A stretch of DNA of 64,000 bases, taken from positions 96,166 to 160,165 of the forward strand of contig CADCBB010000006.1 of the NCBI GenBank assembly GCA_902799555.1. The letters are read 5' to 3'. The notes beneath the pieces are model-generated. The model worked only from the letters and a program-made list of their open reading frames with translations. It ran no database searches and was not told the DNA's origin. The stretch is from an uncultured Bacteroidales bacterium. GTDB lineage: Bacteria > Bacteroidota > Bacteroidia > Bacteroidales > Paludibacteraceae. The translations under genes and the position numbers were made by a program. This document shows positions 1 to 64,000 of this stretch, in pieces; position 1 is the stretch's first letter, and the number at the start of each line of letters is the position of its first letter.

Positions 1-530
1 GGCGATACTTGCGCACCGTATATGACATTGTATTTCAAACCATCATAATTAGTACCGTTGACATTTCCGGCCACGACACGCGGATATTCCATGCCTGTGT
101 AGGCATGTGCTTCCAACCAGATGCCGACCTTGTCATTGAAGATGGTCTTCAGCCGATAGCGCACATAGGGTGTCACTTCCCATTTTCCCTGCATGACCCG
201 CAAGTCCTCCGTATGTTGCTGACCGAGCAGATCTTCATAAGTATAGGACGAATACGTATCTTGATACGATCCGCCTAAACGCATACCGAGATAGACGCGT
301 TCCTTGAGCTTCCATCCGATCTCCGGTTCTACGGCAATCGACCATCCGTTCTCTTTCGTATTAGCCTTCGAGTCGTGATGGAAATAGATATCAAAGTAAT
401 AGCCAAAATAGAGTTTCTGCTTCCATATAGGAATCTGAACGGCGGTTGTATCCGCTATCGAATCTGTTTCCTGCGCCATGGCAAAGGCGCAACACAAGAT
501 CGTAACAATCAGTAAATTAATGCGTTTCAT
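1..530 (-). CDS. Outer membrane beta-barrel-like protein, C-terminus cut by window edge
   Basis: The frame opens at an ATG at 530 and runs off the left edge (176 codons visible). It begins with a typical signal peptide (MKRINLLIVTILCCAFAMAQ) cleaved after an AQ, then a charged stretch. After that come alternating aromatic/polar strands such as LYFGYYFDIYFHHDS, WSIAVEPEIGWKLKERVYLG and WEVTPYVRYRLKTIF, as expected for a small outer membrane barrel. No specific family is recognised. Its start lies 14 nt inside the 3' end of the antiporter gene, so it is translationally coupled and is the last visible gene of the gyrA-led unit. The barrel assignment is inferred from strand pattern only. Confidence 0.6.
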   Translation of the reverse strand, partial: MKRINLLIVTILCCAFAMAQETDSIADTTAVQIPIWKQKLYFGYYFDIYFHHDSKANTKENGWSIAVEPEIGWKLKERVYLGMRLGGSYQDTYSSYTYEDLLGQQHTEDLRVMQGKWEVTPYVRYRLKTIFNDKVGIWLEAHAYTGMEYPRVVAGNVNGTNYDGLKYNVIYGAQVS

Positions 531-1911
531 GGTTATCTTCATTTGTGGTTTGCGAGTCCGAATGCGGTGTATCATTCTCACTCATATTGGTAAAGAACAA
601 GTTCACAACACGCTTAGTGATGACCGTACGGCGTAAGGCATGTTTGACCTTACCGGCATGCGCTTGGAACGTATCTTCCGACGAACCGCAAGCAGCTTGT
701 TCGGTCTGTGCCACCTCTTGTTCGCGTTGGTCAATCTTCGCTTTCAGCTTCGGCGAAGCATGCTTATAGAGCGCCTCATAGCAAGGCACTGCAGCCTTCA
801 TGATATAAGGCGTAAGGAAAGTAGTGAGCACACTGGCAGCAACGATGATCGGATAGATAGCGGCATCGGTCACATTCAATTTTGTACCCAGGGCCGCGAT
901 GATGAACGAGAACTCACCGATCTGCACGAACGAGAAACCGGTCATCATAGCATCCTTGAGCGTCTCTCCTCCCCACCAACATCCTAAAGTACCGAAAACG
1001 ATCATACCTACAATGATGACTACGGCCACGAACAGGATCGATGACCAATAGGTAGCCAAGGAGGCGGGATTGATCATCATACCTACGGAAACGAAGAAGA
1101 TCGCGGCGAAGACGTTCTTAAGCGGCGCCATGAGTTTCTCAATACGGTGCGACTCGAGTGTCTCCGCCAGCACCATACCCATGACGAAAGCACCGAGTGC
1201 GCTACTAAAACCGGCTTCTTCAGCGGTCAGCACCATACCTAAGCAGAGGCCCAAGGAGAGGATGATAAGCGTCTCATCGTTCAGGTACGGGCGCACCTTA
1301 CGAATCAAAGTAGGAATGACGAGGATACCTACGACAAACCATACGACCAAGGTCACCGCCAAAACGCCTACTTTCTTGAGCAGCATCACACCTTCGAAGC
1401 TATTCTTGACAGCGATACTGGAGAGCAAAACCAAGAGCACAACGGCTACTATATCCTCAATGATAAGGATGCTGGTAGCACCTTTGACGAAGCGTGCCTT
1501 GCTCAGTCCGGCCTCATCAATGGCTTTCATCACGATGGTGGTACTGGACATACAGAGCATGGCCGCCAAGAAGAGCGAGTTCATGTTATCCAGCAAGGAA
1601 AAACGGCCTACCCCATAACCCAGCGCTAACATACCGACGATGATGGTAGCCGCACCGACAATGGCAGTCTTACCGCTGGAGAGCAGGTTCTTCAAACGGA
1701 ACTCCAGGCCGATACAGAAGAGCACGAAGAGCACACCGATGTTACCCCATGCTTCGACGTTCTCAGGGTTGACCAGATTGCCTCCGAAGAGGTTCGGACC
1801 GACCAATACTCCGGCTACAATGTAGCCTAACACTACCGGTTGCTTGAGCAACTTAAAGAGCAGACTAACGATGCCTGCCGTGATCATTAAGACGTATAAA
1901 TCGTGTACCAT
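517..1911 (-). CDS. CPA2-family cation:proton antiporter (KefB/Na+-H+ exchanger domain)
   Basis: 464 aa, with about 12 hydrophobic membrane segments over residues 5-390. It has the hallmarks of monovalent cation:proton antiporter-2 proteins: the N-terminal LLFKLLKQPVVLGYIVAGVLVGP, the MSSTTIVMKAIDE segment, and GFSSALGAFVMGMVLAE. The TrkA-N (RCK) nucleotide-binding domain of KefB/KefC is absent. It is replaced by a hydrophilic, mostly charged tail of about 80 residues ending in NEDNHETH, so glutathione- or NAD-type gating is not expected. It probably exchanges K+ or Na+ for H+ at the inner membrane. The substrate cannot be read from sequence. It lies 21 nt after the metallophosphoesterase gene and overlaps the downstream barrel gene. 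Confidence 0.85.
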   Translation of the reverse strand: MVHDLYVLMITAGIVSLLFKLLKQPVVLGYIVAGVLVGPNLFGGNLVNPENVEAWGNIGVLFVLFCIGLEFRLKNLLSSGKTAIVGAATIIVGMLALGYGVGRFSLLDNMNSLFLAAMLCMSSTTIVMKAIDEAGLSKARFVKGATSILIIEDIVAVVLLVLLSSIAVKNSFEGVMLLKKVGVLAVTLVVWFVVGILVIPTLIRKVRPYLNDETLIILSLGLCLGMVLTAEEAGFSSALGAFVMGMVLAETLESHRIEKLMAPLKNVFAAIFFVSVGMMINPASLATYWSSILFVAVVIIVGMIVFGTLGCWWGGETLKDAMMTGFSFVQIGEFSFIIAALGTKLNVTDAAIYPIIVAASVLTTFLTPYIMKAAVPCYEALYKHASPKLKAKIDQREQEVAQTEQAACGSSEDTFQAHAGKVKHALRRTVITKRVVNLFFTNMSENDTPHSDSQTTNEDNHETH

Positions 1912-1932
1912 AATTAGGGTGAATTTGCTTGT

Positions 1933-3459
1933 TTATCGAACCACTCGACCGTCTATTGTATAGAAGATGTCGCCCACTTGGATGTAGAGTTGACCGTTTT
2001 GGAGGAATTTGTAATAGTTGATATTCGATTGCAGATTGTCGATACCGGTGAAGATCTGCGGCGCATTGATGACCAAAGTAGGATGCAGGTCATCGGTGAT
2101 ATCGGCATAAAGCGCTGATTTCCACTGCGTCTTATCCTCTACCAGCGATTGAACGGGTTCTTTCGCCATCTCACGCGCCATAAGTCGGAAAGCAGGCACC
2201 AGTTCATCCAAAAAGCCGAAACACTCGTTCATCATTCCGTCCATACCTGCATAGACGGAGTCCGCCAGTGCTTGTCCGAGTTCCGGACGTTCGAACTCAT
2301 TGGCTTCGGAATGGAAGAGATAGAGATTGATGGCTGCATTGCCCAGATGACGGCGGGTGATATCAATTCGTGCCTCATCGGTAGAGGGCAGCATATAATC
2401 GTGAATATAGGCAATCGTAATGGAGTTTAATCCCGCTTGTTGCATCATCGGAGCGATACTACTGTCCCATTTGCTATCCACTTTATTCCAAGCACGCAAT
2501 GCCAAGGTAGGAATCATATTGGCGGTATGCTCTGCCATCCAGTTACGACTATAGGTATAGAGATCCGCAATGGTATCCACGGCCATGAGATAATCAGTCT
2601 GCACGGTCATCGTCGATTTGTCCTCCGAAAAGGTGAGCCAGCGGTAAGGGCACGGATAAGTGATCGGCGAACCGGTGGAGATCTCCACGAGGCTGTCGTT
2701 CGTCAAACCGGTTGTATCCCGGAACGTCGTGATGCCGTTGACGTGGAAATGGCCCGTAAGAACGAGATGTACACCATGCGCCATGAGGCTATCACGCAAT
2801 GCGTCAGCTTCCTTAAAGCGGCAAGCACTCTCCAGCGTACCTTGTTGGTCAAAATGCTCCAAGATCTGCCAGTGCGCCATCGCGATGATTGTTCGTCCCT
2901 GTGCCACCGCTTCATCAGCTTGTGCAAGTATCCAAGCGAGTGTCGATGGGGATAGCTTGCCTGTACCTGCATTACCATCCGAACCGTCTATACCGATCAC
3001 GGTCAGCCCCTGAAGGGGCTGTGTGGCGTACGAATGAGAGTTAGGGTCTTTTACATACACATCGTTCGCACCAAAATAGAGCGACTCCCAATTAGCATCC
3101 GGCAAGTCATGGTTGCCCGGAATAACCAAGGTGCGGATACCATGGGCACGGAGTGTGTCGAGACCGGCTTTAACGATCGCATGACTCTCGTTCTCCCCAT
3201 CGCGGGTGAGGTCACCGGGGATGAGCACCAACGAGGGCTGTTTCGCCAACGCGGTATCGATGAGGGCATGCCAGATCGGTTCACTCAGATCTACCATCTT
3301 GCGCTGCCCTTTCATATAGGCGTTGAAGGTAGCCGTATCCTGCGCGATAAGCGCTTGCGGATAGACATGCGGGTCAGCAATGACCATAACACGGTCTTGG
3401 GCCTTGCTATAAACAAAGCACAAAGAACAAAGAATAACGATAAAAATGTATCTTTTCAT
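1933..3459 (-). CDS. Secreted calcineurin-like metallophosphoesterase with short C-terminal tail
   Basis: 508 aa with a signal peptide (MKRYIFIVILCSLCFVYSKAQ). The metallophosphoesterase metal ligands appear in order: IADPHVY (D-x-H), PGDLTRDGE (GDxxxDG), PGNHD, then AMAHW and LTGHFHVNG. The fold therefore looks catalytically complete. The C-terminal half (residues 300-470) is a helical region of unknown role. The last 20 residues (NGQLYIQVGDIFYTIDGRVV plus R) match a tail shared with the LRR and GH53 proteins in this window. I infer that tail to be a shortened surface-sorting or attachment module. The start lies 1 nt after the OmpA-family gene stop, in the same operon. The substrate is unknown. 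Confidence 0.85.
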   Translation of the reverse strand: MKRYIFIVILCSLCFVYSKAQDRVMVIADPHVYPQALIAQDTATFNAYMKGQRKMVDLSEPIWHALIDTALAKQPSLVLIPGDLTRDGENESHAIVKAGLDTLRAHGIRTLVIPGNHDLPDANWESLYFGANDVYVKDPNSHSYATQPLQGLTVIGIDGSDGNAGTGKLSPSTLAWILAQADEAVAQGRTIIAMAHWQILEHFDQQGTLESACRFKEADALRDSLMAHGVHLVLTGHFHVNGITTFRDTTGLTNDSLVEISTGSPITYPCPYRWLTFSEDKSTMTVQTDYLMAVDTIADLYTYSRNWMAEHTANMIPTLALRAWNKVDSKWDSSIAPMMQQAGLNSITIAYIHDYMLPSTDEARIDITRRHLGNAAINLYLFHSEANEFERPELGQALADSVYAGMDGMMNECFGFLDELVPAFRLMAREMAKEPVQSLVEDKTQWKSALYADITDDLHPTLVINAPQIFTGIDNLQSNINYYKFLQNGQLYIQVGDIFYTIDGRVVR

Positions 3460-3460
3460 A

Positions 3461-4642
3461 TCAATAAATAGTTATTTCTACACGTCGATTGAGTTGTCGT
3501 CCTTCCTCGGTATCGTTGGAAGCGACAGGTTGCAGGTCTCCGTAGCCGTAGGCTTTGATGGCTTCGGGAGCCACGCCATAGGCAATGAGTTGGATTTTGA
3601 CCGCCTCTGCACGTGCCTGGGAAAGCGCTTTATTAGCTTCGGGTTGACCTATATTATCCGTATGTCCGGCCAGGCGCACCTTATAACCATAGGTAGCCAC
3701 ATAGGTAGCGATACGCTTGAGCTCAGGCAGGGATGCCGGCATGATGATATCTTTTCCGGTCTCAAAAAGGAGATTATTGATGGCTACCGAAGCATTCGCT
3801 TGCAGAACCGTAACGGTTTCCGGCCGTTTATCTTCCGGAAGAGCCACGCAGTAGATATCATGTCCGCGTCCGTTCTTCTGGGCGTAATACGCGTTCTTCC
3901 CGTCCGTGGAGACCTTATACCAACAATCTCTGCCGGTCGTGTTGATGTCCGGACCAAGGTTCTCCGGCTCCGACCAGCAGTTCCAACATGTATCGGCGAG
4001 ACGTCGTGTGACCCATACATCGAGTTCACCGTTCGTTCCGGGACGATCGGAAGAGAAATAGAGGGTCTTCATATCGGGGTGCAGGAACGGCGAACGCTCC
4101 ATACCCGTGGTGTTGACGACAGCACCAATGGAGTACGGTTGTCCCCACCTACCCTGTTCGTCCCGTTCGGAAACGAAGATATTAAGGCTTGGCCGCTCTT
4201 CCCCTTCTGCCGGATAATTGGCGGCAAAGAGCAGCGCAGAGCCGTCCGCCACGATCTGTGCATCCGCTTGCCAGTTACCTAACTGCAGGTATCGAGGAAG
4301 GGGTTGCGGTTCGGTCCATCCTTGCGGTCCGCGTTGGGAGAAGCACATACGACCTTCAACAAAGAGTAGCATCAATCTGCCGTCTCCGGAGATAGAGGTA
4401 GGCGCTTCATTGCGGTAAGGATTGCTTAGTCCCGGCACGATGCGTGCAGCACTCCACTCGCCTGTCTTCGGGTCACGACGGGAGACGAAGATATCTTCCG
4501 AGACATTGGTCTCCGAACGATTCAGCCCCACAAAATAGAGGGTGTTGTCATCGATCGTCAGCGTCGGTCCATACTCTTCCCCTTCCTGCGTATTGATCGT
4601 TGCAGGGAGCAGAATCGACAATATGATGAATAGTAATTTCAA
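3461..4642 (-). CDS. PD40 beta-propeller plus OmpA-domain outer membrane lipid-anchored or periplasmic protein
   Basis: 393 aa. A signal sequence (MKLLFIILSILLPATINTQ) is followed by WD40-like PD40 repeats (TLYFVGLNRSE, RSPFLHPDMKTLYFSSDRPG, YKVSTDGKNAYYAQKNGRG). The C-terminal OmpA peptidoglycan-binding domain has GHTDNIG and LSQARAEAV, ending in NRRVEITIY. The propeller-OmpA pairing resembles part of PorE of type IX secretion systems, but the TPR and CRD parts of PorE are missing, so that identity is not claimed. The only plausible start is a TTG at 4642, two bases after the cinA stop. That TTG lies beside, and appears derived from, the heptamer repeat island at 4644-4671. Confidence 0.85.
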   Translation of the reverse strand: MKLLFIILSILLPATINTQEGEEYGPTLTIDDNTLYFVGLNRSETNVSEDIFVSRRDPKTGEWSAARIVPGLSNPYRNEAPTSISGDGRLMLLFVEGRMCFSQRGPQGWTEPQPLPRYLQLGNWQADAQIVADGSALLFAANYPAEGEERPSLNIFVSERDEQGRWGQPYSIGAVVNTTGMERSPFLHPDMKTLYFSSDRPGTNGELDVWVTRRLADTCWNCWSEPENLGPDINTTGRDCWYKVSTDGKNAYYAQKNGRGHDIYCVALPEDKRPETVTVLQANASVAINNLLFETGKDIIMPASLPELKRIATYVATYGYKVRLAGHTDNIGQPEANKALSQARAEAVKIQLIAYGVAPEAIKAYGYGDLQPVASNDTEEGRQLNRRVEITIY

Positions 4643-4643
4643 A

Positions 4644-4671
4644 TTTATGATTTTTGATTTATGATTTTTAG
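4644..4671. repeat. Short tandem repeat island, 4 x 7 bp, at cinA/OmpA junction
   Basis: Four heptamers on the plus strand: TTTATGA, TTTTTGA, TTTATGA, TTTTTAG. The array covers the last codons and stop of cinA and abuts the TTG start of the next gene, so both genes use repeat-derived sequence. Confidence 0.8.
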
Positions 4672-5874
4672 TAATCCTATGAGGGCTTTGATGCAGGCAC
4701 GGTCTGTGATCTGGTCACGCAATTTACCGAGATGAAAACACTCGGCATAGGTATCTTCAGGTGTCGCCCAAGCGATCCAAACGGTGCCAACTTCGTCTTT
4801 TGTATAGCCTCCTGTTGCGCTGGCGATACCGGTAGTCGCGATAGCGAAATCCGTGCGCATCAGCTTACGAACGCCTTCTGCCATAGCGCGCGCCACCTCT
4901 TCGCTTACTACGGTATGCACATTTATCAATTCGGCAGAAACGCCTAAGACTTGCTCCTTAACCGAGGTCGCATAGCTGACCACGGTGCCGTTATAGAAAG
5001 CAGAACTGCCGGGATGTTTGTTGAGCAGCACGCCTAATTTACCGCCGGTACAAGACTCAGCCGTAGAGATCGTTGCGCCTTTGGCTTGGAGCAAACGCCC
5101 GACGATGACTTCAAGGGGTTCATCTGTATCGGTGAGGAGGTAGTCTTTGGTCAAATCTTTGAGTCGATCAAACCAAGTCTGCATTTCGCTTTCCGACAAC
5201 TCGCCGTACGAAGAAAGGCGCAAGCGAATGATGCCGTCTTTGGGAAGGTAAGCCAGATGCAGCGTAGACGGCATGGATGCCTCATATTCGTCCAACAAGA
5301 TAGCCAAGGACGACTCCGCTATTCCCGTGACCTGTACTATTTTATGAAGGATATTTACCGTGGTGCGACCGATGTATGGAAGGATCTGCTCTTCCATCGC
5401 TATCTTCATCTCATAAGGCACACCGGGCATAGAAGCCAGGATCTTTTGCTCCTTATGGAAGACCATAAGCGGCGCGGAGCCTACCCGATTCTCGAGGATC
5501 TCCGCATTAGCCGGTACGAGCCATTGTGTAGCCGTCAGACGATTCAGGACATCCGGACGATCTTTATAGAGTTGTTCTATATGCGCGCGTACGCGTTGAT
5601 CTTTTATAAGGTGGGTACCGAAATACTCGCACAACACATGCTTGGTGATATCATCTTTGGTCGGACCGAGTCCGCCTGTGGTCAGCACGATATCGGCACG
5701 ACCAAATGCTTCGTCCAGCGCTGCGATGATGTGCTCACGACTGTCATGAACGGACGTAATCTGGTATAATTCAATGCCGTACGCATTGAGTTGTTCGGCT
5801 ATCCAAGCGGAATTGGTATCGACAACTTGGCCGATGAGCAGTTCGTCTCCTATGGTAATTATTTCTGCGCGCAT
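4645..5874 (-). CDS. cinA: CinA family protein: nicotinamide-nucleotide amidohydrolase / CinA
   Basis: 409 aa from the ATG at 5874 (MRAEIITIGDELLIGQVVDT), which matches the family start. A further in-frame ATG at 5886 would add MEKT. Residues 1-170 form the molybdopterin-binding-like (COG1058, ADP-ribose pyrophosphatase) domain with TTGGLGPTKDD. Residues 250-405 form the C-terminal NMN amidohydrolase domain with STAESCTGGKLG and ATTGIASATGG. Together they recycle NMN by deamidation and clear damaged pyridine nucleotides. The gene overlaps the 3' end of the DUF3109 gene by 16 nt. Its last codons (IINQKS) are written in a 7-bp repeat array. Confidence 0.95.
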   Translation of the reverse strand: MRAEIITIGDELLIGQVVDTNSAWIAEQLNAYGIELYQITSVHDSREHIIAALDEAFGRADIVLTTGGLGPTKDDITKHVLCEYFGTHLIKDQRVRAHIEQLYKDRPDVLNRLTATQWLVPANAEILENRVGSAPLMVFHKEQKILASMPGVPYEMKIAMEEQILPYIGRTTVNILHKIVQVTGIAESSLAILLDEYEASMPSTLHLAYLPKDGIIRLRLSSYGELSESEMQTWFDRLKDLTKDYLLTDTDEPLEVIVGRLLQAKGATISTAESCTGGKLGVLLNKHPGSSAFYNGTVVSYATSVKEQVLGVSAELINVHTVVSEEVARAMAEGVRKLMRTDFAIATTGIASATGGYTKDEVGTVWIAWATPEDTYAECFHLGKLRDQITDRACIKALIGLLKIINQKS

Positions 5875-6428
5875 TGTTTTTTCCATTCATTAGCGGTTAA
5901 TTCCAATTCATCATACCAGGCCTGTCCGAATCGACGGATAAGGGGTTCTTTGAGGAATTGATATAGAGGCAGATGCAGCTTCTTACCTTTGATTCGGGCA
6001 CAATGGCAAATGTCCCAACGATGGTACTCTACGCCGGTGTATTTCCCTACTTTGGTAAGTCGTATCGGGTATAGATGACAGGAGATAGGTTTGGTAAAGC
6101 CCATTTTCTCGATCAGGCAGTAACACCACCCGTTATGGTCGGTTCGAGCAAAGACACAGTCTTTGCCGTTGACGATAGAGAGCACCTGTTCGCCGGAAGG
6201 ATCGAAGTAACTAAGTCCTTGTTTCTCAACGATCTCTCGCGCTTCTTTGGTCATCTGCGGAAGGAGTTGGGGCATTAGGGCTCGAATCTGTTCTACCTCC
6301 TCATCCGAGACAGGACAACCGGCATCGCCTTCGATACAACAACACCCGCGACAGGTGTCGAGGTCGCAGCAGAACTCTTTTTCGAGCACGTCCAAACTAA
6401 CTAATGTGTTATTGCCTATTACAAACAT
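5859..6428 (-). CDS. DUF3109 family cysteine-rich protein
   Basis: 189 aa from the ATG at 6428 (MFVIGNNTLVSLDVLEKEF). An upstream TTG would give three or four extra residues. It has the cysteine signature of DUF3109: FCCDLDTCRGCCCIEGDAGCP near the N-terminus, then CVFARTDHNGWCYCLIEKMG, ISCHLYPIR and WDICHCARIKGKKLHLPLYQFLKEPLI. The family is widespread in Bacteroidota and probably binds a metal or Fe-S cluster through the cysteines, but no function is established. It overlaps mntP upstream by 10 nt and cinA downstream. Confidence 0.9.
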   Translation of the reverse strand: MFVIGNNTLVSLDVLEKEFCCDLDTCRGCCCIEGDAGCPVSDEEVEQIRALMPQLLPQMTKEAREIVEKQGLSYFDPSGEQVLSIVNGKDCVFARTDHNGWCYCLIEKMGFTKPISCHLYPIRLTKVGKYTGVEYHRWDICHCARIKGKKLHLPLYQFLKEPLIRRFGQAWYDELELTANEWKKQCAQK

Positions 6429-6970
6429 CCTTCCAAACAAATCTTAATTCCCAACGCAATGAGCACGAGCCCACCGATCAGTTCCATATTGATCTTCAAT
6501 TTGCCTACATATACGCCCAACAGGTATCCGCCTAAAGAGAAAAGCGCCGTAATACAACCTATGGTGACGACAGACGGATATAACCACTCCGGGTACGGCA
6601 CAAACAGCAAACCGGTAGCGAGGACGTCTATACTGGTAGCGATTGCTAAAAGCAGCAGATTGCTTATATTCCAGTTCGCACATTTCTCGGCATCTTCCTC
6701 TTCGTGGTACGACTCCCAGATCATCTTCACACCCAAGAAACCCAGCAAAGCGAGTGCGATCCAATGCGCATAGGTCTGCATAAAATTGACGAAGAGCGTT
6801 CCCGCATAATAGCCTATGATCGGCATGCCCATATGGAAGCAACCGAAGATACACGCCATGAGCAATGCCCGGGGATGCCAGGCACGATGGGTCAGACCTT
6901 GCACGGTCGAAACGGCGCAGCAATCCATGGCCAAGCCGATACCCATCACTATCACATTAATCCAGTCCAT
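6419..6970 (-). CDS. mntP: Manganese efflux pump MntP
   Basis: 183 aa with six predicted membrane segments. It has both family aspartate motifs: GIGLAMDCCAVS near the start and IATSIDVLATGLLF in the second half. The central loop (YHEEEDAEKCANWN) is acidic, and the length matches MntP (about 185 aa). It is expected to export Mn2+ across the inner membrane. The start codon shares one base with the def stop (TAATG), so the two are translationally coupled. No Mn riboswitch is visible upstream, since the gene is internal to the operon. Confidence 0.92.
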   Translation of the reverse strand: MDWINVIVMGIGLAMDCCAVSTVQGLTHRAWHPRALLMACIFGCFHMGMPIIGYYAGTLFVNFMQTYAHWIALALLGFLGVKMIWESYHEEEDAEKCANWNISNLLLLAIATSIDVLATGLLFVPYPEWLYPSVVTIGCITALFSLGGYLLGVYVGKLKINMELIGGLVLIALGIKICLEGCL

Positions 6971-7518
6971 TAGTTACGGCGGTATTTATACCGTGCTCCT
7001 GTTTTACCTTTTGCTATAGCAACTAATTTGTTGCGTACAAATGATTTACGAATCGGCGAGATACGATCGGTGAACACATGTCCCTCCAGATGATCGTACT
7101 CATGCTGTACGATGCGCGCCTGAAAACCGGTAAAGGTCTCTTCATGTTCGTTGAAGTCCTCATCGAGGTAGCGCATCGTAATGGTCGTCGGACGAACGAC
7201 ATTCTCACTGATACCCGGCAAAGACAAACAACCTTCGGAATAGGTACACGTCTCTTCGGATTCTTCGAGCAGTTCGGGATTGATAAAGGCCCGTTTGAAA
7301 CCCTTACACTCCGGGTAGTCTTCTGCCAACTCATCGCCATCCACCACGAACAAGCGCCAAGGCTTGCCTACCTGCGGCGCCGCCAGACCACAGCCTTCGG
7401 CTTGTGTCAGCGTCTCGTACATATCCGCAATGAACTGCTTGAGTTCCGGCGTATTCTCTATTTCTTCAGCCTCTTTTCTTAGTACGGGCTGACCGTACAA
7501 ATATATTGGTAAAATCAT
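6970..7518 (-). CDS. def: Peptide deformylase
   Basis: 182 aa from the ATG at 7518 (MILPIYLYGQPVLR). The longer frame opens at a TTG inside a palindrome and is rejected. All three metal-site motifs are present: GCGLAAPQVG (motif 1), EGCLSLPG (motif 2, with the metal-binding Cys) and QHEYDHLEG (motif 3, HExxH-like). It removes formyl groups from nascent proteins. The gene lies between ruvX and mntP in the gyrA unit. Confidence 0.97.
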   Translation of the reverse strand: MILPIYLYGQPVLRKEAEEIENTPELKQFIADMYETLTQAEGCGLAAPQVGKPWRLFVVDGDELAEDYPECKGFKRAFINPELLEESEETCTYSEGCLSLPGISENVVRPTTITMRYLDEDFNEHEETFTGFQARIVQHEYDHLEGHVFTDRISPIRKSFVRNKLVAIAKGKTGARYKYRRN

Positions 7519-7530
7519 ATTCAATTTAAC

Positions 7531-7549
7531 GTTTTGATGCAATCAAAAC
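7531..7549. other. Perfect 8-bp inverted repeat between ruvX and def
   Basis: GTTTTGAT, GCA, ATCAAAAC forms a perfect dyad. It lacks the T-tract needed for an intrinsic terminator. It could be an operator or an RNA hairpin that tunes def within the operon. No function is assigned. Confidence 0.5.
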
Positions 7550-7569
7550 CATTTTAACTATTTAACCCT

Positions 7570-7983
7570 TTAACGAAGGCTATCCAAATAGCCTTCCAAA
7601 ATAATACAAGCGGCTATTTTATCGACTACCGCTTTGTCTTGTCGGTTCTTTTTCTTCATCCCTCCATCAATCATCGCTCTATGCGCCAGGACCGACGTGA
7701 AGCGCTCATCATACATAGTTATAGGTATGGTAGGAAAGGTTTTCTTGAATACGCCCATAAAGGGTCGTATATAATTCATCGATTCGGAATCTTGTCCGTT
7801 CATCTGCGTAGGATGACCGATCACGACCTCGTCCACGGGTTCATGGGCGAAGTAGTCGGTCAGCCAAGCAATCAATTGGTTCGTTTCAATCGTAAGCAGC
7901 GGATTAGCCGTTATGCGGAGAACATCCGTAACGGCTAATCCAGTGCGTTTACGACCGTAATCTATTGCGAGAATACGTCCCAT
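7570..7983 (-). CDS. ruvX: Holliday junction resolvase-like protein RuvX/YqgF
   Basis: 137 aa, the usual family size. It carries the RNase H-fold motifs ILAIDYGRKRTGLAV (first Asp), VVIGHPTQMNG, YDERFTS and DKIAACIILEGYLDS. The family acts in 16S rRNA 5'-end processing and has been proposed to resolve Holliday junctions. The start ATG directly follows the TAA of the TPR gene. Confidence 0.95.
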   Translation of the reverse strand: MGRILAIDYGRKRTGLAVTDVLRITANPLLTIETNQLIAWLTDYFAHEPVDEVVIGHPTQMNGQDSESMNYIRPFMGVFKKTFPTIPITMYDERFTSVLAHRAMIDGGMKKKNRQDKAVVDKIAACIILEGYLDSLR

Positions 7984-9225
7984 TTAGAGTGTTTCCAACA
8001 ATGCTTTCATCTCCGCCTCTTTGGCTTCGTCGTGGAAGCGGTAGTAGAGGCCCTTGAGAACTTGGATATAAGAACGCTCTTCCGGCGCCATCTCGTGTGC
8101 TTTCTCAAAGAAAGGCAGCGATTTGCGGAATACCTCGTTCATCTCGTCCAACGCTTTCTTATAAGCCTTGTTGTCGGAGATCATAGCGGCCTCTTCGTTC
8201 AGCTTAACAGCTTGGTTGTAGTATACTCTACCCTTACCTGCCATGGCATCAGCCAAGGTAGGATCCACTGCCAAAGCGTTGTCAAAATCCTTGAGTGCAT
8301 CCTCGTAGTGACCGAGGTTCTCATCAAGATTACCCTTAATCAGGTGGTACTGAGCTACATTCGGTTCGCGCTCGATAGCCTGTGCGAGATAGTCCACAGC
8401 CGTCTGCTCCTGACCGGAGAAGATATAGTAGTTGATCAAGTTCTGCATGAACCAACTCTCCTGCGGGAAACGAGCGATGGCATTCTGCAGCGTAGCTACA
8501 AAGTTCGCTGTATCCTTCATTGCCACGTACTCTTGATAGAGGAATTGGTTCACCGAGATCGCTTCGTAGTCTCCGTCTTTCATCTCACTCAAGATAGCAA
8601 TAGCCTCCGGATGTTTCTCCGATTGAACGGCGAAGATACCGGCGTAGTACTTGTACTGCTGATAGATGGTATCACGCGGCATCTCTTTCTGCAACTTAGC
8701 ATCTTGCATCATCGCCAACTCAGGGATGTCAATGTGCATTTTGAAAGCCTCGTATGCATTGGCAAAATCACGTTGTTCATTGAGGTAGATACCGTACTTA
8801 ACCAACTCTTGTTGTTTGTAGTACTCCAGCATCTTCTTCGCGATATTAGCGCGTACTTTCGGGTCAGCCGGCACCAGATCGCCTTTCTTGTTCGGTACAA
8901 GTGCACTTGCCAGTTCGTCAGCCTTGAGCCAGTATGCATAACTCTCCTCAACCGCTTTGCCGGCGATGTCTTGATGCACACCTTTACCTAACATCTGGTT
9001 ATAGTTCTCCTGCGCCAACTCCTGATAACCGATCATTCCGGCCCAGTAGTAGGTCTCCGCCGTCGGTTCTGCTGCGATAGCCTCTTCGATAGCGGCACGT
9101 GCTGCAGAGAAGTCCGGCGTCTCAGCCAAAGCGTAGTTCTTCGCCTTCTTTACCAAAGGATTCTTTTGTGCGAAGCAGCCGGCACTCATGAGCACCAATG
9201 CTGCCAAAATCAATGACTTTTTCAT
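7984..9225 (-). CDS. Exported tetratricopeptide repeat protein
   Basis: 413 aa with an N-terminal signal (MKKSLILAALVLMSAGCFAQ). The SAGC could act as a weak lipobox, but cleavage after FAQ is equally likely. Helical repeats typical of TPRs run through the protein. The clearest is at residues 265-330 (AVDYLAQAIEREPNVAQYHLIKGNLDENLGHYEDALKDFDNALAVDP split over two units). It probably scaffolds an envelope complex, but the partner is unknown. It sits 3 nt downstream of gyrA. Confidence 0.85.
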   Translation of the reverse strand: MKKSLILAALVLMSAGCFAQKNPLVKKAKNYALAETPDFSAARAAIEEAIAAEPTAETYYWAGMIGYQELAQENYNQMLGKGVHQDIAGKAVEESYAYWLKADELASALVPNKKGDLVPADPKVRANIAKKMLEYYKQQELVKYGIYLNEQRDFANAYEAFKMHIDIPELAMMQDAKLQKEMPRDTIYQQYKYYAGIFAVQSEKHPEAIAILSEMKDGDYEAISVNQFLYQEYVAMKDTANFVATLQNAIARFPQESWFMQNLINYYIFSGQEQTAVDYLAQAIEREPNVAQYHLIKGNLDENLGHYEDALKDFDNALAVDPTLADAMAGKGRVYYNQAVKLNEEAAMISDNKAYKKALDEMNEVFRKSLPFFEKAHEMAPEERSYIQVLKGLYYRFHDEAKEAEMKALLETL

Positions 9226-9228
9226 AAA

Positions 9229-11817
9229 TTATTCTTGATTTTCGTTAATATTTTCATCATTTGCATCATTCTCACCATTCAGCGAAGCGTCACCATTCTC
9301 TTCCTCCTCTTTGGGAACGATACAACCGCTCATGAGGGTGTCATTCCGTTTCTGGAGCTCGATCAGTTTAACACCTTGTGCAGCACGACCGGTCTGACGG
9401 ATGGTCGAGATATCCATACGGATAGCCGTTCCGGCTTTGGTGATGAGCATCAAGTCGTCCGCATCGGTAACAGCGTGAATACCAATGAGTTGACCGGTTT
9501 TCTCGGTGATCTCGATAGTCTTAACACCCTTACCGCCACGGTTCGTCACACGGTAGATCGCGTTGCCTTCCTCATCATCGAGTGCCGTACGTTTACCGAA
9601 TCCGTTCTCCGAGATTACAAGGATCGTCTTGTCTGTACCCTTCTCTACACAAACCGTGCCAATGACGCGATCTTGTCCGTCTTCTTCGAGGGTGATGGCC
9701 TTCACGCCGGTTGCACCACGACCCATCGGACGTACGCCACCTTCGTTGAAGCGGCAAACCTTACCGTTATACGAAGCTACGAGCATCTCGCTCTGTCCGT
9801 CGGTCAGCGTAACACCGATCAGCTCGTCTCCTTCACGCAGACCAAGGGCGATGATACCGTTCGCACGCGGACGGCTGTAAGCCTCCAGCGTGGTCTTCTT
9901 CATCAAACCGTTCTTGGTCACGAAGATCAGGTAGTGGTTCTCAATATACTCTTGATCCGTGAGACCCTTGACATTGATACAGGTACGTACCTTATCGCCT
10001 GTCTGGAGGTTAATCATATTCTGGATCGCACGACCCTTCGATTGCTTGTTACCCTCCGGCAACTCATATACCTTGAGCCAGTAGAGACGGCCCATCTCGG
10101 TGAAGAACATCATCGTCGAGTGCATCGAAGCCTGGTGAACATACTCAATGAAGTCCTGATCACGGGCACTGGATGCTTTCGATCCTACACCACCACGGGT
10201 CTGCTGACGGAAGTCAGCCAGCGGCGTACGTTTGATATAACCGAGGTGCGAGATGGTGATGATCATATCGTCATCGGCATACATATCTTCCGGGTTGAAC
10301 TCGGTCGCCATCTTGACGATCTGCGTACGACGCTCGTCACCGTATTTCTCTTTAATCTCAATGAGCTCGGTATTGATCACATCATAACGCATCTCTTCAC
10401 TGGCAAGCAGCTCGTTGAGGTGCGCAATAAGCTTCTCGATCTCTTCGTACTCTGCTTTCAACTCATCGATACGCAAGCCGGTCAACGAACTCAGACGCAT
10501 ATCCACGATCGCTTTCGATTGCAGGTTATCAAGGTTGAAGCGTTGCTCGAGGTTCGCCTGTGCATCGGCCGGTGTACGGCTGGCACGGATGATACGAACG
10601 ACCTCGTCGATATTATCTACGGCGATGATCAAGCCCTCCAAGATATGCGCTTTCTCTTCAGCTTTCTTGAGCTCGAACTTCGTACGGCGTGTTACCACAT
10701 CCATACGGTGCTCAATGAAATTACCGATGAGCTGCTTGAGGTTCAAGAGCATCGGACGGCCTTTGACGAGGGCAATGCTGTTTACCGCAAAGCTCGACTG
10801 CAGTGCCGTGAACTTATAGAGTTTGTTGAGCACAACCTGTGCGTTCGCATCACGCTTCACATCGATCACGATGCGGATATCGCGCTTGGAGTGGTCTTGA
10901 ATATCAGAGATGCCTTCTATCTTCTTGTCGTTCGCCAGTTCAGCGATAGCCTTAACGAGCTCGTTCTTCACCACACCGTACGGCAGCTCGGTGATCACGA
11001 TACGCTCACGACCGTTGTCGTCGGTCTCGATATCCGCATTCGAACGGATGATAACACGACCACGACCGGTCTCATACGCGTCTTTCACACCCTGATAGCC
11101 GTAGATCGTACCGCCTGTCGGGAAATCCGGTGCCTTGATATGCTCCATTAAATCTTCGACTGTGATCTCCTCCACAAACTCGTCATGCATGCGTGCGACG
11201 ATATTCTTAATGAACGCGCAGCATCCGTCAATGACTTCCGAGAGGTTATGCGTCGGCATGTTGGTCGCCATACCTACGGCGATACCGCTGGCACCGTTCA
11301 CGAGCAAGTTCGGGAAACGGCAAGGCAGCACGGTCGGCTCCTTGAGCGAATCGTCGAAGTTATTCTGCATATCCACGGTATCTTTCTCGATATCGCGCAG
11401 CATCTCTTCGGCGAGTTTGGACAGACGTGCCTCGGTATAACGCATAGCAGCGGCACCGTCACCGTCGACCGAGCCGAAGTTACCTTGTCCGTCTACGAGG
11501 CAATAACGCATTGCCCAGGGTTGCGCCATACGCACGAGCGTACCATAGATAGATGAATCACCATGCGGGTGATATTTACCCATTACCTCACCGACGATAC
11601 GTGCAGATTTCTTGGTCGGCTTGTCGGAGGTGTTGCCCAACTCGTTCATACCGAAGAGCACACGGCGGTGAACAGGCTTAAAACCATCGCGCACATCAGG
11701 CAGCGCACGACTTACGATGACCGACATCGAATAGTCGATGTAGGAGGACTTCATTTCCTCGTCAATCTTCACCGGAATGATGTGGTCATTTTGAATAATT
11801 TCGTTGTTTTCTTCCAT
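9229..11817 (-). CDS. gyrA: DNA gyrase subunit A
   Basis: 862 aa. The breakage-reunion domain has DVRDGFKPVHRR, the QRDR (YHPHGDSSIYGTLVRMAQPW) and the catalytic Tyr in AAMRYTEARLS. The C-terminal pinwheel blades follow from about residue 510, and the protein ends in a low-complexity acidic tail. The GyrA box is degenerate (QTRGGVG rather than QRRGGKG). The residue matching E. coli Asp87 is Gly; that matching Ser83 is Ser. The tail (GENDANDENINENQE) is encoded by a 9-bp repeat island. It is the first gene of the long minus-strand unit. Confidence 0.97.
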   Translation of the reverse strand: MEENNEIIQNDHIIPVKIDEEMKSSYIDYSMSVIVSRALPDVRDGFKPVHRRVLFGMNELGNTSDKPTKKSARIVGEVMGKYHPHGDSSIYGTLVRMAQPWAMRYCLVDGQGNFGSVDGDGAAAMRYTEARLSKLAEEMLRDIEKDTVDMQNNFDDSLKEPTVLPCRFPNLLVNGASGIAVGMATNMPTHNLSEVIDGCCAFIKNIVARMHDEFVEEITVEDLMEHIKAPDFPTGGTIYGYQGVKDAYETGRGRVIIRSNADIETDDNGRERIVITELPYGVVKNELVKAIAELANDKKIEGISDIQDHSKRDIRIVIDVKRDANAQVVLNKLYKFTALQSSFAVNSIALVKGRPMLLNLKQLIGNFIEHRMDVVTRRTKFELKKAEEKAHILEGLIIAVDNIDEVVRIIRASRTPADAQANLEQRFNLDNLQSKAIVDMRLSSLTGLRIDELKAEYEEIEKLIAHLNELLASEEMRYDVINTELIEIKEKYGDERRTQIVKMATEFNPEDMYADDDMIITISHLGYIKRTPLADFRQQTRGGVGSKASSARDQDFIEYVHQASMHSTMMFFTEMGRLYWLKVYELPEGNKQSKGRAIQNMINLQTGDKVRTCINVKGLTDQEYIENHYLIFVTKNGLMKKTTLEAYSRPRANGIIALGLREGDELIGVTLTDGQSEMLVASYNGKVCRFNEGGVRPMGRGATGVKAITLEEDGQDRVIGTVCVEKGTDKTILVISENGFGKRTALDDEEGNAIYRVTNRGGKGVKTIEITEKTGQLIGIHAVTDADDLMLITKAGTAIRMDISTIRQTGRAAQGVKLIELQKRNDTLMSGCIVPKEEEENGDASLNGENDANDENINENQE
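9250..9276. repeat. Short tandem repeat island, 3 x 9 bp, in gyrA tail
   Basis: Nonamers ATTTTCATC, ATTTGCATC, ATTCTCACC on the plus strand. It encodes the acidic Asn/Asp/Glu tail. The same nonamer (ATTTGCATC) recurs at 61058-61083 inside pdxA. Confidence 0.75.
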
Positions 11818-11841
11818 ATTATTTTATTTTAATAAAATCTT

Positions 11842-11873
11842 CGTAATTTCGTCATGACGTCATCGCGTCAAAA
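11842..11873. repeat. Short tandem repeat island, 4 x 8 bp, in gyrA 5' leader
   Basis: Octamers CGTAATTT, CGTCATGA, CGTCATCG, CGTCAAAA lie between the gyrA -7 box and its start codon, so they are transcribed in the 5' leader. The same CGTCATnn family recurs at 33695-33730. Confidence 0.75.
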
Positions 11874-11881
11874 AAATCGCG

Positions 11882-11913
11882 CAAAGTTACTATTTTTTTT
11901 TGAATTGTGCAAA
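11882..11913 (-). promoter_or_regulatory. gyrA promoter (-33 TTTG, 20 nt, -7 TAACTTTG)
   Basis: On the minus strand TTTG (11913-11910) is followed by exactly 20 nt and TAACTTTG (11889-11882). This matches the Bacteroidota primary sigma consensus. The spacer contains a long A tract. Confidence 0.85.
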
Positions 11914-12046
11914 TTTTTTAGCCATTTTTTTGCATTTTAATGCATTTTGTGTCATTTTTCGAGGGGATGTCGATAAATTTGCCTAAATCGCTTAGAACGG
12001 CTATAAACGCCATTTAATGGGATGAACATTATTTTTATGAAAAATC

Positions 12047-12077
12047 TTGCCTATGTCGAAAAAAAGTTGTACCTTTG
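12047..12077 (+). promoter_or_regulatory. Promoter of the 12105 gene
   Basis: TTG at 12047-12049, a 20-nt spacer, and TACCTTTG at 12070-12077. This places transcription start near 12084 and argues against the TTG start codon at 12075. Confidence 0.8.
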
Positions 12078-12104
12078 CAGCCAAAATCGGTAAAGTATCA
12101 TTTT

Positions 12105-13211
12105 ATGTGGCCAAAATTCGCTCTCTACCCGGAATATTGGGTGAAAATTTCGGACGGATACGCCAAAGGTTTGCATTACCTGGGCGACTTAACCAACGGC
12201 TATTGTCGTCCGTTCGGCATGGGTATTTTGGAATTGAAGAAGAACACCTATTATGTGGGGGAGTTTCAGAACGGTCAAGCCTATGGACGCGGATTTATGC
12301 TAAAGCACAAGAAATGGACGGAGTTGAAGAAATATACCGTGCAGGGTACCTACGAAGAAGTCATGGCGACGGCAGAGTTCGACAGCTGCGGGCGGGTCAT
12401 TCATTGCGAACCGGTCTATCACACCAAAGAGATCGAAGAGACGATGGAGAGCATGACGATGTCCGACGACGGCATGTGGTCGCAGGGTAAGTTTCACCAC
12501 CCGATACCAACTAATATCTTGCAATCGAACGAATGGTCGGAGGCCATGGTCGGCTACAGCATCATGGATGTGTACCGGAAGAGCGGAAGTCTCTCTCCGC
12601 GCTACACGACGGCTTTGCTCAGCCAACGGGAAGAAGACGGAAGTCTGAAACTGGAGAATTACTGTTATTGCACGGTCTATGACAATTTGAGCCTGCTGGT
12701 ACTGTCCAATAGCGGCGCGCCTTTCCGGCTGGAGGTAGGCAAAGAGCATGTGATCTACGACCCAAGCACGAACGATTCCGGCGATGAACGGATGTTCACC
12801 TTCACGCTCGGCAAGGACTACAAACGCTATATCGACCTGCAACGCAAAGAATGGAAAGCGAATCGCATGGTGCGTCCGTGGGCGATGGAGACGGAGCACC
12901 TCTACACGCGTGCTTTGGCTTCGCTCGTCTTCACCTGCGATATGAAGTACCGACCGGAAAGCAAGGAATACACGGCGGCTATTCTCCAGGCTATGCCGGA
13001 AGCGCGTTTGGTAGAAGACCGTAAGGACGGCACGCAGGTCCTTGCCCTACCCGATGACACCTGGACGATCTGTCCGCTTAATGACCATACCTGGCTTTAC
13101 AGTCCGAAGACCACCGAACGGATTCGTATCACCGGCCGCAATCCAGAAGAAATCGCATCTATCGCCGCACAGGCACACGAAATATGGAAATATATAAACG
13201 ACTCCTTATAA
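12105..13211 (+). CDS. Hypothetical protein with MORN-like N-terminal repeats
   Basis: 368 aa from the ATG at 12105 (MWPKFALYPEYW). The frame extends upstream to a TTG at 12075, but that lies within the -7 promoter box. Residues 15-75 contain glycine/aromatic repeats resembling MORN motifs (YLGDLTNGYCRPFGMGILEL, YYVGEFQNGQAYGRGFML). The rest has no recognised domain and no signal peptide, so it is probably cytoplasmic. It overlaps the next gene by 28 nt, suggesting co-translation. Function unknown. Confidence 0.75.
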   Translation: MWPKFALYPEYWVKISDGYAKGLHYLGDLTNGYCRPFGMGILELKKNTYYVGEFQNGQAYGRGFMLKHKKWTELKKYTVQGTYEEVMATAEFDSCGRVIHCEPVYHTKEIEETMESMTMSDDGMWSQGKFHHPIPTNILQSNEWSEAMVGYSIMDVYRKSGSLSPRYTTALLSQREEDGSLKLENYCYCTVYDNLSLLVLSNSGAPFRLEVGKEHVIYDPSTNDSGDERMFTFTLGKDYKRYIDLQRKEWKANRMVRPWAMETEHLYTRALASLVFTCDMKYRPESKEYTAAILQAMPEARLVEDRKDGTQVLALPDDTWTICPLNDHTWLYSPKTTERIRITGRNPEEIASIAAQAHEIWKYINDSL

Positions 13212-14503
13212 TCCTTTCACTTTTCACTTTTCACTTTTCACTATGTTGTGCAACAACATATTCTGGTCGCGTGGTCGATGAGCAAGGCGCGCCGATAGCC
13301 TATGCGACGGTCTATCCGGAGATAGCGCCGGAATGGGGCACTGCGACCAATGGAGAGGGTTATTTCTCGTTTGAAGCGAACCTCACGCCGGAGATGAAGA
13401 TCATCATCTCTTTTATCGGCTATGAGAAATTGACCATTAAGGCGCAAGATATATTCGTTTCAGATGATACGATTCCTTCCTCCTTTCAACTTTCTACTTT
13501 CACCTTACGTGAGCAGCCGATTGCTTTGCAGGAGACCGTTATTGCCGCCAAAGCCAACAAGCAGCACAATAAACGCAAGCAGATGGCGGCATTGCTGCAT
13601 GCGGTGTATGTGAAGCTGGAAGAGGAGTTTCCCGATGAGAACATGCGCTATCAGATCGTGAGCGATGTGCGCATGCAGAACGAGAACTATACCTGGGGCA
13701 TGGAGCAGATGATTGCGAATGTGGTCGTGCTGCCGGAACAAGGCCATCAGGGACGCGATTCGGTACAGTTCCAGGGACGGTACTGCAAGCGGTTCTTTAA
13801 TGCTGGCAAACGCGCCCAGGCCGATTCGATCATGGCGAGCGAGACACTCGAACATCTCGAAAAGAAGAACGCACACAAAGGCAAGTCGGCGAACATGCTT
13901 CGTCGCGCCGTCAATGCCGTGGATAGCGGTGTTGTGGTACATGCCGCCCTCTTTGGGTTGGGTAACATGCGCTATGATTTCGAACAGGCCATGACCGACA
14001 CGCGTCATTGGACCGTGACCAACGAATCGGAAGGCGAGACGGTACTTACCCATACGCAGAAAGTGAGCCGCTATCTGGGTTGCTTCCAGATGACGTTTCA
14101 ACGCCATTATATCGTCGATTCCTATACCTACGCCGTACGCCGTTTTTCCGAACATGCGGAAGTCAAAGTGGTCATTCCTTTCGGTATTAAACTGAACGCC
14201 GAACAGATGCAGTTACTCAATTTGCTGAATATGGATGAACAGCAGATTAACAAGTTCCGCTTGAAACGGCTGCAAGGATCGGTCGATCTCAACACGATCT
14301 ACCAACGCCAAAACGATCAGGTCTATACGCTGGAGAAAAACATGATCTGTGACATGCATATCGTCGGCTCCAAAAAGACCGAGATCCCCCTACTCTTCAA
14401 GACCACGCAACGCGTCACCGGCCTCGAGACCACCGACGTCCAGCCCCTCACCCGTTCCCAAATCACCCGTCGTGTCAAACGCGAGATCGTGGATATCTAT
14501 TAA
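13184..14503 (+). CDS. Exported protein with carboxypeptidase-like regulatory (CarboxypepD_reg) domain
   Basis: 439 aa. The signal peptide region is [20 protein letters not shown]. Residues 25-120 form a CarboxypepD_reg-like beta-sandwich (YSGRVVDEQGAPIAYATVYP, GTATNGEGYFSF, IISFIGYEKLTI). This is the module found at the N-terminus of many Bacteroidota outer membrane proteins. The remaining 320 residues are unassigned and lack a TonB plug, so this is not a TonB receptor. The h-region of the signal peptide is encoded by four perfect TTTCACT heptamers, an unusual origin for a secretion signal. Confidence 0.8.
   Translation: MEIYKRLLIILSLFTFHFSLCCATTYSGRVVDEQGAPIAYATVYPEIAPEWGTATNGEGYFSFEANLTPEMKIIISFIGYEKLTIKAQDIFVSDDTIPSSFQLSTFTLREQPIALQETVIAAKANKQHNKRKQMAALLHAVYVKLEEEFPDENMRYQIVSDVRMQNENYTWGMEQMIANVVVLPEQGHQGRDSVQFQGRYCKRFFNAGKRAQADSIMASETLEHLEKKNAHKGKSANMLRRAVNAVDSGVVVHAALFGLGNMRYDFEQAMTDTRHWTVTNESEGETVLTHTQKVSRYLGCFQMTFQRHYIVDSYTYAVRRFSEHAEVKVVIPFGIKLNAEQMQLLNLLNMDEQQINKFRLKRLQGSVDLNTIYQRQNDQVYTLEKNMICDMHIVGSKKTEIPLLFKTTQRVTGLETTDVQPLTRSQITRRVKREIVDIY
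13215..13242. repeat. Short tandem repeat island, 4 perfect TTTCACT heptamers, in signal peptide
   Basis: Four exact copies of TTTCACT within the first 60 bp of the 13184 gene. They encode the hydrophobic SLFTFHFSL part of the signal peptide. Confidence 0.9.
13483..13503. repeat. Short tandem repeat island, 3 x 7 bp
   Basis: CTTTCAA, CTTTCTA, CTTTCAC inside the 13184 gene, encoding FQLSTFTL just after the CarboxypepD_reg domain. Confidence 0.6.
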
Positions 14504-14631
14504 ACAGAAACCCACCTTCGTTGTATATTTAAAATATTTTTTGTATCTTTGCACCCGAATTAAAAATCCCCGTTCTCATATTTTCGAGCCCCAAAAGGAT
14601 CCAAATCAGAGGCGGAAACAAGGCTTGTTCT

Positions 14632-14673
14632 ATGCGTCCTAGACCATACATATTATTGCAAACATATAAATAA
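14632..14673 (+). CDS. Putative 13-codon leader peptide in element copy A
   Basis: ATG to TAA, giving MRPRPYILLQTYK. Copy B has a frame of the same length at the same place (MHPRPYLFLIAHK). Length, start, stop and the PRPY core are kept, although the second half differs at several bases. Expression is not shown. Confidence 0.4.
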   Translation: MRPRPYILLQTYK

Positions 14674-14698
14674 CATATATACAACGATTTAAACACAC

Positions 14699-14777
14699 AT
14701 GTCACGGCACTAAAAAACACGCATTCAGATGGGTTTAAGCGGCATTATCGCCGCACCTTCCTCTCGTCCTCTCTCGA
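14699..14777 (+). pseudogene. Remnant of the element's 200-aa protein gene (copy A)
   Basis: The start ATG and next three codons match copy B, but codon 5 is TAA (CAC TAA against CAC TTA in copy B). Codons 18 to about 191 are deleted, and the equivalent of the native stop is CGA. It is therefore disrupted three ways. Confidence 0.8.
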
Positions 14778-14842
14778 CGAGTCCTTCATTCTCCGGCCCA
14801 CCGCTCCCTTTTCAGGCTAATTAGATGATTTTTCTTAAAATA

Positions 14843-14874
14843 TTTGCATATCTGCAAAAAAAGCAGTAATTTTG
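14843..14874 (+). promoter_or_regulatory. mtaB promoter
   Basis: TTTG at 14843-14846, a 20-nt spacer, TAATTTTG at 14867-14874. The -33 box lies in a dyad TTTGCATATCTGCAAA and belongs to the end of the repeated element. The ATG follows 9 nt after the -7 box, giving a very short leader. Confidence 0.85.
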
Positions 14875-14883
14875 CAGGCGATT

Positions 14884-16155
14884 ATGAAGATAGCATTTAC
14901 CACATTAGGGTGCAAGTTGAATTTTGCGGAGTCGAGTGCGCTGGGAAAAGCGCTGATAGAACGCGGGCACACGAAGGCAAAGCAAGGGGAAGAAGCAGAT
15001 ATATGCATCATCAATACCTGCACAGTGACCGACGCAGCCGATCATAAAGACCGGCAAATGATTCATCGTATCCGTCGGCAGAACCCGAAGGCTATCCTCA
15101 TTGTGACGGGCTGCTACGCGCAGTTAAAACCCGGTGAAATCGCACAGATTGAGGGGGTTGATTATGTGCTGGGGCAGGATGAGAAGTTCAATCTTCCCGA
15201 TTTCATCGAGAAAATTGAGAAATCAGAATTCAGCCATCAGCATTCAGATATTTTCATCTCTCCGATTCGGGAAGTGGAGGATTTTCATGGGGCGTACAGC
15301 AAGGATGACCGGACGCGATGTTTCCTCAAGGTGCAGGACGGCTGTAACTATTTCTGCAGTTATTGCACGATCCCCTTGGCACGCGGTAAGAGCCGTAATC
15401 CCTCGATCGCATCGCTGGTAGCGCAGGCACAAGAGGCGCTCAACGGCGGAGCAAAGGAGATCATCCTGAGCGGCGTGAACATCGGCGATTTCGGACGAAG
15501 TACCGGCGAGCACTTTATTGATCTGCTGCGCGCCTTAGACGCTTTAGACGGGGATTATCGTATACGTATCAGCAGTTGTGAGCCGAACCTGCTGAGCGAT
15601 GAGATCATAGATTTTGTGGCAGGCAGTACGCATTTTGCGCCGCATTTTCATATTCCTTTGCAGAGCGGCAGTAACGCGGTACTGAAGATCATGGGTAGGC
15701 GTTATACGCGGGAGCTGTTTGCCGAACGGGTAGCGCATATCAAGTCCGTGATGCCGCATGCATTTATCGGCGTCGATTGTATGGTAGGCGTACGCGGCGA
15801 GACGACGGAGTGCTGGGCGGATTATGTCGATTTCATCGAACAATTACCGGTGAGTCAGCTGCATGTATTCACCTATTCGGAGCGCGCCAACACGCGGATG
15901 CTGGAGATGGATCTGTATGTCGTGCCGCAGAAAGAGCGTGAACGGCGCAGTAAGCAGCTCCATGCCATCAGCGCCCAAAAGACGGAGGCATTCTATAAAG
16001 AACACGAAGGCTATCAAGCCCTCGTGCTTTGGGAGTCCTCGAAAAAAGACGGACTTATGTACGGATTCACCGAGAATTATATCAAAGTCTCATGTCCGTA
16101 CGATCGCGCTAAAGTGAACACGTTTGAGCGCATAACTGTGCCGCCTCTACATTAG
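14884..16155 (+). CDS. mtaB: tRNA t6A37 methylthiotransferase MtaB
   Basis: 423 aa from the ATG at 14884 (MKIAFTTLGCKLNFAESSAL). The longer frame starts at a TTG inside the promoter and is rejected. It has an N-terminal UPF0004 cluster-binding domain (GCKLNFAE, INTCTVT, TGCYAQ) and the radical SAM motif CNYFCSYC (CxxxCxxC) near residue 150. A C-terminal TRAM-like region follows (from about 365, YQALVLWESSKKDG). It adds a methylthio group to N6-threonylcarbamoyladenosine at tRNA position 37. The 3' end overlaps the convergent 16109 gene by 47 nt. A heptamer repeat island encodes residues about 113-121. Confidence 0.93.
   Translation: MKIAFTTLGCKLNFAESSALGKALIERGHTKAKQGEEADICIINTCTVTDAADHKDRQMIHRIRRQNPKAILIVTGCYAQLKPGEIAQIEGVDYVLGQDEKFNLPDFIEKIEKSEFSHQHSDIFISPIREVEDFHGAYSKDDRTRCFLKVQDGCNYFCSYCTIPLARGKSRNPSIASLVAQAQEALNGGAKEIILSGVNIGDFGRSTGEHFIDLLRALDALDGDYRIRISSCEPNLLSDEIIDFVAGSTHFAPHFHIPLQSGSNAVLKIMGRRYTRELFAERVAHIKSVMPHAFIGVDCMVGVRGETTECWADYVDFIEQLPVSQLHVFTYSERANTRMLEMDLYVVPQKERERRSKQLHAISAQKTEAFYKEHEGYQALVLWESSKKDGLMYGFTENYIKVSCPYDRAKVNTFERITVPPLH
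15220..15247. repeat. Short tandem repeat island, 4 x 7 bp, in mtaB
   Basis: AAATCAG, AATTCAG, CCATCAG, CATTCAG. It encodes KSEFSHQHS in the linker between the UPF0004 and radical SAM domains. Confidence 0.7.
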
Positions 16156-16984
16156 GCAAACATTCTAACTCATAGACCGGACAGGTTTCTAACAATGCCG
16201 CTATCGACTCATAGATAGCATCCATCGATTCGGGTAAGATCTTGAGTCCGCTCACCGAAGCGAGAATATACGGATACGCTTGCGTCATACGCAGGCGTGT
16301 TATTTTATTCTCAGGCGCTTGGGCGAGTTGTACGAGTGCACCGACGGCGGCGCTCTCGTTCTTATAACACGGTGTCTTACCGCTCCAAGGCGTACCATAG
16401 ACCCGCACGGAGCCATCGGCGAATATCCGTACTGCCGGGTTGTCATCATTGAGCAGCCATGCATCGTCGAAGGCTTGCAGCCATTGACGGGAATGCGTAC
16501 TCTTGCCGGTACCCGAATGACCGAGGAACATATAACCTACTCCGTTCCGTACCGTGACCGACGAATGGAAAAGCAGCGTTTTCATCGCGACCGTACGGAA
16601 GGCATAGACCAGCATAGCGGCGTTATCGACCGCAAAACGGAAATAGTTCGGATCGGTATAGACCTGCACTTCGCTCCAATTGGCGCTGCATTGCATCTTG
16701 CTCACCAGTTCGCCCTCTTTGGTCACCGACACGCCTAAGAGCCATTCGCCTTGGTCATTCTTAGACATCTCGATACGCGGCATATCGTCATCCGAGGTGT
16801 CGGTATAGACGTGCGTCCAGGCTTGGTTTTCCGGCATGGGGTGTTGGTGCACATGAATTATAAACACGTGACTTTCGCCGATTTGATCGGTGAGAAAGGG
16901 TGTATAATTTGACAGCAAGTCAAAAAGTTGCTCTTCAGCTTCGATGGCAAACACGTGGTCGCCGACGAGATAATGATTTATCAT
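16109..16984 (-). CDS. HprK/PEPCK-fold ATP-binding protein (HPr kinase-like)
   Basis: 291 aa. A Walker A (FLGHSGTGKSTHSRQWL, near residue 155) and the downstream WLLNDDNPAVRI and VYGTPWSGKTPCYKN match the serine-kinase HprK C-terminal domain. The N-terminal 130 residues are beta-rich and unassigned. No HPr or PTS gene is nearby, so a role in carbon catabolite control is not supported. Proteins of this fold also occur in peptide-modification or PqqD-type contexts, but none are seen here. It follows addB by 31 nt and may be the last gene of that operon. Its 3' end overlaps mtaB on the opposite strand. Confidence 0.75.
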   Translation of the reverse strand: MINHYLVGDHVFAIEAEEQLFDLLSNYTPFLTDQIGESHVFIIHVHQHPMPENQAWTHVYTDTSDDDMPRIEMSKNDQGEWLLGVSVTKEGELVSKMQCSANWSEVQVYTDPNYFRFAVDNAAMLVYAFRTVAMKTLLFHSSVTVRNGVGYMFLGHSGTGKSTHSRQWLQAFDDAWLLNDDNPAVRIFADGSVRVYGTPWSGKTPCYKNESAAVGALVQLAQAPENKITRLRMTQAYPYILASVSGLKILPESMDAIYESIAALLETCPVYELECLPNVEAAQLCAQTCSL

Positions 16985-17015
16985 AATATTTACGATTTAT
17001 TTACGATTGAATGAT

Positions 17016-19766
17016 TTAATATTCAGATGGTTTGCGACCACAGAGGGCAAAGAACTTACAATGCGGCGGACATTTGCCCTCCTCGCATGGCGGGAAGTCC
17101 GTGGTCGTGAGGATCTCTTTCATCTTCGGCTGCAGGGCTTCCATAAAAGGCGCCTGAATATCCCGGTAGTCATGTACCGTTTGATCGGCTACGTCCAGCG
17201 TGGTCACGATATCGGTCAACTTGCGTCGACAGAAGAAGAGGTGCGGTTCGATGGGTAAGCCGGTCAAGTCCTGCAGCATGACGGCATGGCTATAGAGCAA
17301 GGTCTGCCGCACGTACGCTTTCTCTTCGGCGCTCATCAGATCATCCCAGGTAGCGGACATCTTCTCCGCATGGGTCTTATCGGTATAACCGCCTGATTTA
17401 TAATCCACTACACGCAGCACCTCATTCCCCTCCTGCCCGTAAATATCGAGTCGGTCTATCTTACCGCCGGTGAGGATGGTCCCCACTCCGTCAATGGTGA
17501 CGGGGAAGAGCCGTTCCTGCTCCAGCATATAGACCTGCAAGCCGACCTTGGCGTCCTCGCGGTCCCGCTCCAGGATATTGCGTACATAACCCTTGATAAC
17601 CACATTCTCCGTGGTATGTTCCTCGGGAAGGAATATTCGTTCCTCCTCTTTCTCCATCGCCACATAGGCCGCCATGAGGGCTTCGTTGAGTTGGGTCTCA
17701 TTCGTACGAATCGCCTCGATTTCATCGGGAGAGATACGCGTAGGATGGATATTATCGCAATGCAGGAAATGCGTGTAGATATACTCCATGGCATGATGCA
17801 CGAACGACCCCATGGTGTTGGACTCGAACTGCGTCTCTTTCTCCTCCGGCGCCTTGAGATGCTCCACATACTGATGATAGAAAGAGAGCGGACAGGTGAT
17901 ATAAGTATTGATCGCGCTGGGAGAGAGGCGTTTGGGATTCGTGGACCAGTAGGATATTTTCGGTCTCTCCGGCAAGGCCGTCTGCACAATGCTATTGGCC
18001 TCTTGCAGTTCGACACGCGTGACCTTGAAAGCATCGGAATAGAGGATCTGCATGATAAAACGCGACATGCCCCTACTGCCGCCTATCGTATCGGGTTTAC
18101 CATACATGAGCGTGGTATGACCGGAACGGCTGAGCAAACGGAAGAAGTTATACGCATAGATCGTCGCCTTCTCATCCGAGGTCTGCATATGATAGGCCTT
18201 GCGCAAGTAATACGGGATAAACGAAGCGTCGGCCTGACGTTGCGGCAGGATGCCTTCATCGACGTTGAGAATCAGCAACTTATCAAAGTCCAAGAGACGC
18301 GTCTCCAGCACACCCATCACTTGAATATCCGTCACGGGTTCGCCATGGAAAGGCATGGTCACGCTCTCCATCATGCGCCGCATGAGTAAGCGTATCAGCT
18401 TACGCGTCATCGGGATATCGCCCAGGCCTTGCGCCAACAACAAGCGTATCTGGTTCGCGATCTTACGCACCTGGTATTCGGACTCGAGGATCAACAATTC
18501 TTGCCAAGACATCGATTCTGAATTCTCAGAATTCTCAGAACACTCCGAATACTCCGATTTCTCAAAAACTTCCTTCAATAAATCCTCGATGAAATCGGGA
18601 GAAAGCAACTCATCCGCCTTGCCGTTTTTCTTATCGTAGAGCCATGCCATCGTACGGGCATAGATCGCGGTGTTACGGAGCGGAAAACCTTTGGTGATAT
18701 TGATGGGCTCGGGGGCTTCTTGTCCTGGCAAGGTAATCGCCGGCAAGGCATAGATAACCGGCTCTAACATTGTCTCATCGCTGATAACCACGCCTACTTT
18801 CTGTCCTTTGGCGGTGTAGTTCTCCTGCAACCAACGGTGTACATACTGCGCTTGGGCCTCTTTGGAGACACAGGAGATAACGGTAATGGGTGATGGGTGA
18901 CGGGTGATGGGTGATTGACCGATCGCATTGCCTAAGATCGCGCTATTCTCTTTCGCAAAAGAGAAAGCCTTGGTATTGGTGTCGAAGTTCGCCACATAAT
19001 CCCAATAGAAGAGCGCTTGTCCTTGATCTTTCAAGAGTTGCATCAGTTCGCGCTCTACAGGCAAGAGGTAGTTAAAGCCCACAAAGACGTATGTTCGGCC
19101 GGCTATTTTCTCTTGGATAACCTCACTCTCCCACTCCTCTATCACGGCACGTTGGCGCATACCTGCATAGCCTTTCTGCTCCGCCTGCATCTCGGTTCGG
19201 AGACCCTTATAGAGTTCATAGAGTTGGTGCCACAACACTTCATACTGCGCTTTGATCGAATCGCTATCCACATCCTTTTCTTCCTTCCCGCCATTGATCA
19301 GTGCTCTGAGGCGCTCTTCCACTTCCGGATCCAATTGCCAGGAACTCAGCTCATGCGCCGCGATGGTATTCTCAAAGAAATTCGGCACCTGCTCGGCATG
19401 CATGGACGCATCTACGTTCGTAAAGTCCGCCAACATCTGCCGTCCCCAGCCGTAGAATAGATCCAGCGGCATCAGATCACTCGGATTATTCTGAATACTC
19501 CGATACCTCTTATACAATCTGACGATTGTAAACAACTCGTCTTCTGTATAGAGAGGACTGAGGGTGTCTTGGAGTTGGGTAAGGGTCTGGACTCTCGGCG
19601 CCCATACCGCTTGGGCATTCCGCGCTTTTTGCAGTTGGAGCAGTTCATTCTTCAGCACAAGTCCGGCACGATGAGAAGGCAGCACAAAGGTCGTGCGGCT
19701 TAACTGCTTCCAATCCATCTTGTCCAAGACAGAAAGGGCTACTTGTGCCAAGAAACTATCTTTCAT
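17016..19766 (-). CDS. addB: AddB-like PD-(D/E)XK nuclease subunit of helicase-nuclease
   Basis: 916 aa. The N-terminal half is an inactivated helicase-like region (FVLPSHRAGLVLKNELL). A C-terminal PD-(D/E)XK nuclease is marked by GGKIDRLDIYG, RVVDYKSGG, and a late QTLLYSHAV. The final residues carry CPPHCKFFALC, the partial cysteine cluster of AddB-type Fe-S nucleases (an early Cys near SPSAINTYITCPLSFYHQYV would complete it). With addA upstream it forms the AddAB double-strand-break resection enzyme. The start ATG at 19766 sits inside an octamer repeat array. Two further repeat islands lie in the coding region. Confidence 0.88.
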   Translation of the reverse strand: MKDSFLAQVALSVLDKMDWKQLSRTTFVLPSHRAGLVLKNELLQLQKARNAQAVWAPRVQTLTQLQDTLSPLYTEDELFTIVRLYKRYRSIQNNPSDLMPLDLFYGWGRQMLADFTNVDASMHAEQVPNFFENTIAAHELSSWQLDPEVEERLRALINGGKEEKDVDSDSIKAQYEVLWHQLYELYKGLRTEMQAEQKGYAGMRQRAVIEEWESEVIQEKIAGRTYVFVGFNYLLPVERELMQLLKDQGQALFYWDYVANFDTNTKAFSFAKENSAILGNAIGQSPITRHPSPITVISCVSKEAQAQYVHRWLQENYTAKGQKVGVVISDETMLEPVIYALPAITLPGQEAPEPINITKGFPLRNTAIYARTMAWLYDKKNGKADELLSPDFIEDLLKEVFEKSEYSECSENSENSESMSWQELLILESEYQVRKIANQIRLLLAQGLGDIPMTRKLIRLLMRRMMESVTMPFHGEPVTDIQVMGVLETRLLDFDKLLILNVDEGILPQRQADASFIPYYLRKAYHMQTSDEKATIYAYNFFRLLSRSGHTTLMYGKPDTIGGSRGMSRFIMQILYSDAFKVTRVELQEANSIVQTALPERPKISYWSTNPKRLSPSAINTYITCPLSFYHQYVEHLKAPEEKETQFESNTMGSFVHHAMEYIYTHFLHCDNIHPTRISPDEIEAIRTNETQLNEALMAAYVAMEKEEERIFLPEEHTTENVVIKGYVRNILERDREDAKVGLQVYMLEQERLFPVTIDGVGTILTGGKIDRLDIYGQEGNEVLRVVDYKSGGYTDKTHAEKMSATWDDLMSAEEKAYVRQTLLYSHAVMLQDLTGLPIEPHLFFCRRKLTDIVTTLDVADQTVHDYRDIQAPFMEALQPKMKEILTTTDFPPCEEGKCPPHCKFFALCGRKPSEY
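18520..18564. repeat. Short tandem repeat island, 5 x 9 bp, in addB
   Basis: GAATTCTCA twice, then GAACACTCC, GAATACTCC, GATTTCTCA. Because nine is a multiple of three, it encodes a tripeptide repeat (SEY, SEC, SEN, SEN, SES) in a linker. Confidence 0.9.
18886..18913. repeat. Short tandem repeat island, 4 x 7 bp, in addB
   Basis: ATGGGTG, ATGGGTG, ACGGGTG, ATGGGTG. It encodes SPITRHPSPIT in addB. Confidence 0.9.
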
Positions 19767-19808
19767 TCTTTAATTCCTTCACTCTTTCATTCTTTAACTC
19801 CTTACCTC
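19761..19808. repeat. Short tandem repeat island, 6 x 8 bp, spanning addA stop to addB start
   Basis: TTTCATTC, TTTAATTC, CTTCACTC, TTTCATTC, TTTAACTC, CTTACCTC. The array supplies the addA stop codon, the whole 27-bp spacer and the addB start codon. A related octamer array is at 32265-32304. Confidence 0.9.
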
Positions 19809-22763
19809 CACTAATTTATTCTCTTTGGCAAACCACAGGTATCCGCGAACGGGACTATACCCCATCCTGCGTAAAGCTTGCTTGTATTCACTCACTTGCG
19901 TGATATAATGCTCATTCCAATTGCCAAACTTATAATCGAGCACGACGGCTTCATTCGTCAAGGGATTGACCATGACGCGGTCCGGCCGCAGTTCGCGTTC
20001 ATCGATAAAAATCGCCTCCTCCAGACGTAGTTCAAAGGGCGCGGTGAACCATTCCCGCATCTCAGGAATGCCTTCCCAAGCTTTAGAGATCAAGGTTCGT
20101 ATCTCTTCCCGCTGCGCTTTATCGCGTATCTCGCCGCGGGTCTCGAATTGGTCTAAGACCTGATCCAACTCCTCGGCCTTGCGGATGTTCGCAAAGATCT
20201 CATGGCATAGCGTACCTTCCTCCATCCGCGCCACACGCCGATAGGCCTCTTCCCCGTTCTCCGTATAGAGCGCGCCCTCTTGCGATTGCACGAAACGCAC
20301 CTGATCGCTATTGGCCCAGAGTTCGGCGGATTCGATTGTTGATTGTTGATTGTTGATTGTTGATTTAACCACCGGCGTACCGGCTTCGTATTCCTCGCCG
20401 AAACAATCCATGAGGTATTTGCCCACATGATTGCATGCCCCGCGTTTGCCGTCCTTATTGACCGAATAAGCGGTATAGACGAAGAGGTTATCCTCCGCGC
20501 GTGTGAGCGCCACATAGAGCATGTTGAGATTATCGATCCGCATGTTGGTCAGCTCATCGGCATAGGCAGCGCTATAATCGGACTCCGCCATCTCAGCCCC
20601 AAAGGGTACCGGCACAAAATCGCCGGTTTCATCGACCTTTTTCGACACCTCACACCATACTTTGGGTTTATGTCGTCCATCCTCCCGCTCCCACAACGCA
20701 AACGGCACAAACAAGGTTTGCGATTGTAAGCCCTTGCTGGCATGAATGGTCATGATCTGAATGGCATTGGAGGAGGTGACGGGAATAGGCTTGGCATGCA
20801 AGGTCTCATCCCAATAGGCGATAAACTGCTCCATATCACTGCCGTACGCGCCCACATACTCGCGTGTGCGGTCCAATAAGGCGTTGACGTAGGCGGTCTC
20901 CGTACCGGTATAACGGCCCTCAGCATCGGTCAGCAGGATACGTACCAGCTCGCATATCGCTTCATAGAGCGGTGTCTTATCGGTCAAAGCGGCATCAATT
21001 TGCTCGATGACATCGGGAGAATCCAGCGTTTGAAGGATGAAATGCTTGGCGATATCGTCGCCGTGCACCCGATAACGCAAGGCGGCGATGATGCGTTGCA
21101 CATCGGTGGAGGCCTCCAGCATAAAACTATCGGCACTCACGATCGGCAGGTCAGTCATCTCGCATAGCATAGCCGCTTCTTTCTTCTCCCGAACGAGGAT
21201 CATAATGTCCGATGGATTCGTGCCTTTTTGCAGCAATTTGTCGATCTGCTCGAACATCCGCTGCGCCAAGTCTTCTTTCTTGGCATTGGCGATCGCCTCA
21301 AAATGCACATATCCGCCGGCCTTCTTATCGGCCTGATAGAACTGAGCGATACACTCGGGTTGATAGCCTTCGCTGTAGATACGCGCCGTCAGTTCATCGC
21401 CATGCTGCACGACATGATCAAAGAGGGTCAAATTGAACCGTACGACCTCTTCGCTGCTTCGGAAATTACGGATAAGCGGCATCACTTGGTCACTTTTCAG
21501 CTCGTCCATGATATGCCAATTGCCGTTTCGCCAACGATAGATCGATTGCTTGATATCGCCTACGATGAGTAAGGTATTTCCGGCACTCGCCAGGACGTCG
21601 CGCAACAGTTGCTCGATCACGGACCATTGCAGTTGACTCGTATCCTGGAACTCATCGATCAGCACATGATGGAAGCGGATGCCGGCTTTCTCTAAGATAA
21701 AATCGGCATCGCCGGTATGGAGCGCCTTGGTCAAGGTACTGGCCGTACGCGCCAGAAGAGCACAGTTCGCTTCCGCGAGATTACGTTGGATGAGGGCCTG
21801 CAAAGAGGACATGAGCTCCATATCCCTGCTGAAACGGATCGTCAGTTGAAGCGTGTTGTAGCGCGGACGTATCTGATCCGCCAATGCCGAAGCACGCGCC
21901 ATCTCATCTGCATTGCAGTATTTGTCTGCCACGCCGCGAAAACGGTCCTTAGCCGAAATCTTATCCGGCGCCTCTACCGATCGTTTGAGCCGATCGTACG
22001 CTGCCTTAGTATACCGGTTATACGCCTCAGGTTGACAAGTACGTAGGATATTCTTCAGTTCGGCTAACTGCTCATCGTTCGTCCACTGTTGTTCGATCGC
22101 TTCGCGCCTACGGGCAATCGCTTGGGCATCAAAGAGGATCTTCCCGTCCGCATCGAGCATCTGCACCGATTCGTTGTATAACTCATAAGCCAACTCACAC
22201 AAGCTCTGCCGCACATCCCAATGGCTCTCCTGATCCAACTTCAGCAACATATAATCCTCGAGTATCGCCCGGTCCGCCTCGGTCAGTTCGGTAGCTAACA
22301 ACTGCTCCACCGCCTCTTGGATCACCTGCTTCACGTCCAGTTCGACATGCAAGCCTGCGTCCATATGCAAGATTCCTGCCAAACCGCCTAAGAGCGTCTG
22401 CAGGAAGGAGTCGATCGTCTGCACTTGGACGTTATCGTAGTCCAGCAACATCTTATGGAAACAAGTCTCAGCCCGTTGTCGGAGCAAGGCCTCATCAGCC
22501 TGTCCGTCACGGATCATGAATCGACGGGCATAGCTTAGAAATGCCTGTTCCTTCCCCTGCGAGATCGCATAGAGGTAAGCCAAGATGCGCTCACTCATCT
22601 CAGCCGTCGCTTTGTTGGTAAACGTGATCGCCAAAATCGAACGATAATCCTCGCCCGATAACAACAACCCTACGTAATAGGCAGCCAAGGTATAGGTCTT
22701 ACCTGTACCGGCGGAAGCCTTACAAAGCGTCACAGGATGATGTATGTCCACCAATGAATCCAT
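19794..22763 (-). CDS. addA: AddA-like UvrD-family helicase-nuclease subunit
   Basis: 989 aa. Superfamily 1 helicase motifs are in order: Walker A ([15 protein letters not shown]) at residue 14, [11 protein letters not shown] (Ia), [14 protein letters not shown] (II), [14 protein letters not shown] (III), [12 protein letters not shown] (V) and [14 protein letters not shown] (VI). A RecB-type nuclease domain closes the protein ([17 protein letters not shown]). It unwinds and resects double-strand ends together with AddB. The transcript is nearly leaderless: the -7 box ends 9 nt before the ATG. Confidence 0.92.
20334..20367. repeat. Short tandem repeat island, 4 perfect GATTGTT heptamers plus one partial, in addA
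   Basis: GATTGTT four times then GATTTAA. On the minus strand it encodes [13 protein letters not shown], a polar insert between helicase motif VI and the nuclease domain. Confidence 0.92.
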
Positions 22764-22771
22764 TTTCGGTG

Positions 22772-22803
22772 CAAAGTTACGGAAAAAAATTCAATTAAAC
22801 AAA
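22772..22803 (-). promoter_or_regulatory. addA promoter
   Basis: Minus strand TTTG (22803-22800), 20 nt, TAACTTTG (22779-22772). The expected transcription start is within a few bases of the ATG at 22763. Confidence 0.8.
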
Positions 22804-22839
22804 TAGAACCTATATTTTTTTCAAAAAATCCACTCAAAA

Positions 22840-22871
22840 TTTGCATATATGCAATTTTTGTTGTACCTTTG
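22840..22871 (+). promoter_or_regulatory. glyA promoter with TTTGCATATATGCAA dyad at -33
   Basis: TTTG at 22840-22843, a 20-nt spacer, TACCTTTG at 22864-22871. The -33 box opens a TTGCATATATGCAA palindrome. The approximately 37-bp block from here to GCAGC is almost identical to the fbp promoter at 34642-34673. Confidence 0.88.
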
Positions 22872-22895
22872 CAGCACCAATTAAATCATATAAAT

Positions 22896-24176
22896 ATGAA
22901 TCGAGACACAGAGATTTTTGACATCATCCGCCGCGAGCGGGAGCGTCAGACCAAGGGCATTGAGTTGATTGCCAGTGAGAATTTCGTGAGCGACCAGGTG
23001 ATGGAGGCCATGGGCAGTGTGCTGACCAATAAGTACGCAGAGGGTTATCCCGGTCATCGTTATTACGGAGGCTGCGAAGTAGTGGATATTGCGGAGAATA
23101 TTGCCCGGGAGCGTCTCAAAAAGTTGTATGATGCCGAATATGTGAATGTACAGCCGCACTCGGGCGCACAGGCGAACATGGCCGTTTTCATGGCATGTCT
23201 CAAGGCCGGCGATACATTCATGGGTCTTAATCTCAGTCATGGCGGACACCTTAGTCACGGTTCGGCCGTTAACTTCAGCGGTTTGATGTTCAACGCCATC
23301 GGTTATGATCTGGATGAGGCGACCGGTCGCGTGGACTATGACGATCTGGAGCGCAAGGCACGGGAGCATAAGCCGAAGTTGATCATCGCAGGTGCGAGTG
23401 CGTACAGCCGTGAATGGGATTACGCGCGTATCCGCCGCGTGGCCGATGAGATAGGTGCGATCTTCATGGTAGATATGGCCCATCCGGCAGGACTCATTGC
23501 AGCAGGCCTTTTGGACAACCCGCTCAAGTACGCGCATATCGTTACTTCGACCACGCATAAGACCCTCCGCGGTCCGCGTGGAGGCGTTATCCTGATGGGT
23601 AAAGATTTTGATAATCCTTGGGGTAAAACCACGCCGAAGGGTGAGATCAAGAAGATGAGCGCCCTACTCGACTCTGCGGTCTTCCCGGGTACGCAAGGCG
23701 GCCCGTTGGAGCACGTGATCGCAGCCAAAGCCGTTGCTTTCGGCGAGGCGCTTACCGAAGATTTCAAGGTATACCAGCAGCAAGTAAAGAAGAACGCGGC
23801 TGTGATGGCGCAAGCGTTTATGGATAAGGGCTACAAGGTGATCTCCGGCGGTACGGATAACCACTCTATGCTGATTGACCTGCGCACCAAATATCCGGAT
23901 TTGACCGGTAAGGTAGCCGAACAAGCGTTGGTAAGCGCCGACATCACGACGAACAAGAATATGGTGCCGTTCGACAGCCGAAGTGCTTTTCAAACCTCTG
24001 GTTTGCGTTTCGGAACGCCGGCTATTACGACCCGTGGTCTGAAGGAAGACAAGATGCCGTGGATCGTGGAACTCATCGACCGCGTGCTGATCGATCCGAC
24101 CAGCGAAGCGGTCATTGCTGCCGTACGCGCCGAGGTGAACAAAGAGATGAACCAACATCCGCTCTTTGCATGGTAA
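22896..24176 (+). CDS. glyA: Serine hydroxymethyltransferase
   Basis: 426 aa from the ATG at 22896 ([18 protein letters not shown]). The upstream TTG frame starts inside the promoter. Signatures are [47 protein letters not shown], the PLP-lysine segment [15 protein letters not shown], and [23 protein letters not shown]. It interconverts serine and glycine with tetrahydrofolate in the cytoplasm. It is a single-gene unit ended by a strong terminator. Its TAA stop is the first part of a GTGAAAA repeat array. Confidence 0.98.
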
Positions 24177-24206
24177 AGTGAAAAGTGAAAAGTGAAAAGT
24201 GAAAGT
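24175..24206. repeat. Short tandem repeat island, 4 x AAAGTGA, after glyA stop
   Basis: Four perfect AAAGTGA heptamers begin within the TAA stop codon of glyA and run up to the terminator stem. The island is almost the exact reverse complement of the TTTCACT island at 13215-13242. Confidence 0.92.
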
Positions 24207-24240
24207 AAAAAAAAGTGTCCTACGCAGGACACTTTTTTGT
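24207..24240. terminator. Bidirectional intrinsic terminator between glyA and araC-type gene
   Basis: An A-run, AAAGTGTCCT, loop ACGC, AGGACACTTT, then a T-run. The A-run on one side and T-run on the other make it functional for glyA (plus) and the convergent regulator (minus). Confidence 0.92.
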
Positions 24241-24251
24241 TATTCTTCAGC

Positions 24252-25127
24252 CTATTCTTTCGCTTTCTTATTCTTACGGAACTTATTGGGCGAAACACCC
24301 AAGTGTTTCTTGGTGTACTGGCAGAAGAAGCTGGCATTGGGGAACTCCATCAAACGGGCTATCTCGCGGATCGGCATGGTCGTATCCTCCAGCAGATGCT
24401 TCAACTCCGAAACCGTCACGTCTGCGATCCATTCGCCAGCCGACTTATCGCTCATCTCCTTGCATATCTCCGACAAGTACTTCGGCGTGATACCCATCTG
24501 CTTGGCGAACCACTGCACCTCACGCTCATGCGGATGTTGCTGCAGCAGGCGGATGAACTCATAGAAGATATAATCGCTATGGTTCACCGATTGACGACGC
24601 GGTGCGTTGGCCGGAAGACTATCGGCTAACTTATCCAAATAATTGAGCATCTCCATGGTGGCTGCACGGGCCACATACATCATGATCTGCTTGCGGAACG
24701 GCGTCATATTATCCTCCAACTGCAACTTCAGCATTTCGAAATACGCATTATAGAATTCGATGCTCTTCTTATTAATCGGGAAGATCGGATTCTCCTTCAC
24801 ATATTCCTGCTTCGACCACCAATTCGGCTCTACGCGCATATGGTCGTACATGATCTGCGAAAAGATCTCGGCATCTACCGTCACCTGCTTGAACGCAAAA
24901 TCAGGCGACATCTCGTACGGGCCCAACTTGTAATTATGATCCGGAATACGAACGAAAAGATCGTTCTCATGGATACGAATCATCGCGTCATGGTAATACA
25001 CATCGATGTACCCGGCGGTGCAAAGCAACACGGTCATCGTATTCGATGCTGTGGAACGGTTCTCACGGCACTGACGGAAACCTTCAATTTCGTCCGTCAA
25101 AAAGATAGAGTCAGTAAATAAAATCAT
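24252..25127 (-). CDS. AraC-family transcriptional regulator
   Basis: 291 aa. The C-terminal 100 residues form a double helix-turn-helix of the AraC/XylS type (MGITPKYLSEICKEMSDKSA; MPIREIARLMEFPNASFFCQ; KHLGVSPNKFRK). The N-terminal 180 residues are a cupin-like effector region without a recognised ligand motif. It is divergent from the DUF4837-pnuC pair, with a back-to-back promoter region of 134 bp. It may control that pair or itself, which is inference from position only. Confidence 0.9.
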   Translation of the reverse strand: MILFTDSIFLTDEIEGFRQCRENRSTASNTMTVLLCTAGYIDVYYHDAMIRIHENDLFVRIPDHNYKLGPYEMSPDFAFKQVTVDAEIFSQIMYDHMRVEPNWWSKQEYVKENPIFPINKKSIEFYNAYFEMLKLQLEDNMTPFRKQIMMYVARAATMEMLNYLDKLADSLPANAPRRQSVNHSDYIFYEFIRLLQQHPHEREVQWFAKQMGITPKYLSEICKEMSDKSAGEWIADVTVSELKHLLEDTTMPIREIARLMEFPNASFFCQYTKKHLGVSPNKFRKNKKAKE

Positions 25128-25161
25128 ACTCTTGTTGGGTATTTTGGTATTAAATCTGCGG

Positions 25162-25193
25162 CAAAATTAATGAATTTTTCTTATATATGCAAA
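25162..25193 (-). promoter_or_regulatory. Promoter of the AraC-type regulator
   Basis: Minus strand TTTG (25193-25190), 20 nt, TAATTTTG (25169-25162). The -33 region reads TTTGCATATATAAG, close to the glyA and fbp dyads. Confidence 0.85.
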
Positions 25194-25210
25194 TTTTTTA
25201 GACGATTTTC

Positions 25211-25241
25211 TTGCAAAATTCATAAAAAAGGTGTAATTTTG
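25211..25241 (+). promoter_or_regulatory. Promoter of DUF4837-pnuC
   Basis: TTG at 25211-25213, 20 nt, TAATTTTG at 25234-25241; the ATG is at 25262. Confidence 0.82.
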
Positions 25242-25261
25242 TACGCAAAATCTATTGGAAC

Positions 25262-26260
25262 ATGAAAAAAATCTATTTTTTAGTGCTTTCCGCACTTACG
25301 CTGCTCAGTTGCAGCAATGATCGTTTGCTTACTTCGGCAACGGGTTCTATCTATGAGTGTCTGATTGTCAGCAATGCGGCTGTGAAGAATGCCGTGTGTG
25401 AGACGATGGGCGCCGATATGTACGGTCTGCCGCAGATGGAAGCGACATTCACCGTGACGCATGTGCCGACCGGTCAATTCGATGACCTATTCAAATCGAC
25501 CCGTAACATCCTGTTGGTCGATATCGACGAACATAAATACACGATGGTGAAGGCGAACCGGTCCCGCGATGTATGGTCCAAGCCGCAAGCGGTGATCCGT
25601 ATTCAGGCGCCGAGCGATGAAGCATTCCTCGATTATTGGCAGCAGAACGGCGACGTGATCCGGGAGTGGTTCGTTCGTGAGGAATTAGCCCGTCAACTCC
25701 GTTTCTATCGCGCGAATACGAATAAGGACGCGCGTGCGCGTCTGAACAAGCAAGGCTACGACCTCCTTATCCCGGAAGACTATATGCTCATCCTGGATAC
25801 CATGCTAAATGACGTACCTGTGCTCTGGTGCTGCAATAACAAAGGTCCGATGCGCAAGGATATTCTTGTCTATAGCTATCCCTACACCGCCCAGGAGCAG
25901 TTCAGCAACGAAGCCATCATCGCTATGCGTAATACCGTAGTGGGGCAACTCGTCTCAGCGCAAGTGCCTGGTAGTCATATGGGTACGGAATACAAACATT
26001 TCCCACCGGTAAGCCGTCAGGTGTCGGCGCTGCGCGATACCGTAGGCGGATTCTATGCGGTAGAGACACGCGGTTTATGGAAGATGCTGGACGGAGAAGC
26101 GATGGGCGGTCCGTTCGTTAGTCTGACCCGCCTAGACCAAGTGAACGGTCGTGTGGTGACGGCAGAGACTTTCCTCTATGCGCCGGGACAAAAGAAACGC
26201 AATGCTACGCGTCAATCGGAAGCGATCCTCTATTCGCTCCAAATGCCGAATGAAAGGTGA
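25262..26260 (+). CDS. DUF4837 family lipoprotein
   Basis: 332 aa. It has a lipoprotein signal peptide (MKKIYFLVLSALTLLSCSND; lipobox LLSC, Cys at 17). The mature region begins with SATGSIYECLIVSNA and continues with GLPQMEATFTVTHVP, matching DUF4837 envelope proteins of Bacteroidota. No catalytic motif is visible and the family has no established function. It is translationally coupled to the following pnuC-like gene through a GTGA overlap. Confidence 0.82.
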   Translation: MKKIYFLVLSALTLLSCSNDRLLTSATGSIYECLIVSNAAVKNAVCETMGADMYGLPQMEATFTVTHVPTGQFDDLFKSTRNILLVDIDEHKYTMVKANRSRDVWSKPQAVIRIQAPSDEAFLDYWQQNGDVIREWFVREELARQLRFYRANTNKDARARLNKQGYDLLIPEDYMLILDTMLNDVPVLWCCNNKGPMRKDILVYSYPYTAQEQFSNEAIIAMRNTVVGQLVSAQVPGSHMGTEYKHFPPVSRQVSALRDTVGGFYAVETRGLWKMLDGEAMGGPFVSLTRLDQVNGRVVTAETFLYAPGQKKRNATRQSEAILYSLQMPNER

Positions 26261-26829
26261 GTTGGACGCAGGATAGCATATTATCACTAATCAGTTGTTG
26301 TCTGGGTATCTGTTCCGTCGTGCTAGCTTCGCGGCGGAACATCCTCACTTTCGCCTTCGGTTTTGCCCAGGTGCTGACCTACACCTATCTCTGTTGGACC
26401 CAACGGTTCTACGCGGAAATCGCTCTCAATGCTTACTATTTCGGCACGATGATCTACGGCGTTTATGTCTGGCGTCAGCGCTTAAAAGAGGAAAGCGGCA
26501 AGATGAAAGTGGAGCCACGCAGCCTTAGACCTATCGTCATAGGCCTGATCGTCGTCACGACCCTCATCGGTTCATGGCTTGTCGGATGGGCATTGGCGAC
26601 GTGGACGGACGATACCCAGCCTTATTTGGACGCCTATACGACAGTACCTGCACTCGTAGCGCAGGTACTGATGATTCTCGTCTATCGCGAGCATTGGTTT
26701 CTTTGGCTCGCGGTGGATATCCTGTGCGTCATCCTTTGGGTGCGCGCAGGGGATTATTTTATGGTGACGCAGTATGCGATTTGGTGCGCTAACTGCGTGT
26801 ACGGCATTATCTCTTGGAGGAAGGCTTGA
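26257..26829 (+). CDS. pnuC: PnuC-family nicotinamide riboside/vitamin transporter
   Basis: 190 aa from a GTG start overlapping the previous stop by 4 nt. It has seven or so membrane segments with the PnuC signatures WLAVDILCVILWV, YFMVTQYAIWCANCVYGI and NILTFAFGFAQVLTYTYL. It transports nicotinamide riboside, or thiamine or riboflavin precursors in related types. No TPP or FMN riboswitch is present upstream, so vitamin specificity is open. The 3' end overlaps the convergent Ig-like lipoprotein gene by 23 nt. Confidence 0.85.
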   Translation: MSWTQDSILSLISCCLGICSVVLASRRNILTFAFGFAQVLTYTYLCWTQRFYAEIALNAYYFGTMIYGVYVWRQRLKEESGKMKVEPRSLRPIVIGLIVVTTLIGSWLVGWALATWTDDTQPYLDAYTTVPALVAQVLMILVYREHWFLWLAVDILCVILWVRAGDYFMVTQYAIWCANCVYGIISWRKA

Positions 26830-28603
26830 TGATCAGTTCGGACGGCTTGGCCTTGGTCTGCTCTTGCGCCTGATAATCCCATTCTTCTTCGAAATCCCAA
26901 TTGGATTTGGTCTGTAATTTGCCCGGGAAATAATAGATGGGCTCGGGTTGCCGTTTACTGCTCCACTCACCCGTTGTCCATCGTCCGTCCTCGTTCTCGT
27001 CGATATACATGCGGAAATAGTACGTATCGGGCTTGAGGTACTCAAAGAATGCACCTTCTTTCGTGGCTGGTAACTCACGCAACACTTCATCCTTGCTATT
27101 CAGCACCTGAATACGGGCCTTTTCTACCATCGGATTGAGTTTTATGCGAATCGTCGAGTAGTCCTGCAGGCTCTTCACCTGCATGGCATAGGTCTGTTTT
27201 AGCTGCGTGATGCCGTACACATCCTGCAAGGCACCGCTATCGAGATGCAACTCATACTTTCCTTCGGGTTTGAACTTGGCGTAGAAAAGCAGTTGGTGCG
27301 AGAGCGAATCAAACGGCGCCATGGTGAACGGCATGGGTTTAAGGATCGAATCCACGCGTTCGAACAAGTGTATCGAGTCCGGTTCGATAGCCGTCAGAGG
27401 CGTTGCGCAACGCAGACGCAAAGTGTCATAAATCTCAAAGCCTGTTCGTGCATTGCAACTCAATTCCAAACGTCGGTTGCGGTTCTTTCTATCCAAGGCT
27501 TCCTTTGCTTTGGAAGACAAGCGAGGAGCGCGCCAAATGGCACGAATCGTATCCGAAGCCCACTCTAACTGAAAAATACTATCCGTTCGGCGATAACGAA
27601 TCGCAAAAAACAATGAATCTTGCGCTATCGACATGCTATCCAACAACCACATCGTGAGCGTGTCTCGGCGGGCCGAATACTGGATATGATAGTTCAGGCT
27701 ATCGGTCAATGGATGCAGTTCCGGCAGGCTATCCGGCTTCGAAGAGAAGAGGATCTGTATCCGGTGTTGATCGGGACGTAAGGTGCGCTGCAGGTATAGC
27801 TTCTGCTGCTCTTCTTTGAATAAGAACAAGTTCTTATCGATCCGCTGCGCCACGATGCTGCTGTCCTGTGCAAGCGAATCCACTGCGAGCGTATCCGGCG
27901 CTATGGTATCCGGTTCGGGCGCTTTCACCTCTATCACCTCATCCGCAAAGGCCAGCGCTTCTCCGGGCGTCAAACGGAAATCCCTACTCGCTTCCTCAAC
28001 CGCAAACAAGCGATATTGGCCCGGGTGTATATTGCCGATTCGGAAATACCCCGCAGTGTCCGTTCGGGCGATACGTAAGAAAGGCTTGGTCGTGAACGCA
28101 GAGTCCTCCAGATCGCTATGGATTCCGACGATGATACCCGAAGCAGGATTCAGCGTAGAAGCATCAAACACCTTACCGCAGTAGTCCAGCGTATCGATCT
28201 CCGGACCAGTAGCGAAATAAAAATGATATCCCCTAAGCGGCACACGCTCCCGATAATCGCACACCGCTTCGCCGAAATCCAAGGTATAGGTCGTATTGGC
28301 TTGTAAGGAGTCCTGAAAACGAATCAGCAATCGCTTACCGCGCGCCTTTACCTCGGGCGCGTTCTGCTGCGGAGGAGACATCAATAAGTTCTCACTCACA
28401 TTATCCAACTCCAGATACTCGTTAAACGTCACCTCAATACGGTCACCGTTCCAGTTGAGCGCCCCCATCTCCGGTTCACTCTTTAGCGGAATAGGCGGCT
28501 CCGTGTCTTTCGGACCACCCTGCGGACCTATCCCTCGGTTCGCACAACTCGCCCACAATAAGACGAATAAGAAAATACTATAATGTTTTAAGTTCATACC
28601 CAT
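26807..28603 (-). CDS. Ig-like (Big_5/SbsA) domain surface lipoprotein
   Basis: 598 aa from the ATG at 28603 (an alternative is the ATG at 28597). The lipoprotein signal is LKHYSIFLFVLLWASCANR. The mature N-terminus has the conserved GPQGGPKDTEPP block and then a bacterial Ig-like domain (ITVTFNEY-type: RIEVTFNEYLELDNVSENLL, TYTLDFGEAVCDY). This is the widely conserved Bacteroidota Ig-like lipoprotein. A Ser/Asp/Ala-rich spacer lies near residues 220-245, and a second sandwich follows. It is the last gene of its operon and overlaps the deacetylase gene upstream by 26 nt. Role unknown, probably envelope. Confidence 0.82.
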   Translation of the reverse strand: MGMNLKHYSIFLFVLLWASCANRGIGPQGGPKDTEPPIPLKSEPEMGALNWNGDRIEVTFNEYLELDNVSENLLMSPPQQNAPEVKARGKRLLIRFQDSLQANTTYTLDFGEAVCDYRERVPLRGYHFYFATGPEIDTLDYCGKVFDASTLNPASGIIVGIHSDLEDSAFTTKPFLRIARTDTAGYFRIGNIHPGQYRLFAVEEASRDFRLTPGEALAFADEVIEVKAPEPDTIAPDTLAVDSLAQDSSIVAQRIDKNLFLFKEEQQKLYLQRTLRPDQHRIQILFSSKPDSLPELHPLTDSLNYHIQYSARRDTLTMWLLDSMSIAQDSLFFAIRYRRTDSIFQLEWASDTIRAIWRAPRLSSKAKEALDRKNRNRRLELSCNARTGFEIYDTLRLRCATPLTAIEPDSIHLFERVDSILKPMPFTMAPFDSLSHQLLFYAKFKPEGKYELHLDSGALQDVYGITQLKQTYAMQVKSLQDYSTIRIKLNPMVEKARIQVLNSKDEVLRELPATKEGAFFEYLKPDTYYFRMYIDENEDGRWTTGEWSSKRQPEPIYYFPGKLQTKSNWDFEEEWDYQAQEQTKAKPSELIIKPSSKR

Positions 28604-29168
28604 TTGCCAACAACCATTCTATTGCAAGCGGTAGAACCGCTAACATGCGCTCATTCGATTTGATGGAGTCATGAAAATTGATAATGCTGCCCGATCGCGT
28701 CTGGCGTTGGATCTGCTTTAACATCGCCTCCGGCGTACGACGCGGATTATAATCGCGCGTCAGTACATCCCAGAGGTAGATCTCATAGCCTAATCGCTTC
28801 ACCGCCATCCGTTGCCAAAGCCATGTGCGACCATAAGGAGGCCGGAACAACTTGGTCTCTTTCGGAAACTTCTGTACATTGGCGATATAGTCGGCAGTAC
28901 TGTATTTCCATCCTTTGACATGGTTATAGGTGTGGTTTCCGATTGCGTGACCGGCTTTAATCACTTGCTCAAACACATCGGGGTGCTTGTCGATATTTTC
29001 CCCTACCATGAAGAAGGTCGCCTTCACGCCGTACCTATCCAAGATCGCCAACACTTTCGGCGTCACCTCCGGTATCGGTCCGTCATCAAAGGTCAGATAC
29101 ACCGCCTTACCCACGCGGCATTTGCCGCATGGATAAAGACGTTGCAATATGGATTTAAATAATCTCAT
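28578..29168 (-). CDS. Polysaccharide deacetylase (NodB/CE4 domain)
   Basis: 196 aa, essentially one NodB homology domain. The motifs are YLTFDDGPIPEVT (motif 1, catalytic Asp), GNHTYNH (motif 2, HxxxH metal ligands), RPPYGR (motif 3) and INFHDS (motif 5 His). It lacks a clear signal peptide (MRLFKSILQRLYPCGKC), so its location is uncertain. Substrates may be peptidoglycan or another N-acetylated glycan. It starts about 100 bp after glk, past two hairpins, and overlaps the Ig-like lipoprotein gene. Confidence 0.9.
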   Translation of the reverse strand: MRLFKSILQRLYPCGKCRVGKAVYLTFDDGPIPEVTPKVLAILDRYGVKATFFMVGENIDKHPDVFEQVIKAGHAIGNHTYNHVKGWKYSTADYIANVQKFPKETKLFRPPYGRTWLWQRMAVKRLGYEIYLWDVLTRDYNPRRTPEAMLKQIQRQTRSGSIINFHDSIKSNERMLAVLPLAIEWLLANGYELKTL

Positions 29169-29177
29169 TTCTGGGGT

Positions 29178-29201
29178 CCCCGAAAATTTTAATTTTTGGG
29201 G
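29178..29201. other. AT-centred hairpin CCCCnAAAA/TTTTnGGGG
   Basis: An inverted repeat with 9-bp arms (one mismatch) and a 6-nt loop lies just upstream of the deacetylase start. It is adjacent to a second, larger inverted repeat at 29210-29263. Confidence 0.6.
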
Positions 29202-29209
29202 AGAGCGAG

Positions 29210-29263
29210 CCTGTCCGAGTACTTACTACTAAAATGAATTTTAGTACATGTACGAGGACAAGG
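29210..29263 (-). terminator. Large imperfect inverted repeat downstream of glk
   Basis: The core is TACTAAAAT-GA-ATTTTAGTA, flanked by partly pairing arms CCTGTCCGAGTAC and GTACGAGGACAAGG. It lies 8 nt after the glk stop. It may act as a terminator, an RNA stabiliser, or a dispersed palindromic repeat. There is no clean T-tract, so terminator is only the best guess. Confidence 0.45.
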
Positions 29264-29270
29264 AGCGCGA

Positions 29271-30227
29271 CTACCATGCTAACGAAGACGCACCTAAGAT
29301 AGCGGCGTCGCTGTCCTTAAGCACCGAAATAGATACAGGGATCTTACCCTTCCAGATAGGCATCAGGTTCGCATCGAGCGCCTCTCGAATCGGATCCATG
29401 ATCCAGTGACCCGACTTGGTCAGACCGCCAAAGAGGATGATAGCCTCCGGGCTGGAGAAATGCACATAGTCCGCCAATTTCTCACCCAGCAGACGACCGG
29501 TATAATCGAAGATCTCTTTGGCTACGAGATCACCCTTCTCCGCTGCATCGAACACATCTTTGGAGGTGATATGGTCGATGTCTGCCACTTGGCGCAGGAG
29601 TGTCGGTTGTGTCGTTGAGGTCACGATCTCCTTCGCTGTACGAGCCACACCCGTTGCCGAAGCATAAGCCTCGATACATCCCCTCTGACCGCATCCGCAG
29701 AGACGTCCGTTGCCCGAGTGATCGATCTTGCAATGGCCTAACTCGCCTGCAAAACCGTCATGGCCGTACAGCAGTTTGCCGTCAATCACGATACCCGATC
29801 CCACGCCGGTACCGAGGGTGATGACGATAAAGTTCTTCATGCCGCGTGCAGAACCGTAGATCATCTCGCCTTGTGCCGCAGCGTTGGCATCGTTGGTAAC
29901 AGTACACTTGATACCCATACGCTCGCTGATGAGTTTAGCCAGAGGCACTACACCCTTCCACGGCAGGTTAGGCGCATACTCGATGCAGCCCGAATAGAAA
30001 TTGCCGTTCGGCGCACCGCAGCCGATGCCAACGACATCACTGAGCGCGATTCCTTCGTCCTCTACCAGACGTTTCAGACCGGCGCAGAGCACATCACAAT
30101 ACTCGTCTATCTCCGGATACTGCTGGGTAGGAATAGAGTTGCTACGCAAAACTTGACCTTCGTCGTTAACCAAACCAAACTTGGTGCCTGTACCACCTAA
30201 GTCGATACCTAAAGCATACTTTTTCAT
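29271..30227 (-). CDS. glk: ROK-family glucokinase
   Basis: 318 aa. The ATP-binding phosphate-1 motif is ALGIDLGGTGTKFGLV. The ROK signature is present: VTNDANAAAQGE, LGTGVGSGIVIDGKLL, and the zinc site CKIDHSGNGRLCGCGQRGCIE (His plus CxCGxxGC). It phosphorylates glucose or a related sugar with ATP in the cytoplasm. It follows the DPP-IV gene by 25 nt in the same operon. Confidence 0.93.
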   Translation of the reverse strand: MKKYALGIDLGGTGTKFGLVNDEGQVLRSNSIPTQQYPEIDEYCDVLCAGLKRLVEDEGIALSDVVGIGCGAPNGNFYSGCIEYAPNLPWKGVVPLAKLISERMGIKCTVTNDANAAAQGEMIYGSARGMKNFIVITLGTGVGSGIVIDGKLLYGHDGFAGELGHCKIDHSGNGRLCGCGQRGCIEAYASATGVARTAKEIVTSTTQPTLLRQVADIDHITSKDVFDAAEKGDLVAKEIFDYTGRLLGEKLADYVHFSSPEAIILFGGLTKSGHWIMDPIREALDANLMPIWKGKIPVSISVLKDSDAAILGASSLAW

Positions 30228-30252
30228 AACTATTAAATTTAAAATTTTTGAA

Positions 30253-32199
30253 TCATAAATTTGTGTTCAAGAACCGCAAGATTTTCTCGTGCATGTGTTT
30301 GGCGTTATTGCCCTGACGCAGATGATGGTTGTCGTCGGGGTATAACTGCATCTCAAACTGCTTATCCGCCTCCACTAACGCATTGATATACTGCATCGTA
30401 TGCTGCACATGGACGTTATCGTCTCCCGTACCGTGAATGATCAGCACATTACCCGTTAGATCGGTCGCTTTGTTCAGCAGCGAAGCCTCTTCATAGCCCT
30501 TCGGGTTAACCTGCGGACGACGCATGTACCGCTCCGTATAAGCGGAGTCGTAGAGTTTCCAATCGGTCACAGGGGCAATCGCCACACCGCACTTAAACGG
30601 ATGGTTTTTCTGACTCATTGTGTAAAGCGTCTCGTAGCCACCGTACGACCATCCCATGATCGCCATATGCTCACCGTCGATGTCATCGCGCTTCGCCATC
30701 TCGTTAGCGGCCATAATCAGGTCCTCCGCTTCTTTCTGACCCAAACTCATATACGTCTCATTGCGCCATGCGCGCCCTTTACAATCACCACCCCGCGTAT
30801 CGACGATCAGCACCGCATAGCCAAGCTCTACCAAGGCGTACTCAAAACGCTTGCGCCATCTATTCAGCACCCGTTGACTCGCCGGTCCGCTATAATGCAT
30901 GAGAATTAGGGGTGAGGGGTTACCGGTTACCGGTGAGCGGAGGAGCATGGCTTCGAGACCATTGATCTGCATCATCTCCGGTTCGGGTAAGCCGTTCGCT
31001 TGCCATGCAGCTTTCACTTCAGCATTGTCTTCCAGCAATTCGAGTTTATTCTTTGAATAAAGATAGTATGTATTTGGCGTTTCAAACGATTGATAGCAGA
31101 ACACGGCTTTGGTAGCCTCGCTATTGAATCGTGCCGACCACATGCCTTCGTCTTTGGTGAGTTGGGATATCTCCCCTTTCTTGATATTCAGCGCATAAAT
31201 ATGTCTTGTACTCGGCTGCGGAGCTGCTTGATAATAAAGCGTTTGCGTCTTTTCGTTCACGCCATAGACAGCCGTTACATCAATGCCTTCCGGTGTTAGT
31301 ACTTTCTGCTCTACTCCCTGCGAAGAGTATAAGTATACTTGCCTCCAGCCATTCTTCTCACTCAGTACTATAAATTTTCCGTCGCTTAACCATTGCCATT
31401 CGTCAAACAGGCTATAGTCAACGAAATATTTCTTGCTCTCTTCGGCATAAAGCGGATGGCAGACGGTCGATTTGGCATTGCAGGACAGCACCTCCATCTT
31501 CGTCTGATCCCTATTCACGCGCAGAACCAATAAGGTGTTCTCGTCCGTCCAGCGCAAACGAGGGATATAACCATCCCCACTCTCGACTTGCAAGCGTTGA
31601 ATGCCTTTTGTTGCGACATCATAGACGCACACACTCGCCTTCGCGTTTTCACATCCCGCTTTGGGATAACGCAGGCTCTCTGCTTTCGGATATTGGGTAT
31701 CGGAATAAACATCCCATGAGAAGGTAGGCACTTCGGTCTCGTCGAGCCGCACAAAGGCCAGCATCTTCGAGTCCGGACTCCAAGCGAACAGAGCGGTAGT
31801 GGCGAACTCTTCTTCATACAGCCAGTCGGCGATACCGTTGATGACCTCCGTATTTTCGTCTTTCGTCACCGCCACTTCGGTACCGAAATCGAGTTTATGG
31901 ATATAGAGGTTATTGTCTTTAGCAAACGCTACATAGCGTCCGTTGGGCGACATGACAGCATCCCGCACTTTCCCTTCGCCCAATTGCTTGCGCGTATGGC
32001 GCATGGTGTCGATAATGTAGTAATCCGCCACACTCGAATGACGGAATATAGCCTCTTGATTCTCACTCTCCAAACGATAGCGACCGGTCGTTTGTACGCC
32101 TAAAATCGAATCCTGCTCCGCTTCCGACAGCGTATTTGCTTTATACTCACCGGACAAGATGCCGGTCAATACACTCAATATTATCAATAATCCTTTCAT
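30253..32199 (-). CDS. Dipeptidyl-peptidase IV family serine peptidase (S9B)
   Basis: 648 aa. The N-terminal beta-propeller (DPPIV_N) carries IADWLYEEEF, which includes the double-Glu motif that anchors the substrate N-terminus. The C-terminal alpha/beta hydrolase has the nucleophile elbow MGWSYGGYETL, VLIIHGTGDDNVH (Asp) and YPDDNHHLR (His). It is predicted to be exported, with a short signal (MKGLLIILSVLTGILSG), and to cleave X-Pro or X-Ala dipeptides. It is about 70-80 residues shorter than classical bacterial DPP4. Its ATG overlaps the preceding stop (ATGA). A heptamer repeat island lies in the hydrolase domain. Confidence 0.92.
   Translation of the reverse strand: MKGLLIILSVLTGILSGEYKANTLSEAEQDSILGVQTTGRYRLESENQEAIFRHSSVADYYIIDTMRHTRKQLGEGKVRDAVMSPNGRYVAFAKDNNLYIHKLDFGTEVAVTKDENTEVINGIADWLYEEEFATTALFAWSPDSKMLAFVRLDETEVPTFSWDVYSDTQYPKAESLRYPKAGCENAKASVCVYDVATKGIQRLQVESGDGYIPRLRWTDENTLLVLRVNRDQTKMEVLSCNAKSTVCHPLYAEESKKYFVDYSLFDEWQWLSDGKFIVLSEKNGWRQVYLYSSQGVEQKVLTPEGIDVTAVYGVNEKTQTLYYQAAPQPSTRHIYALNIKKGEISQLTKDEGMWSARFNSEATKAVFCYQSFETPNTYYLYSKNKLELLEDNAEVKAAWQANGLPEPEMMQINGLEAMLLRSPVTGNPSPLILMHYSGPASQRVLNRWRKRFEYALVELGYAVLIVDTRGGDCKGRAWRNETYMSLGQKEAEDLIMAANEMAKRDDIDGEHMAIMGWSYGGYETLYTMSQKNHPFKCGVAIAPVTDWKLYDSAYTERYMRRPQVNPKGYEEASLLNKATDLTGNVLIIHGTGDDNVHVQHTMQYINALVEADKQFEMQLYPDDNHHLRQGNNAKHMHEKILRFLNTNL
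30908..30942. repeat. Short tandem repeat island, 5 x 7 bp, in DPP-IV gene
   Basis: AGGGGTG, AGGGGTT, ACCGGTT, ACCGGTG, AGCGGAG. It encodes LLRSPVTGNPSP in the DPP-IV hydrolase. Confidence 0.75.
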
Positions 32200-33440
32200 T
32201 TCAATCTAAGATATTTCTTTCCATTATGAATAACCAACTCATAGTTCCCAAACGGAATGGTCCATTCATTCGTTAACTCTTTCATTCCTTCATTCGTAAA
32301 CTCGACATCCATTCCATACTCCGGATGGCAGGTATAGATATTCGGTTCTTCCCATTCCGCATAGAGAAGCGCTGTCTGTGCCTGCGAAATATCGTTTACC
32401 AACATTAGTTTGGTGACGAAAGTTTCATTATCGGAAGCTAATTTATAGGGCTTCAACATATAGATATCCGCACCCACAGTTGTATAGAAAGCGGTATACT
32501 GACCATTATGATAGATATGCCATTGACTCGCCACATTCGCCAAAGCGGTGCCGTTATAGCCGATATAGGACTCGCCATACACATGCGATAGACGAATGGT
32601 CGCCAAGCCGTTTTGGATACTCACCTCATACCATTGCATCGTATTGGTCACATCGATGACTTCCGTCCCTGCAACACCTTTGGCCACAGCGCCACTCATC
32701 GCCGTACCGCTGTGCATGTCGGCGTATATATATAGCCCATCCTGCAATTCGGTGACGATCCGATCCTCCAACGGAGTCTGATAGCGGTAAACAGCCCAAA
32801 GAATCACATCCCGCTTGGGTTTGTACTCGTCGGTATAGATGTACGTCTCGATATTTTCCGTCTCATAATACTCTACTTCACTCCAGCCCACAAACACCCA
32901 ATTGGCGGAATCCGGCAAGGAAGGAAGAACCACCTTCTCGCCATGCAGCGTCTCTACAAGCTCCGTACCGTTCATCAGCGTCACATCATAGGCCGTTGAA
33001 GTCTGCTGTCTCCACGTGATCTCGTATTTCTCAATATGCAACGAGTTAGTTGTGCCGATAACTTGTATCATCAGTTCGTTCAACGTCCGCTCCCCACTCC
33101 ATCCTATCGCATGAGAATTTGTATTATCATACACGCCGAACCAGCCCTTATATGTACCGTTCGCAGAGTAAAACTGCATCCCATCGGCCTCCATTGTGAG
33201 AATGCCGGCACCACTATTCTTATTCGATTTCAAATACACATTCACCTTCTCAATCACGATCCCGTCTAATCCGCTTACGGTCAAGGTAGCTGTGTCTTTA
33301 TCCGTCACATTGCCTTTCGTGCCGGTATTCTGATAGGTCGCGCTCATGCTATATGGCCATGAACCGCTAGCCTTTACAGTCGATTTGGTCTCCACTGTAA
33401 ACGTCATCATCGCACTCAGTATGAATAGCAGTATTTTCAT
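32196..33440 (-). CDS. Secreted hypothetical protein
   Basis: 414 aa with a signal peptide (MKILLFILSAMMTFTVETKS). Residues 20-145 are a beta-rich, Ser/Thr/Gly-rich region with no recognised family. Later repeats such as PSLPDSANWVFVGWSEVEY and PKRDVILWAVYRYQ resemble the InlB-B/Listeria-Bacteroides repeat module seen in surface proteins. The protein ends in FGNYELVIHNGKKYLRLK, a shortened relative of the tail in three other exported proteins here. It is the first gene of the operon with DPP-IV and glk. It has an octamer repeat island encoding TNEGMKELTNEW. Confidence 0.65.
   Translation of the reverse strand: MKILLFILSAMMTFTVETKSTVKASGSWPYSMSATYQNTGTKGNVTDKDTATLTVSGLDGIVIEKVNVYLKSNKNSGAGILTMEADGMQFYSANGTYKGWFGVYDNTNSHAIGWSGERTLNELMIQVIGTTNSLHIEKYEITWRQQTSTAYDVTLMNGTELVETLHGEKVVLPSLPDSANWVFVGWSEVEYYETENIETYIYTDEYKPKRDVILWAVYRYQTPLEDRIVTELQDGLYIYADMHSGTAMSGAVAKGVAGTEVIDVTNTMQWYEVSIQNGLATIRLSHVYGESYIGYNGTALANVASQWHIYHNGQYTAFYTTVGADIYMLKPYKLASDNETFVTKLMLVNDISQAQTALLYAEWEEPNIYTCHPEYGMDVEFTNEGMKELTNEWTIPFGNYELVIHNGKKYLRLK
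32265..32304. repeat. Short tandem repeat island, 5 x 8 bp
   Basis: TTCATTCG, TTAACTCT, TTCATTCC, TTCATTCG, TAAACTCG. The units are close to those at 19761-19808. Confidence 0.8.
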
Positions 33441-33459
33441 TTAGCACGCAATTTGCGTG

Positions 33460-33490
33460 CAAAATTACAAAAAAAAAATCATATACGCAA
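33460..33490 (-). promoter_or_regulatory. Promoter of the 32196-33440 gene, with GCACGCAA dyad at the start site
   Basis: Minus strand TTG (33490-33488), 20 nt, TAATTTTG (33467-33460). A GCACGCAA/TTTGCGTGC dyad (33444-33460) covers the probable transcription start and could be an operator or a 5' RNA hairpin. Confidence 0.8.
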
Positions 33491-33663
33491 GCCCGCAAGC
33501 GATTTTTTCTGATTTTTCTAAAATGTCTTCGTCTGCTAGGGTGGCTCGGGCATAGGCAGATTAGCCCCGCGCTGGATGCGCCATCGGTAACTACTCTCTC
33601 CGCATGGCAACCCACCTTCGTCCATTTCCAGAGATTTTATCCTGGATCATTCATCGTGCATTT

Positions 33664-33683
33664 TGGCGACATTTTTGTCGCCA
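33664..33683. other. Perfect 8-bp hairpin TGGCGACA/TGTCGCCA
   Basis: TGGCGACA, TTTT, TGTCGCCA lies in the otherwise featureless 33491-33694 interval, where I see no gene. There is no T-tract after it on either strand. Function unknown. Confidence 0.5.
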
Positions 33684-33694
33684 TTATACCCCTT

Positions 33695-33730
33695 CGTCAT
33701 CTCGTCATCCCGTCATAACGTCATGACGTT
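33695..33730. repeat. Short tandem repeat island, 4.5 x 8 bp CGTCATnn
   Basis: CGTCATCT, CGTCATCC, CGTCATAA, CGTCATGA, CGTT. It is the same unit as the gyrA leader island at 11842-11873. It contains the perfect palindrome AACGTCATGACGTT. Confidence 0.88.
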
Positions 33731-33794
33731 TTTATAAAAAAATCAATTTTCTATACATTTTTTGTCCAAAAACTTAACTTTTTCTGTTTCAAAA

Positions 33795-33826
33795 TTTGCA
33801 TGTTCCAAAATATTTTTGTATCTTTG
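33795..33826 (+). promoter_or_regulatory. Promoter of element copy B
   Basis: TTTG at 33795-33798, 20 nt, TATCTTTG at 33819-33826. The same TATCTTTG is kept in copy A at 14544-14551. Confidence 0.82.
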
Positions 33827-33906
33827 CACCCGAATTAAAAATCCCCGTTCTCATATTTTCGAGCCCCAAAAGGGTCCAAATAAGAGGCGGAAACAAGGCT
33901 TGTTCT

Positions 33907-33948
33907 ATGCATCCTAGACCATACCTATTTTTAATAGCACATAAATAA
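33907..33948 (+). CDS. Putative 13-codon leader peptide in element copy B
   Basis: ATG to TAA, giving MHPRPYLFLIAHK. It ends 25 nt before the main ORF start. The partner in copy A is MRPRPYILLQTYK: same length and same PRPY core. Confidence 0.4.
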   Translation: MHPRPYLFLIAHK

Positions 33949-33973
33949 CATATATACAACGATTTAAACACAC

Positions 33974-34576
33974 ATGTCACGGCACTTAAAAACACGCATT
34001 CAGATGGGTTTAAGCAGCATTATTGATCATTACGTCACGCTCTCGCCCAATTCCACGCCTCGCGCCCGAGGAGTGCGCTATTTTGTGCCTATAACCCTCT
34101 ACGAAGCCTACTGGGGCGCTATGAACTCCGTCAAAGCAGGTCGCCGTTACAAAAAGCACATCGTTGTCCGTCGAATGCCCTACGCCCACGGCCTTCTCCA
34201 ACTCTATACCTACCATTTTCCAAGGACCTGGTCTGCAGCCTGCGTAGCAAATCGCGAACTCATCAAGCAAGCCCAGCGCCAAGCCCACGCCTTGGAGCAT
34301 GCTCATACCCGCGAAGCCCTTGAATGGAGAGTCCGCTTCTTTAACCATTATTTCTCTGTCGTCAAAGGCGGCGCTACTCCCGAACCCGGCCTCAAACCCT
34401 ACTCCCGTTTCTACCAATATACCTACGTCTCCATCTATCGCCAGCTCCAAGCCGCCCGCGACAAAGCCCTCCATCCCGATACTGATGTCTCTTTTGATTC
34501 TATAGACGTTCGTCCCTTACAGGCGGATACTATCCGCTTCCGCTGCCCGCCGCACCTTCCGCTCGCCCTCCCTTGA
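33974..34576 (+). CDS. Unrecognised basic 200-aa protein of the repeated element
   Basis: ATG at 33974 (MSRHLKTRIQMGLSSIIDHY). The protein is rich in Arg, His, Tyr and Ala. It has no signal peptide or membrane segment and a Pro-rich C-terminus. Visible blocks are GVRYFVPITLYEAYWGAMNSV, GRRYKKHIVVRRMPY, a helical ELIKQAQRQAHALEHAHT, and ALEWRVRFFNHYFSVVKGG. The charge suggests nucleic acid binding, but no helix-turn-helix or nuclease motif is seen. Codons are strongly C-ending compared with neighbours. I do not recognise the family. The copy A version is dead, so at least this locus still encodes a full product. Confidence 0.6.
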   Translation: MSRHLKTRIQMGLSSIIDHYVTLSPNSTPRARGVRYFVPITLYEAYWGAMNSVKAGRRYKKHIVVRRMPYAHGLLQLYTYHFPRTWSAACVANRELIKQAQRQAHALEHAHTREALEWRVRFFNHYFSVVKGGATPEPGLKPYSRFYQYTYVSIYRQLQAARDKALHPDTDVSFDSIDVRPLQADTIRFRCPPHLPLALP

Positions 34577-34641
34577 CGAATCCTTCATCCTCCGGCCCTC
34601 CGCTCCCTTTTCCGGCTAATTAGATGATTTTTCTTAAAATA

Positions 34642-34673
34642 TTTGCATATATGCAATTTTTGTTGTACCTTTG
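34642..34673 (+). promoter_or_regulatory. fbp promoter with TTTGCATATATGCAA dyad at -33
   Basis: TTTG at 34642-34645, 20 nt, TACCTTTG at 34666-34673. It is near-identical to the glyA promoter. The -33 box falls in the last bases of element copy B. Confidence 0.88.
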
Positions 34674-34694
34674 CAGCAAATTTGATTTAAGACC

Positions 34695-36638
34695 ATGCAA
34701 GACGAACGATACCTGCGCTTATTGGGCGAGAAATTTCCGAATTCACAGGCTGTTATCTCCGAGTTGATTAACCTGCGTGCTATCCTGTCTTTACCGAAAG
34801 GGACGGAGCATTTTGTGAGTGATCTGCACGGAGCTTCGCTGGCGTTCATTCATATGATCAAGAACGCCTCGGGTGTGGTACGCAAGAAAGTAGATGAGGT
34901 GTACGGCAGCCGTATGGACGAGGAGGAGAAACGGGCACTCTGCGCCCTGATATACTACCCGGACGAGCGTATCGAATATGAGAAGACGGTGCAGGCCGAC
35001 ATGACGGCATGGTATAAGTTGCGTCTAACGCAGACGGTAGAGATAGCGCGGGCGGTGACGATCAAGTATAGCCGATCGAAAGTGCATAAGCTCTTACCTC
35101 CCGACTACGCATATATCATCAAGGAGTTGCTGCACGAGACGAACCTGGAGCAGCACGACCGCAACACCTATTACCACGCGATCATCGATGCGATCATCGA
35201 GACGGGGTGCGCCGCTCAGGTACTGATCGCGATATGCTACCTCATCCATAGTCTGACGATCGACACGCTGCATATCGTAGGCGATATCTTCGACAGAGGT
35301 TCGGGTGCGGCCAAGATCCTGGACGTATTGAATACCGTACGCGACTACGATATCCAATGGGGCAACCACGATATCGAATGGATGGGAGCGATGGCCGGGA
35401 ACATGGCATTGCTCGCGACCGTACTGCGCGTGAGCATCCGGTATGCCAATATCGAGACCTTAGAGGAAGGATACGGCATCAACCTGTTGCCGCTGGCGAA
35501 CTTCGCCATGACGGTATACGGCGACGACCCGTGTACGATCTGGCAGACCAAAGATTTTGAGAACAACCCGCGTCTGACCCGTTCGGCACAACTGATGGCA
35601 AAGATGCATAAGGCGATATCCATCATCCAATTCAAACTCGAAGGACAAACGGTGCTCCGTCACCCCGAATGGCACATGGATGATCGGGCCGTACTCCATC
35701 AATTGACAATGGACAATGGACAATGGACATTGGACGGTCAAGTTATCTTGGACCAGAATCTGCCGACGATTGATCCGAAAGATCCGTATGCATTGAGTAA
35801 GCATGAGCAGGATCTGATGAATCAGTTAGCGCGCTCGTTCCGCAAGAGCGAGAAGATGCAGAAGCATCTGAGGATGCTGTATGAACACGGATCGCTCTAT
35901 CTGGTACGGAACGGCTTCCTACTCTACCATGCGGCGATACCTCTGAATGCCGACGGATCATTCACAGAAGCCGATGTATGCGGAGAGCGCGTAAGCGGCA
36001 AGGCACTGATGGACCGCACCGATGCCATCATCCGCCAAGCCTATTACGGAGAAGGCAAGGCCAAACAGGATGCGCTGGACTATATGCTATACCTCTGGGA
36101 GGGCGCTAACTCGCCGCTCTACAACAAGGACAAGATGACTACTTTTGAGCGCTATTTCCTGCCGAAGGGTGAAGCTTGGGATGAACATAAGGGCGCGTAT
36201 TTCACGCTGGCGGACGACGAGGAGGTATGCAAGAAAATACTCAAAGAGTTCGGTCTCAATCCTGCGACGGGACGTATTGTGAATGGTCACGTGCCTGTTC
36301 GCACCATCAAAGGCGAATCGCCGATGCGCGCCAACGGCAAGCGATTTGTGATCGACGGCGGTTTCAGTAAGCCCTATCAGGAGAAGACGGGAATAGCCGG
36401 TTATACGCTGATCTATAACAGCCACGGCATCCAACTGGTAGAGCACGAGAGTTTCGAGAGCCGCGAACAAGCGATCCTGTCCGGTAGCGATATTCATAAC
36501 CGCACCCTACTCCAGGACTTCAGCGGCAAACGTATTCGGATCAAGGACACCGATAAAGGAAAAGAGTTGCTCGAGCAGATAGAAGCACTCGAACAACTCC
36601 TTCAAGCTTACCGAACCGGAATACTTCGTGAACGTTAA
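34695..36638 (+). CDS. fbp: Class III fructose-1,6-bisphosphatase
   Basis: 647 aa, matching the long Firmicutes/Bacteroidota class III enzyme. Metallophosphoesterase-type ligands are HFVSDLHGASLAF, IVGDIFDRGSGA and IQWGNHDIEWMGA. Later conserved blocks are NPATGRIVNGHVPV and VIDGGFSKPYQEKTGIAGYTLI. It dephosphorylates fructose 1,6-bisphosphate in gluconeogenesis. An in-frame repeat island at 35702-35736 encodes LTMDNGQWTLDGQ, a likely species-specific insertion in a surface loop. The stop is 1 nt from the convergent hydrolase stop, with no terminator between them. Confidence 0.95.
   Translation: MQDERYLRLLGEKFPNSQAVISELINLRAILSLPKGTEHFVSDLHGASLAFIHMIKNASGVVRKKVDEVYGSRMDEEEKRALCALIYYPDERIEYEKTVQADMTAWYKLRLTQTVEIARAVTIKYSRSKVHKLLPPDYAYIIKELLHETNLEQHDRNTYYHAIIDAIIETGCAAQVLIAICYLIHSLTIDTLHIVGDIFDRGSGAAKILDVLNTVRDYDIQWGNHDIEWMGAMAGNMALLATVLRVSIRYANIETLEEGYGINLLPLANFAMTVYGDDPCTIWQTKDFENNPRLTRSAQLMAKMHKAISIIQFKLEGQTVLRHPEWHMDDRAVLHQLTMDNGQWTLDGQVILDQNLPTIDPKDPYALSKHEQDLMNQLARSFRKSEKMQKHLRMLYEHGSLYLVRNGFLLYHAAIPLNADGSFTEADVCGERVSGKALMDRTDAIIRQAYYGEGKAKQDALDYMLYLWEGANSPLYNKDKMTTFERYFLPKGEAWDEHKGAYFTLADDEEVCKKILKEFGLNPATGRIVNGHVPVRTIKGESPMRANGKRFVIDGGFSKPYQEKTGIAGYTLIYNSHGIQLVEHESFESREQAILSGSDIHNRTLLQDFSGKRIRIKDTDKGKELLEQIEALEQLLQAYRTGILRER
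35702..35736. repeat. Short tandem repeat island, 5 x 7 bp, in fbp
   Basis: ATTGACA, then ATGGACA three times, then TTGGACG. Thirty-five bases are read through in frame as LTMDNGQWTLDG. Confidence 0.9.
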
Positions 36639-36639
36639 T

Positions 36640-37698
36640 TCATTCTTTTGATAACATTTCCCGAACGCGCGTATGGAAAATGCGCGAGGCTTGTATGTGT
36701 TTTCCGTATGGTCCGAAGTCATAGGTGACGTTCGGCAGATCGGGATAGCATCGCTGCAGATGCTCTGCACAACGGATGGTAACCGTTTCATCCTGCGTGG
36801 AATGAAAGACATAAAGCGGTGCCTTGGGTGTCCAGGACGGACAGATCGAATCCCCTACTATACTGGAACGCTGAAAGCCTTCATAGAGCCGCATGGTCTG
36901 CGGATGGGTCTTATCCATACCGGCAGGTTTGAGCCAACGCTTCAGGTTATGGTTGAGACTGTTGAAATAGACCTGCATCACCGAAAATTGCTTATTCTCG
37001 ATATATCGCTGATAGAGTTTTTCCGTAGCGGGTGTGAAGATCTCGGAGCGATCTATATGGAGGTCATATGCCACATCGGTGCCTATCACCATGAGGGGAA
37101 TAAGTGCCGCCATAGGAACGCGCTTCGTAGCCAGCGTCTCATCATAGGTAACCGCCACATCATAGGGTCCGGCGCCTGCAAAACAAGCCTTCACATGAAT
37201 ACGGTCGGCGTACGACTCCTCGATGACGCGCAGGGTCCAGAGGGCGGAGAAACCGCCCTGTGAGTAACCGGCTATATAGATGCTATCGAGGGGTATATCC
37301 AGCTGCATGGTATCCAGCATCGTCTGCGCCGCCAGCACCATGTCGATGCCGTTGATGGCGGTCAGTTCGCCTGCCAGATAGGGATGAGGCAGATCGGCTG
37401 TGATACCATAACCGATATAATCAGGCATCAGGAGGACATAGTCCTCTTTGTAAAACTTCGCATCGTAGAGAAGTTGGTTCGAGGGTGCTTCGTTATTGGA
37501 CAGGATGGTATAATGCGGGATGAGGAGGATACCTTTGGCGGGTTTATCGGTAGGTATAGTGACCATGCCGGAGAGCATGATCGAGTCGCCGTGCTGGTCC
37601 GTTGAGGGATAAATCAGCACCTCTTGCCGCACTTCGGCCATCAGACCAAGGCTAAGCGTCAAGAGCAAAAAGCCAAGAACTAAGAATCTACGCATCAT
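36640..37698 (-). CDS. Exported alpha/beta hydrolase (secretory lipase-like)
   Basis: 352 aa with a signal peptide (MMRRFLVLGFLLLTLSLGLMA). The alpha/beta hydrolase fold has nucleophile elbow IAGYSQGGFSALW (GYSQG), a DYIGYGITADLPHPYL oxyanion-side segment, and a C-terminal VFHSTQDETVTI (Asp) followed by FGPYGKHIQ (His). The arrangement resembles secretory lipases and esterases. Substrate unknown. The ATG overlaps the ddh stop by 4 nt (ATGA), so it is translated from the glmS-ddh transcript. Confidence 0.82.
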   Translation of the reverse strand: MMRRFLVLGFLLLTLSLGLMAEVRQEVLIYPSTDQHGDSIMLSGMVTIPTDKPAKGILLIPHYTILSNNEAPSNQLLYDAKFYKEDYVLLMPDYIGYGITADLPHPYLAGELTAINGIDMVLAAQTMLDTMQLDIPLDSIYIAGYSQGGFSALWTLRVIEESYADRIHVKACFAGAGPYDVAVTYDETLATKRVPMAALIPLMVIGTDVAYDLHIDRSEIFTPATEKLYQRYIENKQFSVMQVYFNSLNHNLKRWLKPAGMDKTHPQTMRLYEGFQRSSIVGDSICPSWTPKAPLYVFHSTQDETVTIRCAEHLQRCYPDLPNVTYDFGPYGKHIQASRIFHTRVREMLSKE

Positions 37699-38549
37699 AC
37701 CAAGGTTTTGACGAGTTGTTCGGTTGAACCCGGCAGCAGGTCGATGGGCGCCAGTTCGATCATGGTCTTAGCGCCGTAGTCACCGCGCTCCTTGAGACGA
37801 ATCGCGGCACGGGCACAGGAGACGAGAACCTGACCGGTAAGGGCCGGATTGTTAATCGTCATGTTGAACTCAAAACGCTGGTTGTGGGTATCGCCGGAGA
37901 CACCATTGCGGATGAGGTTGACGCCATGCGCGACGTTATTGAGGGCCTCGACGCTCTCAACGGGAATGACGTGGGTCTCATCGTGTGCGAAATAGTCATC
38001 GGCGAGAATAGCGGCCTCGACGGTCTTAAAGTCCGCCCCTTCTTCGAGTTCGATATAGACCATACGACGATGGATACCGGTACCCAACGGAATGGTCATA
38101 GAGAGCGCGTTCTTCACGCCCTTGATGGCCTTGGCAGCTACCGTGTGCCCCATCGAACGACCGGGACCGAAATTGGTATAAGTCAGACCTTTCGGAGCCA
38201 ATGCCATGAGGATGGCACGGACCATAGAGTCCGAACCCGGATCCCATCCGGCAGAGAGGATGCTGACAGCCTGATGGGCCTTGCAGACAGGATCTAAGGC
38301 GCTACGGAGCGACCATATCTGACCATGGATATCGAAGCTATCGACGGTACAGATACCACGCGCCGCCAGGACGGTCGCAAACTTTTGCACTTCGCGCGTA
38401 GGCGTACAGATAAGGACTGCATCCGCATCGATGCAATCCAAACAATCGTTATGATGATAGATACCGGCGAGCTCCATATCGGGAGCAGCCTTGATGGCTT
38501 GTTCGGCAGCACGGCCAATATTGCCGTACCCTAAAATGGCGATTCGCAT
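37695..38549 (-). CDS. ddh: meso-Diaminopimelate dehydrogenase
   Basis: 284 aa. The NADP-binding N-terminus is MRIAILGYGNIGRAAEQAI. The family block LSAGWDPGSDSMVRAILMAL and TNFGPGRSMGHTVAAKAIKG are typical of D-DAP dehydrogenase. It reversibly aminates tetrahydrodipicolinate directly to meso-diaminopimelate, bypassing dapL plus dapF, both of which are encoded a few kilobases away. The direction in vivo could be degradative. It lies 1 nt after glmS. Confidence 0.92.
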   Translation of the reverse strand: MRIAILGYGNIGRAAEQAIKAAPDMELAGIYHHNDCLDCIDADAVLICTPTREVQKFATVLAARGICTVDSFDIHGQIWSLRSALDPVCKAHQAVSILSAGWDPGSDSMVRAILMALAPKGLTYTNFGPGRSMGHTVAAKAIKGVKNALSMTIPLGTGIHRRMVYIELEEGADFKTVEAAILADDYFAHDETHVIPVESVEALNNVAHGVNLIRNGVSGDTHNQRFEFNMTINNPALTGQVLVSCARAAIRLKERGDYGAKTMIELAPIDLLPGSTEQLVKTLV

Positions 38550-38550
38550 A

Positions 38551-40395
38551 TTACTCTACTGTTACAGATTTTGCTAAATTACGTGGTTGATCGACGTCAC
38601 AGCCTTTGACGACGGCGATATGGTAGGCGAGCAGTTGAAGCGGGATGACAGTGAGAAGCGGCGTGAGGCACTCTTCAGTCTGCGGCACTTCGATGATATA
38701 GTCGGCTATCTTGCTGACCAGTTCGTCTCCTTCGGTAACTACGGCGATCACCCTACCCTTACGGGCCTTGATCTCCTGGATATTCGATACCACTTTCTCG
38801 TAGGTACCGCAATGCGGTGCGACGACCACTACCGGCATCTCTTGCGAGATAAGGGCGATAGGTCCGTGCTTCATCTCAGCAGCGGGATAGCCCTCGGCAT
38901 GGATATAGGAGATCTCTTTGAGTTTGAGGGCGCCTTCCATAGCCACCGGGAAATTGTATCCGCGGCCAAGGTAGATAAAGTTCTGCGCGTAGGTAAAGGT
39001 CTTGGCAAAATCGGAGATACGCTTGTTCTGACCCAGTACGCGTTCAATCTTATCGGGTATCTGACCCAACTCACGCACAATACGGAGGTACTGCTCTTCG
39101 GTCATCGTACCTTTCGCTTTTCCGATACAGAGGGCGAGCATGGTGAGAGCAACGACCTGCGCCGTGAAGGCCTTGGTTGAAGCGACACCGATCTCGGGTC
39201 CGACATGCGTATAACAACCGCTATCGGAGACACGCGGGATGGATGCACCGACCACATTGCATATCGAGAAGATGAAAGCGCCTTTAGACTTCGCCAGCTG
39301 GATAGCGGCGAGCGTATCGGCCGTCTCACCGGACTGCGAGATGGCGATGACGACATCATCTTTGTTGATGACGGGTTTACGATAGCGGAACTCGGACGAG
39401 TACTCCACTTCAACCGGTATCTGCGCGAACTCCTCGATGGCGTACATGGCAATCAGGCCGGCATGCCAACTCGTACCGCAAGCGGTGATGATGATGCGCT
39501 TGGCATTGAGGAAACGATCCTTATTATCAATGAATCCGGAGAGGGCGATATTATCCTGACGCACGTTCACACGTCCTCGCATCGAGTCCGTGAGCGTACG
39601 CGGCTGTTCGAAGATCTCCTTGAGCATGAAATGCGGGTAGCCGCCCTTCTCGAGTTGGCTCAGCGAGAGTTCGAGGCGCTTAATCTCCGGGGTCTTGGTG
39701 ACATTATTGATGGTCGTGATATCCACTTCTTCGCCCAAGCGCAAGGACACTACTTCTTCGTCTTCGATATAGATGACCTTATCCGTATATTCGACGATAG
39801 GCGTGGCATCGGAAGCAAGGAAATACTCGTTCTCGCCGATACCGACTACCAGCGGTGAACCCTTACGGGCCGCGATGAGCGTATCGGGATGGGTCTTATC
39901 GAGGATAGCGATAGCATAGGCGCCGATGACCTGCTGGAGGGCCAGTTGGACAGCCGTCTTGAGGTCCACATGTTGGTTAACCTGGGTATATTCAACGAGT
40001 TGTACCAGCACCTCGGTATCCGTATCGGACTTGAAGGTATAGCCCTGTTCCATAAGTCCGGCCTTGAGTACGGCGTAGTTCTCGATGATACCATTATGGA
40101 TGATCGCCAGGCGCTCCGACTCGGAATAATGCGGATGGGCATTGACCGTATTGGGTTCACCGTGCGTAGCCCAACGGGTATGGGCGATACCGATACAACC
40201 TTCCGTATCTTTCTCGGCACAGAAAGCCTCCAATTCGGCTACCTTGCCTTTGGCTTTATAGACATTGAGTTGTCCGGCCTCGTTGATGAGCGCGACTCCC
40301 GCACTGTCGTATCCGCGGTACTCCAAACGATGCAAACCTTTTATTAGAATCGGATACGCTTTGCGTTTACCGATATATCCAACTATTCCACACAT
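38551..40395 (-). CDS. glmS: Glutamine--fructose-6-phosphate aminotransferase (isomerizing)
   Basis: 614 aa. The N-terminal class II glutaminase starts CGIVGYIGKRKAYPILIKGL with catalytic Cys2, and has HTRWATHGEP. Two SIS domains follow (CGTSWHAGLIAMYA, ISQSGETADTLAA, GRGYNFPVAMEGALKLKEIS), ending in LAKSVTVE. It makes glucosamine-6-phosphate for peptidoglycan and LPS. The leader (40396-40445) contains a heptamer repeat array. No glmS ribozyme is expected or seen. Confidence 0.97.
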   Translation of the reverse strand: MCGIVGYIGKRKAYPILIKGLHRLEYRGYDSAGVALINEAGQLNVYKAKGKVAELEAFCAEKDTEGCIGIAHTRWATHGEPNTVNAHPHYSESERLAIIHNGIIENYAVLKAGLMEQGYTFKSDTDTEVLVQLVEYTQVNQHVDLKTAVQLALQQVIGAYAIAILDKTHPDTLIAARKGSPLVVGIGENEYFLASDATPIVEYTDKVIYIEDEEVVSLRLGEEVDITTINNVTKTPEIKRLELSLSQLEKGGYPHFMLKEIFEQPRTLTDSMRGRVNVRQDNIALSGFIDNKDRFLNAKRIIITACGTSWHAGLIAMYAIEEFAQIPVEVEYSSEFRYRKPVINKDDVVIAISQSGETADTLAAIQLAKSKGAFIFSICNVVGASIPRVSDSGCYTHVGPEIGVASTKAFTAQVVALTMLALCIGKAKGTMTEEQYLRIVRELGQIPDKIERVLGQNKRISDFAKTFTYAQNFIYLGRGYNFPVAMEGALKLKEISYIHAEGYPAAEMKHGPIALISQEMPVVVVAPHCGTYEKVVSNIQEIKARKGRVIAVVTEGDELVSKIADYIIEVPQTEECLTPLLTVIPLQLLAYHIAVVKGCDVDQPRNLAKSVTVE

Positions 40396-40407
40396 ACAAA
40401 TTTCGTT

Positions 40408-40442
40408 ATTTGTGATTTGTAATTTGTGATTTATAATTTAGC
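40408..40442. repeat. Short tandem repeat island, 5 x 7 bp, in glmS leader
   Basis: ATTTGTG, ATTTGTA, ATTTGTG, ATTTATA, ATTTAGC lie between the glmS promoter and start codon. Confidence 0.85.
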
Positions 40443-40445
40443 CTG

Positions 40446-40476
40446 CAAAATTACTATATTTTTTTGAATTATGCAA
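40446..40476 (-). promoter_or_regulatory. glmS promoter
   Basis: Minus strand TTG (40476-40474), 20 nt with an A/T tract, TAATTTTG (40453-40446). The -33 box lies within the last codons of dapL. Confidence 0.82.
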
Positions 40477-41632
40477 GCGTTTTCATTCTTTTTAGTGCTT
40501 CTTCAACCTCTTTTCTATTGGAGAAGGCCGAAAAACGCACAAATCCTTGTCCGGCATTTCCAAATCCGACACCGGGCGTACAAACGATCTGGCATTGGTT
40601 CAACAAGCGATCGAAGAATGCCCATGAGTCCATCTTATCAGGTGTCTTGCACCATATATAGGGTGCGTTTTTGCCGCCATAGACAGTATAACCCAAAGCA
40701 CACAAGCCTGCCGATAAGATACGAGCTGTCTGCTTGTAACTGTTCAAGTTCGCTTGTATACCGGCTTTTCCTTCGGGCGTATAAGTAGCCAATGCAGCCC
40801 GTTGGGAGATATAGGATGCGCCGTTGAATTTAGTACATTGTCTGCGCGACCACATGGCCTGCAATCCTGTTGCTTTCGGCACGACGGTATAACCGCAACG
40901 CACCGCCGTAAAACCTGCCGTCTTACTGAAACTGCGAATCTCGATAGCCACCTCTTGCGCGCCATCTATCTCATAGATAGAATGCGGTATATTCGGATCT
41001 TCGATAAAGGCTTCATACGCGGCATCAATAAGGATGATGCTATGGTTCGTACGGGCATATTCGACCCAACGCGCCAGTTCATCGCGTGTCAGCACCGTAC
41101 CCGTCGGGTTATTGGGAAAACAGAGATAGATGATATCCGCTTTTTGCTTAGGCAGATCGGGATAGAAATTATGCTCCTCCAAACAGGGCAGCCAGATGAT
41201 CGATCGTCCCGCCATGCGGTTCGTATCCACATAGGCGGGATAAGAGGGCTCTAAGATCGCGACACTATTGGCGGCATCGAACAGCTCACTGAGGTTGCCC
41301 AGATCACTGCCGGCGCCGTCGCTAATGAAGACTTCATCGGGTGTGAGGCAGATGCCGCGGGGCGTATAGTCGTTGTCGATGATCGCTTGTCGCAACCAGG
41401 AATAGCCATCCTCGGGACCATAGCCGCGGAAGGTATCCGCATGCGCCAGATCCTCCACCGCACGATGCATCGCATCGATGATGACAGGCGGTAAAGGTAA
41501 CGTGACATCGCCTATGCCGAGACGTAAGACGTGCGCCTCAGGATGCGCCTGCTGATAGGCCTGCGTACGGTTCGCTATCTCTGTAAAGAGATAATTGCCC
41601 TTTAACTGCTGTAGATTCGTATTAACTTGCAT
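40469..41632 (-). CDS. dapL: LL-diaminopimelate aminotransferase
   Basis: 387 aa from the ATG at 41632 (MQVNTNLQQLKGNYLFTEIA). An upstream GTG at 41641 lies inside a repeat array. Diagnostic blocks are RLGIGDVTLPLPPVIIDAMH, FRGYGPEDGYSWLR, ISDGAGSDLGNLSELFD, CFPNNPTGTVL and the PLP-lysine segment IRSFSKTAGFTAVRCGYTVV. It transaminates tetrahydrodipicolinate to LL-DAP, the route typical of many Bacteroidota. It is directly downstream of dapF. Confidence 0.95.
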   Translation of the reverse strand: MQVNTNLQQLKGNYLFTEIANRTQAYQQAHPEAHVLRLGIGDVTLPLPPVIIDAMHRAVEDLAHADTFRGYGPEDGYSWLRQAIIDNDYTPRGICLTPDEVFISDGAGSDLGNLSELFDAANSVAILEPSYPAYVDTNRMAGRSIIWLPCLEEHNFYPDLPKQKADIIYLCFPNNPTGTVLTRDELARWVEYARTNHSIILIDAAYEAFIEDPNIPHSIYEIDGAQEVAIEIRSFSKTAGFTAVRCGYTVVPKATGLQAMWSRRQCTKFNGASYISQRAALATYTPEGKAGIQANLNSYKQTARILSAGLCALGYTVYGGKNAPYIWCKTPDKMDSWAFFDRLLNQCQIVCTPGVGFGNAGQGFVRFSAFSNRKEVEEALKRMKTLA

Positions 41633-41633
41633 A

Positions 41634-41661
41634 CCTTTCACTTTTCACCTTTCAATTTTCA
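41634..41661. repeat. Short tandem repeat island, 4 x 7 bp, at dapF/dapL junction
   Basis: CCTTTCA, CTTTTCA, CCTTTCA, ATTTTCA. It contains the dapF stop and the spacer before dapL. Confidence 0.85.
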
Positions 41662-42421
41662 TTTCCCCGCGGAACACTTCCGTCGCCGGTCCGGTCATGA
41701 GGACCGGAGAGGTATTATCTTTCCATTGAATGAGCAGGTCCCCGCCGGGCAGATGCACGGTGACTTTCCGTTCGGTCAAGCCATGATAGATAGCAGCAAC
41801 CGCGGATGCACAAGCCCCTGTACCGCAAGCGAGCGTCTCCCCTGAACCGCGTTCGATAACGCGCACATCAATTTCATGCTTGTTACGCACATGGACGAAC
41901 TCGATATTGGTGTTGGTAGGCAGATGCGGAACGGTATTGCGGAAGAAGACGGCATGGGGATTACCCATGTTGACGGACGTAAAACCGATCGGATCCAAGC
42001 CGCTTTGGATAGAGTCCGGCCGAATGATCGGTTTACCCATGTTCACGGTGACAAGATCGACCTGCTCTTGCATCACATGCAAGGTCAAGGACCGGATACC
42101 GGCGAGCGTCTCGATCTGCATATGTACATCGCGGCATAAACCACTCTCGTACAGGTATTTAGCGACGCAGCGGATGGCATTGCCGCACATCTCTGCTTCC
42201 GAACCGTCGGCATTGAAGATCCGCATGCGTGCGTCTGCCTCTTTGGAAGGCATGATCAGCACGAGACCATCTGAACCGATACCGAAATGGCGGTTTGAAA
42301 CCCGACGCGCCAAAGCGGATACATCTGCCTTGGCGATATAGTCGGCCGTGGTCTTCGGGAAACAGTCTATATAGACATAGTCATTTCCCAGCCCATGCAT
42401 CTTGATAAAAGTAAGGTTCAT
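41645..42421 (-). CDS. dapF: Diaminopimelate epimerase
   Basis: 258 aa from the ATG at 42421 (MNLTFIKMHGLGNDYVYIDC), which forms an ATGA overlap with the pyrG stop. Another ATG at 42427 is possible. Both catalytic cysteines are present: SEAEMCGNAIRCVA and ETLACGTGACASAV. It converts LL- to meso-diaminopimelate. The last codons (EMKIER) are in a repeat island. Confidence 0.96.
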   Translation of the reverse strand: MNLTFIKMHGLGNDYVYIDCFPKTTADYIAKADVSALARRVSNRHFGIGSDGLVLIMPSKEADARMRIFNADGSEAEMCGNAIRCVAKYLYESGLCRDVHMQIETLAGIRSLTLHVMQEQVDLVTVNMGKPIIRPDSIQSGLDPIGFTSVNMGNPHAVFFRNTVPHLPTNTNIEFVHVRNKHEIDVRVIERGSGETLACGTGACASAVAAIYHGLTERKVTVHLPGGDLLIQWKDNTSPVLMTGPATEVFRGEMKIER

Positions 42422-44013
42422 ATACATGCTGCTATAAAATCCAAGAATAAAGGATGCGGATGCAAGACCGTCGAACTATATTCAGGATGAAATTGTGTCC
42501 CGATATACCACCGTAATGAAGGAATCTCCATGATTTCCACTAATTGTGAATCGGGATTGATGCCTGCACATTTCATTCCGTAACGTTCAAACTCATCCTT
42601 ATAGTTATTATTAAATTCATAACGATGACGATGTCGTTCTTTAATCAGCATTTTACCGCGATACGCCTTGACCGTGCGGCTGTCTTTTACCAGCGAACAC
42701 GCATAGGCGCCCAAACGCATCGTTCCACCTTTCTGTGTGACATGCTTCTGTTCCGCCATCATGTCAATGACATTATGCGGGGTCGACTCGTCCATCTCAC
42801 TACTGTTGGCATCGTGGTAGCCCAACACATTACGGGCGAATTCGATCACCATCATCTGGAAGCCCAAACAGATACCAAATGTAGGTATATCGTGCGTGCG
42901 AGTATATTCTGCAGCTAGGATTTTACCCTCTATACCTCGTTGTCCGAAACCCGGACAGATGACGATACCTGCCATGCCGGCAAGTTGTTTGGATACGTTC
43001 TCGCGCGTGATAAACTCACTGTTGATAAAATGGATCTGCACCTTATAACCTCTGTACGTACCCGCGTGTGCAAGACTCTCACGAATACTCTTGTATGCAT
43101 CTTGCAGGTCGTATTTACCCACCAGACCTATATGGAGTATTTCCTCTGCACGTTTGCGGCAATCCAAGAAGTCCAACCATGATTTCAAATCAGGCTTTGC
43201 CGGCCGTTTGATGCCCATCTTATGCAAAATAACCTCGTCCAAATGATGCTCATACATATTGATCGGCACTTCATAAATACTCGGCAGATCCTGACTCTGA
43301 ATCACGGCCTCTGTGGCTACATTGCAGAAATGCGCCACTTTGGTTCTCAACTCATCGCCCAGATGATGCTCGGTACGCAAAATAAGTACCTCGGGCTGAA
43401 TACCCAAGCCCTGTAACTGCTTGACGCTGGTCTGTGTTGGTTTGGTCTTCAGTTCATCTGCAGCTGCCAAGTACGGCACGTAGGTAAGGTGCACATTAAG
43501 CGCCCGTTGCGGACCAAGTTCCCATCGTAACTGACGGATAGCTTCCAAGAAAGGCTGACTTTCGATATCGCCTATCGTACCGCCTATCTCCGTAATGACG
43601 AAGTCAAACGGTTGTTTGGAAGCATTTAGCAGAATACGTCGTTTGATCTCGTCCGTAATATGCGGTACGACCTGTATCGTCTTGCCCAGATAGTCTCCAC
43701 GACGCTCTTTCTCTATCACACTCAGATAGATACGTCCGGTGGTCACACTGTTGTCACGCGTAGTCTCTATACCCGTAAAACGCTCATAATGACCCAAATC
43801 AAGATCGGTCTCCATACCATCTGCCGTCACGTAACACTCGCCGTGCTCGTACGGATTCAGCGTACCGGGGTCGATATTGATATAAGGATCGAACTTCTGA
43901 ATCGTTATCCGATAGCCACGCGCTTGGAGTAACTTGCCCAAGGATGCCGAGATGATACCCTTTCCTAACGAAGAAGCAACTCCTCCAGTGATAAAAATAT
44001 ACTTTGTTTCCAT
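42418..44013 (-). CDS. pyrG: CTP synthase
   Basis: 531 aa. The N-terminal amidoligase domain has FITGGVASSLGKGIISASLG, QKFDPYINIDPGTLNPYEHGE-type and DLDLGHYERFTG. The C-terminal class I glutaminase has FGICLGFQMMVIEFARNV (catalytic Cys) and GTQFHPEYSS (His-Glu). It aminates UTP to CTP. Start and the aspB stop share one base. Confidence 0.98.
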   Translation of the reverse strand: METKYIFITGGVASSLGKGIISASLGKLLQARGYRITIQKFDPYINIDPGTLNPYEHGECYVTADGMETDLDLGHYERFTGIETTRDNSVTTGRIYLSVIEKERRGDYLGKTIQVVPHITDEIKRRILLNASKQPFDFVITEIGGTIGDIESQPFLEAIRQLRWELGPQRALNVHLTYVPYLAAADELKTKPTQTSVKQLQGLGIQPEVLILRTEHHLGDELRTKVAHFCNVATEAVIQSQDLPSIYEVPINMYEHHLDEVILHKMGIKRPAKPDLKSWLDFLDCRKRAEEILHIGLVGKYDLQDAYKSIRESLAHAGTYRGYKVQIHFINSEFITRENVSKQLAGMAGIVICPGFGQRGIEGKILAAEYTRTHDIPTFGICLGFQMMVIEFARNVLGYHDANSSEMDESTPHNVIDMMAEQKHVTQKGGTMRLGAYACSLVKDSRTVKAYRGKMLIKERHRHRYEFNNNYKDEFERYGMKCAGINPDSQLVEIMEIPSLRWYIGTQFHPEYSSTVLHPHPLFLDFIAACI

Positions 44014-45173
44014 TATGCCAATGCTGTCTTAATACGGTGCATAGCTTCGATAATAGCTTCGTTTCCAATAGCAAAGGACAGACGGATACACGATGGATCA
44101 CCAAAAGCAGAACCGGAAACAACGGCCACATGCGCCTTCTCCAGTAACATTTCGGCCACCTCGTCTCCATTAGCGATCGCGCTCACATCCGGGAAAAGAT
44201 AAAAAGCACCGTGTGGCTCTACAAAACGCCATCCTTTCACTTCGCGTGCCAAGCGACAAATAAGATCTCGTCTTTCTTGAAATTCCGCTCGCAAATACGA
44301 TACGCTTTCTTGATCTGCTGTCAAGGCTGCTTCTGCCGCTTTTTGAGCTATCATCGTCGCGCATGTAAACTGCTGGCTCTGCAATCGGGTACATGCAGCA
44401 ATAAATGAGGTATTCTTGCACATCATCCACCCGATTCGATAGCCTGTCATCGCATAGGTTTTACTGACACCATTCACAACAATAAGACGTTCCGCCAAAT
44501 CCGTATAATATGCCCAACTACGTGCCGTCGTGCCGTACGTCAAGCCGTTATATATCTCATCTGACAGAATCGATATCTCCGGATACTCCCGCAACACAGC
44601 AACTATCTCATCCATACGTGAGTCCGAATAGATAGTGCCTGTCGGGTTATTGGGAGAACAAAGGATAATGAGACGTGTATGGAAAGTAATGGCATCTCGT
44701 AACTGTGCTGCTGTCAAACAGTAGTTTTCTTGAGCAGTAGTAGGAATACTTATCACCTTTCCACCTGCTAATTTAACCATCTCCCCATAACTCACCCAAC
44801 TCGGAGTTGGAATAATTACCTCATCTCCTTCATTAATTATCGTTTGGATAGCATTGAAGATAGCCGCTTTTGCGCCCACAGAAACGATCACATCCTCCGC
44901 TTGCCATGTTATCGCATTGCCATCAAAAGCATTTTGATGCTTGGCGATCGCCTGACGTAAGGAAGAAATTCCCGGTACAGGACCATAATGAGACCAGTTA
45001 TCCGCAATAGCTTGCTGAGCTGCCTTTTGGATGAACAAAGGTGTGGGTTGGTCGGGTTCACCAAGAGACATATTGATTACATCCACTCCCTGTTTCTGCA
45101 ACGCCCGACAGCGAGCGGCCATCGCCAAGCTCTGAGAAACCGATATCTGTTGTATTCTATGAGCGATCTGCAT
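44013..45173 (-). CDS. aspB: Aspartate aminotransferase (class I, subgroup 1b type)
   Basis: 386 aa from the ATG at 45173 (MQIAHRIQQISVSQSLAMAA); a TTG further upstream is less likely. PLP fold blocks are INMSLGEPDQPTPLFIQ, VGAKAAIFNAIQTIINEGDEV, LCSPNNPTGTIYS, DEIYNGLTYG and the Schiff-base lysine in NGVSKTYAMTGYRIGW. It links glutamate to aspartate supply for the DAP and pyrimidine genes in the same unit. Exact substrate preference cannot be fixed from sequence. Confidence 0.9.
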   Translation of the reverse strand: MQIAHRIQQISVSQSLAMAARCRALQKQGVDVINMSLGEPDQPTPLFIQKAAQQAIADNWSHYGPVPGISSLRQAIAKHQNAFDGNAITWQAEDVIVSVGAKAAIFNAIQTIINEGDEVIIPTPSWVSYGEMVKLAGGKVISIPTTAQENYCLTAAQLRDAITFHTRLIILCSPNNPTGTIYSDSRMDEIVAVLREYPEISILSDEIYNGLTYGTTARSWAYYTDLAERLIVVNGVSKTYAMTGYRIGWMMCKNTSFIAACTRLQSQQFTCATMIAQKAAEAALTADQESVSYLRAEFQERRDLICRLAREVKGWRFVEPHGAFYLFPDVSAIANGDEVAEMLLEKAHVAVVSGSAFGDPSCIRLSFAIGNEAIIEAMHRIKTALA

Positions 45174-45186
45174 TTCAGATTTCAAT

Positions 45187-47373
45187 TTAATGTATGAACA
45201 TTAATTCTCTGTATTTTGGCAGGGTCCACATTTCATCGTCGATGATGAGTTCGAGGGCATCGGCATGGTCACGGATGTCCGCCATGAGGGGCAGGACGGT
45301 ATCGTGGTAAGCGATCGCTTTGGCGCGCTCGTCGGGTTGACGGTTCGCTTTATGCCGCGCTTCGGTCATGCGCTCTACGCCATCGAAGATCGCACCGGAG
45401 TGCTCTTCGATCTGCTTGATGATGCTGTAGTCCATGGCGTTGAGACTGGCGGTCTCGTCCGCCGAGAAGACCTGTTTGACAGCCAGCACATTCTGGAGCA
45501 GCATGGTCTGATAACGCTTGGCAGCCGGCAGAACATGGTTAACGACCAGATCGCCCATGACGCGGCTCTCGATCTGGAGTTTCTTGACGTAGGTCTCCCA
45601 TTTGACCTCACTGCGGCTGTGTAACTCCGCTTCGGTGAGAACGCCGGTTGTACCAAACATCTTAATGCTATCCGGCGCCAGGTAACGGTCGATGACGAGG
45701 GGCACCGATGTCTCGCAGTCGAGTCCACGTTTGGCTGCCTCTTCTTTCCACTCCTCGCTATAGCCGTTTCCGTCAAAACGGATGGCTTTGCAGGCCACGA
45801 TATATTTCTTGATGACGTCAAAGAGTACGCGCTCTTTGGCCTCGCCTTTCTCGATACGGGCATCGACCTCCTCTTTGAAGAGCATGAGTTGCTCTGCGAC
45901 CGCTGCATTGAGCGCTAACATCGCTGCACCGCAGTTAGCCGACGAACCGACCGCACGGAACTCGAAACGGTTTCCCGTGAAAGCAAAGGGCGAGGTTCTG
46001 TTGCGATCTGTATTATCCAGCAAGATCTCAGGTATATTCGCAACTCCTAACTTCATCTCTTTCTTAGCATTGATGATGATGGCTTCTTCTGCCGTCGCAT
46101 GCTCGAGTTTGTCAAGCACGGCAGTGATCTGCTTACCGAGGAAGACAGAGATGATAGCCGGCGGCGCTTCGTTGGCGCCCAGACGATGTTCGTTGGTAGC
46201 CGAAACGATGGAGGCCTTGAGCAGTCCGTTATGGCGCTGAACGGCCATGAGAACATTGACGAGGAAAGTGATGAACTGCAGGTTCTGGTAAGGGTTCTTA
46301 CCCGGCGCAAGCAGGTTGATACCGGTATTGGTCTCCAGCGACCAGTTACAGTGCTTACCGCTACCGTTGACGCCGGCATAGGGTTTTTCGTGCAGCAGTA
46401 CGCGGAAATGATGCTTCTCAGCTACGCGCTCCATGATGGACATGACAAGCAGGTTATGATCGTTGGCAAGGTTGACATCCTCGTAGATAGGTGCCATCTC
46501 GAACTGGTTCGGTGCCACCTCGTTATGACGCGTACGTACAGGGATGCCGGCTTTGAGCGCCTCGTATTCCAGTTCACGCATGAAAGCCAATACACGTGCA
46601 GGAATGGCTCCGAAATAATGGTCCTCGAGTTGCTGGCTCTTGGCGCTGTTATGACCCATGAGGGTGCGGCCGGTGAGCATCAGATCCGGACGGGCGTTAT
46701 AGAGGGCTTCGTCCACAAGGAAATACTCCTGCTCCCAGCCCAGGTTCGCATGCACATGCTTGACCTGTTTGTCAAAGTACGCACATACCTCACGTGCTGC
46801 ATGACAGAGCGAGGCGGTAGAACGAATGAGCGGGGTCTTATAGTCAAGCGCTTCACCCGTATAAGCCACGAAAACGGTCGGGATACAGAGCGTGTCACCG
46901 ATCAGGAAAACCGGACTCGAAGGATCCCATGCCGAATATCCTCGTGCCTCGAAGGTGTTTCGTATTCCACCGGAGGGGAAAGAGGAAGCATCGGGTTCTT
47001 GCTGATAGAGACTGTCACCGCTGAACTCCTCAATCAGTGTTCCGTTCTTAAGAGTGAAGAAGGCATCGTGCTTCTCCGCCGTACCGCCCGTGAGGGGCTG
47101 AAACCAGTGCGTGAAATGCGTTGCTCCGTGATCCATCGCCCATTTGCGGATACCTATCGCTACGACTCCGGCAATATCGCGGTGAATGGTGCGACCGTTA
47201 TCGACATCGTCAAACAACAGATCCAATACCTCCTGCGCGATATATTCCTTCATCTTATCACGCGTGAAGACATCGCTTGCGAAATAGTCCTTTACTTTGC
47301 CTTCCGGCACCTCGACATTGGCAGGTTTATGCTCAAATGCCATTTTTAACGCTTCAAAACGAACATTACTCAT
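45187..47373 (-). CDS. glnN: Glutamine synthetase type III
   Basis: 728 aa, the length of GSIII. The N-terminal KDYFASDVFTRDKM and family-specific HWFQPLTGGTAEKHDAFF are seen. The catalytic core includes LGWEQEYFLVDEAL, VRTRHNEVAPNQFEMAPI, GVNGSGKHCNWSLET and NRTSPFAFTGNRFEFRAVGSS. It assimilates ammonium into glutamine. It heads an operon with aspB, pyrG, dapF and dapL; pyrG uses glutamine. Confidence 0.97.
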   Translation of the reverse strand: MSNVRFEALKMAFEHKPANVEVPEGKVKDYFASDVFTRDKMKEYIAQEVLDLLFDDVDNGRTIHRDIAGVVAIGIRKWAMDHGATHFTHWFQPLTGGTAEKHDAFFTLKNGTLIEEFSGDSLYQQEPDASSFPSGGIRNTFEARGYSAWDPSSPVFLIGDTLCIPTVFVAYTGEALDYKTPLIRSTASLCHAAREVCAYFDKQVKHVHANLGWEQEYFLVDEALYNARPDLMLTGRTLMGHNSAKSQQLEDHYFGAIPARVLAFMRELEYEALKAGIPVRTRHNEVAPNQFEMAPIYEDVNLANDHNLLVMSIMERVAEKHHFRVLLHEKPYAGVNGSGKHCNWSLETNTGINLLAPGKNPYQNLQFITFLVNVLMAVQRHNGLLKASIVSATNEHRLGANEAPPAIISVFLGKQITAVLDKLEHATAEEAIIINAKKEMKLGVANIPEILLDNTDRNRTSPFAFTGNRFEFRAVGSSANCGAAMLALNAAVAEQLMLFKEEVDARIEKGEAKERVLFDVIKKYIVACKAIRFDGNGYSEEWKEEAAKRGLDCETSVPLVIDRYLAPDSIKMFGTTGVLTEAELHSRSEVKWETYVKKLQIESRVMGDLVVNHVLPAAKRYQTMLLQNVLAVKQVFSADETASLNAMDYSIIKQIEEHSGAIFDGVERMTEARHKANRQPDERAKAIAYHDTVLPLMADIRDHADALELIIDDEMWTLPKYRELMFIH

Positions 47374-47425
47374 ACTTTTGACGTTGTTTTACGTTTTTAA
47401 TCCGATTTAATTTCAAAATCGACCG

Positions 47426-47457
47426 CAAAATTACAACAAAATAATCAATTGTGCAAA
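47426..47457 (-). promoter_or_regulatory. glnN operon promoter
   Basis: Minus strand TTTG (47457-47454), 20 nt, TAATTTTG (47433-47426). The 5' leader is about 45 nt. Confidence 0.85.
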
Positions 47458-47543
47458 TAATTAGGACAAAAAATATAAAATTGTATGCATTTTTATAAAT
47501 TTTGGACTAATTAGGTGCAAGTTGCAGGATACTGCGACTGTAA

Positions 47544-47577
47544 TTTCGGCGGGAGCCCGCTCACGGGAGGGCCGAAA
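47544..47577. other. GC-rich two-stem hairpin between LRR gene and glnN
   Basis: Outer stem TTTCGGC/GCCGAAA (7 bp), internal loop, inner stem CCCG/CGGG with loop CTCA, set in very AT-rich DNA. It lies beyond the LRR terminator and about 90 bp upstream of the glnN -33 box. It could be a small RNA part or a protein site; nothing is assigned. Confidence 0.5.
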
Positions 47578-47587
47578 GTACAACAAA

Positions 47588-47616
47588 TAAAAAAAAAGCG
47601 CCGAAGCGCTCTTTTT
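47588..47616 (-). terminator. Intrinsic terminator of the LRR gene
   Basis: Minus strand AGCGC, TTCG, GCGCT, then a run of T (47596-47588). It begins within the stop codon. Confidence 0.88.
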
Positions 47617-49966
47617 ACTGAACTCGCTGTCCTTGCAGCGTGTAGATCTTATCGTCTTGCAGGATATAGACGTTACCCTGACGAATGAGTTTTTGTGCTT
47701 TATTAGCCGGATTCTCCACTACATCTGAGGTGTTCGTTGGATCGTTGGCTTGATAAACCGCTTGCAGCACAATGCCGTCCTCTAACATACCGGCTTTGAC
47801 TTGCCAGCCGATGAAGGTAAAGCCCTGGAAATAAGGTTCACGCGGCACTGCCCATGTCTGCGCCTCCATATAATGGAGTGAACTGTCGGCTTTGAGATAG
47901 GTGACATTCACGATCTGGTCTTCGAACTGCAAATCGGTCGCGACACCAATGATATTGTAGAATTCTTTCCACACATCCGCGGCCTGATAGAGGTCGATAT
48001 AATCCATCGGCACATAGAGGATACAGGTCGATTTATTCACATTATATAACGCGCGGGTAGGAATCGATTGCGGCGTGATGGCATAGTTATGAATCGCCTT
48101 CAGTTTGGAGCAGTTGTAGAATGCATCTTGATTGATCGTAGTGACAGAAGACGGGATCAACACGTCTTCCAGCGCCGTACAGCCCTCCAACACACTGGTC
48201 GCCAAGGTCTTGATGCCGGCCGGGAACTCAAAATGCTTGATGGATGTACAGAACGCGAAGGCATAGGTAGCGATGCTCGTCACAGATGCCGGAATCGTTA
48301 CGTCATTAAGCAGCGAACAACCGTTGAAAGCGTACTGACCGATGGTCGTCAGGCTCTCGGGCAGAACGATGTTCTGCAACTTATTCATCTTATAGCACAG
48401 ATAGCCGGGAATACTCTTCACACTGTCGCCTACAATAAACGAAGTAATCTTCGAACTGGTGCTGTAGAACGGTGCAGCGTCTCCGGTACTGATGGAGCAA
48501 GTCTTAGGCAGCCATGTGACCGAGGTCGTCGGGTTACCTTGGAAAGCCGCACTTCCAATGGAAGTCACGGTACTTGGGATCGTGATCTGAGCCAGTTTGC
48601 AGAATTCGAATGCCCGTTGGTTGATGGTCGTTATACCTTCATGCAGGGTTACATTCGCTAGTTTGGAACAGCCGTAGAAGGCGTCCGTACTGATGGTCGT
48701 CAGGGTTGCCGGCAGTTCGATAGACTCCAACGACGTACAACCCTCTAAGAAGCTGGTAGGCAAGGTCTTCTGCGTTACGGGCAGGTTGATGGATTTCAAA
48801 TTCGTGCAGTAATAAAATGCATATTGACCCAGCGAAGAAACCGAAGGCGGAAGGACGATCGTATCCAGCAGACTCATCTTATAGCAGATGTACGAAGGCA
48901 CTGTCTGCACGCTGTCACCAAAGGTGAAGGAAGTAATCTTCGAATTGGTGCTATAGAACGGTGAAGAGTCTCCGGTACTGATCGAGCAGGTCTTCGGCAG
49001 CCATGTGACCGAGGTCGTCGGGTTACCTTGGAAAGCCGCACTTCCAATGGAAGTCACGGTACTTGGGATCGTGATCTGAGCCAGTTTACAGTTTTGGAAC
49101 GCCCGTTGGTTAATGGTCGTTATACCTTCATGCAGGGTTACATTCGCCAATTTAGAGCAACCGTAGAAAGCATCCGTACTGATGGTCGTCAGGGTGGCAG
49201 GCAATTCGATAGACTCCAGCGACGTACAGCCCTCGAAGAAACTAACGGGAAGGGTCTTCTGCGTCACCGGCAGGTTGATGGACTTGAGCGAAGTACAGTA
49301 CATAAACGCATTCTGACCCAACGAAGAAACCGAAGGCGGAAGGACGATCGTATCCAGCTGGCTCATCTTATAGCAAATATACGACGGTACGGTCTTCACG
49401 TTCGGACCGAAGGTGAACGAAGTGACCTTCGAACCATTGGAGTTATAGAACGGAGAATCTTCTCCCGTACCTGTACTGATGGAACTGTTAGACGGCAGCC
49501 AGGTAATCGACTTGATGGGATTGTTATAGAATGCCTTATTGCCGATCGACGTCACCGTACTCGGAATAACGATCGTATCCAGGTTACAGTTGATGAATGC
49601 CCGAAGACCTATCGTCGTCAGACCTTCCGGCAGATTCACATCGCCTAATTTCGTACAATAGTAGAACGCATCCTGGTTAATGGCCGTAATGCTGTTCGGC
49701 AGGGTCACCGACTGCAGGTTCGAGCAACTCTCGAATGCCGATGTACCGATAGAGGTCACCGGATAGGTGTAGTTGTTATAGTACACGGAAGCCGGAACGG
49801 TCACGTTGATGTAGCTCCCATACACCGAATTGCCCGATGTTTGGTCTTTGACCAAAGTAGCGGTAGTGGTACCTAAGGAATAGTACAAACCATCAATGAG
49901 GACGGTCTCCGCCATAAGACTCATTACGCAAGTGAGCGCGAGGAGTAAGAAGGATATTTTTTTCAT
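47615..49966 (-). CDS. BspA-like leucine-rich repeat surface protein
   Basis: 783 aa. The signal peptide is MKKISFLLLALTCVMSLMA. Residues 50-640 are tandem LRR_5 (BspA/TpLRR) repeats of about 23 residues with the pattern LPxxVxxIGxxAFxxCxxLxxI. A 163-aa (489-bp) segment is tandemly duplicated almost perfectly (48440-48928 and 48929-49417). It ends in KLIRQGNVYILQDDKIYTLQ plus GQRVQ, the shared tail. Such proteins are cell-surface adhesins or interaction scaffolds in Bacteroidales; the ligand is unknown. It has its own promoter and terminator. Confidence 0.9.
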   Translation of the reverse strand: MKKISFLLLALTCVMSLMAETVLIDGLYYSLGTTTATLVKDQTSGNSVYGSYINVTVPASVYYNNYTYPVTSIGTSAFESCSNLQSVTLPNSITAINQDAFYYCTKLGDVNLPEGLTTIGLRAFINCNLDTIVIPSTVTSIGNKAFYNNPIKSITWLPSNSSISTGTGEDSPFYNSNGSKVTSFTFGPNVKTVPSYICYKMSQLDTIVLPPSVSSLGQNAFMYCTSLKSINLPVTQKTLPVSFFEGCTSLESIELPATLTTISTDAFYGCSKLANVTLHEGITTINQRAFQNCKLAQITIPSTVTSIGSAAFQGNPTTSVTWLPKTCSISTGDSSPFYSTNSKITSFTFGDSVQTVPSYICYKMSLLDTIVLPPSVSSLGQYAFYYCTNLKSINLPVTQKTLPTSFLEGCTSLESIELPATLTTISTDAFYGCSKLANVTLHEGITTINQRAFEFCKLAQITIPSTVTSIGSAAFQGNPTTSVTWLPKTCSISTGDAAPFYSTSSKITSFIVGDSVKSIPGYLCYKMNKLQNIVLPESLTTIGQYAFNGCSLLNDVTIPASVTSIATYAFAFCTSIKHFEFPAGIKTLATSVLEGCTALEDVLIPSSVTTINQDAFYNCSKLKAIHNYAITPQSIPTRALYNVNKSTCILYVPMDYIDLYQAADVWKEFYNIIGVATDLQFEDQIVNVTYLKADSSLHYMEAQTWAVPREPYFQGFTFIGWQVKAGMLEDGIVLQAVYQANDPTNTSDVVENPANKAQKLIRQGNVYILQDDKIYTLQGQRVQ
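48440..49417. repeat. Tandem 489-bp in-frame duplication in the LRR gene
   Basis: Two adjacent 489-bp units, almost identical over most of their length (for example around SVTWLPKTCSISTGD and LESIELPATLTTISTDAF). A third, more diverged unit lies upstream from about 49418. Confidence 0.85.
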
Positions 49967-49994
49967 AATGTTTAATTTTTAACCTTTTCGGCTG

Positions 49995-50026
49995 CAAAGG
50001 TACAACAAAAAAATGACATACGCAAA
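49995..50026 (-). promoter_or_regulatory. LRR gene promoter, -33 box inside a terminator loop
   Basis: Minus strand TTTG (50026-50023), 20 nt, TACCTTTG (50002-49995). The -33 TTTG is in the loop of the hairpin at 50014-50035. Confidence 0.85.
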
Positions 50027-50035
50027 TGTATGTCA
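50007..50035 (-). terminator. Terminator of the vWA gene, overlapping the LRR promoter
   Basis: Minus strand TGACATAC, ATTTGC, GTATGTCA followed by seven T. A very similar dyad at the same promoter position precedes the nitroreductase gene (62080-62103). Confidence 0.82.
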
Positions 50036-50042
50036 CTTTTTT

Positions 50043-51794
50043 TTAATGTACCAATATTTTTTTTGTATGCCACTCGCCGTCGTAGAAGGCTTTGACGAAA
50101 TAAACGCCAGTGGATAATTGGATTCCGAGTCGGGACAGTTGGCTATCACTGGCTTCCGACAAAATACCGTTATATATGCGGATGAGCTTGCCGGAGACAT
50201 CAAGCAGGTATAGCGTCGTCGGTCCGTGCGGGATAGATGGGTCTTGGGCTATCTCCTGCTGACTAAACGGACTCGGTATGAACTGCTCTTCCAGTTGCTC
50301 GATTTGCTCCTCGTGCCAGTGTCCCGTGCAATCAGGCATATAACTAAACTCGACGATGGTGCGGACGAGCATGTCGTTGAGGTGCTCCACTTTGAGGCTG
50401 TCGGTCGTCGGCTTGAGGTGCGTATGGCCAATGCCGCTGTCGTCGGTCAAGAAGAACGATGTTCCATTGGTAGCCAATGCCATGGCACGCAGCAAGTATT
50501 CTCCACTCTCACCTATACCGCTACATACGACCGGCACGATACGTACGCCCATGGAGGCTGCATTGAGGATCTGATCGTGGAGCAGCGCGAGGGTTGCACT
50601 GTCTTCATGACAAGGCGCATCTAATATAAGGAACGCGATGCGCGCACGCGCGTTATCATCCCATCCTGCACTGTTCAGCGCCGCCATGAGTGCCTCCGGA
50701 ACAGCCTCCGGATAGTCACCGCCTCCGTTCGCTTCCTGCTTGTCAATAAAAGTCTGCGTGGTAGCGATATCGTCGGTCAGACGCGAGATGCGCGTGATAT
50801 ACTCATCGCCATGATCGCGATATACAACGGCGCCGGTACGTATAGCCAAACCACCGGTAGCAGCTGATGCGCGAGAAATGACATCCTTCATCTCGGCCTG
50901 CAGGTAACGCAATTCATCGCCCATGGAGCCCGTGGCATCGAACACGAATAGCACGTCCACACTCTGAGGCAAATCGCACTCCGTCTCATCCAGCACTATA
51001 GTCTGCCAAGCAGGTTGGTCCACATCTGCCGGCGTACCGAATAATCCATTCCACAGCTCGGCCTTACCGGTGTTGTCCGTGATGGCTTGGAAGACCGTGT
51101 TCCCGTGCTTGTCCGTGAGATTGACCGGATAGTTGGCTATCGGGTAACCATATTTATTCACTACCTGCACCGTGTAGCGCTGACGCGGCTCTATCTGCCA
51201 CGTGCGGATAAAATGCTTGTGCGTGCTATCCATCACCATTGGCCATAGCGACCACTTCGTGAAGTCATTCACTTCTCCGGCCGTTAGTTTGCCGGCAGAA
51301 ACCGCATTATTGGTCTCTCCATAATAAGGCAAGATATGCATCTCTGCGTCCGCCTCTTCAAAGACGGCTTCGTCCGCACTGACGGAAGCCGTCATCGTCA
51401 CCGCCTTCTTTTCATACATAATACCACGCAGAGTACCTAAGGTATAATAGACATCCCCATCCTCTTTCGAAGCCTTGCGTGGTTTGGGCGTGAGTGTAAT
51501 AATCATCAAAGCACTGTCGTCCAAGGTTTGTTTCTTGGATTCATAGCCGGTACAGGTCACGCTGAGCGATTTGCCTTCGATCTGTTCGGGTTTGAGTACC
51601 ACGCGTCCATCGTAAGAAGTGGTATAGGTCTTTTTACCGATCTGCACTTGTGCAAAAGGCACTAAAGCCTGCGTCGTATCCATTACTATAACGGTTAATG
51701 GTGAATGGTTAACGGTTAATGGGGTTTTCTTCATGCACGCATTGGCTGTCGTCAGACACAGCACTGCAACCAAAAGAGAGACAATTTTCTTCAT
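50043..51794 (-). CDS. Secreted von Willebrand factor A domain protein with type IX sorting domain
   Basis: 583 aa. The signal peptide is MKKIVSLLVAVLCLTTANAC. An N-terminal carboxypeptidase-like/Ig fold (VPFAQVQIGKKTYTTSYDGR) is followed by a vWA domain at about 285-470 with a MIDAS-like VLFVFDATGSMGDEL. The C-terminus (residues 515-583) reads LYLLDVSGKLIRIYNG and LSTGVYFVKAFYDGEWHTKK, then ILVH. This is a full type A T9SS sorting domain, so export through the type IX system and surface anchoring are predicted. A heptamer repeat array encodes TPLTVNHSPLTVIVM just after the signal peptide. Confidence 0.88.
   Translation of the reverse strand: MKKIVSLLVAVLCLTTANACMKKTPLTVNHSPLTVIVMDTTQALVPFAQVQIGKKTYTTSYDGRVVLKPEQIEGKSLSVTCTGYESKKQTLDDSALMIITLTPKPRKASKEDGDVYYTLGTLRGIMYEKKAVTMTASVSADEAVFEEADAEMHILPYYGETNNAVSAGKLTAGEVNDFTKWSLWPMVMDSTHKHFIRTWQIEPRQRYTVQVVNKYGYPIANYPVNLTDKHGNTVFQAITDNTGKAELWNGLFGTPADVDQPAWQTIVLDETECDLPQSVDVLFVFDATGSMGDELRYLQAEMKDVISRASAATGGLAIRTGAVVYRDHGDEYITRISRLTDDIATTQTFIDKQEANGGGDYPEAVPEALMAALNSAGWDDNARARIAFLILDAPCHEDSATLALLHDQILNAASMGVRIVPVVCSGIGESGEYLLRAMALATNGTSFFLTDDSGIGHTHLKPTTDSLKVEHLNDMLVRTIVEFSYMPDCTGHWHEEQIEQLEEQFIPSPFSQQEIAQDPSIPHGPTTLYLLDVSGKLIRIYNGILSEASDSQLSRLGIQLSTGVYFVKAFYDGEWHTKKILVH
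51691..51725. repeat. Short tandem repeat island, 5 x 7 bp, in vWA gene
   Basis: ACGGTTA, ATGGTGA, ATGGTTA, ACGGTTA, ATGGGGT. It encodes the segment just after the signal peptide. Confidence 0.88.
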
Positions 51795-51840
51795 AATTTA
51801 CAATTTTTATAAAATAATACGCAATAATTATGCCAAACTC

Positions 51841-51871
51841 TTGCGTAATTCAAAAAAAAGCAGTACTTTTG
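51841..51871 (+). promoter_or_regulatory. glyQS promoter
   Basis: TTG at 51841-51843, a 20-nt spacer with an A run, TACTTTTG at 51864-51871; the ATG is at 51897. Confidence 0.82.
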
Positions 51872-51896
51872 CACTCGCAAAAGTTTTTAACGATAT

Positions 51897-53468
51897 ATGG
51901 CAACACAAGAAGAAACATTCAAAAAGATCGTAGCGCATTGCAAGGAGTACGGATTTGTTTTTCCGAGCAGTGAGATCTATGACGGTTTAGGCGCTGTGTA
52001 TGACTATGGTCAGAACGGCGTAGAGTTGAAGAACAATATTAAGCGTTATTGGTGGGATTCGATGACGCTGCTGCATGAGAACATCGTCGGTATCGATGCC
52101 GCTATCTTCATGCATCCGACGACCTGGAAGGCTTCGGGACACGTGGACGCGTTCAACGATCCGTTGATTGATAACCGCGACTCCAAGAAACGTTACCGTG
52201 CAGACGTACTGATCGAAGATCAGATTGCCAAGTACGACGAGAAGATCGCTAAGGAAGTAGAGAAAGCACGCAAACGTTTCGGTGAGAGTTTCGACGAAGA
52301 GATGTTCAAAGCCACCAACGAGCGTGTCAAAGAGCATATCGCGAAACGGGAGGCACTGCACGAGCGTTTTGCCAAGGCTATGAACGATAACAACCTCGAG
52401 GAGCTCAAGCAGATCATCTTGGATGAAGAGATCGTATGCCCCATCAGCGGCACGCGTAACTGGACAGACGTACGTCAGTTCAACCTGATGTTCTCGACCG
52501 AGATGGGTTCGACGGCCGACGGCGCGATGAAGATCTACCTCCGTCCGGAGACGGCACAGGGTATCTTCGTCAATTTCCTGAACGTACAGAAAACTGGCCG
52601 TATGAAGATTCCGTTCGGTATCGCACAGATCGGTAAGGCTTTCCGTAACGAGATCGTGGCGCGTCAGTTCATCTTCCGTATGCGCGAGTTCGAGCAGATG
52701 GAGATGCAGTTCTTCGTTCGTCCGGGCGAGGAACTCAAGTGGTTCGAGCACTGGAAGCAGTTCCGTCTCAAATGGCACAAAGCGCTGGGTCTGGGTGATG
52801 AGAAATATCGTTTCCACGACCATGACAAATTGGCACACTATGCCAACGCCGCTACCGATATCGAGTTCCTCATGCCGTTTGGCTTCAAAGAGGTAGAGGG
52901 TATCCATAGCCGTACCAACTTCGACTTGAGCAGCCATGCTAAGTACAGCGGCAAGAAGATCGAATACTTCGATCCGGAGCTCAATCAATCCTATACCCCG
53001 TATGTCATCGAGACTTCAATCGGTGTGGATCGTATGTTCCTCAGCGTCATGTGCTCGGCATACGAAGAGCAAGCACTCGAAGGCGGTGACACCCGTGTGG
53101 TACTGCACTTACCGCCGGTACTTGCGCCTGTCAAGGCTTGTATCATGCCGCTCGTTAAGAAAGACGGACTGCCTGAGAAAGCACGCGAGATCATGAACGA
53201 ACTGAAGTTCGACTTTAAGGTAGCCTACGACGAGAAAGACTCCATCGGTAAACGTTACCGTCGTCAGGACGCAGTCGGAACACCGTTCTGTATCACCGTC
53301 GATCACGACACCGAGAAAGATGGTTGCGTCACCGTTCGTTACCGTGACACCATGACCCAGGATCGTGTTAAGATTGAGGACCTGCACGAGATCATCCGTA
53401 AGGCTACCGATCCGAAAGAGCTCTACCGCAAGATCGTAGGTGACTCCTTTGAGGACACGAATGAGTAA
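51897..53468 (+). CDS. glyQS: Glycine--tRNA ligase (single-chain, dimeric type)
   Basis: 523 aa. N-terminal motif 1 region FVFPSSEIYDGLGAVYDYGQ. Motif 2 lies around GKAFRNEIVARQFIFRMREF, with EQMEMQFF following. Motif 3 is GVDRMFLSVMCSAYEE, and the anticodon-binding domain runs from about residue 400 (PPVLAPVKACIMPLVKKDGL). It charges tRNA-Gly. The gene has its own promoter and a strong bidirectional terminator shared with the ion channel gene. Confidence 0.97.
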   Translation: MATQEETFKKIVAHCKEYGFVFPSSEIYDGLGAVYDYGQNGVELKNNIKRYWWDSMTLLHENIVGIDAAIFMHPTTWKASGHVDAFNDPLIDNRDSKKRYRADVLIEDQIAKYDEKIAKEVEKARKRFGESFDEEMFKATNERVKEHIAKREALHERFAKAMNDNNLEELKQIILDEEIVCPISGTRNWTDVRQFNLMFSTEMGSTADGAMKIYLRPETAQGIFVNFLNVQKTGRMKIPFGIAQIGKAFRNEIVARQFIFRMREFEQMEMQFFVRPGEELKWFEHWKQFRLKWHKALGLGDEKYRFHDHDKLAHYANAATDIEFLMPFGFKEVEGIHSRTNFDLSSHAKYSGKKIEYFDPELNQSYTPYVIETSIGVDRMFLSVMCSAYEEQALEGGDTRVVLHLPPVLAPVKACIMPLVKKDGLPEKAREIMNELKFDFKVAYDEKDSIGKRYRRQDAVGTPFCITVDHDTEKDGCVTVRYRDTMTQDRVKIEDLHEIIRKATDPKELYRKIVGDSFEDTNE

Positions 53469-53469
53469 T

Positions 53470-53498
53470 AAAAAAAAGCGGCACGCGCCGCTTTTTTT
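53470..53498. terminator. Bidirectional intrinsic terminator between glyQS and the ion channel gene
   Basis: A7, GCGGC, loop ACGC, GCCGC, T7. It is symmetrical and serves both converging transcripts; the channel stop codon is at its edge. Confidence 0.93.
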
Positions 53499-54276
53499 AT
53501 TTCAGTTTACGCTTGATTTCGTCAAGGGTCTTTTGCAGTTCATCAATTTTCTGACTTACCTCATCGTTATTGTCTTGCACCATCGCATCGACGAAGATTG
53601 AGTTAATGAACGACATGCCGATAATACCGCCTAAAATGAGTTGGAAGCAGAAATAGAGTCGCACAAACTCCGCCGCCATGGTCGTGATACCGTAGTACTC
53701 GGCAATGGCGTTGGGTATCTCATACCATCCTTCTACCGTACATATCTGGAACACAGCGTATATCGAACGCAGCGGTGTACCGAAACGCATGGGGTCAGCG
53801 TCACGGAACAGGCTGCAGTTGAGCAGACCAAAGATGATGATGATGACCAGAAAGCTGAGCAAAATCGCATACGACTCCCGCATCGCCCGTTTAAACCCTT
53901 CGATGACCTTGGTGAAGTTCGGGAAGAAATGCAGCACACGGAAGAAACGCAGCACACGCAGCAGTCGGAAGATCATCAGGAAGGACAGATCGGCCATGTC
54001 GTTCGGTACGAAGAGAGCGGCTACCGACGGTAATGAGAGGATGACCAGCGAACCGTCTAACCTATTCCATCCGTCACTCCAGTACCCCTTCACGCCGTAC
54101 TCCTTATGCTTGACGATCATTTCAAAGAGGAAGATGAACGTACAGATGGTATCCAGGATCCCCATGAAATAGTTCTCATACCCCGACACTTGTGCATAGA
54201 TAAGCACGGAGTTGATCAGGATAACAACGAGAATGAATCGTTCATTCAGCAGGACTTGCCTTATTTTCTCTCTCAT
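53497..54276 (-). CDS. Single-domain voltage-gated cation channel (BacNav-like ion transporter)
   Basis: 259 aa with six membrane segments. S4 carries regularly spaced arginines (FRLLRVLRFFRVLHFFP). The S3 to S4 stretch and the S4-S5 linker (KVIEGFKRAMRES) are conserved. The pore loop is FQICTVEGWYEIP: TVEGW stands where NaChBac-type channels have TLESW, keeping the selectivity Glu and Trp. S6 is followed by a predicted coiled coil (SQKIDELQKTLDEIKRKLK), as in tetrameric BacNav channels. It probably conducts Na+ or Ca2+ at the inner membrane. It is the last gene of an eight-gene operon. Confidence 0.88.
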   Translation of the reverse strand: MREKIRQVLLNERFILVVILINSVLIYAQVSGYENYFMGILDTICTFIFLFEMIVKHKEYGVKGYWSDGWNRLDGSLVILSLPSVAALFVPNDMADLSFLMIFRLLRVLRFFRVLHFFPNFTKVIEGFKRAMRESYAILLSFLVIIIIFGLLNCSLFRDADPMRFGTPLRSIYAVFQICTVEGWYEIPNAIAEYYGITTMAAEFVRLYFCFQLILGGIIGMSFINSIFVDAMVQDNNDEVSQKIDELQKTLDEIKRKLK

Positions 54277-54282
54277 AAGGGT

Positions 54283-55476
54283 TTATTTCTCGTTGTTATA
54301 CGCTTCAAGGGCTTTGCGGAGCACAATCATGGCTTTGGCCAAATCCTCTTTATTGAGCACATAGGCCATGCGGACTTGATGACGACCGTCTTCTGGATTC
54401 GTATAGAAACCGGTACCCGGCGCCATCATGACGGTCGAGCCTTCGTATTGGAAATCGGTGAGGCACCATTTGCAGAATTTCTCCACATCATCGACCGGCA
54501 ATTCGACCATCACATAGAATGCGCCGGTAGGAGCAGGGGCAAAGACGCCGGGTATCTGATTGAGTTGGTCGATCAAAAAATTACGTCGACCCAGATACTC
54601 GTCATACACCTCCTGCATGTACTCTTCGGGTGTAGAGAGGGATGCCTCGGCGATGATCTGGCCAAACAGGGGAGGACTCAGACGCGCTTGACAGAATTTC
54701 ATCACCGCTTCGCGTACGGCTTTGTTCTTCGTGATGAGGGCGCCGATACGGATACCGCACTCACTATATCGTTTGGACACGCTATCCACAAGCACCACGT
54801 TCTCTTCGATGCCCTCGAGGTGGCAGGCAGAGATATAGGGCGACTTGGTGTAGATGAACTCGCGATATACCTCATCCGAGATGAGGTACAGGTTGTATTT
54901 CTGCACAAGGTCCCGAATCTGCCGCATCTCCTGCTTGGTATAGAGATAACCGGTCGGGTTATTGGGGTTACAGATAAGGATGGCGCGGGTCTTCGGCGTG
55001 ATCTGCTTCTCAAACTCCTCTACCGGCGGCAACTTAAAGCCGTTCTTGATATCGGTCTTGACGGACTTAACCACTGCGCCGGCCGAGATCGCGAACGCCA
55101 TGTAGTTGGCATACGAGGGGTCGGTCACGATGATCTCGTCACCGGGATTAAGGCAACTCATGTAGGCAAACATAATGGCTTCCGAACCGCCGGCGGTGAT
55201 GATGATCTCATCCGGCGAAAGGTCAATGCCGTAATTGGCATAATAGCTGACCATCTTCGTACGCAAGGATTTGAGACCCTGAGAAGGCGAATACGCCAGA
55301 ATATCCTGCTGATAGTTCCTCACTGCCTCTAAGGCTTGAGGCGGTGTCTGGATATCGGGTTGACCGATATTGAGGTGATAGACATGTACGCCTGCCAACT
55401 TGGCGGCATCGGCATACTTAGCCAGTTTTCGAATAGGCGACTCAGGCATGGACTGAGCCCGTAAACTTATCTCCAT
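54283..55476 (-). CDS. PLP-dependent aminotransferase (class I/II)
   Basis: 397 aa. Blocks are LNIGQPDIQTPPQALEAV, ITAGGSEAIMFAYMSCLNPGDE, LICNPNNPTGYLY, LISDEVYREFIY and the Schiff-base lysine in DSVSKRYSECGIRIGALI. It is most like the aspartate/aromatic-type aminotransferases often annotated as pyridoxal phosphate-dependent aminotransferase in Bacteroidales. The substrate is not determinable. It overlaps the lipoate ligase-like gene by 35 nt. Confidence 0.88.
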   Translation of the reverse strand: MEISLRAQSMPESPIRKLAKYADAAKLAGVHVYHLNIGQPDIQTPPQALEAVRNYQQDILAYSPSQGLKSLRTKMVSYYANYGIDLSPDEIIITAGGSEAIMFAYMSCLNPGDEIIVTDPSYANYMAFAISAGAVVKSVKTDIKNGFKLPPVEEFEKQITPKTRAILICNPNNPTGYLYTKQEMRQIRDLVQKYNLYLISDEVYREFIYTKSPYISACHLEGIEENVVLVDSVSKRYSECGIRIGALITKNKAVREAVMKFCQARLSPPLFGQIIAEASLSTPEEYMQEVYDEYLGRRNFLIDQLNQIPGVFAPAPTGAFYVMVELPVDDVEKFCKWCLTDFQYEGSTVMMAPGTGFYTNPEDGRHQVRMAYVLNKEDLAKAMIVLRKALEAYNNEK

Positions 55477-56080
55477 ATTGTTCTATGTATGCGCGCAACG
55501 CGTGTATGTCCGCGAACGCGTCTGTTAATTCTTTAAGGTTCGCTACCCGTTGTCGAACGGAAGCGACGCCATGTTTGGCGAGTTTGTCGGTCGTAGGCGT
55601 GATGGCCTGTTGCAAGGCATCAAGATTGACGTCAAACAGCAGGGTCGAATGCACGATCGTACCGGTAGGCGATGTGAAGCACGCCGCGCCGGAAACCTTA
55701 CGGCCCTCCACTAAAATATCATTATGTTCGGTTGTCACCGCCGGTATATTTTGGGCGGCAAGCGCATTGCGAACAAAGGTTAAAAAGTCTGCAAACACCT
55801 GTTCGCTATGTATAGAGGGCGAAATATACGAGAGCATCAAGTTGCCTTGATCGGCATAGACGCACCCTCCTCCACTCTTGCGTTGCACAACCGCGATGCC
55901 GTTTTGGCGGCAGTAAGCTTCGTTGACTTCTACCTCTGCCGACTGATGTCGACCGTAGATGACGGTAGGCGACACGATCCAGGTAAAGAGCGTCAGCTCC
56001 TTGACGTCCTTGACCAGATCCTGCTCTATCTGCAGGTACTCAGCCAAGGACAGATTTTCCGGATAGTGTACTACAAGCAT
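55442..56080 (-). CDS. Lipoate--protein ligase A family protein (catalytic domain only)
   Basis: 212 aa. The LplA/BPL-LipB fold is marked by VVQRKSGGGCVYADQGNLML (the RRxSGGGxVxHD-like motif) and by ILVEGRKVSGAACF with the conserved Lys. The accessory C-terminal domain of E. coli LplA is missing, so it may need a partner or act as an octanoyl/lipoyl transferase. The 2-oxo acid dehydrogenase substrates are not in this window. It overlaps guaD by 10 nt. Confidence 0.82.
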   Translation of the reverse strand: MLVVHYPENLSLAEYLQIEQDLVKDVKELTLFTWIVSPTVIYGRHQSAEVEVNEAYCRQNGIAVVQRKSGGGCVYADQGNLMLSYISPSIHSEQVFADFLTFVRNALAAQNIPAVTTEHNDILVEGRKVSGAACFTSPTGTIVHSTLLFDVNLDALQQAITPTTDKLAKHGVASVRQRVANLKELTDAFADIHALRAYIEQYGDKFTGSVHA

Positions 56081-57348
56081 GGTTCGGTCAGTTCGACTCC
56101 GCGGCAGAAGCGACGTTTGATATCGCGATCATCGCCGAGGTAGATATAGCGTTCGAGACGTTGCTCAAGGGTATAGTTATCGTAATTGAGGTAACGGTCA
56201 TCAACCAGCAAGGCATCGAACTCATAGCCGGGCTCGAACGAACCGACTTTACCGAAGAACGATCCGCCGCCTTTGGTAGCCAGGTAAAAGACTTCACTCA
56301 GGCTAAGGAACGACATCTCGCCTTTCGTCTGCGCATAGTTGAGTTTGGATACCTGGATCGCATACTGCATCACACGCAACATTGACATGTGGTGACCGGC
56401 AGAGACGTCCGTACCAAGCGCCACATTGATACCCGCGTTGAGGAACTTACGGATTGGCGCCATGCCGGAAGACAAGTTACTGTTCGACATCGGACAGTGC
56501 ACCACATAAACGCCGTTCTTGCGCATCAGTTCGAGTTCTTCACCGTCGGTGTAGCAGCAATGCGCCATGAGCGTAGGCGTTTGACCGAAGAGCCCGTACT
56601 TGTCATACGCACCGCCATAACAAGTGGTATCAGGTTCGAGTTCCTTCACCCAACTGATCTCGGAACGGTTCTCACTCAGGTGAGATTGAACCGGCATACC
56701 GGTCTCGGCAGCATACTCACCCAAAGCGCGGAGCATCTTATCCGAACAGGACGGTACAAAACGCGGCGTGATGATCGGTTGCACCAGACCCTCTCCGTGT
56801 TCGTCGAGGTGAGCCTTGAGCATGCGCATGCCCTCTATCAGTTCGGCCGTGGTGTTCTGCAGCGTGTCGGGACTGTTCCTGTTCATACCCACGATACCTA
56901 CCATCGCCCCCATCCCGGCTTGAATGAAAAGGTCCGCCAAGATACGCGTGGACTCCGGATGGATCGTACCGAAAACGGCACTGCGCATCGTACCTTGCAT
57001 CCATAGTTCGTGCACGAACCGGCGGTACATGCGACGCGCATATTCCGGATCAGCGTACTTCGTCTCTTCCGGAAAGGTATAGGTATTGAGCCAAGGCAGC
57101 AATTCGAGATCAAGCGCCAGGCCCATATTACGGTACTGCGGCGCATGGACATGCAGGTCATTGAATGCAGGGATCAGGATCTTGTCGCCAAAATCCATCA
57201 CCTGTCGACGCCAGTCCATATTCTCCGGCAGTTCGGTATAGATACCTTCAATTAGGCCATTCGATTTAACAACGATATAGCCATGCGGAATGATCTCAAA
57301 CTTACCCGGCGTGGGGGTATGGATGATGTTAGCTCTGTATATTTTCAT
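56071..57348 (-). CDS. guaD: Guanine deaminase-like amidohydrolase
   Basis: 425 aa. The metal-dependent amidohydrolase motifs are LIPAFNDLHVHAPQYRNMGL (HxH), MPVQSHLSENRSEISWV, MAHCCYTDGEELELM, and VALGTDVSAGHHMSML (Asp). The spacing and APQYRN following HVH are characteristic of guanine deaminase. It hydrolyses guanine to xanthine in purine salvage or catabolism. It overlaps the GtrA-like gene by 20 nt. Confidence 0.9.
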   Translation of the reverse strand: MKIYRANIIHTPTPGKFEIIPHGYIVVKSNGLIEGIYTELPENMDWRRQVMDFGDKILIPAFNDLHVHAPQYRNMGLALDLELLPWLNTYTFPEETKYADPEYARRMYRRFVHELWMQGTMRSAVFGTIHPESTRILADLFIQAGMGAMVGIVGMNRNSPDTLQNTTAELIEGMRMLKAHLDEHGEGLVQPIITPRFVPSCSDKMLRALGEYAAETGMPVQSHLSENRSEISWVKELEPDTTCYGGAYDKYGLFGQTPTLMAHCCYTDGEELELMRKNGVYVVHCPMSNSNLSSGMAPIRKFLNAGINVALGTDVSAGHHMSMLRVMQYAIQVSKLNYAQTKGEMSFLSLSEVFYLATKGGGSFFGKVGSFEPGYEFDALLVDDRYLNYDNYTLEQRLERYIYLGDDRDIKRRFCRGVELTEPCL

Positions 57349-57775
57349 GCTTTTTATGCTTAAAGAAGAGTAAACAAATCAAATAATTGATACAGCCTCC
57401 GATGAAGATGACCACATAACTGATATACACATTCGATAAGTTTGGCAGCAATGCGATACAAAGGGGCAACAAACCCAACTGTATCGGCAGATTGACGGCT
57501 CGCGCTATCAGGAATCCGCCTGCATTCTTCCATGAAGGACGAGTGCCGAAAGTGTACCAATTTAGCAGAAGATAGTTGATCCCCATCTCTACCAAATAGC
57601 CCAACACAAAGGCAGTGTAGTACAAAATACCCGTTTTAATCTCTTCCGGCACCTTAAATGCAAGAAGGAAAAGCTCGAAGAACCATGTTTGCAGGAACAT
57701 ACCTGTAGTGCCGACTACGGCAAAGCGTACAGCACTTCGGATCTTCTCCGGCAGATAACTCGTCAATAATTTCAT
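57329..57775 (-). CDS. GtrA-family membrane protein
   Basis: 148 aa with four membrane segments. The N-terminal RFAVVGTTGMFLQTWFFELF and the GYLVEMGINYLLLNWYTF segment match GtrA (bactoprenol-linked glycan translocation) proteins. It probably flips or channels lipid-linked sugars for surface polysaccharide decoration. No partner glycosyltransferase is adjacent. It is 4 nt downstream of alaS. Confidence 0.87.
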   Translation of the reverse strand: MKLLTSYLPEKIRSAVRFAVVGTTGMFLQTWFFELFLLAFKVPEEIKTGILYYTAFVLGYLVEMGINYLLLNWYTFGTRPSWKNAGGFLIARAVNLPIQLGLLPLCIALLPNLSNVYISYVVIFIGGCINYLICLLFFKHKKHENIQS

Positions 57776-57779
57776 TGCG

Positions 57780-60386
57780 TTAAGCGGTTAGATTATTTAG
57801 GAGTTCTTCCATTGCGGCATTCAAGCCGTTGACGTCACGTCCACCGGCCGTTGCAAACCAAGGTTGGCCACCTCCGCCGCCTTGGATATGCTTGGCAGCG
57901 GACTTGATCATCGCGCCGGCATTCTTTCCTTCATCAACCAGCGGTTGAGAAAGGAAGACAGCTATCGTCGGCTTACCTTCGAACTGCGTTGCAGCCACTA
58001 CTGCGAACTTGACTTCGGTAAACTTACCGCGCAAGAGCGGCATCACGCCACGGATCATCTCCGGGTTCTGTTCGCCGGAAAGACGTACGAGTTTAATATC
58101 GCCGAAATCCTCAGCGCCGGCAATAATATGGTCGCGGAACTGCTCGATCTTCTCTGCCGTGAATTGCTCAATCTGCTTCTTGAGCGTCGCGTTCTCATCA
58201 ATGAATTTATGTACAGCGCCTGCCAGATCCGGAGCATTGTTAAAGAGCACCTTCAGGCCATTAAGCATATCCTGTGCCGCATAATAAAGTTCGTCCGCTT
58301 TGGCTGCCGTCACGGCTTCGATACGACGCACACCGGCTGCTACCGAAGTCTCCATGATGATACGGATTGCACCGATACGACCGGTCGAAGAAACGTGGCA
58401 TCCTCCGCACAGTTCGACGGAGTCGCCGAACTTAATCACGCGGACATCATCTCCGTATTTCTCGCCGAACAACGCCATCGCTCCCATCGCTTTGGCTTCC
58501 GCGATCGGCGTATGACGACTCTCCTCAAGATGGAAATCACGACGTACAAACGCATTCGCGACCTGCTCTACCTTACGCAGCTCTTCCGGCGTCACTTTCT
58601 GGAAATGGCTAAAATCAAAACGCAAGCTGTCAGCCGTTACCAAACTACCCTTCTGCTCCACATGTTTACCAAGCACCTCACGCAACGCGTGGTGAATGAT
58701 ATGGGTAGCCGAGTGGTTGCAAGCGATGGCCTGACGACGCTCTGCATCAACGGTAGCCAACAACGTGCCGTTGAGGTCAGCCGGCAGTTCGGCAAGGATA
58801 TGAACTGGTAAGTTGTTCTCTTTCTTCGTATCGATCACGCGTACGTTACCAAGCGTACCTGTGTCGCCTACCTCGCCACCCATCTCGGCATAGAAAGGCG
58901 TCTTATCGAGTACAACCTGGTAGAACGATTTACCCTTCTGGCTCACCTGACGGTAACGCAGGATCTTCGTTTCTACGCTCAGTTCATCGTATCCGACAAA
59001 CTCTGTATCCCCTTCTGCCAATACCGTCCAGTCGCCAAGGTCCTGTTTGTTTGCCTCACGACCCATCGATTTCTGATGCTCTAAAGCCTTATTGTATTCG
59101 TCCTCATTGGTCGTAAAGCCGTTCTCACGCAAGATCAGTTCGGTGAGATCCAACGGGAAACCGTAGGTATCTTTGAGGGTGAATACATCGACACCGGAGA
59201 TCTCGGTCTTACCGGCTTTGTGTGCCTCGTCCATCAGCTTATCGAGCAGACCTATACCCTTGTCGAGCGTACGGAGGAACGCCTCTTCCTCGGACTTGAT
59301 GACCGGAGTGATCTGCGCCTCTTGCGCCTTCAGTTCGGGATAAGCCGTACCAAGATCGGCAATGAGTTGCGGCACAAGTTGATAAAGGAATGCGTTGCGC
59401 ATGCCTAAGAACGTATAGCCGTAACGCACCGCACGACGCAGGATACGACGGATGACATATCCCGCTTTCTCGTTACTCGGCAACTGTCCGTCCGTGATGG
59501 CAAAAGCGATGGTACGGATATGGTCCGCAATGACACGCATCGCGATGTCTATCTTCTCGTCCTTGCCGTACTCGCATCCGCAGATAGCACCGATCTTATG
59601 CAGCATCGGCTGGAACACATCCGTGTCGTAGTTCGAAGTCTTCCCCTGGATCGTACGCACCAGACGCTCAAAACCCATACCTGTGTCGATCACTTTCTTG
59701 GCAAGCGGCTCCAAGCTACCGTCCGCTTTGCGGTTATATTGCATGAAGACGATGTTCCAGATCTCAATCACCTGCGGATGATCTTTGTTGACCAACTCAC
59801 GGCCCGGCACTTTAGCGCGTTCCTCAGCCGAACGGCTGTCGACGTGGATCTCACTACACGGACCACAAGGACCGGTATCGCCCATCTCCCAAAAGTTATC
59901 ATGCTTGTTACCGTTCAGAATATGATCGGCAGGTAAGTGCTTTGCCCAGATAGAAGCCGCTTCGTCATCACGACTCAGACCTTCTTCGGGAGAACCCTCG
60001 AAGACGGTGGCATACAAATTAGCCGGGTCGATCTTGAGCACATCGACGATATACTCCCATGCGAAATCAATCGCCTCTTTCTTGAAATAATCGCCGAACG
60101 ACCAGTTACCCAGCATCTCAAACATCGTGTGGTGGTAAGTATCATGGCCTACTTCCTCCAGGTCGTTATGCTTTCCCGACACACGCAGACATTTCTGGCT
60201 GTCTGCCACACGCGGATACTTGATCGGGTCATTGCCCAAAATGATACCCTTCCACGGGTTCATACCGGCATTGGTAAACATCAAAGTCGGGTCATCTTTG
60301 ATCACCATCGGAGCCGAAGGTACTACTTGATGCCCTTTCGACGCCATAAAATCCAAAAAACTTTGTCTAATCTCTTGACTTGTCAT
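57780..60386 (-). CDS. alaS: Alanine--tRNA ligase
   Basis: 868 aa. The N-terminal class II core has [34 protein letters not shown] and the [16 protein letters not shown] motif. The editing domain has [16 protein letters not shown] and [16 protein letters not shown] (zinc ligands HxxxH and CxxxH). The DHHA1/C-Ala domain ends with [14 protein letters not shown]. It charges tRNA-Ala and hydrolyses Ser-tRNA-Ala. Confidence 0.98.
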
Positions 60387-60392
60387 ATATTC

Positions 60393-61499
60393 TTATTCTT
60401 TATTTTCGTTGTACTTCGTCGTTTTAAAGTCCATAAACTCGCGCCGCGGACGTCCCTCTTTGTCGTCGCGCTCAATGAACGGCAGAGGGTTGGCTGTCAA
60501 CTCATCGTACTCGGCTCGCTGACGAATCACGTCCAGCGCCATGTAGATCGCATTGCGCATGCTCTGTCCGTCCGCAAGGTTCTTACCTGCGATATCATAA
60601 CCCGTACCATGATCGGGAGAGGTGCGTACGACCGGAAGACCGGCTGTGAAATTGACGCCACTCATATCAAGCGTCTTGAAAGGAATGAGCCCTTGGTCAT
60701 GATACATCGCCAACACAGCATCGAAATGCGCAAAATGACCGGACCCGAAGAAACCGTCTGCGGCATAAGGTCCAAACGCCCATATACCATGCTCTTTCGC
60801 TTTGTTGATAGCCGGCACGATGATCTCCTGCTCTTCCTTGCCCAGCAGACCTTGATCACCTGCATGCGGATTCAATGCCAAGACAGCAATGCGCGGTTTC
60901 TCCATTCCAAAATCACGCTTGAGACTATTGTTGAGCAACGTCAGTTTTGCCAAAATCCGCTCCTCTGTGATCTGCGCAGGGATATCCGCTAAAGCCACAT
61001 GATTGCATACCAGCGCCACGCGAAGCGTCTCTGTACAAAGCATCATCAGGCTTCCACCATTTGCATCATTTGCATCATTAAACTTTTTCTCCAGATACTC
61101 CGTATGCCCTCCTTGCAAAGCCTCCTTGTTCAGCGGTGCAGTTACAAGAGCCTGCACTAAACCAGCCTTGAGATCTCGGCATGCACGATCCAACGAAGCT
61201 TTAGCAGCTTTGTTGGCATCTTCGGACGGTTGGCCTAAGTTCACCGGCACGTTGTCCGTATAGCAGGTAATGAGATTGAGACGTCCTTCCTTCGCTTGAT
61301 CGGCACTGTCAATAGGATTCCATGTGATATTACGGTGATCTTCATCCAAGGTCTGGATATGCTTCTTCGCCACGGCAGCGTTGCCGTAAATGACCGGACG
61401 CATGATCTCAAACATGTGCGACTCCAAGAGCGCTTTGAGGATCACCTCATATCCGATACCGTTCGTATCACCGGCTGTTATTGCTATGATAGGTTTCAT
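60393..61499 (-). CDS. pdxA: 4-Hydroxythreonine-4-phosphate dehydrogenase
   Basis: 368 aa. Blocks are KPIIAITAGDTNGIGYEVIL, VTAPLNKEALQGGHTEYL, LNPHAGDQGLLGKEE, AMYHDQGLIPFKTL (metal-binding His) and VRTSPDHGTGYDIAGKNLA. It oxidises 4-phosphohydroxy-L-threonine in pyridoxal phosphate synthesis (DXP-dependent route), consistent with the PLP enzymes nearby. A nonamer repeat island adds NDANDANGG in a loop after the substrate-binding His motif. It lies 6 nt upstream of alaS. Confidence 0.95.
   Translation of the reverse strand: MKPIIAITAGDTNGIGYEVILKALLESHMFEIMRPVIYGNAAVAKKHIQTLDEDHRNITWNPIDSADQAKEGRLNLITCYTDNVPVNLGQPSEDANKAAKASLDRACRDLKAGLVQALVTAPLNKEALQGGHTEYLEKKFNDANDANGGSLMMLCTETLRVALVCNHVALADIPAQITEERILAKLTLLNNSLKRDFGMEKPRIAVLALNPHAGDQGLLGKEEQEIIVPAINKAKEHGIWAFGPYAADGFFGSGHFAHFDAVLAMYHDQGLIPFKTLDMSGVNFTAGLPVVRTSPDHGTGYDIAGKNLADGQSMRNAIYMALDVIRQRAEYDELTANPLPFIERDDKEGRPRREFMDFKTTKYNENKE
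61058..61083. repeat. Short tandem repeat island, about 2.9 x 9 bp, in pdxA
   Basis: CATTTGCAT twice then CATTAAAC. It encodes FNDANDANGG and shares its unit with the gyrA tail island at 9250-9276. Confidence 0.75.
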
Positions 61500-61503
61500 A
61501 AAA

Positions 61504-61531
61504 AATTACCAATTACAAATGACAAATTACC
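61504..61531. repeat. Short tandem repeat island, 4 x 7 bp, at nitroreductase/pdxA junction
   Basis: AATTACC, AATTACA, AATGACA, AATTACC. It covers the nitroreductase stop and the spacer before pdxA. Confidence 0.85.
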
Positions 61532-62042
61532 ATTGTTCGTTATGAATTTTCTCGTACTTCAGTCGAGAAAGGTCATACGAACTTCTATCTTCATCGGGGT
61601 AACCGAGGGCTATCGCGCAGAGCACTACCTTATCCTCCGGAATCCCAAACAGCGTCCGCGTCAACTCTGGTGCACCTTCGCGCTCATAAACATGACACCA
61701 ACACGCACCGATACCCTGCTCCGCTGCTGCAAGTAGAATATGCTCCGCAGCTATCGCACCGTCTGCCATCCAGGTATTGTCGCACAACGTCGGGTCCAGG
61801 GCAATGATGATTGCAGCTTTCGCGGTATTGAACATCTGAGATCCGTACGTACGGCATCCCGCTAAAGGACGCAGTTTTGCCTCGTCATGCGTCACGATAA
61901 ACTCCCACGGACAAGTCCGCTTGGCGCTTGGACTCATCAACGCGCAACGCAGCATATAGTCTATTTTCTCCTGCTCCACCGGCCTGTCCGTATACTTCCG
62001 AATCGACCTTCTCCGCTGACATAATTGTTCAAAAGATTCCAT
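61527..62042 (-). CDS. Nitroreductase family FMN oxidoreductase
   Basis: 171 aa, the compact nitroreductase size. FMN-binding pattern CQRRRSIRKYTDRPVEQEKI at the N-terminus, RCALMSPSAKRTCPWEFIV, DGAIAAEHILLAAAEQGIGACWCH, and a late VVLCAIALGYPDE. It reduces nitro-compounds, quinones or flavins with NAD(P)H; the physiological substrate is unknown. It is the first gene of an eight-gene operon. Confidence 0.9.
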   Translation of the reverse strand: MESFEQLCQRRRSIRKYTDRPVEQEKIDYMLRCALMSPSAKRTCPWEFIVTHDEAKLRPLAGCRTYGSQMFNTAKAAIIIALDPTLCDNTWMADGAIAAEHILLAAAEQGIGACWCHVYEREGAPELTRTLFGIPEDKVVLCAIALGYPDEDRSSYDLSRLKYEKIHNEQW

Positions 62043-62061
62043 ATTACTCCAAATTAGCGCG

Positions 62062-62093
62062 CAAAATTACAAAAAAAAAATGACATATACAAA
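62062..62093 (-). promoter_or_regulatory. Promoter of the nitroreductase-pdxA-alaS operon, -33 box inside a dyad
   Basis: Minus strand TTTG (62093-62090), 20 nt with a T run, TAATTTTG (62069-62062). The -33 box lies in the dyad CATATAC-AAAT-GTATATG, matching the LRR gene promoter. Confidence 0.83.
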
Positions 62094-62171
62094 TGTATAT
62101 GCCGAAATTTATATTTTTTTACTTGTTTTTGTTTGCAAATTGCACAAAATCGATGCAAACATACACTTTTT

Positions 62172-62203
62172 TTTGCATATTTGCATTTTTTGTTGTACCT
62201 TTG
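62172..62203 (+). promoter_or_regulatory. Promoter of the GH53 gene
   Basis: TTTG at 62172-62175, 20 nt, TACCTTTG at 62196-62203. The -33 box reads TTTGCATATTTGCATT, the same dyad class as glyA and fbp. The ATG follows 8 nt after the -7 box. Confidence 0.85.
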
Positions 62204-62211
62204 TACCCGTT

Positions 62212-63552
62212 ATGAAAAAGACATTATCTATTCTTTGCGCACTCATGTGCCTAACCGCACATGCGCAAACGCGTTACGTCGGAGGCGACATCTCCATGCT
62301 TCCGCAGTATGAACAATACAGTTCGGGGTACAAGAATGTGAAAGGACAGAAGATCAACGATCTGATCACATGGCTCGTCGAGGATTGCGGATGGAATACC
62401 TTCCGCGTGCGTATTTTCGTGCACCCGAATCAGAAAGAACCCAATTACCAAACAACCGACTACGCAGTTTGCCAAGATCTGGCATACGTTACGGCCCTTG
62501 GACAACGAATCAAAGCTGCCGGAGCCTATTTCATGCTCGATTTTCATTACTCGGACTCATGGGTCGATGCTACGCATATTCAGGCTCCGGCTGCTTGGAA
62601 AGGTGTTTCCGATGCCGTGATGGCGGATAGCATCAGCGCCTATACCCATATGGTGCTGCAAACACTCAAAGCGGCAAACGCCACACCCGATCTGGTGCAA
62701 GTGGGCAATGAGATCATGTACGGACTCTGCGGCATCCAGGTCCACCCCTACAACAAAGCCGGGGATAACTGGACCGGATACCTCGGACTGCTCCATGCCG
62801 GTTGTGACGCCGTACGCGAAGAGTGCCCCAACGCACAGATCATCATACACACCGATCGGCCTTCTAACACCGGATACAACTCCTACTACTATAATAAACT
62901 CGTCCAGGACAATCTGGACTTTGACATCATCGGACTCAGTTACTACCCCTTCTGGCATGGCTATCTGAACTCCGAACAGGTGGCAGACAAAACAGACAAG
63001 AACAACCTCGTCAACGCCCTTAAGAACCTCAAGACGCTCTTCCCGAACAAACGCGTGCATATCGTCGAATGCGCTTATAACTTCCAATATTGGCCGACAC
63101 AAGGCGTAAACTACGACACGCAGGATGCTTGGCCTTGCTCCGTACAGGGACAGTATAACTTCGTCAAAGACCTCGTCGATAATCTCGAACCGCTTGAGAA
63201 CGTAGATGGTATCTCCTATTGGTATCCGGAAGATCTTGGGAACGGTGATTATGTAAACTGGAACACCAAAGCGGGGCTTGTAGAGGAAACATGGTCGAAC
63301 CGCGGTTTCTGGAATGAGCAGAGTACCACCTCCGGTCATACCATCAATAAGACCGGAAACGTATCTGGAGACAAGACTCCGGCCGATGTATGCGCGCCCT
63401 ATTACCTGGGCAAGTTCGCTGCCACACCCGAATCGATTGATCAAACTAGCCAAGAGCCAAAAGCCAATAGCCAAAAGCTCATCCGCAACGGCCAACTCCT
63501 CATCGAACGTAACAACCACACCTACACCCTCACCGGTACAGAAGTGAAATAA
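62212..63552 (+). CDS. Arabinogalactan endo-beta-1,4-galactanase (GH53)
   Basis: 446 aa from the ATG at 62212 (MKKTLSILCALMCLTAHAQ, signal peptide). The frame extends upstream through the promoter and is trimmed. GH53 signatures are YVGGDISMLPQYEQY, WNTFRVRIFVHP, MLDFHYSDSWVD, the acid/base VQVGNEIMYGLC and the nucleophile HIVECAYNFQYWP. It cleaves beta-1,4-galactan of plant pectin or arabinogalactan side chains. A heptamer island encodes QEPKANSQK directly before the shared tail (KLIRNGQLLIERNNHTYTLT plus GTEVK). No SusC/SusD pair is adjacent. Confidence 0.93.
   Translation: MKKTLSILCALMCLTAHAQTRYVGGDISMLPQYEQYSSGYKNVKGQKINDLITWLVEDCGWNTFRVRIFVHPNQKEPNYQTTDYAVCQDLAYVTALGQRIKAAGAYFMLDFHYSDSWVDATHIQAPAAWKGVSDAVMADSISAYTHMVLQTLKAANATPDLVQVGNEIMYGLCGIQVHPYNKAGDNWTGYLGLLHAGCDAVREECPNAQIIIHTDRPSNTGYNSYYYNKLVQDNLDFDIIGLSYYPFWHGYLNSEQVADKTDKNNLVNALKNLKTLFPNKRVHIVECAYNFQYWPTQGVNYDTQDAWPCSVQGQYNFVKDLVDNLEPLENVDGISYWYPEDLGNGDYVNWNTKAGLVEETWSNRGFWNEQSTTSGHTINKTGNVSGDKTPADVCAPYYLGKFAATPESIDQTSQEPKANSQKLIRNGQLLIERNNHTYTLTGTEVK
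63444..63478. repeat. Short tandem repeat island, 5 x 7 bp, before the GH53 tail
   Basis: AACTAGC, CAAGAGC, CAAAAGC, CAATAGC, CAAAAGC. It encodes the hydrophilic linker TSQEPKANSQK. Confidence 0.88.
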
Positions 63553-63554
63553 AT

Positions 63555-63584
63555 AAAAAACGAGCCTCACCGCTCGTTTTTTTT
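63555..63584. terminator. Intrinsic terminator of the GH53 gene
   Basis: A-run, AACGAGC, loop CTCACC, GCTCGTT, T-run. It may work in both directions. Confidence 0.92.
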
Positions 63585-63586
63585 AT

Positions 63587-63621
63587 CTCAAATCACCAAT
63601 TACCAATCACAGATCAGCAAG
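63587..63621. repeat. Short tandem repeat island, 5 x 7 bp, at the end of the wecB remnant
   Basis: CTCAAAT, CACCAAT, TACCAAT, CACAGAT, CAGCAAG. It includes the stop codon of the truncated wecB frame. Confidence 0.75.
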
Positions 63622-63741
63622 AATCGCAATGATTCTTTCAGCACCTTCACTCTTTAACTCATTAAACGCCTTAATCGCATTAATAATCGGTGCCACCTTC
63701 ATAAAATTCGGCCTGGCTCCCGCAATCAATGTTATTTTCAT
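63607..63741 (-). pseudogene. wecB: Truncated UDP-N-acetylglucosamine 2-epimerase (WecB) N-terminus
   Basis: 44 codons from the ATG at 63741. The first 24 residues (MKITLIAGARPNFMKVAPII and NAIK) are the unmistakable start of non-hydrolysing UDP-GlcNAc 2-epimerases (about 370-390 aa). The frame then diverges (AFNELKSEGAERIIAILADL) and stops inside a heptamer repeat island, next to the GH53 terminator. About 90% of the gene is missing. The fragment suggests a rearrangement that joined a former polysaccharide gene to this locus. Confidence 0.72.
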
Positions 63742-63748
63742 ATGCTAT

Positions 63749-64000
63749 TTAATTATCTTTTTCCGGTTTCACCTCTTCCTCCAACTCCAAGAAATGGTCA
63801 AAATCCGACATATACAACTGATCCTGCACAATCCGGTATTTTTCAAACTCCGTCTCGGCTTTTGCCTTTGCCAACTCCGCAGAGATCCGTCCCGCATCCT
63901 GCAGCACGTTCGTTGTTCACCTTAAATCCCACAGCGATAATCATCTGCAGACTGTAGTGTTTCACTTCACGCGTTACTTGCCGTGTACCTTCAGGTTGAA
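63749..64000 (-). pseudogene. rhuM: RhuM-family (virulence/Fic-associated) gene, internally deleted and frameshifted
   Basis: Reading in from the right edge, the frame PEGTRQVTREVKHYSLQMII then AVGFKVNNER matches the first third of RhuM proteins. It jumps near 63905-63910 into another frame with the family's C-terminus (VLQDAGRISAELAKAKAETE, FEKYRIVQDQLYMSDFDHFL), ending EEVKPEKDN at 63749. The central region, roughly 150-200 residues of the usual 330, is missing. The 5' end lies beyond the window. It stops 7 nt before the wecB remnant. Confidence 0.75.

Follow-up and report, generated by a model that had tools for sequence, protein, structure and literature searches.

A multicopy family of small basic proteins in one genus of Paludibacteraceae whose genes carry a phased leader module, a candidate site of self-recognition

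Two loci within the 64,000-nucleotide stretch of an uncultured Bacteroidales draft genome analysed here (the window), designated copies A and B, carry a repeated unit of promoter, conserved leader and gene for a small basic protein, and we propose, as a reading with about an even chance of being right, that this protein represents a new DNA-binding family which recognises a site in its own leader and probably autoregulates. Each copy would pair a gene for the DNA-binding protein with the DNA target of that protein, formed in the 5' leader by a core, TCCTAGAC(N)5, and a degenerate, mostly 11-bp-phased array. A beta-hairpin (residues ~61-81) would read the variable bases of the core, and the phased array would line up further subunits along a single face of the helix. 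Binding would most likely repress transcription of the gene itself, with further targets elsewhere possible, and we infer that copies spread and are reshuffled by homologous exchange between one another, perhaps at their very similar flanking promoters, without a transposase of their own.

The features of both copies are collected in Table 1. Alignment of the two loci gave 157 identical bases of 167 in the common leader (94%), and the 3' end was also common to both, as the initial annotation had described; its account of copy A, with a stop at codon 5 and most of the CDS missing, was likewise borne out by the sequence. Copy B had been taken as intact, but a frameshift affects its C-terminus, the original frame being lost after residue ~188. 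Four sibling copies (L002, L003, L004, L005) have a common C-terminal tail, RRTF..S..DESFI...FSG, whose coding sequence lies out of frame in B (34548-34619) and in A (14749-14820), with 64 of 72 positions of this remnant identical between the two (89%). Since the tail of the four siblings was found out of frame in B, the shared 3' end of A and B consists of C-terminal coding plus ~20 nt, after which the promoter of the next gene begins.

Table 1. Features of copies A and B, with positions in the window.
Feature	Position	Strand	Description
Copy B, initial outline	33807-34650		Outline borne out by sequence
Copy A, initial outline	14531-14851		Outline borne out by sequence
Copy B promoter	33795-33826	+	TTTG ... 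TATCTTTG, from sequence; Bacteroidales-type
Leader module, array side	33860-33911	+	Degenerate 11-bp periodicity, weak in copy B; from relatives and copy B
Core site	33912-33924	+	TCCTAGACCATAC, class CA..C; paired with residues H62/R67/Q76
uORF	33907-33948	+	13 codons; not conserved among relatives
Leader module, AT-rich part	33925-33973	+	CTAGAC at -58 to -60 of ATG in forward-type relatives
Copy B CDS	33974-34576	+	200 aa; residues 1-170 (core domain) intact, frameshift in the C-terminal tail
Residues 61-81	34154-34216	+	Predicted beta-hairpin and loop; holds residues 62, 67-69 and 76, which co-vary with core bases
Ancestral C-terminal coding	34548-34619	+	Now out of frame; the initially described shared 3' end
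3' junction and promoter of next gene (fbp)	34639-34673	+	Homology to G357 fbp locus begins here
Copy A leader	14531-14698	+	Core TCCTAGAC at 14637-14644
Copy A CDS remnant	14699-14820	+	First codons with a stop at codon 5; C-terminal coding begins at 14749
Block between copies	14841-33490	.	Contiguous in G355 and G357, with a different left neighbour there; A and B at its two ends in the window

The claim of an own promoter stood for copy B, except that the -33 box (33795-33798) lies outside the start originally given at 33807. A similar promoter is present in copy A and in sibling L003, and the promoter of sibling L002 is partly deleted: this copy, at C3:26581 of the same genome, retains a full-length CDS, yet has lost the -7 part of its promoter, so that the copies of this genome are damaged in differing ways. 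Copy B is flanked by a 414-aa ORF and fbp, and copy A by a 439-aa ORF and mtaB. Terminal inverted repeats had been reported as absent, which held for copy A, where no inverted pair was found in 14000-15400, and failed for copy B, which has an imperfect 27-nt inverted pair at its ends (78%) coinciding with two quasi-palindromic promoters. Unlike an insertion sequence or MITE, the unit thus has as its sole inverted pair one made by two promoters, and no transposase family was matched in searches with the protein family, in agreement with the initial annotation.

The draft genome contains eight protein matches: six copies are of the long type, including two truncated at contig ends, and the others are a remnant and a short paralogue (L007, 35%). 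The leader is matched at ten places, seven of them substantial. The repeated unit is not the product of one segmental duplication. In a kinship sample, 19 of 61 genomes gave a match, all within the same genus, and 13 of 37 members of the genus matched at E<1e-20. A scan of GTDB species genomes yielded 134 relatives from 139 candidates, of which 80, from 39 assemblies (by record prefix), were kept. All but one of these 80 are titled Bacteroidales or Paludibacteraceae; the exception, L155, is titled Solobacterium, which is likely a case of mis-binning, since its protein and leader adjoin a Paludibacteraceae copy in both trees. A profile of the short members matched 2 of 295 genomes drawn from the order, both of this genus. 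The small basic protein thus appears so far to be confined to one group of gut and rumen bacteria. No relatives were found in phages, plasmids or viral contigs, and carriage by a phage or plasmid was rejected for this reason.

Searches of Pfam, NCBIfam, PHROGs, PADLOC and the PDB gave no family for the protein, Pfam gave no match over 65 members at E<=0.01, and no paper on the family was found in the literature, judged by title or abstract opening. Matches to DUF1986 (E 0.18), PDB entry 2k4b (E 0.6), CudC (1 of 65 members, E 0.008) and phrog_35306 (1 of 65, E 0.0097) were taken as chance. The initial view that the protein belongs to no recognised family therefore stands, and the locus is a genuine, previously unrecognised repeated unit with its own promoter, conserved leader and basic protein. 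The protein is under purifying selection (median dN/dS 0.14 over 19 pairs hand-chosen among near relatives), and its core is basic (median pI 10.0, 75 loci). An AlphaFold2 model built from 65 sequences (pLDDT 90, pTM 0.64) has a short N-terminal helix and strands, a beta-hairpin formed by residues 61-67 and 75-81, and three helices after it. Foldseek of this model against the PDB returned nothing at E<=0.001, and an earlier 19-sequence model had no match in the PDB or a viral fold library at the same cutoff; the fold-library searches thus supply no match backing a DNA-binding fold at that threshold.

By sequence comparison, the unit conserved upstream of the gene is a DNA module, in which the array is followed by the core, TCCTAGAC plus 5 nt, and ~60 nt to the ATG. 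CTAGAC or its reverse was found within 250 nt upstream in 71 of the 75 loci with a readable start; among the four others, L101 and L135 have 36 nt and 1 nt of upstream sequence only, and in L139 and L158 upstream sequence is present and the motif absent. In the forward type (51 loci by orientation label), CTAGAC lies at -58 to -60 from the ATG, and the leader is reversed in 19 of 70 labelled loci. Mean lag-11 identity upstream of the core was 0.379 over 50 forward leaders, compared with 0.22-0.30 at other lags from 5 to 25, and 0.332 at lag 22. A lag-11 score of at least 18 was reached by 28 of 70 leaders versus 9 of 170 control upstreams, and lag 10 was likewise enriched (17/70 versus 7/170), with related loci in these counts not independent. 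Strong 11-bp arrays were present in 6 of 9 short members versus 8 of 207 controls, a pattern noticed before it was tested and a count that omits two weak or broken short-type matches in G281 for which the start was not found. The array is weak in copy B and its siblings in the same genome (16-18 of 33; 14 in L006), the best lag-11 score of copy B being 18/33 with 200 nt upstream scanned.

The module in both orientations was compared using an HMM of forward leaders in which the core was masked. At E<1e-3 this HMM matched 12 of the 19 reverse loci, in every case on the minus strand, and none of 245 controls (best E=1). Explaining the reverse label takes 11 changes on the protein tree, 10 of them forced by well-supported branches, versus 5 changes, 1 of them forced, on the leader-module tree, which has few columns and an unsettled bootstrap. 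The histories of leaders and coding sequences therefore appear to differ, and leaders seem to have been exchanged between gene copies. Loci L167 and L172 have the same promoter, a near-identical gene start and opposite leaders; both orientations thus exist, but reverse and forward modules differ. Because the modules of these two loci are too divergent for a recent flip, and the module tree lacks several forced origins, leader exchange was preferred over a fresh physical inversion. In two reverse-leader loci (L131 and L133), repeated gene-start fragments resembling ATGCCAAAGCACTTGAAA lie upstream of the ATG, as if start regions had been duplicated during leader exchange.

Comparison of cores and proteins distinguished two main classes, in which H62/R67/P69/Q76 occur with TCCTAGAC[CA]AT[AG]C, and R62/P67/R69/E76 with TCCTAGACTTT[AG]T; hybrids with CT also occur. 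A coupling scan (86 loci, effective n 36, 100 leader positions by all well-filled protein columns), run after the pairing had been noticed, placed among its top 14 couplings only core positions +1, +2 and +5 with residues 76, 67, 62, 68, 51 and 69 (maximum z 12.8); of these residues, only 51 falls outside the hairpin and its loop. Of 86 loci, 83 follow the rule that R67 is paired with A at core +2 and any other residue there with T; L121, L130 and L161 deviate. When residues 62, 67-69 and 76 were left out of tree building, four changes were placed at core +2, and 4 of 4 coincide with changes at residue 67 (0/5000 random placements). In a control over 163 columns, residue 67 ranked first for core +2 (p 0.0005, which is the floor of the test, 1/2001, and not significant after correction for 163 columns), followed by residues 30, 68, 31, 69 and 76, of which 30 and 31, in second and fourth place, are outside the hairpin. 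For core +1, the first rank fell to residue 133, also outside the hairpin, with 31 and 62 next. Within the limits of this tree-aware test, the conserved candidate operator in the leader co-varies with the protein encoded behind it. The case that the protein seems to read its core is good but not conclusive, because the events are few, columns outside the hairpin also score, and many columns were tested.

The same data bear on the possibility that this is an ordinary multicopy family and that something unrelated, such as a genus-wide factor binding TCCTAGAC, keeps its leader conserved, the co-variation reflecting shared ancestry. The main split between core classes and hairpin classes is one deep branch, 11-bp arrays and the motif are also found away from the gene, and the scores of columns outside the hairpin point the same way. 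Against this, co-changes recur on separate branches, as seen at core +2, the residues coupled in the all-column scan are mostly within one hairpin, and reverse leaders joined to R67 proteins of the H62 type keep the CA class (L107, L122, L152). We consider this explanation unlikely, while giving it roughly one part in five of our belief.

The boundaries of the copies were examined by comparison with related genomes. The copies of this genome and of its close relative G355 lie between their own promoter and the promoter of the next gene, both near one consensus. A box resembling TTTGCATAT occurs within 250 nt after the stop in 24 of 74 loci, and TTTGCA lies no more than 300 nt upstream in 67 of 75; the low first count weakens the view of promoter-to-promoter spread, which holds for the copies aligned here. 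A copy at fbp is present in this genome and in G355, and in none of 29 other genus loci examined, nor in G357, at whose fbp locus no family copy was matched (survey of 30 loci from 44 genomes with fbp, G357 being apparently the same assembly as G015). At mtaB, 3 of 30 loci show something, namely copy A itself, a remnant in G018 that includes a core, and a weak match of the short type. Homology with the copy-free loci of relatives begins at 14841 and 34639. The left neighbour of the block between the copies in G355 and G357 is the region found at 55036-63552 of the window, and by this difference copies A and B mark rearrangement breakpoints. Synteny upstream of mtaB is generally low (by eye), so that the breakpoints need not have been caused by the copies. 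The flanks of relatives show shuffling as well: locus pairs sharing a flanking gene numbered 36 upstream and 34 downstream, with 6 in both lists, although only some of the loci have sequence on either side. No clean empty site with a target duplication was obtained at fbp and mtaB, where upstream synteny is too scrambled.

These junctions are relevant to a second alternative, which we rate as rather improbable, that the protein acts on DNA at the core, cutting or moving it as a recombinase, nuclease or transposase-like protein, with its site in the leader and with copies spreading by this action. The family is multicopy, patchy and site-bearing, with 16 exact occurrences of TCCTAGAC in the draft genome, 9 of them away from family copies; residues R66, R94, W118 and Y143 are invariant, and H105 and E108 nearly so; and both the position of copies on breakpoints and the gene-start fragments repeated in L131 and L133 would fit such an activity. 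However, no known catalytic family was matched, no target duplication was found (in the absence of a clean syntenic empty site), the junctions of A and B fall at promoters, and the swaps seem to involve whole modules, as opposed to exchange at the core.

Returning to self-recognition, a more far-reaching version, which we regard as speculative and less probable than its simpler form, would have a hitherto undescribed fold, in which a three-helix body bears a beta-hairpin that reads DNA, co-evolving base by base with its own leader site, with a phased module that works either way round and is passed as a cassette between copies of a genus-specific, self-recognising family that also seeds rearrangements. 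If self-recognition is true, a protein-DNA pairing would be readable directly from genomes, and the natural leader/protein pairs, which number in the dozens and show two main core classes and a few candidate specificity residues, would form a test set for specificity change in a new DNA-binding fold. It would also supply this orphan family, multicopy in rumen Bacteroidales, with a hypothesis of function and point to a way in which a gene can multiply without a transposase of its own.

The leader had been read initially as a functional RNA with a uORF in a mobile element, on the grounds that it is kept in the dead copy A. Its 94% identity, compared with 89% in the coding remnant and 85-87% at third codon positions among B, L002 and L003, indicates that the leader evolves slower than neutral, and this higher conservation than at synonymous sites would suit an RNA; the decay of copy A may, for its part, simply be recent. 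RNAalifold predicted 0 pairs on 31 forward leaders, Rfam gave no match over the window at gathering scores, and the module is also found reversed, in 19 of 70 labelled loci, by which a structured cis-regulatory RNA was rejected. The uORF has 13 codons with PRPY in both A and B, as noted initially, but is not conserved among relatives: in other assemblies, 3 of 51 loci with a forward leader have a uORF start just before the core, its stop is missing in siblings L002 and L003, and a leader-peptide attenuator was dropped on this count. A functional RNA leader is thus very improbable, and the conserved leader has the look of a DNA switch bound by a protein.

Known systems with comparable layouts were also considered. 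In ParR/parC partition, a direct-repeat array (10-20 bp) lies beside the operon, with a ribbon-helix-helix ParR, and actin-like ParM alongside. The present family resembles that of plasmid R1 (type II partition) in its small protein and 11-bp direct-repeat array beside the operon, about one repeat per helical turn; 11-bp phasing is enriched upstream, although degenerate in copy B. According to PMC9426499, ParR of plasmid R1 needs two 11-bp repeats. That the array serves as a centromere or origin, within a chromosomal nucleoprotein site of partition or iteron type adjoining the gene of a putative binder, has in our view only a slight chance of being correct: no ribbon-helix-helix family was matched and the model is a beta-hairpin with three helices, no ParM was found among the neighbours of the window copies, and several copies are scattered per genome on contigs with housekeeping genes, without a plasmid or phage match. 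Iteron-autoregulated plasmid Rep proteins have phased direct repeats upstream of their gene, as here, where the gene product likely binds them; unlike in those systems, no replicon was identified for the family, and neither a Rep family nor a plasmid was matched. Invertible promoters of Bacteroidales carry a regulatory segment in both orientations, which is likewise seen here, but the promoter lies outside the reversed module in the loci inspected, no recombinase was identified, and the reverse leaders look old and exchanged, not freshly flipped. REP/RAYT and MITE repeats are dispersed near small genes, a likeness limited by the absence of any HUH transposase family match and by a unit made of promoter, leader and gene, not of a hairpin.

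Phased arrays were also surveyed away from the family, and the notion that 11-bp arrays are unique to it was dropped, since gene-free loci of the genus have them too. Strong 11-bp tandem arrays without the gene were seen in L016, L027, L037, L040, L193, L216 and L237, with units such as GTAGGTTATTA or CCCATAGGATT. Period 11 was commoner than 9, 10, 12 and 13 in 5 of 6 locus samples; in the L093-L172 sample, strong period-10 arrays outnumbered those of period 11 (16 versus 4). Upstream of L142 and L146, period-10 arrays of CCTAGTCCGA-like units lie between promoter and core. In the genome of the window, 11-bp-phased arrays lie near a TCCTAGAC core at L087 (1450-1610), L092 (~1400) and L077 (~1285), with no family gene seen; the first is upstream of what we take to be a DUF1016-type nuclease-like gene, and the second near a presumed MNT-type nucleotidyltransferase. 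These arrays are possible further targets of the protein.

A core-like GTCTAGGATTACCACG is kept inside the variable linker of a TrmO-like CDS in two species (L295 and L296), a linker whose length varies greatly across the genus; a fresh insertion of the core into this gene (L090/L295) was rejected, the site being also present in the orthologue L296. Just upstream of copy B, at 33500-33770, the window contains a different dispersed repeat, CCGCATGG..CCCACCTTCGTC..TTTCCAGA...TCTGGA-like, with a hairpin, GGCGACATTTTTGTCGCC; its copy at C3:59k has GGTGAC/GTCACC, with pairing preserved, and the repeat looks like a REP-type element. Tandem arrays of 7 bp (TTTCACT, GATTGTT, AAAGTGA and others) are frequent, and were seen in the window at 13215, 18882, 20334, 24175, 35700 and 40408, among other positions.
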